Translations under genes and position numbers: made by a program | NCBI GenBank assembly: GCA_903830425.1 | Contig: CAIKTR010000161.1 | Coordinates: 1-43,525, forward strand | Origin: an uncultured Opitutia bacterium | Lineage (GTDB): Bacteria > Verrucomicrobiota > Verrucomicrobiia > Opitutales > Opitutaceae | Direction of reading: 5' to 3' | DNA length: 43,525 bases | Shown: positions 1-43,525 of the stretch, one piece after another | How the letters are laid out: each line of letters opens with the position of its first letter | Numbering within the stretch: the first letter of the stretch is position 1 | The notes under the pieces: generated by a model | The model's input: only the letters and a program-made list of their open reading frames with translations | The model's database searches: none | What the model was told of the DNA's origin: nothing

Positions 1-1926
1 GCCGCGATCGGCGCCATGGCCGCGGCCTTCCTGCTGTCGGTCGCAGCGCTGGCCGGCGCGCTGCGCGACCCGGCCGCCCACGCCGTCGCCAACTTCACCT
101 GGTTCCAGCTCGGCGCCGACGCCTACCGCCTCGGCTGGCTGCTCGACCCGCTCACCGGGTTCATGTGCGTGATGGTCTCCTTCGTCAGCCTGCTGATCTT
201 CATCTTCAGCACCGGCTACATGCACGAGGACGCGAACTTCAAGCAGTTCTTCTGCTTCCTGAGCCTCTTCGCCGCGGCGATGCTCGGCCTGCTGGTCGCC
301 AACAGCCTCCTGCTGCTCTTCATCTGCTGGGAGCTGGTCGGCCTCGCGTCCTACCTGCTGATCGGCTTCTGGTTTCACAAGCCGTCCGCCGCCGCCGCCG
401 CCAAGAAGGCCTTCATCACCACGCGCATCGGCGACCTCGGCTTCCTGCTCGGCCTGCTCTGGCTCCAGCACTCCGGCGGCACCCTGCTCTTTTTCGACGG
501 CGGCCGCGGCTGCCTCGAGCCCGCCCTGCTCCAGCAGCTGAGCCTCTCGACCACCCTCGGCGGCCTCGCCGTCTCGACCGCCATCGGCCTGCTGGTCTTC
601 TGCGGCGCCATGGGCAAGTCGGGCCAGTTCCCGCTGCACGTCTGGCTGCCCGACGCGATGGAGGGCCCGACGCCGGTCTCCGCCCTGATCCACGCCGCCA
701 CCATGGTCGCCGCCGGCGTGTTCCTGATCGCGCGCGTCTACCCCCTGATGCTGGCCGACCAGGCCCTGGCCCACGTCCCGGTCCACGCGCTCACCGTCGT
801 CGCCGCCATCGGCGCGATCACCGCGCTGCTCGGCGCCGTCATCGCCGTCGCCCAGCACGACATCAAGCGCGTCCTCGCCTTCTCCACCGTGTCCCAGCTC
901 GGCTACATGATGCTTGCCCTCGGGGTCGGCTCCTGGGTGGCGGCGATTTTCCACCTGCTGACGCACGCCTTTTTCAAGGCCCTGCTGTTCCTCGGCGCCG
1001 GCTCCGTGATCCACGCGGCGCACCACGAGCAGGACATCCGCTCGCTCGGCGGCCTGCGCCCGCGCCTCCGGGTCACCTTCGCGACCTTTGCCATCGGCAT
1101 GATGGCCCTGTCCGGCGTGCCGTTCCTCTTCTCCGGGTTCTGGAGTAAGGAGGCCATCCTCCACGCCGCCCATGCCTGGGAGGTTTCGCCGCTGCCGCTT
1201 TACGCCGGCCTGATCGCCGTGGTGCTCACCGCGTTCTACATGACGCGCCTGGTGGCGGAGACGTTCCTCGGCGCGCCCCGCTCGCCCGCCGCCGCCCACG
1301 CGCACGAGAGCCCGGCCGTCATGACCGTGCCCCTGGTCCTGCTGGCCGTGGGCGCGGTGTTTCTCGGCTTCCTCGGCACCCCGGCCTGCCCCTGGCTGCA
1401 GTCCCGCCTCAGCGGCACCCCGCTGCACGGCAACCTCGAGCACCTGTGGGAGGGCGGCGGCCTGATGCTCCTGTCCATCGTCCTGGTGGGCGCCGGCCTG
1501 GGCCTCGGCTGGTGGCTCTTCGCCCGCACGCCGCGGGCCAGCGCCACGGCCGACGACCCGCTCGCCCGCTCGTTCCCCGCGGCCTGGGCCTTCCTCGGCG
1601 CCCGGCTGAAATTTGACGAACTTTACGCGGTCACCGTGTTTCCCCTGGTCTCCGGCCTCGCCGCGGTCGCGGTCTTCTTCGACCGCTGGGTGTGGGGCGG
1701 CGCGGTCAGCCTGCTCGCCTGGCTGGGCGAACTGGGCGGCACCGTGAACCGCCGGGTGGACGAGGCGGGGCTCAACGCCGGCTTCGACACCGTCAGCGAG
1801 AGCGTGCGCGGCACCGGCCAGCGCTACTCGCAGGCGCAGACGGGTGAGACCCACGGCTACCTGCGCACCGTCGCCATCGCCTTCGCCATCCTGGCACTGT
1901 TGCTCGTCTGGGGAGGTGGCCGATGA
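1..1926 (+). CDS. nuoL: NADH-quinone oxidoreductase subunit L (5' end outside window)
   Basis: Distal antiporter-like, proton-pumping membrane subunit of respiratory complex I. The frame is open from base 1 and the first visible residues already lie in the first helices, so I estimate that 30-45 N-terminal residues are missing; the ATG at 16 is unlikely to be the true start. Counting from base 1, the TM5 glutamate is in WELVGLASYL (E111) and the TM7 lysine in GKSGQFPLHVW (K206), followed by the NuoL signature LPDAMEGPTPVSALIHAATMV. The C-terminal part carries FDELY (538-542) and then the long lateral-helix region up to GYL (619-621). This stretch is about 30 residues longer than in the NuoL sequences I remember (see findings). 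It overlaps nuoM1 by ATGA, which indicates translational coupling. Confidence 0.97.
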   Translation, partial: AAIGAMAAAFLLSVAALAGALRDPAAHAVANFTWFQLGADAYRLGWLLDPLTGFMCVMVSFVSLLIFIFSTGYMHEDANFKQFFCFLSLFAAAMLGLLVANSLLLLFICWELVGLASYLLIGFWFHKPSAAAAAKKAFITTRIGDLGFLLGLLWLQHSGGTLLFFDGGRGCLEPALLQQLSLSTTLGGLAVSTAIGLLVFCGAMGKSGQFPLHVWLPDAMEGPTPVSALIHAATMVAAGVFLIARVYPLMLADQALAHVPVHALTVVAAIGAITALLGAVIAVAQHDIKRVLAFSTVSQLGYMMLALGVGSWVAAIFHLLTHAFFKALLFLGAGSVIHAAHHEQDIRSLGGLRPRLRVTFATFAIGMMALSGVPFLFSGFWSKEAILHAAHAWEVSPLPLYAGLIAVVLTAFYMTRLVAETFLGAPRSPAAAHAHESPAVMTVPLVLLAVGAVFLGFLGTPACPWLQSRLSGTPLHGNLEHLWEGGGLMLLSIVLVGAGLGLGWWLFARTPRASATADDPLARSFPAAWAFLGARLKFDELYAVTVFPLVSGLAAVAVFFDRWVWGGAVSLLAWLGELGGTVNRRVDEAGLNAGFDTVSESVRGTGQRYSQAQTGETHGYLRTVAIAFAILALLLVWGGGR

Positions 1927-3446
1927 GCTCCCTGCCGCTGCTCTCCCTCCTCATCCTCGCGCCGTGGGCCGGCGCGCTGCTGCTGGCCGTGCTGCCGGGG
2001 CTGTCCGCCCGGGCCGCGCGCGGCACCGCCTTCGCCTTCAGCCTCTCCACCCTGGTGCTCGGTCTCGCGGTGCTGGCGGGCTTCGACCCGTCCGCCGCCG
2101 GCTACCAGTTCGGCGAGAATCACGCCTGGATCCGGGCGCTCCACGTCCATTACCGCCTCGGGCTCGACGGCATGAGTTTGCTGCTGGTGCTGCTCACGGC
2201 CCTGGTTTCGCCCCTGGCGCTCGCCACGGCGGCCCGCGGGGCGCGCGACGCGCGGCTCCTCGGCCTGCTGTTCCTCGTCCTGCAGGGCAGCGCCCTCGGC
2301 GTGTTCCTCGCGCTCGATTTCTTCCACTGGTTCATCTTCTGGGAGCTGAGCCTCGTGCCGGCCTTCTTCCTCATCAAGCTGTGGGGCGGCCCGGGGGCCG
2401 GCCGCGCCGCCTACCAGTTCGTCATCTACACCCTCGCGGGCAGCGCCCTCATGCTGCTCGGCTTCGCCGCCCTCTACACGGCCACCGGCACGCTGGACTT
2501 CACCGCCCTCGCCCAGCTCGGCGCCAGCGGCGCGCTGTCCGCCCGGCTCGGCCCGCCGGCCCTCCTCGCCGTCTTCCTCGGGGTCTTCCTCGGCCTCGCG
2601 GTCAAGGTGCCGCTCTTCCCCTTCCACACCTGGCTGCCGCCGGCGTACGCCGAGGCCCCCGCCGGCGTGTCGATGTTCCTCACCGGCGTAATGTCCAAGA
2701 TGGGCGTCTACGGCTTCCTCCGCATCCTCTGGCCGATCTTCCCCGCGCAGCTGCACGCCTGCGCCGGCCCGCTGCTGGTGCTGGCGCTCGGCGGCGTGGT
2801 GCTCGGGGCGTTCGCCGCCCTCCGCCAGACCGACCTCAAGCGGATGATCGCCTACTCCTCCGTCAACCACCTGAGCTACTGCCTGCTGGCGCTCTTCGCG
2901 GTCGCCGCGGGCTCGGCCGCCGCCAGCCCGGCCGCCGCCAGCGCCGCCCTGAGCGGCGCGCTGCTCCAGATGTTCAACCACGGGCTCTCCGCCGCCGCGC
3001 TGTTCTTCTGCGTCGGGGTGCTGGAGCAGCGCTCCGGCCGCCGCGGGCTCGATGACTTTGGCGGCGTGCGCACCGCTGCGCCGCTCTTCGCCGGGCTGAC
3101 CGGGTTCGCGCTCTTCTCCTCGCTCGGCCTGCCGGGCCTCAACGGCTTTGTCGGGGAATTCCTCGTCTTCCGCGGCGTGTTCGGCCTCGTCCCGTGGGCG
3201 GCGGCCGTCGCCACCCTCGGCCTGCTGGCCACCGCGCTATTCCTCCTGACCGCCTGGCAGCGCGTCTTCCACGGTCCGCGGGCCGGGGCCGCGGCGGGGG
3301 CGTTCCCGGACCTGACCCGCGCGGAGTTCCTGACCCTGCTGCCGCTGGTGGTCCTGATGCTGCTCCTCGGGGTGCTGCCGCACCTGCTCACCGATCTGAT
3401 CCACCCGCTCGTCACCGCGTGGGTTCACCCCCTGCCCCTCCCATGA
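1923..3446 (+). CDS. nuoM: NADH-quinone oxidoreductase subunit M, first copy
   Basis: Antiporter-like proton-pumping subunit of complex I, 507 residues, close to the usual length (about 510), and strongly hydrophobic throughout. All expected charged residues for proton transfer are present: TM5 glutamate in FWELSLVP (E141), TM7 lysine in AVKVPLFPFHTW (K228), the TM8 lysine in SKMGVYG, and the TM12 glutamate in FVGEFLV (E412). The start overlaps the nuoL stop as ATGA, and the stop overlaps the next nuoM in the same way. This copy looks like a fully competent NuoM, in contrast to the second copy downstream. Confidence 0.96.
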   Translation: MSSLPLLSLLILAPWAGALLLAVLPGLSARAARGTAFAFSLSTLVLGLAVLAGFDPSAAGYQFGENHAWIRALHVHYRLGLDGMSLLLVLLTALVSPLALATAARGARDARLLGLLFLVLQGSALGVFLALDFFHWFIFWELSLVPAFFLIKLWGGPGAGRAAYQFVIYTLAGSALMLLGFAALYTATGTLDFTALAQLGASGALSARLGPPALLAVFLGVFLGLAVKVPLFPFHTWLPPAYAEAPAGVSMFLTGVMSKMGVYGFLRILWPIFPAQLHACAGPLLVLALGGVVLGAFAALRQTDLKRMIAYSSVNHLSYCLLALFAVAAGSAAASPAAASAALSGALLQMFNHGLSAAALFFCVGVLEQRSGRRGLDDFGGVRTAAPLFAGLTGFALFSSLGLPGLNGFVGEFLVFRGVFGLVPWAAAVATLGLLATALFLLTAWQRVFHGPRAGAAAGAFPDLTRAEFLTLLPLVVLMLLLGVLPHLLTDLIHPLVTAWVHPLPLP

Positions 3447-4942
3447 ACGCGCTGCCCTGGGCCATTTACACGTCCTTCGCCGGCGCCCTGCTCGTGCTGG
3501 TGGCCGGCGCCCGTTCCGCCGCCCTGGCGCGCGGCCTGGCCCTCGCCACCGCGGTCACCGGGCTCGGCCTCGCCCTGTGGGCCGCCGCCGGGTTTGTCCC
3601 CGGCCCCGGCCTGCAGACCCTGGTCGACCTGCCGTGGGTGGGTTCGCTCGGCATCCGCTACCATCTCGCCGCCGACGGCATCAGCCTGACGCTGGTGGTG
3701 CTGACCGGGATCGCCGCCACCGCCGGCGTGCTGTTTTCCTGGAACATCACCGAGCGCACGGGCGAGTTCTTCGCGTTCTACCTGACGCTGATCGGCGGCG
3801 TGTACGGCGTCTTCCTCAGCGCCGATGCGTTCCTGTTCTTCGTGTTCTACGAGATCGCGATCGTCCCGAAATATTTCCTGATCGCGAACTGGGGCTCCAC
3901 CCGGCGCGAGTACGGGGCGATGAAGCTGGCGCTCTACTCGTTCGCGGGCAGCGCGCTGGTGCTGGCGGGCCTGCTCTGGACCTATGCGGCCGGCGGCGCC
4001 CAGGGCTTCGCGCTGACCGAGCTGGCGCGCGCGGCCACCATCCTGCCCCACACCGAGGTGGTGGTGATCTTCGCGCTGGTCTTCTTCGGTTTCGCCACCC
4101 TCGCCGGCCTGTTCCCGCTCCACACCTGGGCCCCCACGGGCCACGTCGCCGCCCCCACCGGCGCCTCCATGCTGCTCGCCGGCGTGGTGATGAAGCTGGG
4201 CGCCTACGGGTGCCTGCGCGTGGCCCTGCCGCTGTTTCCGGTCGGCTTCGCCTGCTGGCAGCCGGTCCTCGGCTGGCTGGCCGTGGCCGGCATCGTCTAC
4301 GCCGGCCTGATCGCGCTGGTCCAGGATGACTTCAAGTTCGTCATCGGCTACTCCAGCGTCAGCCACATGGGCTTCGTGATGCTGGGGCTCGCCGCCGCCA
4401 ACACCCAGGCCGTGGCGGGCGCGGTGCTGCAGATGTTCTCCCACGGCGTGATTGCGGGCCTCTTGTTCGCCGTGGTCGGCCGGATGATCTACGAGCGGAC
4501 CCACACCCGCCAGCTGGGCGACCTGCGGCGCCTGCCGCTGCACCGCCTGCTGCCCTTCGCCGCCGTGGTGTTTGTCCTCGCCGGGCTCGCCTCGCTGGGA
4601 CTGCCCGGGTTCAGCGGCTTTCCCGCGGAGCTGACCATCCTGATCGGCACCTGGCAGGCCTCGCCGCGCTGGGCCCTCGGGGCCGCGGTCGGGGTGCTGG
4701 TCGCCGCCGCCTTCACGTTGCGGGTCATCCAGGTTGCCTTCTTCAGTCGGACGGAACCGGCGGATACCGCCGCCCCGGCCGAGGCCCTGCCGCCCATCAC
4801 CCTTCCGGAAAAGCTCGGGGCCCTGCTCCTGCTCTCCGCCACGGTCCTCATCGGCCTTAAACCCGACCTGCTGCTCGACTGGATCCTGCCGGCGCTGCAG
4901 TCGCCCCTCATGCAGGCCGTGCTCAAACCCGGCAACCTATGA
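3443..4942 (+). CDS. nuoM: NADH-quinone oxidoreductase subunit M, second copy
   Basis: A second NuoM-family subunit (499 residues) directly after the first. The frame is open further upstream, but ATG 3443 overlaps the previous stop as ATGA, like the other junctions in this operon, and gives a normal N-terminus. The family motifs are clear: ADGISLTLVVLTG, the TM5 glutamate in FYEIAIVPKYF (E137), the TM8 lysine in VMKLGAYG (K251), and the TM12 glutamate in FPAELTI (E396). It is divergent from copy 1. The position of the TM7 lysine is occupied by leucine (L220 in TLAGLFPLHTW), so the pumping mechanism may differ or use a shifted residue. Tandem NuoM genes are known from complex I variants with an extra antiporter module. 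Confidence 0.94.
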   Translation: MNALPWAIYTSFAGALLVLVAGARSAALARGLALATAVTGLGLALWAAAGFVPGPGLQTLVDLPWVGSLGIRYHLAADGISLTLVVLTGIAATAGVLFSWNITERTGEFFAFYLTLIGGVYGVFLSADAFLFFVFYEIAIVPKYFLIANWGSTRREYGAMKLALYSFAGSALVLAGLLWTYAAGGAQGFALTELARAATILPHTEVVVIFALVFFGFATLAGLFPLHTWAPTGHVAAPTGASMLLAGVVMKLGAYGCLRVALPLFPVGFACWQPVLGWLAVAGIVYAGLIALVQDDFKFVIGYSSVSHMGFVMLGLAAANTQAVAGAVLQMFSHGVIAGLLFAVVGRMIYERTHTRQLGDLRRLPLHRLLPFAAVVFVLAGLASLGLPGFSGFPAELTILIGTWQASPRWALGAAVGVLVAAAFTLRVIQVAFFSRTEPADTAAPAEALPPITLPEKLGALLLLSATVLIGLKPDLLLDWILPALQSPLMQAVLKPGNL

Positions 4943-6405
4943 ACGCGCTTTACGCCGAGCTCTTCCGCGCGATCGTCCCCGAGACGGTCCTGGTCCTGTC
5001 CGCGCTGCTGGTGCTCACCTTCGACCTGGTGCTGGGCCGCCGCCGGACCCTCGCCGAGCGGCTGAACCTGGCCGTGCTGCTGGGGGTGGCGGGCGTGCTC
5101 TCCGCCCTGGCCCTCGGGCTGCGGGTCGGGCCGGTGGGGACGGTCTTCGGCGGCTCCTTCCTGCTGGATCCCCTGGCGGTCGCCGTGCGCGCCGGGGTGC
5201 TGGTGCTGGTGCTGCTGACCCTGGGCGTGGTCACCGCCGCGCCCCAGACCCGCCAGCCGGCGGAGTACGTCGCGCTGATCCTGCTGGCGACGGTCGGCTT
5301 CCTGCAGATGGCGGCCGCCCAGCAGCTGCTGCTGGCGTTCCTCTCGGTGGAGCTGGCGAGCCTCGCGCTGTATGTGCTGGCGGGCTATGACAAGACGCGC
5401 CCCGAGTCCGCCGAGGCGGCGCTGAAATACTTTCTGGTGGGTGCGGTCTCCGCGGCCTTCCTGCTGTTCGGCTTCAGCCTGATTTACGGGCTCACCGGCT
5501 CGATCCAGTTTGGCAAGATCGCCCACACCCTGGGCTATCAGGCGATGAGCCCGCTGCTGGCGGTGGCCCTCGTGATGGTGCTGGTGGCCTTCGGATTCAA
5601 GGCGGCGGCAGCTCCCTTCCACCTCTGGGCCCCCGATGCCTACCAGGGCGCCCCCACCCCGTCCGCCGCCCTCATCGCCTCGGCCTCCAAGCTGGCCGGT
5701 TTCGCGCTGTTCTGGCGCCTGCTCTGGTCCGGGCTCGGCCCCGTGGCCGGTCAATTCACCACCCAGCCGGGGACCCCGGGTTGGCTGGCGATCGTGGCAC
5801 TGCTGTCCGCCGCCTCGATGCTCCTCGGTAATTTCGCCGCGCTCGCCCAAAGCAACGTCCGGCGGCTGCTCGCCTACTCCGCGATCGCCCACGCCGGCGC
5901 CCTCCTGCTGGGTCTGCTCAGCGCCGGGCACTCCGGCCCGGGACCGCTGTTCTACTACGCGGCCACCTACGGCGTCGCCACAGCCGGCGCGTTCGGCGTG
6001 CTCGCCGTGATGGAGCGGCATGGTCGCAGCCAGGAACTCAGCGATCTGGCCGGACTGTACCGCCGCTCCCCGCTGCTGGCCGGCAGCCTGCTGATCTTTG
6101 TGCTCTCCCTCGCCGGAATTCCGCCGCTGGCGGGTTTCTTCGGCAAGTTCGCCGTGTTTGCTGCCGCGCTCCAGATGGGCGGCGTGGCCTCCCCGGCCGG
6201 CTGGCTGGCGCTCCTCGCCATCGCCCTGAGCGCCGTCGCGCTCTACTACTATCTCCTCATCCTGAAGCAGGCGCTGGTGGCGGCGCCCGCGGCCGACGCG
6301 GCCCCGATTGTCGTGCCCCGCCTCGCCGCGCTGACCCTCTTCGTCGCCGCCGCCCTCATCATCCTGCTGGGCCTGTTTCCCTCGGCCTTGCTCGATCGCC
6401 TCTGA
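4939..6405 (+). CDS. nuoN: NADH-quinone oxidoreductase subunit N
   Basis: Third class of antiporter-like subunit of complex I, 488 residues (E. coli NuoN is 485), multi-pass membrane protein. Visible conserved residues: TM5 glutamate in SVELASLALYVLAGY (E138), TM7 lysine in FGFKAAAAPFHLWAPDAYQG (K221), the lysine in SASKLAGF, and a lysine in GFFGKFAVF (K403), where NuoL and NuoM differ; NuoN typically has Lys there. It starts with an ATGA overlap on nuoM2 and is the last gene of the operon. The following 161 bases to the convergent gltD-like gene contain no clear hairpin plus T-run. Confidence 0.96.
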   Translation: MNALYAELFRAIVPETVLVLSALLVLTFDLVLGRRRTLAERLNLAVLLGVAGVLSALALGLRVGPVGTVFGGSFLLDPLAVAVRAGVLVLVLLTLGVVTAAPQTRQPAEYVALILLATVGFLQMAAAQQLLLAFLSVELASLALYVLAGYDKTRPESAEAALKYFLVGAVSAAFLLFGFSLIYGLTGSIQFGKIAHTLGYQAMSPLLAVALVMVLVAFGFKAAAAPFHLWAPDAYQGAPTPSAALIASASKLAGFALFWRLLWSGLGPVAGQFTTQPGTPGWLAIVALLSAASMLLGNFAALAQSNVRRLLAYSAIAHAGALLLGLLSAGHSGPGPLFYYAATYGVATAGAFGVLAVMERHGRSQELSDLAGLYRRSPLLAGSLLIFVLSLAGIPPLAGFFGKFAVFAAALQMGGVASPAGWLALLAIALSAVALYYYLLILKQALVAAPAADAAPIVVPRLAALTLFVAAALIILLGLFPSALLDRL

Positions 6406-6566
6406 CCATCACCGACCGCTCACCGCGGCAGCAGGCGCTGGACGGGATGACCGCTCGGGCTGGTCGCCTTGGGTGGATCCGGGGGTCAGGCGAGAGTCCA
6501 GCCAGCTAGGCTAACAGGCTCGGACCGCAGCCTCCCTGGAAACAAACTGACCCGCCCGCTGAGCCG

Positions 6567-7994
6567 TCAGCGCGGCGCCGTCGGCTGCAGGAAGCGGTGG
6601 ATCCCCTGGGCGGCGCGGCGTCCGTCGCGGACCGCATGCACCACCAGGCTCGGACCCCGCACCGAGTCGCCGCCGGCAAAGACGCCCGACTCGCTCGTCA
6701 TCTGGTTCCGGTCGACCCGCAGGGCCCCCCAGTCCTCCACCGCGAGGGCGGCAAAGTCGCTCCCCGCCGGGAAAGGCACGGGATCAAAGCCGTAGGCCAC
6801 GAGCACCAAGTCCGCCGGGACGGCGTATTCGGAGCCGGGCACCGGGCGGGGCTTGCGCCGGCCCGAGGCGTCGGCGGCCCCCAGTTCCATGCGCACGCAC
6901 CGGACTTCCCCGACCCCGCCGGACGGCCCGGGGCGAATCTCGATCGGGTTGGTGAGAAACTCAAACTGGGCGCCTTCCTCCGTCGCGTTGGCGTATTCCT
7001 TGCGGCTGCCCGGCATGTTGGCCAAGTCGCGGCGGTAGAGACACCGGGCCTCGCTGGCCCCGCCGCGCAGCGCGGTGCGCAGGCAGTCCATCGCCGTGTC
7101 GCCGCCGCCGAGCACGGCGACCCGCTTGCCCGCGACGTCCACCACCGGCAGATCCACCAGCGGCGAGTCGACATTCTTCTGGATCAGGAACGGCAGGGCG
7201 TCCACGACCCCGGCCAGGTTGCCGCCGGGAATGTCCAGCGCCTTGGGCCGCTGCGCGCCCACCCCCAGAAAGACAGCGTCAAAGTCGCGCCGCAGGTGCG
7301 CCAGCGACAGGTCCCAGCCCACCCGCACGCCGAGCTGGAATTTCACCCCGCGTTTCACCAGCAGGTCGATGCGCCGCTCGACCAGGTGTTTCTCGAGCTT
7401 GAAGGCCGGGATGCCGTTCACCAGCAGGCCGCCCGGGATGAGCATGGCCTCGAAGACCGTGACGTCGTAGCCGGCCTGGGCCAGCTCATCGGCGCAGGCG
7501 ATGCCGCCCGGGCCGGAGCCGATCACCGCCACGCGGAATCCGTTGGGCATGACCGGCGTCGCCTCGACCCCGCCGTGGGCGAAGGCATAGTCGTTGATGA
7601 ACCGCTCGATCGAGCCGATCGCCACGGGGTCGGCCTTGCTGTTCAGGATGCAGGCCCCCTCGCAAAGTTTTTCCTGCGGGCAAACGCGCGAGCAGATCTC
7701 GGGCATGTTGCTGGTGGCGCGCGAAACCGCGGCGGCCTCGAGAAACTGGCCCGCCGCCGCCAGCGCCAGCCACTCGGGAATCCGGTTGGACAGCGGGCAG
7801 CCCTGCGCACACAGCGCGTCCGGGCACTGGATGCACCGGCTCGCCTGCTCCCGGACGGTCGCCTCGTCGTAGCTGCCGTAGATCTCCGCGAAATCCGCCG
7901 CCCGCTCCTGCGCCGAGCGCTTCGGCGGGCCCACCCGCGCGATCGTCGACCAGCTGTGCTTGGCGTTCGGGCCGGGTGCTTTGGACGAGGTCAT
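6567..7994 (-). CDS. gltD: Glutamate synthase small subunit-like NADPH oxidoreductase
   Basis: 475 residues, almost the length of E. coli GltD (472). The N-terminal quarter carries the Fe-S binding cysteine pattern of the family (CIQCPDALCAQGCP, then CSRVCPQEKLCEGAC, residues about 54-115). It is followed by an FAD dinucleotide fold (GSGPGGIACADELAQAG) and an NADPH fold (VLGGGDTAMDC), ending with the FAD-contact motif GVFAGGDSVRGPSLVVHAV. In glutamate synthase it feeds electrons from NADPH to GltB. No gltB lies in the window; the upstream co-directional genes are a DHOD-like protein and nifJ, separated by 368 bases. Alternatives are a PreT-like partner of the DHOD-like protein or a ferredoxin:NADP(+) link for NifJ. 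The GltD family call is firm; the partner is not. Confidence 0.85.
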   Translation of the reverse strand: MTSSKAPGPNAKHSWSTIARVGPPKRSAQERAADFAEIYGSYDEATVREQASRCIQCPDALCAQGCPLSNRIPEWLALAAAGQFLEAAAVSRATSNMPEICSRVCPQEKLCEGACILNSKADPVAIGSIERFINDYAFAHGGVEATPVMPNGFRVAVIGSGPGGIACADELAQAGYDVTVFEAMLIPGGLLVNGIPAFKLEKHLVERRIDLLVKRGVKFQLGVRVGWDLSLAHLRRDFDAVFLGVGAQRPKALDIPGGNLAGVVDALPFLIQKNVDSPLVDLPVVDVAGKRVAVLGGGDTAMDCLRTALRGGASEARCLYRRDLANMPGSRKEYANATEEGAQFEFLTNPIEIRPGPSGGVGEVRCVRMELGAADASGRRKPRPVPGSEYAVPADLVLVAYGFDPVPFPAGSDFAALAVEDWGALRVDRNQMTSESGVFAGGDSVRGPSLVVHAVRDGRRAAQGIHRFLQPTAPR

Positions 7995-8362
7995 GGGGCG
8001 GACTCCTCCGGGGACCTGGGCGCGGCGGAGACATTCCCGGTCGCGCGGCGGAGGTTGGCTGAAGAAAGAGTGGTCACGGGGTGAAGGGGGCCCAAGTCAG
8101 GAATCCGTCGCCGATCCCGGAGCCGGACAAATCCGGCTCGACCGGCCGGCGGCCGGAGCCCCGACCCGCGAAGGAAAAGGCGAAAACGTCACGGGTGCAA
8201 GTTACACCTCGGCCGTCCCGGGGTCTTGTGTTCTCGCGCGTTTCTTTGGTGATCCGCTGCCGGCCGCCAAACCCCGTGCCCGGGCAGGCGGGCGAGCTCG
8301 GGCCGGGGCCCATGATGAAAAGGTAACGCCGCACGTTCGGAGGGAGGAGCGTGCCGCCCGCG
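7995..8362. other. Intergenic region upstream of gltD-like gene
   Basis: 368 bases between the DHOD-like stop and the gltD-like start on the - strand. I see no convincing gene. There is a perfect hairpin at 8119-8138 (8-base arms GAGCCGGA/TCCGGCTC, loop CAAA) without a T-run, and a 13-base near-palindrome GTGCAAGTTACAC at 8195-8207. The hairpin could end the nifJ transcript or stabilise an RNA end; the palindrome could be an operator for gltD. Both roles are guesses from symmetry alone. Confidence 0.35.
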
Positions 8363-9355
8363 CTAGACGCGCCAGCTCTGCAGGATCTTCTGGTAGTTGG
8401 CGCGCTCGAAGGCGCCGGGGTCGGGGCAACGCGCGAGGTTCATCGCCCCGCGAAACTCCGACACGGACACGTACCCATGCTCCCCCATCCACTGCTCCAT
8501 GCCACTCAGCATGGAGGTGATCAGGTGCGGCCCGTGCTTCAGCAGGACCGACACCAGCTGCACCGCGTGCGCGCCGGCCAGGATCGCCTTCACCGCGTCG
8601 GCCGCGTCATGGACGCCGCCGGACGCGGCCAGCGAGCCCTTGAGGTGCGGCGACAGCACGGCCAGCCAGCGCAGCCGCAGCAGCAATTCCGACGAGTCGG
8701 ACAGCTTCAGGTGGGGCGAGACCTCGAGCTGCTCGATGTCAAAGTCGGGCTGGTAAAACCGGTTGAAGAGCACCGCGCCGCTGGCGCCGATCTTCTCCAG
8801 CGCCACGGCAAAATGCGCCGGGGTGGTGTGGAACGGCGACAGCTTGACCGCGACCGGGATGCGCACGCAGCCGATCACCATGCTGACCGTCTCCAGCAGG
8901 TCGGCCTCGAGCTCGTCCGCGGCCATCGTCGGATCCGTCGCCAGCTGGTACAGGTTGAGCTCGATGGCATCGGCCCCCGCGGACTCGCACCGCCGGGCAT
9001 AGTCGGTCCAGCCGCCGGGCCGCGTGCCGTTGAGCGAGGCGATCACCGGGATGGCCAGCGCCTGCTTCAGGTTCTCGATCTGGCGCAGGTATTGATCCGG
9101 CACCAGCTGGTATTCCGAGAAGTTCGGGAAGAACGAGGTCGCCTCCGGATTGCTCTCCGCCGGCGTTTCGACGTGGTGCCGCAGGGCCAGCTGCTCCGCG
9201 TCGATCTGTTCCTCGAACAGCGAGCGCATGACCACCGCCGCGGCGCCGGCGTCCTGCAGCTTCAACGCGACCTCGGTGTTGTCGCAGAAGGGCGAGGCGC
9301 CGATGATCAGCGGATTGGCCAGTTTCAGCCCGAGATAGGTGGTCGTGAAGTCCAT
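8363..9355 (-). CDS. Dihydroorotate dehydrogenase-like flavoprotein
   Basis: 330 residues with the FMN-binding TIM-barrel pattern of the dihydroorotate/dihydropyrimidine dehydrogenase family: LANPLIIGASPF near the N-terminus, AIPVIASLNG, the barrel-strand segment AGADAIELNLY, IPVAVKLSPF, and the phosphate-binding C-terminal part GSLAASGGVHDAADAVKAILAGA. The frame is open much further upstream, overlapping nifJ, but ATG 9355 lies 11 bases after the nifJ stop and gives the normal family N-terminus (MDFTTTYLGLKLANP). Proteins of this type are found next to nifJ in several anaerobic and phototrophic bacteria, so it is probably co-transcribed with nifJ and may be an accessory redox protein rather than the pyrimidine biosynthesis enzyme. 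The actual substrate is unknown. Confidence 0.85.
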   Translation of the reverse strand: MDFTTTYLGLKLANPLIIGASPFCDNTEVALKLQDAGAAAVVMRSLFEEQIDAEQLALRHHVETPAESNPEATSFFPNFSEYQLVPDQYLRQIENLKQALAIPVIASLNGTRPGGWTDYARRCESAGADAIELNLYQLATDPTMAADELEADLLETVSMVIGCVRIPVAVKLSPFHTTPAHFAVALEKIGASGAVLFNRFYQPDFDIEQLEVSPHLKLSDSSELLLRLRWLAVLSPHLKGSLAASGGVHDAADAVKAILAGAHAVQLVSVLLKHGPHLITSMLSGMEQWMGEHGYVSVSEFRGAMNLARCPDPGAFERANYQKILQSWRV

Positions 9356-9366
9356 GGGAGGGAGGG

Positions 9367-12990
<3,624 letters not shown>

Positions 12991-13032
12991 GGGAAAGGGG
13001 AGCCGGACTTCCGGACGCTGGGGCATGATGTC

Positions 13033-13058
13033 AAAAAATGCGCTCTCCGGCTGCGCAT
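13033..13058 (-). terminator. Hairpin plus T-run in nifJ leader (terminator or attenuator)
   Basis: Read on the - strand, ATGCGC and GCGCAT form a 6-base stem with a 9-base loop (13038-13058), followed at once by six T residues. This is the shape of an intrinsic terminator. It lies 42-68 bases upstream of the nifJ ATG and about 280 bases after the response-regulator stop. It could end transcripts coming from the pseudopilin operon or attenuate nifJ. The stem is short, so confidence is limited. The rest of 12991-13250 shows no gene. Confidence 0.4.
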
Positions 13059-13250
13059 ATCTTGGCAATCGCAGGGCACCGATTGAGCCGTCGGCGCGAC
13101 CGGGCGCGGGTGACGCGGTCGGGCCGGGTTCCGCGGGGCCGGTGGCGGCGGTGCTGCGCGGCCGTGGGGGCAGCGAGGGGCTGAGTCCGGCCGCTGGAAT
13201 TTCCCGTTGACGCGCCCGCTGCGCGGCCATTTGTTCACCGCTCCACTCAC

Positions 13251-13326
<76 letters not shown>

Positions 13327-13335
13327 GTTTAGGAG

Positions 13336-14010
13336 TCAGCGCGGTGGCATGGGTGAGGCGCTGCCGCCACTGCCCAGTCGGGAGGCCAGGGTAAAACCGT
13401 GGTCGCGAGCGTAGCGCATCAGCTGCACCGTGGTCGGCAGGCCAAATTTTTTCAGGATATTGAAGCGGTGCTTTTCCGCCGTCTTCGGCGCGATGCCCAG
13501 CCGCCCGGCAATGTCCGTATCGGAGAGCGCGGAACCGACCATGGAGAGGACCACCCGCTCGCGCTCGGTCAGCAGCTTGTCAAACGAATGGGGATCGCGG
13601 TGGCGGTTCGCCTTGATGCGCAGGAACAGATCGGAAAAATAGGTCTGACCCTGGCCCACGGCGGTGATGGCCGCCTTCAGGGCCATGACACTGCTGGTGT
13701 TTTTGTCCACGAAGCCCTGCACGCGGGCCTTTTCCGCGCGGAACACGGTATAGTCATCGCAGTGTGACGAGAGCGCGAGGATGCGAACCAGCGGAGTCGC
13801 CTGCCGCAACGCCTCGGCCACCTCGAAGCCGTCCAGTTTGGGCAGATGGAGGTCGAGCAGCACCAAATCAGGCAGCGTCGTGATCGCCAGTTGCACCGCC
13901 ACCCGGCCATCGGCGGCCTCCCCGACGACCTCGTGACCCAACTCGTCGGCGCAGACCGTGCGCAGTACTTCGCGGAACATCTCATGGTCCTCGACGATGA
14001 CGATCTTCAT
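13336..14010 (-). CDS. NarL/FixJ-family response regulator
   Basis: 224 residues. The receiver domain has the acidic pocket (VEDHE), the phospho-acceptor Asp53 in LLDLHLPKLDG, and the conserved Lys region near FVDKNTSS. The C-terminal LuxR-type helix-turn-helix starts LTERERVVLSMV and contains IAGRLGIAPKTAEKHRFNILKKFG. ATG 14010 is preceded by a clear AAGGAG ribosome site (14018-14023) with a 7-base spacer; a TTG one codon earlier is less likely. No sensor kinase is in the window. It starts 23 bases after the secreted-protein gene on the same strand, so it is probably the last gene of the pseudopilin operon or at least tied to it. Its target promoters are unknown. Confidence 0.9.
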   Translation of the reverse strand: MKIVIVEDHEMFREVLRTVCADELGHEVVGEAADGRVAVQLAITTLPDLVLLDLHLPKLDGFEVAEALRQATPLVRILALSSHCDDYTVFRAEKARVQGFVDKNTSSVMALKAAITAVGQGQTYFSDLFLRIKANRHRDPHSFDKLLTERERVVLSMVGSALSDTDIAGRLGIAPKTAEKHRFNILKKFGLPTTVQLMRYARDHGFTLASRLGSGGSASPMPPR

Positions 14011-14033
14011 CAAAGTACTCCTTCTCTCTAATC

Positions 14034-14771
14034 CTATTCGCTAGACGGCCCCCGCGTCAGTAATAATCCCGGCCGGCCGTCAGCGTAGCCTGACCGCTGG
14101 GCCTGAGTCGGCATGTCTCGCAACAGGCGTGACTGAACCTCCAGCGCCCCAGGTTGATAGGGTGGCAGGAGGAGCAACAGGGCCCGCTCCGCCGGCTCCA
14201 GTCGGATGGTGTCGGCGAAGGCGCGGTAGCTCCGCCCCTGAAATGAGGTCCGCAGTTGGATCTCCGCGACGGGCTTCAGCGACCAGCGCAGGTCCGCCTG
14301 AACCGGCACCGCGACCCTGCGCCGATTGACGGTTCCCTCCAAGGTCAGGCCGCTGGCATTGAGCAGCCGCAATTCGCCCACCGCATGTCGCGCGGGGTCG
14401 TCATCGATCACCCAAACCCGGAGCGGCGCGGTGGCGCCCGGCTGGTCGCCGGTCAACAGGACCAACAGCGCGCGCCGAATATCAGGCGGCACTGTTGCCT
14501 CGGCCATGAGCGCTCCCGTTGGCGCGTCGTAGATCCGCAGCGGGTCTGGCCCGCGGTAGACACCGGGCGCCGAACGGGCGGTGGGATGCAGCACCAGGGT
14601 CCGCGGTTCGGTCCCGGCCTGTGGTTCGTACGCCAGCCTGGGCATGGGCTCGGGCGAGAACACGGTAAACGCAAGCACCCTCCCCTGCCCCGTTGCAGGT
14701 TCGGTGTCAGCCACCACCGGAGCGGTGAGCAGGACCGCCAGCAAACCTAGATGTCGGATTGATTGAGCCAT
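14034..14771 (-). CDS. Secreted protein of unknown function, pseudopilin operon
   Basis: 245 residues. The N-terminus MAQSIRHLGLLAVLLTAPVVA looks like a Sec signal peptide with cleavage near VVA/DTEP; the remainder looks soluble and beta-rich, with many Val/Arg/Leu strands. I recognise no domain. The frame is open to 14897, but ATG 14771 gives the signal peptide and a 25-base overlap with the end of the preceding gene, which suggests translational coupling. Its place between the giant GspK-like protein and the response regulator suggests an envelope accessory role in the same system, but this rests only on position. Confidence 0.7.
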   Translation of the reverse strand: MAQSIRHLGLLAVLLTAPVVADTEPATGQGRVLAFTVFSPEPMPRLAYEPQAGTEPRTLVLHPTARSAPGVYRGPDPLRIYDAPTGALMAEATVPPDIRRALLVLLTGDQPGATAPLRVWVIDDDPARHAVGELRLLNASGLTLEGTVNRRRVAVPVQADLRWSLKPVAEIQLRTSFQGRSYRAFADTIRLEPAERALLLLLPPYQPGALEVQSRLLRDMPTQAQRSGYADGRPGLLLTRGPSSE

Positions 14772-17700
14772 CGAAAGGTGCGGACGACAAAGCGCCGGCC
14801 ATACGCCTGATTGGTTGCCCCGAGTTCCCCTGGCGCGATCGCCGGATCCTGACGCGCCTCGCGATACTCCGGCAGGCGCTGGATGATCGCCTCGCACCAG
14901 GCCCGCGCCGTGGTCGCGGTGGTGGCCGGATTAACCGCGTCCCCGTAGGCACGGATGCGAAACGTGTCTGACCGGACCAACAGCACCGGCGCCAGCGCCG
15001 TCATCAGATCACCCTGGGTGAGTCGCTGGCTGCTGAATTCCGGCACGCTGGTCGGATCATTGATCGGCCGGCCATCCTCCGTCGTGCTGTCCAGCGCGGC
15101 CTCGAGCAGGCTGCGACCGTCGAACAATGCAGAGGGGGCCAGAAATTCCTCCAAGGTCCGGAAGGGACCCGCCGCCGCCTGCCGTTGCCGCAGCAATTCG
15201 ACGACCCGGGCCGCCAGGGCCCGCGTCGCCGCAGGAGCAATCGTGCGCAGTCCGCGGCGGAACAGGTGCGTGTTGGCGGGCGAGGACGGATTCGGCTCCG
15301 CCGGCGGAGTGGTGGTGCTGGCGGCGTATCCCGCGTCGGCCCGGTACGTCTCCTGCGCGGAAAAGGGAAAACGGTAAAACCGCAGGTCGTCCGCGGCGGA
15401 CACCGCGGTCTCGACTGCCCCTGAGGTGCCCGAGGAAACCTGTGCCGCGACGAACCTGAAATCGCCGTCGCCGCCGACCCGACTGCCGCGCAGGACCGCC
15501 AGCCAGGCACTCGGCTGGACCGAGTTCAGGTTAAAGGCGCCGCCCTGCAGCCAATATTTCGAGGAATAGCCGGCCGCGCTATTCGCCGCGACCTGAGCGA
15601 GGGTCGGAAGGGAGCCAGCGGCCGTCGCGGTGACAGGGTCGATCAGCGAATTGGGCAGCGAGGCGCCGGCGGGGAGTCCACGCGCCACCACCTCTGCGTT
15701 GAGCCCAGAGAAAAAATACTGGTCGAACAGGGCGTTCCACCGTCCAGAGCTTCCCCACGGATTGCCCAAGGCAAAGGGGCGTGTGCCCGCGGTGTGCACG
15801 TGCTGCAGCGCACCCAACGAAAGCAGTGGCCCGCGCGGCAATTCGAAGAGCGGGGCATCCTCGTTATAGGACTGACCGGTGGCACTGGCGCCGCTGCCCG
15901 GGAGTGCCCGGTCAAGCAGCCGGTCGGGAAACGAGATGCTCGTGTAGTTGGCGTAGAGTTCGGGACGAGGGCCGTTCGCGCCGGGCAGATAACTGCCCGC
16001 AGGCAGCGCCGTCTCGCGCGGATCCTGACCGCCGGTGCTCAGCCAAACGTCCGGAGTGGCGGGCAGGTCGGTGCCTTCCATGAGGTGAAAGACGTAGGTG
16101 AATTGATACGTCGCCTGGTTAATCGGCGCCGGCGTGGTGATGAAGGCGCTGAAGACGGGGCTGGAGAACGTGCGCAGCAGCTCGCGCGCGCCGCTGCCCG
16201 CGCCACGAAAGAGGCGCACGGTCAACTGGGTCTGATTACCCTGCAGGTGGACCAGGGCGGCATTGGCCAGACTGGTCCCCGCCACCGCACGCTGGACGCC
16301 CTGCCCCGCCGCCGTGCTGAGCGTCCGGGTGTAGAAGGCACTGGCAAAGCCAGTCGCCGGGACCGGAGTGTGTTTGTTCAGGTCCTGCCGCGCCGACCAG
16401 GTATAGACCCGGCCGGGCAGCCAGGACTGCTGGTCGTCACGGCCGGTGGTTTCCCACGGCAGGTTGATCCGCAGAGGCGCCCCGAATAGTTCCTCGAGCG
16501 ACAGGCCCGGCAAAGTCGTGCCGTCACTAACGCCCACCACCACGGTCGGCAGGCCGGTCACCTCCAGTTGCAATTCCTCCGGCACCAGGGCGCTGCTGTA
16601 GGGATTCCAGCAGGAGACGAGCCAACGAGCCCGCACTTCAAGCGGACGCACCGCGCCACTGACCGCCTGATCGGTGCGGAGATTGAAGGTGAGCAGGAAA
16701 TAGGACAGCAGCGGCGCGACGCCGTGGGTGATCCCGGCATCCGTCCGGGGCGGAGTCAGGCGGTAGCGACGCCGCAAGGACTCCGCGGGATGTTCCGCGG
16801 GATAGGCTGGTGCCGGTTGCGGCGAAAGCGGGACCGCCGGATCTTCCATGTACGCACCATAATCGGCCCAGGCGGCGAAGGCGGACCCGAGCAAATCGGG
16901 CTGGAGCGACAAATCCTGACGCAGCCCGCCCGTCCGAGTGTTGGCCAGGACCGCCCGATGATTCACCGTCCAGGCGTGGAAGTAGGGTCGTAGTGCGTCG
17001 CCACCGAGTGGGGTTACCCCATCGGCGAGTTTGAGCCGGGCAAGCTGGTTGAAGTCCGCCACCCTGGGCAGCAGAGGCAGATTGGCGGGATCGCGCGGCT
17101 CGAAGACCGCGTGACCGGAGAGGTCCGCGGGCCCCGCGCCTAGCGCGAGTTGCTGGGAGACGCGACTGCGTAGCTCCAGTGAGTCAAACGGTGGACAGGT
17201 AAGCGCGGCGCCCCGTCCGTCCACACCGACGGACGCCTTCACCCCTTCATCACCTACCCACCATGCGTAATGGCCGACCGTCGCCGCCCCACCCTGCCCC
17301 GGAACCGCGTTCGCCGCGATCGCCTGCAGGGGTGCCACCACATCGCCAGGCAGGCCCGAGGTCCCCGCGCCGACCAGCTCCACGGCGTGAAATTCGCTGG
17401 AGGGAGTAATTCCGGCCGCCACCCGCTCATTGCCACTCACGAGCCAGGTAAGGGGTGCGACGGAGGTGTCCGCCGAGTCCCAGACTCCGGTGTAGTGGGT
17501 GGTGCCGCCGACCCCGCCCAACGCGGCCGCGGTGGCGGTCACCCGGGTGTCCGGGCCGGCATATTTCTGCAGTCGTCCGAGAGCAATCGAAAGTGCCAGG
17601 AGGGCATGCTGCCGGGCCGTGGACTGCTGGAGGGCATGGTCCACGATGTTTCCCTCAATCCGTGAGAGGATCGCCAGCGAAGTCAGCAGGGTCACGAGAA

Positions 17701-17791
17701 ACCCCAGCAGGACCAGAGTCAGCATCACCGCGAATCCGGCCGCCCGTGGGGTGCCGCGGCGGCGGCCATCAGTTGTGGGAGCAGCGGCCAT
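14747..17791 (-). CDS. Verru_Chthon cassette protein A; giant GspK-like minor pseudopilin
   Basis: 1014 residues. After a basic leader (RRRGTPRAAG) comes a hydrophobic helix FAVMLTLVLLGFLVTLLTSL and then an amphipathic continuation, the shape of a prepilin N-terminus with Gly at -1. Residue 5 of the predicted mature chain is Leu, not Glu; among T2SS pseudopilins, loss of Glu5 is the hallmark of the tip protein GspK. The C-terminal 150 residues also resemble GspK in layout: a segment FRTLEEFLAPSALFD, then RSDTFRIRAYGD. Ordinary GspK is about 300-350 residues, so this version has roughly 650 extra residues, rich in Gly/Ala/Ser/Thr and probably mostly extracytoplasmic. It is the last prepilin of the operon, matching the H-I-J-K order. 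Its start lies 3 bases after the stop of protein C. Confidence 0.85.
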   Translation of the reverse strand: MAAAPTTDGRRRGTPRAAGFAVMLTLVLLGFLVTLLTSLAILSRIEGNIVDHALQQSTARQHALLALSIALGRLQKYAGPDTRVTATAAALGGVGGTTHYTGVWDSADTSVAPLTWLVSGNERVAAGITPSSEFHAVELVGAGTSGLPGDVVAPLQAIAANAVPGQGGAATVGHYAWWVGDEGVKASVGVDGRGAALTCPPFDSLELRSRVSQQLALGAGPADLSGHAVFEPRDPANLPLLPRVADFNQLARLKLADGVTPLGGDALRPYFHAWTVNHRAVLANTRTGGLRQDLSLQPDLLGSAFAAWADYGAYMEDPAVPLSPQPAPAYPAEHPAESLRRRYRLTPPRTDAGITHGVAPLLSYFLLTFNLRTDQAVSGAVRPLEVRARWLVSCWNPYSSALVPEELQLEVTGLPTVVVGVSDGTTLPGLSLEELFGAPLRINLPWETTGRDDQQSWLPGRVYTWSARQDLNKHTPVPATGFASAFYTRTLSTAAGQGVQRAVAGTSLANAALVHLQGNQTQLTVRLFRGAGSGARELLRTFSSPVFSAFITTPAPINQATYQFTYVFHLMEGTDLPATPDVWLSTGGQDPRETALPAGSYLPGANGPRPELYANYTSISFPDRLLDRALPGSGASATGQSYNEDAPLFELPRGPLLSLGALQHVHTAGTRPFALGNPWGSSGRWNALFDQYFFSGLNAEVVARGLPAGASLPNSLIDPVTATAAGSLPTLAQVAANSAAGYSSKYWLQGGAFNLNSVQPSAWLAVLRGSRVGGDGDFRFVAAQVSSGTSGAVETAVSAADDLRFYRFPFSAQETYRADAGYAASTTTPPAEPNPSSPANTHLFRRGLRTIAPAATRALAARVVELLRQRQAAAGPFRTLEEFLAPSALFDGRSLLEAALDSTTEDGRPINDPTSVPEFSSQRLTQGDLMTALAPVLLVRSDTFRIRAYGDAVNPATTATTARAWCEAIIQRLPEYREARQDPAIAPGELGATNQAYGRRFVVRTFRWLNQSDI

Positions 17792-17794
17792 TGT

Positions 17795-18760
17795 TCAGAG
17801 GATTGCCGCCGGCAGCACGATCCGGCGGGTGAAGACGCGTGAATGGGTGCGTGCGATTTCCCACCAATCACCTGGGCGCTGCTGGCCCTCCAGCCCCGCG
17901 ATCTGGCGGGCGCCTTCGGTCGTGAGCATCCGCAGCATCACGTCGATGACGCAGGGTCCACCATGAACGGGGGCGCCGCCTAACGGGGGTGAGGCTTGGT
18001 TGAACTCAAGGTCCAACGCTTTGTCTGGGAAAATCTGCCTGAGTCCCGTGCCGCTGTACGGGCGGCTGGCAGGCCGGCCCTGGATCCGCACGCCGAAATC
18101 GATGACGTCCTCCGCCAGGACCTGACGCCCCAGCGGACTCACGAGGTTGCCCGGCGCACCTGCGATTGTGGCAGGGCGCCGGTAGGCGTCGGCGCTGAGA
18201 TCATAGCCCGCATCGAACGTCGCGGCGGAGCTGATCTCCGCCCGGTAGAGCAGATAGCGGCAGTCCGCACGGCCATCCGCCAGCGTCCGCCGGATGATCT
18301 GGTACGACACCGCCACCGGTGCCGCGGGGTCGCCCGTGCGCGGGTCTGCTCCGGGGGGAGTGGTGAAGAGTCGCAGCCAAACGCCCGCCACGCCAAAGCG
18401 CATGTCGGCCAGCGTCGCCGCGGCCAGTTCGAGCGACCCCGCAGACGGCTTGCCCCCCTCCACCCACTGCCCGCTCGCACCCAGTCCTGGCTGGACGGTG
18501 GCGGCGAGCCACACGCTCCCGTCGTCGCGGCGCCACGCGCCCTGGAGATCCTGGGCCAATTGGTCGAGCACACGCTGGCCTCGGCTCTCGAGGGAGATGC
18601 GACCTTGGGTTCGGTTCCAGGTCCCAAGCAAGTTCACCCCCAGCCCCAGCAGCAGAGTCGCCAGCATTGCGGTCAAGCCGGCGGCCACGAGGAGTTCGAG
18701 TACCGTAAATCCGCTGACCGGTCCCGGCTCTCCGGTTCGTTCCGCGCGTTTCGGTCTCAT
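17795..18760 (-). CDS. Verru_Chthon cassette protein C; GspJ-like pseudopilin
   Basis: 321 residues. A short basic leader is followed by a class III prepilin signal, G at -1 and FTVLELLVAAGLTAML, with Glu5 present. The region just after the helix (SRGQRVLDQLAQDLQGAWRR) resembles the corresponding region of GspJ/PilW-type minor pseudopilins. Length is greater than typical GspJ (about 200-240). The start overlaps the stop of protein B as ATGA, so the two are translationally coupled. Predicted role: minor subunit of the pseudopilus tip complex together with proteins B and A. Confidence 0.85.
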   Translation of the reverse strand: MRPKRAERTGEPGPVSGFTVLELLVAAGLTAMLATLLLGLGVNLLGTWNRTQGRISLESRGQRVLDQLAQDLQGAWRRDDGSVWLAATVQPGLGASGQWVEGGKPSAGSLELAAATLADMRFGVAGVWLRLFTTPPGADPRTGDPAAPVAVSYQIIRRTLADGRADCRYLLYRAEISSAATFDAGYDLSADAYRRPATIAGAPGNLVSPLGRQVLAEDVIDFGVRIQGRPASRPYSGTGLRQIFPDKALDLEFNQASPPLGGAPVHGGPCVIDVMLRMLTTEGARQIAGLEGQQRPGDWWEIARTHSRVFTRRIVLPAAIL

Positions 18761-19344
18761 GGGGTCACCGCCAAGTTTAACACCGCGGTCGAAGCCTGAC
18801 TCAGATCAGCCGTCACGGCGGCCGAACCCTCCGGCCCCAACTTCGACTGGTAGGGCCAGCGGACCTTGGCCGAGACCGCGAGGAAACCCGCGCCAGCGAC
18901 ATAGGCCAGATTCCCGGACTGCTGCCGCACCTCGATCAAAAAATAGCGGTCGCCCGGCACCAGTCCCAGTTCCGGATCACCGGCTTCACTCTCCCGCACG
19001 ATCCGCAGTCCATCGAGCGATCCGACCAAGCGGAGGGATTGGCTGCTGGCACTTCCCGGGATCAATGTCGCCAGCACGTCGAGTCCCCCGGCCGGGTCGT
19101 CACCGGGAAGCGCGTCCCGCAGCCGGAGGAGTTCCAAGGTCACGGCATCAGCCAGGTGCACGGCTTGCTGGCGCGCGGCCATTTCCCCTGCCGCTCGGCT
19201 GCTGGCCGCCAGCAGGGCAACCAGCGCGACGACGGTGACCGCGACCATGCCGATGGCCACAATCACCTCCACCAGCGTGAAAGCCGGATCCTGGGAAATA
19301 GGCTCCGGATCCGGCGGCGCGATGACTGCTTGTGCCGAGATCAT
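18757..19344 (-). CDS. Verru_Chthon cassette protein B; GspI-like pseudopilin
   Basis: 195 residues. Prepilin-like N-terminus with an unusual 24-residue leader containing Pro and acidic residues, Ala at -1, then FTLVEVIVAIGMVAVTVVAL with Glu5. The FTLVEV helix followed by a short soluble domain fits the GspI type. ATG 19344 was chosen over an open frame running to 19455, because it leaves a 16-base gap after protein D and keeps the leader short. It lies between the GspH-like and GspJ-like proteins, as in classic T2SS pseudopilin operons. Confidence 0.83.
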   Translation of the reverse strand: MISAQAVIAPPDPEPISQDPAFTLVEVIVAIGMVAVTVVALVALLAASSRAAGEMAARQQAVHLADAVTLELLRLRDALPGDDPAGGLDVLATLIPGSASSQSLRLVGSLDGLRIVRESEAGDPELGLVPGDRYFLIEVRQQSGNLAYVAGAGFLAVSAKVRWPYQSKLGPEGSAAVTADLSQASTAVLNLAVTP

Positions 19345-19360
19345 CTGGATGGAGCGGGGG

Positions 19361-20026
19361 CTAGATCCCAAAACCCGAGGCCTGATTGACCAGGAGCGGC
19401 ACGCCATAGGCACTGAGCACCGCACCACAGGCCCGGGCGGGGTCGTGAAACTCAACCCCGAGGGGCAGACGCCGCGCTGGGGCCAGCACCAACCGATCGC
19501 CGCCTTTACTCTCGGGCGCCCCCCCTGGGTCGAAAGGCGAGGTCATCTGGAGGTAGAGCCCGGCATGATGGCCAGCCGCGCTCGTGATCGTCCCCGCCGC
19601 GGCCAGTTGCAGGGACGAGTGGCACTGGGGCGGCCAGGCCCCCGGCGGACCAGCGAACACGACCCCGTTGGCCGTGGAGCTTTCCGGCACGATAAACACT
19701 CCGGCGGGCAGAAGTACGTCGTCCGAACGCGTCTGCCACTGGCCCGAGCCCGGCGCCGTCTCCACCGCCAAGTGCATCCGCCGGAGAAACCCCTCGCCCG
19801 CCGGATCCGCATCCACCACGAGCATGGCACGGTTCTCTCCCAACGCCGCCTGACCACGGGCCGCGGCCAGCATGCGGGCGACCCGGCCCTGGCCCTCCTG
19901 CAAGGCCCCCGCCGAATCTCCGCCCTGCAGCGCCCGAGCCAGCAGGCCGGTGAACAGCGCGATGAGGCCGAGCACCATCAGTAGCTCGATCAGGGTAAAG
20001 GCACTGGACCGGTCCCGTTTCATCAT
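19361..20026 (-). CDS. Verru_Chthon cassette protein D; GspH-like pseudopilin
   Basis: 221 residues. Leader MMKRDRSSA, then FTLIELLMVLGLIALFTGLL with Glu5 and Ala at -1. The helix continues into a region rich in Gln/Ala/Arg (GRVARMLAAARGQAALGENRAMLVVD), which resembles GspH/FimT, where this segment is followed by a beta-domain. The start ATG 20026 overlaps the previous stop as ATGA. It is the first member of the D-B-C-A set in transcription order. Confidence 0.83.
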   Translation of the reverse strand: MMKRDRSSAFTLIELLMVLGLIALFTGLLARALQGGDSAGALQEGQGRVARMLAAARGQAALGENRAMLVVDADPAGEGFLRRMHLAVETAPGSGQWQTRSDDVLLPAGVFIVPESSTANGVVFAGPPGAWPPQCHSSLQLAAAGTITSAAGHHAGLYLQMTSPFDPGGAPESKGGDRLVLAPARRLPLGVEFHDPARACGAVLSAYGVPLLVNQASGFGI

Positions 20027-20676
20027 TTCCAGCTGAACACCAGGTCGCTCGCCCGGGTGCCGGGACCCGCCGAGTAAAAAATTACGCCGGCCCGGATGCC
20101 CACCCCCAGGTCCAGATCGCTGACCGCGGGGGCATACGCGTCGGTGCGGCCCAGCCCGCACACCGACTGCACTGAACCGTCCGCCCCGGTGATCTGTCCA
20201 TCACCGTTCCGGTCGCAGAGCACGGCGATGTCCGAGTTGCCGAAGGCGTCGACCAGCGCCGTCCGGGTCTCATTCAACTCATCTTCGGTGAGGGCGTAGA
20301 ATGCCGTCTGCGTGAGGTTCCCCGCGAGATGATCCGGCGCCGCCACGGCCGCGCCCTGCAGCGACTTCCCGGTGAGGGCCCCGGCAAACAGCCTTGGCTC
20401 CACTTTGCCGCTGCCGCCGTCGATCACCGGGTAATAGCCATACTCCTGGCGGAAGGACTCCATCGCGCCGCCCCATTGGGCAAACAGCACCTTGGTCTTG
20501 GCCCGCCGGGCCGCGACCCGCACGGACAGGGTGGCCGGCAGGAGAATGCCGGCGAGCACGCCAACGATCGCGATCACCGTCAGGAGTTCGATCAAGGTGA
20601 ACGCGACAGGCCGATGGGCGCAGGGGCCCGTTACCGGACCAGCCGGGTCGCGATTGAAAATTCCTCGGGGCCTCAT
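20023..20676 (-). CDS. GspG-like pseudopilin with EF-hand-like loop
   Basis: 217 residues. A leader of about 24 residues ends in Ala at -1, followed by FTLIELLTVIAIVGVLAGIL (Glu5 present) and an alpha-1 extension containing FRQEYGYYPV, the typical GspG/pilin transition. Residues 155-166 read DRNGDGQITGAD, which fits a 12-residue EF-hand calcium loop at positions 1, 3, 5, 6, 8 and 12 (bases 20179-20214). Calcium binding is common in major pseudopilins but normally through a different loop. ATG 20676 overlaps the preceding stop as ATGA; the frame is open further upstream but that part overlaps the previous gene. Confidence 0.82.
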   Translation of the reverse strand: MRPRGIFNRDPAGPVTGPCAHRPVAFTLIELLTVIAIVGVLAGILLPATLSVRVAARRAKTKVLFAQWGGAMESFRQEYGYYPVIDGGSGKVEPRLFAGALTGKSLQGAAVAAPDHLAGNLTQTAFYALTEDELNETRTALVDAFGNSDIAVLCDRNGDGQITGADGSVQSVCGLGRTDAYAPAVSDLDLGVGIRAGVIFYSAGPGTRASDLVFSWK

Positions 20677-21272
20677 GGGACGGCGTAGATATTCCGGGCA
20701 TTCAGGGCTGAGCTGGAAATGACACCGCCCTGCTCCCCGGAGCGCGCGGGCACGACCTCCGAACCCAGCGGCAGGGCTTCGCGCCCCTCGAGCGGTCCGT
20801 AGGAGAAGAGGACAAACCCGCTGACCGGGGGCAGCGACGCGAGTGTCCGGGTGTAGGCGATGTACTGATAGGGCCGGCCCCACGGATCCACCCAACTGTT
20901 GTCCGGATCGTCCGGGTGCGCGGGATCCAGCAGCGAAATCCGGACGGTGCCCAGCATGCTGCGCCCGGCGATTTCAGCGCCGGTCGGCCCCAGCCGGCCA
21001 AGCAACGCCCGGTGCAGCGTCGCCGGCGAATCAACCGTCTGGGGATAGTCGCCATATTCACGCCGGTAGGACTCCAGCATCTGACCTAGCATCGCCAGTT
21101 CGGCGCGCGCCAGCCCGATGGCCGCCCGTTCCTTCGCTCCGCGCCAGAGGCCCCACCCGCCGGCCGTGAGCACCGCGATGACGCTGATCACCACCAGCAA
21201 CTCGATCAGCGTGAAGCCCGCCGCACGCCGTCGGATCTCAGGACGGAGCTGGACTGTCGGGGCGCGCCGCAT
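20673..21272 (-). CDS. GspG-type major pseudopilin
   Basis: 199 residues. Basic leader ending RRRAAG, then FTLIELLVVISVIAVLTAG with Gly -1 and Glu5. The mature part has YRREYGDYPQT followed by WVDPWGRPYQYI (near 120-130), the motif that marks the T2SS major pseudopilin GspG. ATG 21272 was preferred; a TTG at 21287 would add five residues but has its ribosome-site-like AGGA directly against the codon. It is the first gene of the six-prepilin operon, with an AT-rich promoter region upstream. Confidence 0.85.
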   Translation of the reverse strand: MRRAPTVQLRPEIRRRAAGFTLIELLVVISVIAVLTAGGWGLWRGAKERAAIGLARAELAMLGQMLESYRREYGDYPQTVDSPATLHRALLGRLGPTGAEIAGRSMLGTVRISLLDPAHPDDPDNSWVDPWGRPYQYIAYTRTLASLPPVSGFVLFSYGPLEGREALPLGSEVVPARSGEQGGVISSSALNARNIYAVP

Positions 21273-21320
21273 GACGGCCCCAGACAATCCTGCTCAAACT
21301 CGCACACAAACAAATAATAG

Positions 21321-21347
21321 GTAATAGCTTTGCAGTCTGCTATTTAC
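21321..21347. promoter_or_regulatory. Inverted repeat in AT-rich leader of pseudopilin operon
   Basis: Arms GTAATAGC (21321-21328) and GCTATTTAC (21339-21347) are complementary apart from one extra base and enclose a smaller palindrome GCAG-T-CTGC. The surrounding 21290-21375 is markedly AT-rich compared with the rest of the window. It lies 49 bases before the first pseudopilin start and 32 bases after the acs stop, both on the - strand. It may be an operator or promoter element for the operon, or a weak terminator for acs. Confidence 0.4.
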
Positions 21348-21378
21348 AGATTACTTGCAATAACTCTGGTGGCTCGGA

Positions 21379-23328
21379 TTACTCTTCCTGCTGCAGGCTC
21401 GCGACGACGCTGAAGTCCTCGAGGGTGGTGGTGTCGCCCTTGATGGCGCCGCCGCCGGCGATTTCCTTCAGGATGCGGCGCATGATTTTTCCGCTGCGCG
21501 TCTTGGGCAGGCCGGCGGCGAAGCGGATGTGGTCGGGCTTGGCCAGCGAGCCGATCTCCTTGCCGACATGGTTGCGCAGCTGCTCCTTGAGCTCGTCGCT
21601 GGGCGTCTGTCCGGACTTGAGGGTGACGAAGACCACGAGGGACTGACCCTTGAGCTCGTCCGGGCGCCCGACGGCGGCGGCCTCGGCGACCGACGGATGG
21701 GAGACCAGCGCGCTCTCGATTTCAGCGGTGCCGATGCGATGGCCGGAGATGTTGAGGACGTCGTCGATGCGGCCGACGATCCAGAAATATCCGTCCTTGT
21801 CCTGCCGGGCGCCGTCGCCGGTGAAGTAGACGCCGGGCACCTCGGACCAGTAGGCCTTCTGGTAGCGGTCGTCGTCGCCCCACAGCGTGCGGAGCATGGA
21901 CGGCCAGGGCTTGGTGAGGACGAGCTTGCCGCCGGTATTGCGGGGCACCTCCTTGCCGTGTTCATCCACCACCTTGGCCACGACGCCGAAGAACGGCCAG
22001 GTGCCCGAGCCCGGCTTGAGCGGGGTGATCCCGGGCAGCGGGGTGATCATGATGGCGCCGGTCTCGGTCTGCCACCATGTGTCCACGATCGGACAGCGCT
22101 TCTTGCCGATCATGTTGTAGTACCACATCCAGGCCTCGGGGTTGATCGGCTCGCCGACCGAGCCGAGCAGCCGGAGGGAGGTGAGGTGGTGCCGGAGCAC
22201 GTAGTTGTCGCCCCAGCGCATGAACGCGCGGATGGCGGTGGGGGCGGTGTAGAGGATGGTGATGCCGTGCCGGTCGATCATCTGCCAGAACCGGTCCGCC
22301 TCGGGCTGGTTGGGCGCGCCCTCGTAGAGGAAGATCGTCGCGCCGTTGGCGAGCAGCCCGTAGACGACGTAGCTGTGGCCGGTGATCCAGCCGATGTCGG
22401 CCGAGCAGAAGTAGCGGTCGTTTTCCTTGAGATCGAAGACGTAGTGGGCGCTGAGCTTGGTGCCGAGCAGGTAGCCGGCGCTGGTGTGCAGCACGCCCTT
22501 CGGCTTGCCGGTCGAGCCGCTGGTGTAGAGGATGAAGAGCGGGTGCTCGGAGTCGAAGGCCTTCGCCTTGTGGGTGTTCGGCGCGCCCTCCCAGGCCTCC
22601 CGCCACCACACGTCCCGGCCCTCGACCATCGTCACGGGATTGCCGCAGCGCTTGACCACGATCACGGTCTGCACGGTCGGCGTGCCCTCGATCGCCTTGT
22701 CCACATTGGCCTTGAGCTCAATGACCTTGCCCCGGCGCCAGCCGCCGTCGGCCGTGATGACCAGCTTCGCCTTGCAGTCGTTGATGCGGTCCTTGATCGC
22801 CTCGGCGCTGAAGCCGCCAAAAATCACGGTGTGAATGGCGCCGACCCGGGCGCAGGCGAGCATCGCCATGACGGCCTCGGGAATCATCGGCAGATAAATC
22901 GCCACGCGATCCCCGGCGCCGACCCCCATGTTCTCGAAGATGTGCGCCAGCCGGCAGACGTGGAAATGAAGCTGTTTATAGGTGATGGTCCGGACATCGC
23001 CCGGCTCACCTTCGAAAATAAGCGCGGCCTTGTTTTCCCGATAGGTGCCCAGATGACGGTCGAGACAGTTCTCGGAAACGTTTAACTTGCCGCCCACGAA
23101 CCACTTGGCATGCGGAGACTTCCAATCCAGCACTTTGGTGAACGGCTTCCGCCACACCAGCTGCTCGGTGGCTTGACGGCCCCAGAATTTTTCTGGGGAG
23201 TTGACAGACTCCGCATAGAGCTTCTTATAGGCGGCTTCACTCCCAAGATTGGCTTGGGCTTTGAACTCGGCCGAGGGCCTGAACTTCCGGTGTTCCCGGG
23301 ATACTGAGGTGATCGTCTGGTCTGTCAC
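21379..23328 (-). CDS. acs: Acetyl-CoA synthetase (AMP-forming)
   Basis: Makes acetyl-CoA from acetate, ATP and CoA through acetyl-AMP. It is 649 residues, the usual length. Motifs: N-terminal ACAS domain with [10 protein letters not shown], phosphate-binding loop [12 protein letters not shown] (about 268-279), DTWWQTETG adenylate motif, [20 protein letters not shown] hinge, and the C-terminal [11 protein letters not shown], whose lysine (K614) is the site that Pat-type acetyltransferases modify in characterised enzymes. The start codon is GTG at 23328, in a normal family N-terminus. It is divergent from the short rho gene; the 79-base gap must hold both promoters. Confidence 0.96.
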
Positions 23329-23407
23329 GTTAGTGGCGGATTTTAGGGGTTAAGAAAGCAACTCGCAGTTCTTATCCTGCCACGAGTTTCAAGCGTCAAG
23401 CGCGGGT

Positions 23408-24643
23408 ATGTCTGTCACTAATTTTTGTATGGAAAAGAAAATCGCGTCCGCCCCGGCGGACATCCCCGCGCCCGCTCCGGCCGCGGCCCCTGCCAACCCT
23501 GAAACGACCACCCCCGCCCCGGCGCCGGTGGAGACCATCCACGTCGAGGGCGTCCTCGACATCGACATCCAGCGCGGCGGCAACGGCCAGCTGCTGGACC
23601 TGAGCCGCGGCGGCAAGCGCCGGCCGACGGATCCCTTCGTGCCCAAGGAGCTGATCCGCCGCTTCAAGCTGCGCACCGGCTCGATGATTGGCGGCACCGC
23701 CTTCCCGCCCGACAGCCGCTTCCCCAACCCGAAGATGCGCTTCATCGAGACGGTGGACGGCGTGGCGCTCGAGGACCGCCGCGCGCGCTTCGATTTCACC
23801 ACCCTCACGACGATCTCGCCGAACCAGCATCTCAAGATGGAGCTGAAGGACGGCCGCATGACCACCCGGGCCGTCGACCTGTTCTGCCCGATCGGCAAGG
23901 GCACCCGCGGCCTCATCGTGGCGCCGCCGCGCACCGGCAAGACCACCCTGCTCCGGGACATGGCGCTCGGCGTGCTGGCCAACAATCCGGAGTGCCACGT
24001 CATGATCCTGCTGGTGGACGAGCGGCCGGAGGAGGTCACCGACTTCCGCCGCAGCGTGCCCGCCGAGATCTGGGCCTCGTCCAACGACGAGCAGATCGAG
24101 AACCACCTCCGCATTGCCGACCTCTGCATCGAGCGCGCCAAGCGCCTCGTCGAGGTGGGCCGCGACGTGGTGCTCTTCCTCGACTCGATCACCCGCCTGG
24201 CGCGGGCGCACAACACGGCGCGCAATTCCGGCCGCACCGGCTCCGGCGGCCTGGACGTCCGGGCCCTGGAGAAACCCCGCCAGCTCTTCGCCACCGCGCG
24301 CAAGACCGAGGAGGGCGGATCGCTGACCATCATCGCCTCGGTCCTGGTGGAAACCGGCAGCCGGATGGACGACGTCATCTTCCAGGAATTCAAGGGCACC
24401 GGCAACATGGAGCTCGTGCTGGACCGGAAGTGCGCCGAGATGCGCCTCTGGCCCGCCATCAACGTCGCCTCCTCCGGCACCCGGAAGGAGGAGCTGCTGA
24501 TCGACGAAAAGACCCTCGAGGGCATCCACTTCTTCCGCCGCGCCCTGGTGCAGCAGAAGATCGAGGAGGCCACCGAGACCATGATCGCCCGCCTGTCCAA
24601 AACCAAGACGAACGCCGAGTTCCTCAAGCTGATCGCCCGCTAA
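23408..24643 (+). CDS. Rho-family transcription termination factor, short paralogue
   Basis: 411 residues. An N-terminal Pro/Ala-rich tail (about 1-45) replaces the usual Rho N-terminal helix bundle. Then comes a reduced OB-like RNA-binding segment (about 45-135) and the hexameric ATPase core: P-loop [12 protein letters not shown] (about 171-181), [11 protein letters not shown], Walker [16 protein letters not shown], the Q-loop region, [20 protein letters not shown], and EFKGTGNMEL with the following arginine region. The core is intact, so it should hydrolyse ATP, but the Q-loop lysine position is arginine and the primary RNA site differs. ATG 23408 is used; ATG 23429 is possible. A full-length rho lies at 38048-40066. 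It could be a specialised terminator or RNA translocase. Confidence 0.88.
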   Translation: MSVTNFCMEKKIASAPADIPAPAPAAAPANPETTTPAPAPVETIHVEGVLDIDIQRGGNGQLLDLSRGGKRRPTDPFVPKELIRRFKLRTGSMIGGTAFPPDSRFPNPKMRFIETVDGVALEDRRARFDFTTLTTISPNQHLKMELKDGRMTTRAVDLFCPIGKGTRGLIVAPPRTGKTTLLRDMALGVLANNPECHVMILLVDERPEEVTDFRRSVPAEIWASSNDEQIENHLRIADLCIERAKRLVEVGRDVVLFLDSITRLARAHNTARNSGRTGSGGLDVRALEKPRQLFATARKTEEGGSLTIIASVLVETGSRMDDVIFQEFKGTGNMELVLDRKCAEMRLWPAINVASSGTRKEELLIDEKTLEGIHFFRRALVQQKIEEATETMIARLSKTKTNAEFLKLIAR

Positions 24644-24728
24644 CTTCACTCTTGCTGCTTGGGCGTCGCGCGCGGCAAAATCCACTTTCCTCGCCCGCCG
24701 CCTCCCTCCCCCTCCGTCCCACCACCGC

Positions 24729-26483
24729 ATGCACAGTTTTTCCGAGCAATGTCTCGATATGGCCCGCTCAATGCTGGCCCACAACCTCGACTCCATCCAG
24801 CCCGACGGAACGATCCTGCCCGCCAACGGCGAGGAGTCCCGTCCCGACGAACCCGGCCATGTCGCCTTCGCGCTGGGGGAATTCTACCGCGCCACCGGCG
24901 AAACCACCCTCAAGGGCTATGACCTGATCGATCTCGCCGCGCGCTGCATCACGGCCCAGATGTTCACCGAGCCCGCGGCCGAAAACGGCCTCGCCTACGC
25001 CTCGCTCGGCCTCCTCGCCTTCGGCCCCTCCAAGGAGCGCAACCCCGTCTGGGAACGCCTCGTCGAGGAAACCCGCGAGCGCATCGACAAGCAGCTGCTG
25101 CACCGCAGCGACTACGACAACCACTGGCAGGCCTTCAACATCGCCAAGGCCGTCGCCCGTTTCAGCCTCGGGCTCTCCAAGAAGGACGAGACCTCGCGCC
25201 TGATCGAGCGCATGGTTGAGCGGATCACCGCGACCAGCTCGGCCAGCTTCTTCGACGACGCGACCTCGGGCTTCGGCGGCAACTTCAATCTCTACGGCGT
25301 GATGAACTTCGTGTTCATCCGCTCGGCGCTCCAGCTCCACGCCAACAGCGGCGTGCGCGACCGCAAGCTCCCCACCCTCCGGACCTACGCCGAGAAGTAC
25401 ATCAAGATGATGCCCGACCTCGTCCGCGCGGACGGCCTGGGCTGGGCGTTCGGCCGCGCCGCCGGGGCCTACGGCCAGATGCACTGCATCAGCCTGCTGC
25501 TGCAGGGCCTGCGCGACGGCTGGATCGCCGACGACCAGAAGATGAAGTATTACGACATCCTCCGGCGGCTGTTCATGTTTTTCTACGAGACCTACCTCGA
25601 CCAGGAGCAGGGCTTTCTCGACCTGCGCGACGACGAGCGCACCACGTACGCGCCGCACACGACGCGGATGGCGAACTTCGACGCCGCCCGCTACCTCTGC
25701 CAGTGGTCCCGCCTGGCCAAGACCGTCTCGATGCCGGTTGGCGCCCCGAAGATCGAGCCGCCGCGCACCTCGGGCCGCTTCGTCATCTTCGATAAGAGCA
25801 ACCGCAAGGAGCAGGGCCTCTTCCTCTATCGCGACGCCGAGAGCGGCCTGCACACGCAGATCCCGCTGATCAGCTCCGGCACCACGCTCACCAGCGACTC
25901 CCTCCCCTTCCCCCACTGCCCCGGGGTGTTCGACTGGCCCAACAACGTCTACCTGCCGGTCATGCTCCCCGAGCTGACCTTCGGCGAGCACGTCACCCTC
26001 CCGGCGTTCTACGGCAAGAACTGCGTCACCGGCCTCGGCCTGCGCAACAGCTTCTACTTCCGCTACGAGCAGCCCGAGCTCATCACCACCAAGGAGGAGT
26101 TCGTCAAGAACCTCGGCAGCGTGAAGGTCCAGTGGAACTTCGCCGGCAGCAAGATCAGCTGCGAGTTCGCCTACACCGTGAAGCAGGCCGTCACCCTCGA
26201 CAAGTTCCGCTACGTCCTCGCCATCGCCGCGCCGCACTCGAAGTACCATGTCAACGGCGCGCTCGCGCTCGGCCCCCAGGGCCACCGCTGCACCGTCGCC
26301 AAGGATGACTTCCAGGGCACCTGGCAGGAAACCGAGATTGTCAGCGCCGATCCGGCCTACCGGACCAACTACGGCAAGATCCACTACCTGCAGTACCTGA
26401 TCCGCGACCATCCGCTCATCATGCGCCCCGGGCATGTCTACCGCCTCGCGGTGAACTTCGAGCCCGACGTGACGCACGTCTGA
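24729..26483 (+). CDS. Uncharacterised 584-residue protein, helical plus beta domains
   Basis: I do not recognise the family. There is no signal peptide or membrane segment, so it is probably cytoplasmic. Residues 1 to about 330 are rich in predicted helices with repeated Trp/Tyr/Phe-rich segments (NHWQAFNIAKAVARF, GLGWAFGRAAGAYGQMHC), reminiscent of alpha/alpha-toroid folds of polysaccharide lyases and related hydrolases. After a Pro-rich linker (near 335-350) the rest looks beta-sandwich-like (GRFVIFDKSN, SCEFAYTVKQAV). This two-domain layout resembles heparinase/alginate-lyase-type enzymes, but no catalytic motif can be assigned. It lies 85 bases after the short rho and is followed by a possible terminator. 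Confidence 0.75.
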   Translation: MHSFSEQCLDMARSMLAHNLDSIQPDGTILPANGEESRPDEPGHVAFALGEFYRATGETTLKGYDLIDLAARCITAQMFTEPAAENGLAYASLGLLAFGPSKERNPVWERLVEETRERIDKQLLHRSDYDNHWQAFNIAKAVARFSLGLSKKDETSRLIERMVERITATSSASFFDDATSGFGGNFNLYGVMNFVFIRSALQLHANSGVRDRKLPTLRTYAEKYIKMMPDLVRADGLGWAFGRAAGAYGQMHCISLLLQGLRDGWIADDQKMKYYDILRRLFMFFYETYLDQEQGFLDLRDDERTTYAPHTTRMANFDAARYLCQWSRLAKTVSMPVGAPKIEPPRTSGRFVIFDKSNRKEQGLFLYRDAESGLHTQIPLISSGTTLTSDSLPFPHCPGVFDWPNNVYLPVMLPELTFGEHVTLPAFYGKNCVTGLGLRNSFYFRYEQPELITTKEEFVKNLGSVKVQWNFAGSKISCEFAYTVKQAVTLDKFRYVLAIAAPHSKYHVNGALALGPQGHRCTVAKDDFQGTWQETEIVSADPAYRTNYGKIHYLQYLIRDHPLIMRPGHVYRLAVNFEPDVTHV

Positions 26484-26562
26484 GCGTCCGCGGCGGGACT
26501 GCCACCGCCGCCTGCCGACCGGGCTGGAGGGATCCGCCGCGGCCCGCAGCGCCGACCCCTCG

Positions 26563-26590
26563 CCCCAGCCCGGGCCGGGGTGTTTTCTCC
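26563..26590 (+). terminator. GC-rich hairpin with T-rich tail, possible terminator
   Basis: CCCCAGCC and GGCCGGGG-type arms (26563-26580, one mismatch) are followed by TGTTTTCTCC. It lies 80 bases after the stop of the uncharacterised gene and 38 bases before hisF, so it would separate the two. The loop is tight and the T-run is interrupted, so this is only a candidate. Confidence 0.4.
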
Positions 26591-26627
26591 TCGCCACCCG
26601 CTGCCGGGTGCCCGCTACTTTTCCCCC

Positions 26628-27389
<762 letters not shown>

Positions 27390-27572
27390 CCCGCACCCGA
27401 CCTTCGGTCTCCACCCCGGGGTTGAGTAGACCGTTTAGCTCATATCGGACTGTGGTACTGATAGTAGGGCATTTATTATAGAGGCATTGATTGTGCCGAA
27501 TGGGTGTCAGGCCTTTATCCGCTCGTTTTGGCGGGTCACTCAGCTAGCCTCTCGATCCGAAACGCCAGTCCC
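27390..27572. other. Intergenic region before ppk1
   Basis: 183 bases, less GC-rich than the surrounding genes, especially 27430-27500, with a TTATTATAG segment near 27473-27481 that could be a -10-like element. No obvious -35 or operator, and no complete gene. It probably contains the ppk1 promoter. Confidence 0.35.
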
Positions 27573-29729
27573 ATGACCCGCGGCAAGAAAATTTCCAAGC
27601 TAGCGTCCCCGCTGGGGAGAGCACCGCATCCCGCCCCGGCGGCCACCGGACGCGAGCACGCCTATGCCAACCGGGAGCAAAGCTGGCTGGCCTTCAATCG
27701 CCGGGTCCTGGAGCAGGCCAAGTCCCCCTCCAATCCCCTGCTCGAGCGCGTCAAGTTCCTCGCCATCGTCAGTTCCAACCTCGACGAGTTTTTCGAGATC
27801 CGGGTGGCGGGCATGATCCAGCAGGCGGATTCGGGGACGGACGAGCGCAGCCTCGACGGTCTGACGCCGCGCGAGCAGCTCAAGCGGGTGCACACGGCCG
27901 CCAACGCGCTGGTCGACGACCAGTACCAGTGCTGGCACGAGCAACTGGTCCCGCAGCTGGCGAAGGCCGGCATCCAGTTCCGGCTGGGAACGGAGCTGGA
28001 CGACGCGGAACAGGCCTGGGTGCAGGACTATTTTCAGGCGCAGGTGCTGCCGGTGCTGACGCCCTTGGCGATCGACCAGTCGCATCCGTTTCCCCAGATC
28101 GCCAACAAGACCCTCAACGTGCTGGTCTCGCTGGAGAACCCCGATGCGCCCGAGCGGGAGAAAATGATGGTCATCCTGCCCGTGCCGCGGATCCTGCCGC
28201 GCATCGTCCAGATCGGGCCGGACCGGCCGGGCCCCCAGCGCTACCTCTTTCTCAGCGAGATGATCAAGCTCTGCGCCGGCAGCCTCTTCCCGGGGTACCG
28301 GATCTGCGGCGCCCACGCCTTCCGGGTCACCCGCAACAGCGACCTCTACATCGACGACGAGGAATCCGAGAATCTCCTCAAGAAGATCGAGGAGGAGCTG
28401 CGCAACCTGCGCCGGGGCGCCGCCGTGCGGCTCGAGATCGAGGCCGGCGTCGAGGCGGGGCTGTACAACACGCTCTGCGGCTACATCGGCCTGTCCCTTG
28501 ACTACGCCACGCGCCTGCAGGGCCCGCTCAACCTGCTCCGCCTGATGAGCCTGTACGACCTCATCGACCGTCCCGAGCTCAAGTATCCCCCGTTCACCCC
28601 CGCCGACGCCCCGCTGCTGCACGGCGCGGCCAGCGTCTTCGATGTGATCCGGGGGCGCGACATCCTGCTCCACCACCCCTACGACTCGTTCACGCCGGTC
28701 GTCGACTTTGTCGAGCACGCCGCCCGCGACCCCGAGGTCTACGCCATCAAGCAGACGCTGTACCGCACCAGCGGCGACTCCCCCATCGTGCGCGCCCTGA
28801 TGGACGCCGCGATCAACGGCAAGCAGGTCACCGCGCTGGTCGAGCTGCGGGCCCGCTTCGACGAGGCGAACAACATCCACTGGGCCCGCCAGCTGGAGGA
28901 GGCCGGGGTCCATGTGGTGTACGGCCTGGTCGGGCACAAGACCCACTGCAAGTGCAGCCTGGTCGTCCGGCGCGAGGGCGACGGCCTCCGCCGCTACGTG
29001 CATCTGGGCACGGGCAACTACAACCCGAAGACCGCGCGCCTGTACACCGACCTGAGCCTGCTCACGAGCCGGGAGCACCTCACGGCCGAGGTGGCGCAGC
29101 TGTTCAACACCCTGACCGGCTTTGGCCGCTCGCCCGAGTTCAAGCACCTGCTGGTGGCGCCCTTCAACATGTACTCGCGGATCCAGGAGCTGATCGCCCG
29201 GGAAACGGCCAACGCCGCCGCCGGCCGCCCGGCGCGGATCATCGCGAAGATGAACAAGCTCGTCGACCAGGGCACGATCGACAGCCTCTACGCCGCCTCC
29301 CAGGCCGGGGTCAAAATCGACCTCATCGTCCGCGCCACCTGCTGCCTCTTCGCCGGGGTCAAGGGGCTCAGCGAGAACATCCGCCTGCGCAACATCGTCG
29401 GGCGGTTCCTCGAGCATGCCCGCGTCTTTTACTTCGAGAACAACGGCGATCCGGTGGTGTACTGCGGCAGCGCCGACTGGATGCCGCGCAACTTCTTCCG
29501 GCGCGTCGAGGCGGTGTTTCCGATTGAGGACCCGGAGCTGCGGAAGCGGATCATCGACGACATCCTGCTGACCGAGCTGCGGGACAACGAGGATGCCCGG
29601 GAACTGCAGCCGGACGCCACGTATGCCGCACCGGCACGCCCGCCCGGCGAGCCCGGTTTTTCCGCCCAGCGTTACTTCATGGCCGCGGCGCGCCTGCGGG
29701 GCAACCCGCCGGTGCAGATCAGCGGCTGA
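27573..29729 (+). CDS. ppk1: Polyphosphate kinase 1
   Basis: Reversibly moves the terminal phosphate of ATP onto inorganic polyphosphate. 718 residues from ATG 27573 (a GTG at 27504 would add 23 residues of unlikely sequence). N-terminal part: [17 protein letters not shown] and [17 protein letters not shown], both typical. The catalytic half has [26 protein letters not shown], and GHKTHCKC (residues about 454-461), where the phospho-accepting histidine is expected, then [18 protein letters not shown], and [12 protein letters not shown] near the C-terminus. It follows hisF on the same strand and is convergent with the small gene at 29750. Confidence 0.96.
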
Positions 29730-29749
29730 CCGGCATGGCCCCGGGTGAA

Positions 29750-30280
29750 TCAGGCTCCGCTCGCGACCGGTGCAACCGGGGTCTTCGGCGGGCCCATCAG
29801 CAGGTCGAGCTGCCCCTGGATCCGGATGAAAAAGGCCTCGTCCAGATTGCCCACCGGGATCTCGTACAGCTGGTGCGACTTGGCATGCTCGTAGATCTGC
29901 CGCTCCCCGTCAGGGGTCAGCCCCCGCGGACGCAGCAGCCGTTTGCGCTCCAGCATGAGCCCCAGGAACTGGAGCAGCGGCGTGTTGGCGGGAGCCGGCT
30001 CGGCCGCCGGGTCCGCCAGCGTCACAAACAGGTTCTCCGCCGTCAGCTTGAGCGCGCGCCCCGCGTTTTCCTCCGCATGCCGCGCCTTGTAGCTCACCGT
30101 CCAGCTGCACAGCACCTGCCCCGTCTTGGCCTCGGCCGCGTCCACGCTCACCAGCACATCCCGGCGGCCGATCTCGCCCGTGGCTTCGCGCACCAGGTGA
30201 CAGGCGACCCGGTCCCCCTCGGCGAACACATGGCCGGAGGCGTAGCAGGTCTTGGCAAGCGGATGCAGGATCAGTTCCAT
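29750..30280 (-). CDS. Conserved small protein, unknown function
   Basis: 176 residues, no signal peptide or membrane segment. The N-terminal half has a pattern C12-YASGHVFAEGDRVA-C27 followed by a basic/acidic segment and C58 in VLCSW; this C-x-x-SG-x-x-F-x-x-GD layout looks like a small metal-binding or beta-ribbon module, but with only three cysteines the metal role is uncertain. The C-terminal half appears helical (LLQFLGLMLERKRLL, IYEHAKSHQLYEI). It is divergent from the phosphoesterase gene across a 56-base gap. I assign no function. Confidence 0.7.
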   Translation of the reverse strand: MELILHPLAKTCYASGHVFAEGDRVACHLVREATGEIGRRDVLVSVDAAEAKTGQVLCSWTVSYKARHAEENAGRALKLTAENLFVTLADPAAEPAPANTPLLQFLGLMLERKRLLRPRGLTPDGERQIYEHAKSHQLYEIPVGNLDEAFFIRIQGQLDLLMGPPKTPVAPVASGA

Positions 30281-30291
30281 GGCGACTTGTC

Positions 30292-30322
30292 TTTAGAGCG
30301 TGGAAAAATGAACGCTAGTCAA
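30292..30322 (-). promoter_or_regulatory. Possible promoter for the 29750-30280 gene
   Basis: On the - strand TTGACT (30317-30322) and TCTAAA (30292-30297) have 19 bases between them, close to sigma-70 boxes but with a long spacer, and the predicted start would be only a few bases from the ATG. Weak evidence within a 56-base divergent gap. Confidence 0.22.
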
Positions 30323-30336
30323 ATTCACCGGTCCGC

Positions 30337-30999
30337 ATGAAAGGCCGGATCATCGCCATCGGGGACATCCACGGCTGCCACCGGGAATTCGAGGACCTGC
30401 TGGCCAAGCTGCGGCTGGAAAAAGGCGACCGCGTCGTGCTCCTCGGCGACCTCGTCAACCGCGGCCCCGACAGCGCCCAGGTCATCGCCCTCGCCCGCGC
30501 CCACGCCGCCGTCTCCCTGCTCGGCAACCACGAGCTGCGCCTCCTCAACTACCGCAAGACCGGCGACCCGACCCACCTCAAGAAGAGCGACTATGACACG
30601 CTGAAGCAGCTCAGTCACAAGGATTGGGCCTACCTCAACGCCATGCCGCTGACGTTCCATGATGCCGCCCATCAGGCCGTGCTGGTGCACGGCGGTTTCC
30701 TCCCCCATCTGCCCTGGCGGCGGCAGCCGGCCCGGATCGTCACGCGGATTCAGGTCGTGACCAAGGACGGCGGCGCCGGCAAGTGCTCCGACGAGCCCTC
30801 CGCCCCGCACTGGTCGGAACGCTGGAGCGGTCCGCCCTATGTCATCTACGGCCACACCCCCCGGCCGGAGGTTGTGCGCCTGAAGTGGTCCCTGGGCATC
30901 GACACCGGGTGCGTCCTCGGCGGCCACCTGACCGCCTGCATCCTTCCGGGAAAACGGATCGTCCAGGTGCGGGCCCGCGAGAAATACCACCCGCGCTGA
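30337..30999 (+). CDS. Calcineurin-like metallophosphoesterase (PP1/ApaH type)
   Basis: 220 residues. The metal-site motifs are all visible in order: GDIHG (9-13), GDLVNRGPDS, GNHE, HGG (near 109) and YGHT (near 170). GDxVNRGPDS and GNHE are typical of the PP1-like subgroup that includes bacterial serine/threonine phosphatases and dinucleoside tetraphosphate hydrolases. The substrate cannot be told from sequence alone. Cytoplasmic. It is followed by 155 bases and then the YhaM-like gene on the same strand. Confidence 0.88.
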   Translation: MKGRIIAIGDIHGCHREFEDLLAKLRLEKGDRVVLLGDLVNRGPDSAQVIALARAHAAVSLLGNHELRLLNYRKTGDPTHLKKSDYDTLKQLSHKDWAYLNAMPLTFHDAAHQAVLVHGGFLPHLPWRRQPARIVTRIQVVTKDGGAGKCSDEPSAPHWSERWSGPPYVIYGHTPRPEVVRLKWSLGIDTGCVLGGHLTACILPGKRIVQVRAREKYHPR

Positions 31000-31097
31000 G
31001 GCCCGCCTCCACCTCAGCGGCGTCAACCAGCTGCGTCTGGCTCAGAATCAGATTGTCATTCTGGGCGAACTGCAGAAACCACATGTCACCGCTGGCT

Positions 31098-31116
31098 GCG
31101 GGCAACGGATGCCCGC
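31098..31116. other. Hairpin between phosphoesterase and YhaM-like genes
   Basis: Perfect 7-base arms GCGGGCA and TGCCCGC with loop ACGGA, 38 bases before the YhaM-like start. No T-run follows, so it is not a typical terminator. A second, weaker inverted repeat CAGAAT/ATTCTG lies at 31043-31063. The 31000-31154 gap shows no gene. Confidence 0.3.
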
Positions 31117-31154
31117 TCCGCGCTTCCTCCCCTCACCGGCCGCCCCTCTGCACC

Positions 31155-32150
31155 ATGCCTGAAGCCACTCCTCCCCTCTCCACGGTCCGCGAACTCAAGA
31201 CCCGTGACGGCACCAGCAGCCAGCCGTTCACCAGCCTGCTCGTGGTCCGGAAGCTCACCCTCAAGACCGCGTCCAACGGCAATCCCTACTGCAACGCCGA
31301 TCTCGGCGACCGCACCGGCTCATTCGGCTGCACGCTCTTCAGCGATCACCCCGCCTTCGAACTGCTCAAGGCGGCGGGGGAGGGCTCGGTCATCCGCGTC
31401 GAGGGCAAGATCGATTACTATCAGGGCCGCCTCTCGCCCAAGCTGGCCAAGATCGCCATCCTCTCGGAAAGCGAGCTCGGCGCCCCCGGCCTGCTCGACA
31501 ACCTGGTGGAACTCGCCCCGGAAAACGCCGACGCGCTCTGGACCGAATTCCTCGGTCTTATCGCCTCCCTCCCCCATCCGGAGCTGAAGGCGACGGTCCA
31601 GGCGGTGTTTGACGAGATTGGGGACACCTTCCGCTGGTCGCCGGCCGCCGTCGCGATGCACCACGCGTATCGCCACGGGCTGCTCGAGCACACGGTGCAC
31701 ATGGCGCGCGCCTGCCAGGCGCTGCTCCCGCTTTATCCGGAAGTGGACCCCAGCCTCGCCCTCGCCGGCATCCTGCTCCACGACACCGGCAAGAGCATCG
31801 AATACGAGGGGACCCTCGCCACCAAGCGGAGCCGCCGCGGCATCCTCCAGGGCCATGTGGTCCTCGGCTACCAGCTCGTGCGCAAGGCTGGGAAGAAGGT
31901 TAAGCTCAACGAGGATCTGCTGGAGCGGCTCGAGCACATCGTGCTGAGCCACCAGGGCGAACCCGAGTGGGGCGCGGCCGTGTATGCGGCCACCCCCGAG
32001 GCCGTCTTCGTCTCCATGATCGACAATCTCGACGCGAAGATGGGCATGGTCCAGCGCGCCCTCCGCCAGGCCGTGGCCGGCGAGGAATTCTCCGAGCGCC
32101 TGCCGGGCTTGAACGCCCAGCTCCTCATCCGCCCGCCAGGCACCGCCTAG
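31155..32150 (+). CDS. YhaM-like 3'-5' exoribonuclease (OB fold + HD domain)
   Basis: 331 residues. The N-terminal about 115 residues have the OB-fold nucleic-acid-binding pattern (FTSLLVVRKLTLKTASNGNP, then GSVIRVEGKIDYYQGRL). The C-terminal HD domain has HHAYRHGLLEHTVHMA, LLHDTGKSIEY, LSHQGEPEWG and SMIDNLDAKM, giving the metal-binding His/Asp set. This OB-HD order and length match the YhaM/CBF1 family of 3'-5' exonucleases acting on RNA and single-stranded DNA. The frame is open far upstream; ATG 31155 gives the family N-terminus. Convergent with gspF. Confidence 0.85.
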   Translation: MPEATPPLSTVRELKTRDGTSSQPFTSLLVVRKLTLKTASNGNPYCNADLGDRTGSFGCTLFSDHPAFELLKAAGEGSVIRVEGKIDYYQGRLSPKLAKIAILSESELGAPGLLDNLVELAPENADALWTEFLGLIASLPHPELKATVQAVFDEIGDTFRWSPAAVAMHHAYRHGLLEHTVHMARACQALLPLYPEVDPSLALAGILLHDTGKSIEYEGTLATKRSRRGILQGHVVLGYQLVRKAGKKVKLNEDLLERLEHIVLSHQGEPEWGAAVYAATPEAVFVSMIDNLDAKMGMVQRALRQAVAGEEFSERLPGLNAQLLIRPPGTA

Positions 32151-32213
32151 GCCGGCTTTCGTTTCTCCCTCGCCTGGTGCGGTGGCGCGCCGCCAGCGCA
32201 GGATGCCGCGGCG

Positions 32214-33491
32214 TCACTGCAGGTGCTGGATCACGCTCACAATCGGCAGGAAGAGCGCGATCACGATGAAGCCGACCATCAGCGCCATCAGCACCACCAG
32301 GATCGGCTCCAGGAGCGCGGTCAGGCCCGCCACGGCATTGTCGACCTCCTCGTCATAGATGTCGGCCAGCCGGCCCAGCAGGGGCGGCAGCGACCCCGTC
32401 TCCTCCCCCACCGCCATCATCCCGGTGACCAGGCCGGGAAATACCGCCGTCGCCTCCAGCGACCGCGCCAGACCGTCCCCTTGCTTGATTCGTTCCTGCG
32501 CCGCAGTGAGGGCGGCGGCGACCGGGGCATGGCCACACGTCGCCCGCGCCAGGGCCAGGGCCTCGAGAATCGCCACCCCGCTCGCCAGCAGCGTACCCAG
32601 GGTGCGGGTGAAGCGGGCAATGGCGGCCTTGAGCACCAGGTCCCCGAGGAGGGGCAACAGGAGGATCAGGCGGTCGCCGAGCCGGGCACCAAGCACCGTC
32701 CGGCGGACCCGCTGCAGCCCAAACCCCAGCAGGACGCACGCCGCGAGGATCAGCCCCGCCTGCTCCCGGATGACGGCACTCAGCCCGAGCAGGACGCGGG
32801 TGGGCGCCGGGAGCGGCTGGCCCCGAAGCAGGCCGGAAAATATCAGCTCAAACTTCGGCACCACCAGGACCAGCAGCACGGCCATGATGCCCGCCGCGAC
32901 CGTCATGAGGATGGCGGGATAGATCAGGGCGGTCTTGACCCGGCCCCGCAGTCGCTCGGTTTTTTCCAGGAAGTGCGCCAGCCGGTCCAGCACGACCCCG
33001 AGGACTCCTCCCGCCTCCCCGGCCTGCACCATGCCGACATACAGTGCGCCAAAGAGCCGGGGCCGCTGCCGCAGCCCGTCGGAGAGCATCCCGCCGGCCC
33101 CGATCCCCTCCGTCAATTCCTCCAGCACCCGCCGGAAACGCGGGCTGCGCTCCTGGCGTCCCAGAATCTCCAGCCCGCGGGTGAGCGGCAGACCCGCATT
33201 GACCAGGGTGGCCAGCTGGCGCGTGAAGAGCATCAGGCCCCGCCGGCTGACCTCCGGCCCAAAATCCACCCCGCGCCACCCAAGAAACGCACGCCTGGTC
33301 TCCGGGGCGCGGCCGCCCGGCCGCGACGGGCCACTGGCCGCCGGCCCAATCGGCTCCACCTGCAGGGTCGTGGGCGCCAGCCCCTGGGCCTTGAGCCGGT
33401 TGGATGCCTGCGCCCGACTGGAGCCCTCGATGGAGCCTCGGCGCTCCCGCCCCGAACTCCGTTCAACCGCCGTGTAGGTGTAGGTTGCCAT
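32214..33491 (-). CDS. gspF: T2SS/T4P inner-membrane platform protein GspF/PilC
   Basis: 425 residues. Start MATYTYTAVERSSG is the family N-terminus. Two repeats of the GspF domain: the first with FTRQLATLVNAGLPLTRGLEIL, the second with FTRTLGTLLASGVAILEALALA, each followed by a hydrophobic segment, plus a final membrane segment (LLEPILVVLMALMVGFIVIA). It recruits the assembly ATPase and pulls pseudopilin or pilin subunits from the membrane. It starts 2 bases after the upstream ATPase gene on the same strand, so the two are surely co-expressed. PilC of type IV pili is the same family; the ATPase neighbours do not decide between them. Confidence 0.93.
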   Translation of the reverse strand: MATYTYTAVERSSGRERRGSIEGSSRAQASNRLKAQGLAPTTLQVEPIGPAASGPSRPGGRAPETRRAFLGWRGVDFGPEVSRRGLMLFTRQLATLVNAGLPLTRGLEILGRQERSPRFRRVLEELTEGIGAGGMLSDGLRQRPRLFGALYVGMVQAGEAGGVLGVVLDRLAHFLEKTERLRGRVKTALIYPAILMTVAAGIMAVLLVLVVPKFELIFSGLLRGQPLPAPTRVLLGLSAVIREQAGLILAACVLLGFGLQRVRRTVLGARLGDRLILLLPLLGDLVLKAAIARFTRTLGTLLASGVAILEALALARATCGHAPVAAALTAAQERIKQGDGLARSLEATAVFPGLVTGMMAVGEETGSLPPLLGRLADIYDEEVDNAVAGLTALLEPILVVLMALMVGFIVIALFLPIVSVIQHLQ

Positions 33492-33493
33492 AG

Positions 33494-35185
33494 TCAGGTA
33501 TGCGCGAGAACTTCCTCCAGGGTCGTCTCGCCGGCATGAATCGCCCGCCAGCCCTCGGCCCGCAGGCTCCGCCGGCCCTCCCGCTGGGCCTGCTGGCGGA
33601 TCTCCAGCTCCGTGGCCCCGACGTTGACCCGTTCGCGCAGCGCCTCCGTCATCGGCAGCCACTCGAACAAACCCAGGCGCCCCCGGTAGCCCGTCTGGGC
33701 GCAGGCCGGGCAGCCCGCGCCATGGAAAAACTCGCCGGTTCGTGCGTCCTCCGGCGCGCCGCCGGCCAGGCGCAGGAGTTCGGGCGGGGGCACCCGGACC
33801 GTCCGGCACTGCGGACAGATGCGCCGCACCAGGCGCTGCGCCAGCACGCCCTCCACTGCCGTCGCCACTAGAAAGGCCTCCACGCCGAGGTCCAGCAGCC
33901 GGGTGACGGCCGCCGGGGCGTCGTTGGTGTGCAGCGTCGTCAGCACCAGGTGGCCCGTCAGCGCCGCCTGCATCGCAATCTGCGCCGTCTCCAGGTCCCG
34001 GACCTCGCCGACCATGATCACATCCGGATCCTGGCGCAGGAACGCCCGCATCGCGGCGGCAAACGTCAGGCCGATCCCCGGGTTGACCGGCACCTGCAGG
34101 GCGCCTTCCAACTCGTATTCGACCGGATCCTCCGCGGTGAGCAGCTTCAGGCCAATGTCATTGATGGCCCGCAGGCCGCTGTAGAGCGTCGTCGTCTTGC
34201 CGGAGCCCGTCGGACCCGTGACGATCAAAATTCCATGGGGCCGCCGCACGGTCCGCTCGACGTCGGTCCGCACCTCCGGGGGCATCCCCAGCTCGGCCAG
34301 CTCGAGGTGCACCGCGGACTGGTCCAGCACGCGCAGCACGATGCTCTCGCCAAACTGGGTTGGCAGAGTGGAAACGCGCAGGTCCACCGCATGATCCACC
34401 AGCGAGGCGCGGATCCGCCCGTCCTGCGGCACCCGGCGCTCGGCAATGTCCAGGTCCGCGAGCACCTTGAGGCGCGAGGCGATCGGCAGGGCCAGCGCCT
34501 TGGCGGGCGGGGTCATCTCGTGCAGCACGCCGTCGATCCGGTAGCGGATTTTGAATTCCTCCTCGAACGGCTCGAAATGGATGTCGCTCGCGTGGTCGCG
34601 CACCGCCTGGGCCAGGACCAGATTCACGAACCGGATGACCGGAGCCTGCCCGGCCAGCGCGGCCAGATCAGCCGGCGTGTAGTCGCGCGTTTCGGGGTCG
34701 GGTGCGCAGCCCGGGCCTGCCGCCACCAATTCTGCGGCTTGCACCGGGCCTTCACCGTAATGCCGGCGGAGCAGGCGCTCGACCTGCGCCGGGTCACAGA
34801 CCAAGGCCCGGACCTCGCGACCCAGGGCAAAACCCAACTCCGCCAGCGACTGGGCGTCGAACGGGTCGAGCACGAGCAGTTCCAGACAACGCGCATCCCC
34901 CCGCAGCGGCAGGACGCCGTAGTGGCGCGCAAAATGTGCGGGCAGCAGTTTGACGACGTCGGCGGGGAGCGACTCCGGCGGGGCCGCGACATATTCACTG
35001 CCCAGTTGGAGGGCGATCGCCGCCAGCAACTCGGACCGGCTCAACCGCCCCTGCGCGAGCACGAGGTCGGCCAGCGATGCACCCGTAACGAGAGACTGTT
35101 GCCTTAGGGCTTCGAGTGGCGCGGCTCTGACCAGACCTTGATTTTGGAGTAGTTCGCGGAGTGCCTCGTTATGGCGCTCGAACAT
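33494..35185 (-). CDS. gspE: GspE/PilB-family assembly ATPase (copy next to gspF)
   Basis: 563 residues. An N-terminal MshEN-like domain (about 1-150) is degenerate in its first repeat, followed by the core: PVIRFVNLVLAQAVRDHASDIHFEP, Walker [14 protein letters not shown] (about 322-334), Asp box EDPVEYELEG, Walker B VIMVGEVRDLETA, His box LTTLHTNDA, and a zinc-binding cysteine set CPQC...CPAC near 495-530. All catalytic motifs are intact. ATG 35185 chosen because it gives the family N-terminus and lies 14 bases after the pilT stop. It drives assembly with GspF. The second ATPase at 36302 is similar but clearly separate. Confidence 0.92.
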   Translation of the reverse strand: MFERHNEALRELLQNQGLVRAAPLEALRQQSLVTGASLADLVLAQGRLSRSELLAAIALQLGSEYVAAPPESLPADVVKLLPAHFARHYGVLPLRGDARCLELLVLDPFDAQSLAELGFALGREVRALVCDPAQVERLLRRHYGEGPVQAAELVAAGPGCAPDPETRDYTPADLAALAGQAPVIRFVNLVLAQAVRDHASDIHFEPFEEEFKIRYRIDGVLHEMTPPAKALALPIASRLKVLADLDIAERRVPQDGRIRASLVDHAVDLRVSTLPTQFGESIVLRVLDQSAVHLELAELGMPPEVRTDVERTVRRPHGILIVTGPTGSGKTTTLYSGLRAINDIGLKLLTAEDPVEYELEGALQVPVNPGIGLTFAAAMRAFLRQDPDVIMVGEVRDLETAQIAMQAALTGHLVLTTLHTNDAPAAVTRLLDLGVEAFLVATAVEGVLAQRLVRRICPQCRTVRVPPPELLRLAGGAPEDARTGEFFHGAGCPACAQTGYRGRLGLFEWLPMTEALRERVNVGATELEIRQQAQREGRRSLRAEGWRAIHAGETTLEEVLAHT

Positions 35186-35199
35186 GCATCCGCATCGTC

Positions 35200-36282
35200 T
35201 CAGAGCGTCTTCAATTGCGCTCCGCCCGCCACCAGTTTGTCCCGCATGACCACCGGGTCCTGCGCTTTTTCCACACACTCGTCCGCGCTGATCAGCTCGC
35301 GGTTGAAGAGACTCATCAGATGGGTGTCCATCGTGATCATGCCCAGGTTCGCCCCGGTCTGGATGTCGGAGTTGATCCGGAAGGTCTTGTTCTCGCGGAT
35401 CAGGGACGCGATCGAGGTCGTGTTGATCATGATCTCGTAGCCCGCGATGCGGCCGCCGCCGATTTTCTTGCAGAGCACCTGGGAGATCACGGCCTGCACC
35501 GAGGAGGCCAGCTGGGTCCGGATCATGTCCTTCATGTTCGCCGGGAACGCGTCCACGATGCGGTCGATCGTCTTGGCCGCGCCGTTGGTGTGCAGCGTGC
35601 CGAAGACCAGGTGGCCGGTCTCGGCCGCGCTGATCGCCGCCTCGATCGTCTCCAGATCGCGCATTTCACCCACCAGGATGATGTCCGGGTCCTGCCGCAG
35701 CGCCCGCCGGATGGCCTCGGAAAAGCTTGGCACATCCGAGTGCACCTCGCGCTGCGTGACCACGCAGCGTTTGTGATTGTGGTAATACTCGATCGGGTCC
35801 TCGACCGTGATGATGTGGCCGTCCCGGTTCTCGTTGATGTAATTGATCATCGAGGCCAGCGTGGTGGACTTGCCGGAGCCGGTCGGGCCGGTGACGAGGA
35901 TGAGGCCGCGCGGGCGGTAGAGGAGCTCGCGGATCTTGTCCGGCAGGCCAATGTCGCGCAGGCCGAACATTTTGTAGGGGATCTGGCGGAGCACCAGGCC
36001 GTAGTTGCCCTTGGCGCGGAGGACGGACACGCGGAAGCGCGCCTTGTCGCCGAAGGCGAAGCCGAAGTCGGCGCCGCCGTTGAGCTTCACGTTGCTGATG
36101 TGGCTGTCGGGCGTGATCGCCTGCATCAGCTTCTCGGTGTCGGCGGGGGTGAGCGCGGGTCCGTCGATCGGCGTCATGCTCCCGCTGAGCCGGAGTGTGG
36201 GGGGCTGGTTGACCTGCAGGTGGAGATCGGAAGCGTTTTGCTCGACGACCAGTTCGAGCAGGTCGTTCATTTCGTAGCTCAT
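35200..36282 (-). CDS. pilT: Twitching motility ATPase PilT
   Basis: Retraction ATPase of type IV pili; 360 residues, normal length. Motifs: [17 protein letters not shown] at the N-terminus, Walker [13 protein letters not shown] (about 130-141), [19 protein letters not shown], Walker [15 protein letters not shown], His box [17 protein letters not shown], and the C-terminal retraction-type signature [14 protein letters not shown], a variant of AIRNLIRE. ATG 36282 is used; a TTG at 36318 would overlap the neighbouring gene. It lies 19 bases after the stop of the upstream ATPase and 14 bases before the next. Presence of pilT suggests that at least part of this set serves a retractable pilus. Confidence 0.93.
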
Positions 36283-36301
36283 GGTGGATGCAGGGGTGGG
36301 A

Positions 36302-38038
36302 TTAGCTGGCGTCGCCAACCGTGATAGAGACGACTTCCTCGACTGTGGTCAAACCAGCGCTGACTTTGCGAGCCCCGTCCTCACGTAGGGTGACCAGGCC
36401 CCGGGCCCGGGCTTTCGCCCGCAGGCGCCCCAGGCTCGCCTGGGCGTGGATCAGGGAGCGGATGTCGTCGTCGATCTCCAGCAGCTCAAAGATCCCGATC
36501 CGCCCGTGGTAGCCGCTGCCGTGGCAGGCCGCGCACCCCCGCCCCCGCATGAACACCGGGCCCCCACCCGGCTCCCGGTTTAGGCCCAGGGCCCGCAACT
36601 CCGCCAGCGTGGACCGGAACGGCTGCCGGCACGCCCCACAGATTTTTCGCACCAGGCGCTGGGCCAGGATGCCCCGCAGGGACGCCGCGAGCAGAAAGGG
36701 CGCGATGCCCAGATTCACCATCCGCGGCACCGCCCCCGGGGCATCGTTCGTGTGCAGCGTGCTGAGGACCAGGTGACCGGTCAGCGAGGCATGCACGGCC
36801 ATCCCCGCCGTCTCACCATCCCGGATTTCGCCCACCATGATGACATTGGGCGCCTGACGCAGCATCGCCCGCAACGCCGCCCCGAACGTCAGACCGACCT
36901 CCGGCCGGACCGGCACTTGGTTGATCCCGCTCAACTGGTACTCGACCGGGTCCTCGACCGTGATGATCTTGCGGCCGCCCGTGTTGAGGTGGTGCAGGCA
37001 GCCGTAGAGCGTCGTCGTCTTGCCGGAGCCCGTCGGCCCCGTCACCAGCAGGATCCCGTCGGGTCGCGTGATCCACTGCTCGAGCAACGCGGCCTGTTCC
37101 GGGGATAAACCCAGTTCCGGCAGCCCGCGTTTCAGGCTCTCCTGGTCCAACACGCGCAGGACGAGGCTTTCGCCATGCGATGTGGGCAGCGTGGACACCC
37201 GCAGGTCCAGCGGGCGCCCGCCGTGGGACAACTGGATCCGCCCGTCCTGCGGCAGGCGCTTCTCTGCGATGCTGATGTTGGCCATGAGCTTGACCCGCGA
37301 GAGGATCGCGGACTGCAGTCGCGGCGGCGGACAGTCCACTTCCACCAGCACGCCATCAATCCGGTACCGAACCCGCAGCCGCCGCCCCAGTGGCTCGAGA
37401 TGGATGTCCGAGGCCCGACGGTCGATCGCCGCGTGGATGAGCGCGTGGACCAGCCGGATGACGGGTGCATCTTCGTCACCAGCCCAGGAACTCGCCCCTG
37501 GCTTGGACTGGTCCGCCGCGTCGGCGTGTGGCCCGGGTGATTGCGGGGGTGGGTCGCTGGCCTCGCCCACGGCGCCCGTGGCCGCCGGGCGATACAGCCG
37601 CTCGATCGCTCGGGCGATTTCCTCCGCCGGGGCCAGTCGGGTGGCTATTTTCACGCCCAGCCGGTGGGCCAGGCTGTCGGCGCCAGCGGTGTCGAGCGGG
37701 TCACAGACGGCGATCTGCAGTTCACCCGCGTTGCGGGCCAGCGGCACGAGGCGGTGACGTTCCGCCCATGCCTGGGGCACCTGGGCGAGCAAATCGTCCG
37801 CAACGACCACTGCGGAAAGATCGACCGTCTCCAGACCGAACCATTCGGCCTGCAACGCGGCCGCCTGCCAGCCGGTCAGCACGCCCTCGCCCACCCATGC
37901 GTCCACCCACGACCTCGGTGAACCTCCCGCAGCTGCCTGGCGACTGATGACCCGCTGGACCGACTCGAGCTGTGCCGGGCTCAACAATCCCTTGTCGAGC
38001 GCCAGCTGCAGCACGGGGTCGTCTGCGCGGGTGGTCAC
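36302..38038 (-). CDS. pilB: PilB/GspE-family assembly ATPase (copy next to rho)
   Basis: 578 residues. N-terminal degenerate MshEN-like region (about 1-150), then an acidic/Pro-rich linker, the core with [21 protein letters not shown], Walker [14 protein letters not shown] (about 330-342), Asp box [10 protein letters not shown], Walker [14 protein letters not shown], His box LSTLHTNDA, and the zinc cysteines CGAC...CAAC. Everything needed for ATPase action is present. The start is GTG at 38038, nine bases after the rho stop. With pilT it may be the extension/retraction pair, while the gspE/gspF pair might serve secretion; sequence alone does not settle this. Confidence 0.9.
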
Positions 38039-38047
38039 ATAGGCCGG

Positions 38048-40066
38048 CTACCGATTTAGGCTCATCAGGAATTCCGCGTTGGACTTCGTCTTCTTCAGGC
38101 GGGTGATGAGCATCTCCATCGACTCGATCGGCCCCAGGCCCTGCATCGCGCGGCGCAGGCCGTAGATGCGCTGGAGTTCGTCGGGGTGATAGATCAGCTC
38201 CTCCTTGCGCGTGCCCGAGCGGTCGATGTTGATCGCCGGGAAGATGCGGCGCTCGACGAGCCCGCGGTCCAGATGGAGTTCGCTGTTTCCCGTGCCCTTG
38301 AACTCCTCGAAGATGATTTCGTCCATGCGGCTGCCGGTGTCGATCAGCGCGCTGGCGATGATCGTCAGGCTGCCGCCGCCCTCGATGTTGCGCGCGGAGC
38401 CGAAGAACCGCTTGGGCTTCTGCAGCGCGTTGGACTCCAGGCCGCCCGACATCGTCTTGCCCTGGTTGCCCGTGAGCGCGTTGTAGGCGCGGGCCAGACG
38501 CGTGATGGAGTCGAGCAGGATGATGACGTGTTCCCCCTGTTCGACCAGCCGCCGTGCCTTCTCAATGACCATCTCGGCGCAGTGGACATGGCTCTCCGGG
38601 GTCTCGTCGAAGGTGGAGGACACGACCTCCCCCTTGGTGTGGCGCCGGAAATCCGTCACCTCCTCCGGGCGCTCGTCGATCAGCAGCAGGATGAGCTTGG
38701 CGTGGGGGCTGTTTTCCGTGACGGAGTTGGCGATATTCTGCAGCAGGACCGTCTTGCCGGTGCGCGGCGGCGCCACGATCAGCCCGCGCTGGCCGAAGCC
38801 GATCGGCGTGAGGATGTCCACGGCGCGCATCGAGACGTCCTTCTGGACGTCGGGGGCCTCGAGCAGGATCCGCTTGAGGGGATAGTACGGGACGAGTTCC
38901 TCGAAGGGGGTGACCTTGGAAATCTCCTCGGGGCTGCCGCCCATGACCGTGTCGATGCGGACGACGGCCGGGCAGCGTTCGCCGGCTTTCGGGGCCTGGA
39001 GCAGGACCTCGACGCGATGGCCGCGCTTCAGGCCGTAGAGCCGGGTCAGGCTCTCGGGCAGATACGCGTCCTCGGGATAAAGCCGGTAGTTGACGTGCTC
39101 GTGCACGATGAAGGAGCCCCGGTCGGTCACGTCGATGTAGCCGCGGTCACGAATCGCGCGCTTGCTCTCGGCCGCCAGCGCCAGCACCTGGGCCAGCAGC
39201 TGCTTGCGGTTCGGGGCGCCCTCGAACACGACCCCGAATTTCCGGGCGAAGGCCGTCAGTTCGGCGAGCGGCAGCGCGTAGAGTTCATTGAGGTAGACCG
39301 GATCGCCGGTGCCGGAGGAGATCTCCTGCGCGAGCGACCCGAGGGCCACGAGATCGGCAAATCTCGCCGGATCCGGCAGGTCGCCATAGACCGGCGCGCT
39401 GCTCGGCGGCGGCGGTTGGGGCGGATGCGGCGAAAAGGGCTGGGCCCCACCACCACCTCCTCCACCGCCGCCGCCACCGCTCGGCTGCCAAGGCCCGCCA
39501 CCATGGCGGCCGCGCTTGCGCTTGTTGCGTTTCCAAAATCCGCGATCTCCGCCACGTTCCTGCCATTCACCTTGGCCGCCGCCTTGGCCACCCTGGCCTC
39601 CGCCCTGGCTGCCCTGACCGTAACCCGGGCCGCCTTGCCCGCCTTGGCCGCCTGAGCCGCCGTAATTGCCTTGGCTGCTCTGTCCGCCTGGTGCGCTCTG
39701 GCTGCCTTGGCCACCTTGGCCGCCGCCTTGGCTTTCCGATTGATCGCCCGAACTGCCCGATCCGGACTCGGAACTTCCGCGGGAAGCCGACTCAGCGGAA
39801 GGTGCGGGCGCGGGGGCTTCCACGCGTTCCGGCCTTTCCTGCGACTCGGCGCGCTCGGGCCGCTCCGTGCGCTCGGGGCGCTCAGCTTCAAAGCTGGGGG
39901 CGACGCTCGGGGCGGGTGACTCGGCCGCCGGTTTGGCCGCGCGCCGGGGAGCAAGCTTGGACTTGGCCGTGCGGCCGCGGCGCAGCCGCGATTTCGTGGG
40001 TTCGCCGCCATCGGCAGCAGAATGGGTGTCGCCGGAGGCGTCGTCGTTTTTCGGGGGAAGGTCCAT
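38048..40066 (-). CDS. rho: Transcription termination factor Rho with long low-complexity tail
   Basis: 672 residues (E. coli Rho is 419). Residues 1 to about 225 are low-complexity: Lys/Arg/Pro/Glu-rich first, then Gly/Gln/Ser-rich repeats, a basic [11 protein letters not shown] patch, and a run of 11 glycines. Then the normal protein: Rho N-terminal helix bundle ([20 protein letters not shown]), OB-fold with [20 protein letters not shown], and the ATPase: P-loop [16 protein letters not shown] (about 429-444), [26 protein letters not shown]-loop [10 protein letters not shown] with its lysine, and [12 protein letters not shown]. It ends 9 bases before the pilB-like GTG. The tail is likely disordered and RNA-binding. 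Confidence 0.95.
39391..39781. repeat. Imperfect short repeats encoding the Rho Gly/Gln/Ser tail
   Basis: Many imperfect copies of short units read as CCTTGGCC(G/A)CC on the + strand, clustered at 39560-39735, and a (CCN)n run near 39445-39482 encoding 11 consecutive glycines. They encode the GGQGGQG-type tail of Rho. Such repeats can change length by slippage, so the tail may vary between strains. They are coding, not a CRISPR array: there are no constant spacers. Confidence 0.7.
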
Positions 40067-40129
40067 AACGGATCGGTCAGGAATAGAGGTGAAGAGACCG
40101 CGCGAAGGAGCCAGGGCGCCGCGAAACTC

Positions 40130-40714
40130 TCAGCGCACACCCGGCAGCGCGTGGAGGAGTTGATCGACTTGGTCTTGGAGGAATTCGGCGGTGCCTTCGT
40201 TCCACAAGACAAAATCAGCCAGCTCGATTTTACGCGCCAAGGGCAGTTGCTTCGAAATTCGTTGCTCGGCGAGCGCGTGCGGTAGGCCACGCTGCTCCAG
40301 TCGGGCGAGTTGCTGGGCTGGAGCACAGGCGACGCAGACCGTGAAATCAAACCAATTCTCCAGATTCTTCTCGAAGAGCAAGGGAACCTCAACAGCCCAC
40401 TGCGCCGCGGGATCCGCAGCGAATTTTTCCCTCCAAATTTCGTACAAGGGCGGGTGAACCAGATCCTCCAGCCAGCGCAGTTCCGACTCGTCCGTGAACA
40501 CCCGCTGGGCCACCCGGGTGCGATCCACCGTGCCGTCCGCCCGGAGTACCTCCGGGCCAAAACGGTCCTGCAAACGGCGCTTCACCTCGGGCCGCGTCAG
40601 CACCTCATCCCGGATCAGGGCATCGGAATCGAGGCGGCGAAATCCTCGGCCCTCGAACAGGCCGGCGGCCGTCGACTTGCCGCAGCCCATCCCTCCGGTA
40701 ATGCCAAGAATCAT
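40130..40714 (-). CDS. coaE: Dephospho-CoA kinase
   Basis: Last step of coenzyme A synthesis, ATP-dependent phosphorylation of dephospho-CoA. 194 residues, the usual length. MILGITGGMGCGKSTAAGLF at the start has the P-loop; D-S-D-A-L-I-R-D-E follows in FRRLDSDALIRDE; then EVPLLFEKNLENWFD, the family EVPLLFE motif, and a basic C-terminal segment. The frame is open to 40921, but ATG 40714 gives the family N-terminus. It is the first gene of the - strand cluster, 63 bases before rho, and divergent from the HD-domain gene across 115 bases. Confidence 0.93.
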   Translation of the reverse strand: MILGITGGMGCGKSTAAGLFEGRGFRRLDSDALIRDEVLTRPEVKRRLQDRFGPEVLRADGTVDRTRVAQRVFTDESELRWLEDLVHPPLYEIWREKFAADPAAQWAVEVPLLFEKNLENWFDFTVCVACAPAQQLARLEQRGLPHALAEQRISKQLPLARKIELADFVLWNEGTAEFLQDQVDQLLHALPGVR

Positions 40715-40829
40715 CGTATTGGTTGTTTCCCATGGTTTTGGACTTGCGGGGAAAAATGAGCAAATTCTTAATCCGCCCCCGTCGCGCCTGCGTGAGTCGC
40801 CGGAGCCCCACCCTCCCGCACCTGCTGTC

Positions 40830-41693
40830 ATGCTGAACCCCGTCGTCACCCAGAGTCCCGTGGCCGTGGCGGCACTCGTCCGAGGGATTTTTTCGGAACT
40901 GTATCCCGGCGCCGCGCTCACCGTGCTGGACCGCGCCTTCGTTGATCTGGAGCAGTATTTCGCCGGCCAGCACCCCGGCTTCCTCGCGAACGACCTGGGT
41001 TATCACAATCTGGAGCACACGCTGCAGGCCACCGTCTGCCTCGCCCAACTCCTGCGCGGCGCCCACCTCGCAGGGGACCCGCACCGGCTGACCCCGCGGC
41101 AGTTCGAGTTGGCGATCATCACCGCCCTCCTGCACGACACCGGCTACCTGAAGATCCGGTCCGACCTGAGCGGGACCGGCGCGAAGTACACCCTGACCCA
41201 CGTCCTGCGCAGCTGCTCCTTCGCCGCCGCCTACCTGCCGACGCTCGGGGTCGGGAGCGCCGAGATCGCCGCCGTGCTCGCCGCGATCAATTGCACCGGA
41301 CCCGCCAACGAGATCGGGCGCCTGGCCTTCACCAGCGAGACCGACCGCTTCATCGGCTGCGCCCTCGCCACCGCCGATTACCTCGGCCAGTTGGCCGCGC
41401 CGGACTACCCCGACAAGCTGGAGCGGCTCTACGCCGAGTTCCTCGAGTCGGATGAATTCCTCGGGGTCCCGGCCTGCAAGCGCATGTTCCAGTCCGCGCA
41501 GGACCTGAAGGAAAAGACGCCCGCCTTTTGGTCGAATTTCATCCTACCCCGGCTCGAGCTGCAGCTCGAGCGGATGTACTGCTATCTCTCCCAGCCGTTT
41601 CCTGACGGCCCCAACGAGTATCTCCAGGCGATCGAGCGGAACATCGCCATCATCCGCCAGCGTCTGGCCGACCGTCCCCCCAGCGAGTCCTGA
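40830..41693 (+). CDS. HD-domain phosphohydrolase/phosphodiesterase-like protein
   Basis: 287 residues. The pattern [19 protein letters not shown], followed by [11 protein letters not shown] and later [14 protein letters not shown], gives the H...HD...D metal set of the HD/PDEase superfamily; HNxxH followed by HD is reminiscent of class I cyclic nucleotide phosphodiesterases. No signal peptide and no additional sensory domain. The frame is open far upstream, but ATG 40830 gives a sensible start and a 115-base divergent gap to coaE. The substrate is unknown; a cyclic nucleotide is only one option. Confidence 0.8.
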
Positions 41694-41719
41694 GCGCCCG
41701 CCCACCCCGGATCCCCGCC

Positions 41720-43261
41720 ATGCTCGCCACCGTCCTCTCGGCAGCCCTGGCGGGAGTCGAGGCGGAAGCCGTCCATGTGGAGGTCAACGCCGCCGAGGCC
41801 GGCGAACCCAGGCTCTTCCTCGTCGGCCTGCCGGACGCGGCCGTCAAGGAGTCCGGCGACCGCGTCAGCGCCGCGCTGCGCAACAGCGGTTTCATCGCCC
41901 CCCGCACCCGCACCACCATCAACCTCGCCCCCGGGCATCTCCGCAAGGAGGGCCCGATCTACGACCTGCCGATCGCCCTCGGCCTCCTGGTCGCCACGGA
42001 GCAGTTCAAGGCCCCCGCGCTCGGGGACTGGCTCATTGCCGGCGAGCTGAGCCTGTCGGGCGCCACGCGGCCGGTCCGGGGGGCGCTGGCGATGGCGCGG
42101 CTGGCCCGGCGGCTGGGCAAGCGGGGGCTGCTGCTCCCGCCCGTCTCCGCCGAGGAGGCCGCCTTGGTGGAGGGCGTGGCCGTGCATCAGGTCGACTCGC
42201 TGGACCAGGCGGTGCGTTTCCTGGCGGGCACCCTGACGCTCCAGCCGCTCGCGGCGGCGGCGGCCCGGGCCCGGGCCCAGCCGCCGGGGCCGGAAGGCGG
42301 CGTGGATTTTTCCGAGATCAAGGGCCAGCAGGCGCTGCGGCGCGCGGTGGAGGTGGCGGTCGCCGGCTCGCATAATCTGCTGATGATCGGGCCGCCGGGC
42401 TCGGGAAAATCAATGGTCGCGAAGCGCATCCCGACGGTGATGCCGGCCCCCACGTTGGACGAGCAGTTGGAGATCCTGAGCATCCACTCCGCGGCCGGGC
42501 GCACGCTGCGCGGGGAGATCTCGTGGGGCACCCGGCCGTTTCGCGGGCCGCACCACACCATCTCCGATGTCGGGCTGTTGGGCGGCGGGACGATCCCCGG
42601 GCCTGGGGAGATCTCGCTCGCGCACCACGGTGTGCTGTTTCTGGACGAGCTGCCGGAGTTCAAGCGGTCGGCGCTGGAGGTGCTTCGCCAGCCGCTGGAG
42701 GATGGCGAGGTCTGCATCTCACGGAGTGCGGGGAAGGTTACCCTGCCCTGCGCCTTCATGCTGGTCTCGGCGATGAACCCGTGCCCGTGCGGGTATTTGG
42801 GGGATGCCCGGCACGAGTGCCGCTGCTCGCCCACGCAGATCCAGCGCTATCGCTCGCGCATCAGCGGGCCGCTGCTGGACCGGATCGACATTCATGTGGA
42901 CGCGCCGGCCCTGAGCCTCGGGGAGCTCCGGACGGAGCAACTCGGGGAGACGTCCGCGGCGATGCGGGTGCGGACCGAGCGGGCGCGGGCGCGGCAGCAG
43001 GCACGGTTTGCGGGCACGCGGGTGACGGCGAACGCGCGGATGAGCCATGCGCAGATACGGCGGCACTGTGGGTTGGAGGCGAAGCTGGGAGACCTGCTGC
43101 AGCAGGCGATGGAGCAGCTGAGTCTTTCGGCGCGGGCGTACGACCGGATTTTGAAGGTGGCGCGGACGGTGGCGGATCTGGCGGAGGCGGACAAAATCGC
43201 GGCGCCGCACCTGTTGGAGGCGATCCAGTACCGCAGCCTGGATCGGACGCTATTTTATTGA
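41720..43261 (+). CDS. comM: YifB/ComM-family AAA ATPase (Mg-chelatase-like)
   Basis: 513 residues. N-terminal ChlI-like domain with [28 protein letters not shown] and [22 protein letters not shown], then the AAA core: Walker [14 protein letters not shown], the [18 protein letters not shown] region, Walker [23 protein letters not shown], and the CPCGYLG...[24 protein letters not shown] segment. The C-terminal domain reads [20 protein letters not shown]. In naturally transformable bacteria ComM is a hexameric helicase that helps integrate incoming DNA by branch migration; here that role is inferred from the family only. It lies 26 bases after the HD gene and 58 bases before tRNA-Glu. Confidence 0.94.
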
Positions 43262-43319
43262 GTGAAAACTCACGCTTGACCCGGGGCGGTAAACTTGGAG
43301 CCTAGGCCCTCCGATTTTC

Positions 43320-43394
43320 GCCCTCATCGTCTATCGGTTAGGACAGGAGATTCTCAATCTTCAAAGCGGGGTTCGATTCCCCGTGGGGGCACCA
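43320..43394 (+). tRNA. tRNA-Glu (CTC)
   Basis: 75-base cloverleaf: acceptor arms GCCCTCA/TGGGGGC (one G-T pair), D-arm GTCT/GGAC, anticodon stem GGAGA/TCTTC with loop TTCTCAA (anticodon CTC, Glu), T-arm CGGGG/CCCCG with loop TTCGATT, discriminator A and encoded CCA. It is followed by possible integration-related repeats (see findings). Confidence 0.95.
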
Positions 43395-43432
43395 TCTTTT
43401 CGAGGCTTCAGAGGTAAACGGAGGCGACTTGG

Positions 43433-43481
43433 GGACAGAAAAGGACACTTGCGCAGAGTTAGGCGTCCGATAGTGTCCGAT
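43433..43481. repeat. Cluster of GGACA half-sites downstream of tRNA-Glu
   Basis: Two direct GGACA units 10 bases apart (43433-43437 and 43443-43447), then two units in the opposite orientation: GTCCGAT at 43465-43471 and at 43475-43481, also 10 bases apart. GGACACT (43443-43449) and AGTGTCC (43472-43478) are an exact inverted pair. Spacing of 10 bases places the sites on one face of the helix, as in recombinase or repressor binding arrays. Position just after a tRNA 3' end suggests an integration module. Confidence 0.45.
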
Positions 43482-43503
43482 ATCTACCCCCTCCTACCCG
43501 GCC

Positions 43504-43525
43504 ATGAAAGTACCGAAGTTCCCGA
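43504..43525 (+). CDS. Start of a truncated open frame (possible integrase)
   Basis: ATG 43504 opens a frame reading MKVPKFP up to the edge of the window. A basic MKxPKF-type beginning has precedent in tyrosine integrases near tRNA genes as far as I remember, but seven residues prove nothing. No ribosome site is visible. Listed because tRNA-Glu and the half-site array lie directly upstream. Confidence 0.2.

Follow-up and report, generated by a model that had tools for sequence, protein, structure and literature searches.

The six-prepilin operon described here probably supplies a type IV filament machine of Verrucomicrobiota with the minor prepilins that form its tip. It was found on the minus strand of a 43,525-nucleotide stretch from an uncultured Opitutia bacterium, which was analysed whole and is called the window below, and is transcribed in the order G1-G2-D-B-C-A-X, followed by a response regulator. 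G1 (20673..21272, 199 aa) is a GspG-like prepilin that matches Pfam T2SSG (26.3 bits, cut-off 21), and G2 (20023..20676, 217 aa) is a second one (TIGR01710, 32.6 bits, below cut-off). The next genes encode D (19361..20026, 221 aa), a GspH-like minor prepilin whose best Gsp class is H, B (18757..19344, 195 aa), GspI/PilV-like and the weakest assignment of the set, and C (17795..18760, 321 aa), GspJ-like by comparison of its trimmed profile with GspJ. A (14747..17791, 1014 aa) is a giant candidate tip prepilin, GspK-like by profile and AlphaFold model. The G1/G2, G2/D and B/C junctions are ATGA overlaps, the D-B and C-A gaps measure 16 nt and 3 nt, and the reading frames of A and X overlap by 25 nt. 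These coordinates and overlaps confirm the tightly coupled operon, two GspG-like genes and then D, B, C and A, proposed by an earlier sequence-only reading. Furthermore, the five classes (G1, D, B, C, A) do run in the same sequence as gspG-H-I-J-K. Glu at +5 is present in G1, G2, D, B and C of the window and absent from A.

In profile comparison, the best Gsp classes of window G1, D, B, C and A were G, H, I, J and K, respectively (5/5 on the diagonal). The same classes came out best when each was represented by only three gammaproteobacterial sequences, or by three (two for K) from the family and its close kin, B being assigned to GspI by a narrow margin in these small-set repeats. Among the 43 loci mapped, 35 have all four genes, and every one of these keeps the order D-B-C-A; the conserved order and the diagonal classes together place the correspondence beyond chance. 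The same order occurs in 12 of 20 hand-picked loci elsewhere in the phylum, and in one genome of the window's genus (G015) neither D nor G1 could be recognised at the locus. At E <= 0.01, GspH is matched by 34/36 members of the D family and Verru_Chthon D by 30/36, while members of the B family match Verru_Chthon B (26/35), GspI (20/35) and PilV (16/35). In the C family, 33/36 members match Verru_Chthon C and 10/36, window C not among them, match GspJ. HpsC, a hormogonium polysaccharide secretion pseudopilin, is matched by 27/36 members, but the match of window C is N-terminal and reaches 30.5 bits for a cut-off of 200.

The sequence-only reading had also placed the D-B-C-A set within the Verru_Chthon families, and this does not hold. 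The window proteins were considered as members and rejected, since every curated cut-off is missed (D 22.4/70, B 20.6/51.4, C 16.0/256.5 bits, no match for A, whose cut-off is 332.3) and since true cassettes run A-B-C-D, as seen in 8 of 13 true-A loci, with the models confirmed in two. No match to Verru_Chthon A was found anywhere in the window's own genome. The two sets nevertheless appear homologous class by class (TIGR02600, TIGR02598, TIGR02599 and TIGR02596 for Verru_Chthon A-D), with similar B, C and D lengths and a giant A devoid of Glu5, whereas the window order D-B-C-A stands behind GspG-like genes. The proposal that Verru_Chthon D, B, C and A correspond to GspH, I, J and K agrees with their best profile matches (4/4), also in the small-set repeats. 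Other A proteins give low values: to GspK, trimmed true Verru_Chthon A reaches P 2.9 and trimmed solitary A P 5.2 (hhalign probabilities, here and below uncalibrated), their C-terminal parts reach 6.3 and 14.4, and the C-terminal parts of window-family A and Verru_Chthon A match at P 2.3. A search of the open-access literature found nothing for the cassette name or the four TIGR accessions.

Motor genes share the window with the cassette (32214-38038, all on the minus strand). They encode a GspF/PilC-type platform protein (32214..33809; GspF 372.9 bits, cut-off 424; PilC 342.8), two GspE/PilB-type assembly ATPases, both below either cut-off (ATPase 1, 36302..38038, GspE 597.4, PilB 564.7; ATPase 2, 33494..35278, GspE 582.0, PilB 572.1), and a PilT retraction ATPase (35200..36318; TIGR01420 451.1 bits, cut-off 319.1), the only one of them to pass its cut-off. 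Against E. coli GspF, the window platform protein shows 33.7% identity and the F-like protein of contig C42 of the same genome 24.6%. The genes acs, rho and others sit between motor genes and cassette. None of gspC/D/E/F/L/M adjoins the cassette, the nearest GspE/F-like genes being those beside PilT, 11 kb off. The same cassette/PilT neighbourhood is found in G031, G023, G047, G040, G037 and, cut by a contig end, G043, while the best PilT and the cassette lie more than 100 kb apart on one large contig in G049, G020, G013, G048, G005 and G003. PilT matches of at least 440 bits occur in 52 genomes, 41 of which have cassette C, against 3 of the 9 genomes lacking such a match (Fisher p 0.011, ancestry uncorrected).

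Gene order and prepilin class sequence do not separate type II secretion systems (T2SS) from type IV pili. Like the window, the T2SS has the five classes G-H-I-J-K in the same order and a K-type subunit without Glu5, to which the predicted fold of A is similar; E. coli GspK has 327 aa for the 1014 aa of window A. Minor pilins of type IV pili are encoded in the order FimU-PilV-PilW-PilX, with PilY1. The window resembles this set in that its H-I-J-K-like classes precede a non-pilin protein bearing a signal peptide and that PilT is a neighbour, and differs from it by the small tandem beta-sandwich of X and the GspK-type fold of A. The cassette could thus be a second, dedicated T2SS pseudopilus, exporting with T2SS parts particular substrates, perhaps X. 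The mapping of the classes to GspG-K, the GspK fold of A, the slightly higher scores of the window ATPases and platform for GspE and GspF, and the presence of the cassette in genus g45 with no PilT at the syntenic site are all consistent with this explanation. It is nevertheless rather unlikely, because the window's genome holds, away from the cassette, a separate G-H-I-J-K-like set and a secretin/ATPase/platform (D-E-F-like) set, because the PilT neighbourhood is conserved and because the only secretin of g45 is of Amuc_1098 type. Furthermore, 14 of 17 cassette-negative genomes have a GspK-like match (none over the GspK cut-off). Thus, of the dedicated pseudopilus initially proposed, the H-I-J-K classes stand and a T2SS parent becomes less likely.

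Genus g45 has a complete cassette, a single F/C-type protein and assembly ATPase 2, and no separate T2SS was found in it, nor a GspK match at 1e-6 in G045. Its secretin is 61-63% identical to that of contig C38 of the window's genome and 27-29% identical, over 140 residues, to the GspD of that genome. In G045, the 12 kb surrounding the secretin gene yielded no recognisable PilM-, Amuc_1100- or PilO-like gene. Contig C38 matches the families of the Akkermansia pilus proteins Amuc_1098-1101 (NCBIfam; an excerpt of PMC4960237), all below cut-off (Amuc_1098 349.8/750, Amuc_1101 270.6/650, Amuc_1100 54.7/180 bits). To judge from g45, these C38 genes are likely to be the envelope part of the cassette.

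In its predicted structure, protein A resembles a GspK with an expanded middle, and it is about three times the usual size. The AlphaFold model matches 3ci0_K, the GspK of the GspI-J-K tip, with Z 13.4 (242/280 residues, rmsd 2.9; next row 5.9), while Foldseek alone ranked 3ci0_K 25th (E 0.22). The C-terminal third reaches the GspK profile at P 90.7, with C-terminal motifs aligning with those of GspK. Profile and fold both argue for the GspK-like nature proposed for A, and its lack of Glu5 extends to the whole family (0/67 A proteins, as in 0/30 GspK-like sequences); such counts are uninformative for the other prepilin classes, Glu5 having been a selection criterion. The A sequence alone matched no GspK model, comparison with PDB sequences brought up no GspK, only chance rows (one with the single protein and four with the profile), and Pfam gave nothing informative on 35 A proteins. 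Residues ~357-600 (15992..16723, minus strand) form a putative beta-sandwich-like insert, with VIA-align rows of Z 5-6 that perhaps reflect only a common arrangement; by length and match range, short A proteins (412-432 aa) do not have this region.

X (14034..14771, minus strand, 245 aa) is a putative secreted all-beta protein, its signal peptide having been judged by eye. Of 64 candidate ORFs behind A genes, a filter on length and a hydrophobic start kept 43, and 42 of these 43 fall into one family. X adjoins at least 22 of 28 operonic long A genes, a lower bound because L042 has X in the family test and is scored as without it in this count, and none of the 8 operonic short ones. Its model (pLDDT 86) gives tandem beta-sandwich matches, the best being the PepT2 ectodomain (Z 13.4); beta-sandwich proteins were listed in the fold searches and no PilY1-like propeller was recognised in them, although X may nevertheless have one. 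X is likely to be a partner of A. The response regulator with a GerE/LuxR DNA-binding domain (13336..14010, minus strand; Pfam Response_reg and GerE) falls outside 14034-21272 and, among the loci mapped, is a neighbour of X solely in those of the window, L032, L034 and L031 (a short piece). Of the two genes initially thought to be attached to the cassette, the putative secreted protein does follow A, whereas the regulator is not a general neighbour.

A large insert in a GspK-like protein recalls ComZ of Thermus (PMC6561018), a tip pilin that likewise resembles GspK and binds DNA through a large beta domain inserted into it. By analogy, the cassette could belong to a competence pilus with A as DNA receptor. 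This is quite improbable: the ComZ insert is a beta-solenoid between the last two strands (same paper), whereas the middle of A is predicted to be partly sandwich-like, and the dozen A frames of genome G041 fit varied ligands better than DNA.

Single-protein matches are mostly confined to the first 60-75 residues, and the C and D profiles find, among PDB sequences, chiefly pilins at the N-terminus. Curated T2SS cut-offs are missed (GspG 41.9/88.85, with TIGR01710 for G1, GspH 29.6/80, GspI 20.2/44.35), and the GspJ and GspK models do not match the window proteins. After N-terminal trimming, G1 still reaches GspG (P 98.3) and C reaches GspJ (P 62, next class 9.9), and the signals between D and Verru_Chthon D, Verru_Chthon D and GspH, and A and GspK also survive. 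Trimmed G2 matches G1 (P 96.6) and GspG directly only at P 1.2, and the class signal of B is gone. The proposed profile comparison of D, B, C and A with GspH-K thus yields D as GspH, C as GspJ and A as GspK, with B as GspI weakly and by its N-terminus alone. The GspK reference set comprised 24 Verrucomicrobiota sequences picked by NF037980 and three more of the phylum (L199, L202-L204, L208, L209 and the K of the window's genome, L214, excluded); some may be of cassette type, so its match with A is not fully independent. With the trimmed gammaproteobacterial three-sequence set, K remains top for the C-terminal part of A, at P 3.8. Duplicate loci (L070, L075, L085, L086) were left out, as were the A frames of L043, L050, L055, L059, L064, L072, L078, L080-L082, L095, L096 and L106 from alignments A1 and A2 and the C of L107 from alignment A5. 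That the shared prepilin N-terminus alone produces the matches, the H-I-J-K correspondence being accidental, is highly improbable given the surviving signals, the fold of A and the strict gene order, even if trimmed gammaproteobacterial profiles are mostly insignificant and B never resolves. Comparison of sequences therefore supports D, B, C and A as homologous classes of GspH, I, J and K, weakly for B.

In the type IV filament proposed here, D, B, C and A are the equivalents of GspH, I, J and K, and G1 and G2 the GspG-like subunits of the filament. With GspI-J-K as the model, a priming tip on which the filament grows would be formed by B, C and A, the last of them outermost. A would carry its enlarged, partly beta-sandwich middle at this position, with the secreted all-beta X as likely partner, and a role in adhesion or uptake may be envisaged. 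The GspE/PilB- and GspF/PilC-type proteins of the window would most likely power the filament, with optional retraction by PilT, and the Amuc_1098-type secretin would let it through the outer membrane.

Two genomes have a core set without adjoining A and A genes elsewhere, which suggests exchangeable tips. Thus, locus L250 of G041 holds the core operon G1-G2-D-B-C, with 12 distinct A frames elsewhere in the genome, and in G060 (L253) A is not adjacent to G2-D-B-C. It could tentatively be proposed that Verrucomicrobiota type IV filaments have a conserved G-H-I-J scaffold capped by any of many A proteins, most of them encoded with X, so that one machine would present varied receptors or adhesins (e.g., for different polysaccharides), the Verru_Chthon A-B-C-D cassettes being full sets of such tip proteins.

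These results give concrete putative structural roles to four families so far named after cassette letters alone, and would tie a gene set of several Verrucomicrobiota lineages to the Amuc_1098/Amuc_1100-type pilus machine of Akkermansia. Exchangeable tips, if real, would also account for the dozen or so giant prepilin-like genes that some of these bacteria carry.

On the minus strand of the window, two GspG-like prepilin genes (G1 and G2) are followed, in transcription order, by D, B, C and A, then by X, which would encode a secreted partner, and by a response regulator. The span from G1 to X is 14034-21272, as first assigned, and the regulator (13336-14010, also minus strand) lies outside it. 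The prepilin genes are coupled by ATGA overlaps or by gaps of 3 and 16 nt, and A overlaps X by 25 nt. The prepilin motif has Glu at +5 in G1, G2, D, B and C and lacks it in A (GFAVML). The gene map thus bears out the tightly coupled six-prepilin operon described in the sequence-only reading.

That reading also equated D, B, C and A with GspH, I, J and K. At E 0.01, D members match GspH (34/36) and Verru_Chthon D (30/36), C members match Verru_Chthon C (33/36), HpsC (27/36) and GspJ (10/36), and B members match Verru_Chthon B (26/35), GspI (20/35) and PilV (16/35). At E 0.1, Verru_Chthon A and GspK are each matched by 23 of the 35 operonic A members, and by 24 and 23, respectively, of the 30 solitary ones. 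The window's own A matches neither the Verru_Chthon A nor the GspK model, and its own C does not match the GspJ model. Ten A proteins were also scanned one by one: the GspK match falls in the first 60-75 prepilin residues of four and lies C-terminally in one (locus L102).

In profile-profile comparison, the best Gsp class of full-length G1, D, B, C and A is G, H, I, J and K, respectively, and true Verru_Chthon D, B, C and A likewise give H, I, J and K. This diagonal is kept for 9/9 profiles with either of two reduced class sets (one with three gammaproteobacterial sequences for each class, the other with three, two for K, from the window's family and close kin), the margin of B being narrow with the gammaproteobacterial set. 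After removal of 28 N-terminal residues, signals are kept for G1 with GspG (P 98.3), D with true Verru_Chthon D (95.9) and the latter with GspH (93.1); C with GspJ gives P 62 and A with GspK 68.6, and signals are weak for D with GspH (7.1), B with GspI (0.9), true Verru_Chthon A with GspK (2.9) and solitary A with GspK (5.2). With the reduced class sets, the trimmed signals are mostly lost. Against the GspK profile, the C-terminal third of A reaches P 90.7 and a set of eight A proteins of only 412-540 aa reaches 92.8, the aligned motifs being FNLN(S/A), PFxSL and VRSDTFxIRAYG-like.

The AlphaFold model of A (alignment of 33 sequences; pLDDT 75, pTM 0.78) has as its top VIA-align match the GspK of the ETEC GspI-J-K tip (Z 13.4, rmsd 2.9, 242/280 residues), which spans residues 48-1014 of the model; the next row has Z 5.9. 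Foldseek alone ranks the same structure only 25th (E 0.22). Residues ~357-600 resemble Ig/C2-like sandwiches (Z 5-6) and, judged from length and match ranges, most of the middle is missing from the short A proteins (412-540 aa; loci L099-L105 and L107). In our reading, A would be a GspK with a greatly enlarged central region. At the level of homology, the equation of D, B, C and A with GspH, I, J and K stands, and this predicted fold strengthens it.

Membership in the named Verru_Chthon families, by contrast with the equation, does not stand: D scores 22.4 (cut-off 70), B 20.6 (51.4) and C 16.0 (256.5), and A gives no match. In a phylum-wide search, 7/240 genomes have an A protein above the Verru_Chthon A cut-off. 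Three prepilins lie behind A in 8 of the 13 stretches fetched with such A genes, and in both stretches tested their own models identify them as B, then C, then D; the true cassette order is therefore A-B-C-D. The window set, D-B-C-A behind GspG-like genes, is a relative of the Verru_Chthon cassette and not the named cassette itself. A search of open-access literature (subscription journals being outside its scope) found nothing on the cassette name and accessions. A very large ORF (~1900-2500 aa, two of the three cut) precedes A on its strand in three of seven true loci shown (L148, L154, L156).

A was matched in 46/61 genomes of the window's taxonomic family and in 39 public-genome loci, whose titles name Opitutae, Opitutaceae, Akkermansiaceae, other Verrucomicrobia and one Kiritimatiellota. 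Among 43 mapped loci, the order D-B-C-A is found in all 35 having the four genes, most of the others being either truncated at a contig or locus end, as is the short locus of the window itself, or solitary A genes. The C profile separates cassette-positive from cassette-negative genomes well: 44/61 family genomes match at E < 1e-20, and the other 17 at 2e-8 or weaker, or not at all. In the window's own genome, its second match falls on contig C164, at the fourth prepilin there (J position). In G015, of the window's genus, neither D nor G1 is recognisable at the cassette locus. Outside the family, among 20 loci picked by hand from the phylum-wide list, 12 show D-B-C-A in order, several of the 12 having between two and four GspG-like genes; three show part of it and five do not, one of the five being a 3.3-kb contig. 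First-look candidates of the C profile number 301 in G005 and 197 in G053 against 8-63 elsewhere, possibly a large prepilin-like expansion.

After filtering of 64 candidate ORFs behind A genes to 43, 42 belong to one X family. With the count confined to loci where 700 bases remain, X adjoins 22/28 operonic long A genes, 0/8 operonic short ones (long against short, Fisher p 0.0001, uncorrected for ancestry) and at least 22/33 solitary ones. NCBIfam and Pfam searches with X gave no family match; the top fold match of its model (pLDDT 86) is the PepT2 ectodomain (Z 13.4). Co-occurrence with A makes X a putative partner of A.

A T2SS pseudopilus, as the sequence-only reading proposed, is a less likely identity for the cassette than part of an Amuc_1098-type pilus machine. 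The window platform, a GspF/PilC-type protein, shares 33.7% identity with E. coli GspF, against 24.6% for the F-like protein of own contig C42 (which owes its name to its position and to this match); this slightly raises the T2SS proposal and slightly lowers confidence in a pilus machine. C42 also carries a secretin (GspD 324.2, cut-off 351.35) and a PilB/GspE-type ATPase, and on C164 a row of four prepilins is accompanied by a GspK-like gene (47.9 bits over the full length, cut-off 130), after which comes a possible GspL not recognised by any model. A GspK-like match is present in 14/17 cassette-negative genomes. Among the cassette-positive ones, it was not found in G024 and G045, and G018 has the cassette's own A as its sole match.

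For the Amuc_1098-type machine (Amuc_1098 being the predicted type IV pilus secretin of Akkermansia; PMC4960237), own contig C38 has Amuc_1098-, Amuc_1101- and Amuc_1100-family proteins scoring below cut-off. The window has PilT over its cut-off, the platform and two GspE/PilB-type ATPases; ATPases and platform lean to GspE/GspF, below all cut-offs of the GspE/PilB and GspF/PilC families. G031, G023 (cassettes of both seen in separate stretches, L072 and L074), G047, G040 and G037 share with the window the gene order rho, ATPase 1, PilT, ATPase 2, platform, 584-aa gene, rho, acs, cassette, as does G043 from ATPase 1 onward. The cassette occurs in 41/52 genomes with strong PilT and 3/9 without; where cassette and best PilT share a large contig (six genomes), they lie >100 kb apart. 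Both Rho-type genes keep their places in relatives: 23408-24643 matches Rho structures, and 38048-40066 (Rho 526.9, cut-off 509.45) has an N-terminal extension. The 584-aa protein (24729-26483), with no NCBIfam match at 1e-5, is 77-93% identical in eight other stretches, each time beside the first of these rho genes. On own contig C105 (L117), a secretin lies near genes resembling, by eye, a type III secretion ATPase and stalk proteins.

Genus g45 links the cassette with the Amuc_1098-type machine. A GspK search of G045 (98% complete) gave no match at 1e-6, and both it and G252 (97%) have one F/C-type frame and one secretin. Over 140 residues these secretins are 27-29% identical to the own GspD, and they are 61-63% identical to the own C38 secretin. 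Next to the secretin of G252 are homologues of three C38 proteins, the PilM-like, the Amuc_1100-like and a third, the latter two sharing a frame; around the secretin of G045, 12 kb of sequence showed none that could be recognised. The cassette accounts for 5/7 prepilin-motif matches in each genome. The syntenic site keeps ATPase 2 and platform and lacks PilT and ATPase 1, which suggests that PilT is dispensable; g45 being a single genus, this is perhaps one event. From neighbourhood, distribution and this reduced genus, an Amuc_1098-type pilus machine is probably the parent, ahead of a T2SS.

The A gene is also found apart from its operon. G041 carries G1-G2-D-B-C, and the 6 kb that follow contain no A (L250), while its 23 A matches fall in 12 distinct frames elsewhere; G060 has G2-D-B-C without A (L253), and G035 a complete cassette with X (L251) and further A frames. 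In L180 (4613-17999), three A frames of 1358-1406 aa stand side by side in a genome that shares the window's class and belongs to another order, with no X match at 1e-4. Among the open-access papers searched, Thermus ComZ is the closest published design to that of A (PMC6561018), and Verruconatronum is reported to have 67 homologues of a pulG-like pseudopilin and to over-express a pseudopilin on alginate (PMC13274419). The loci suggest that one scaffold may carry many tips.
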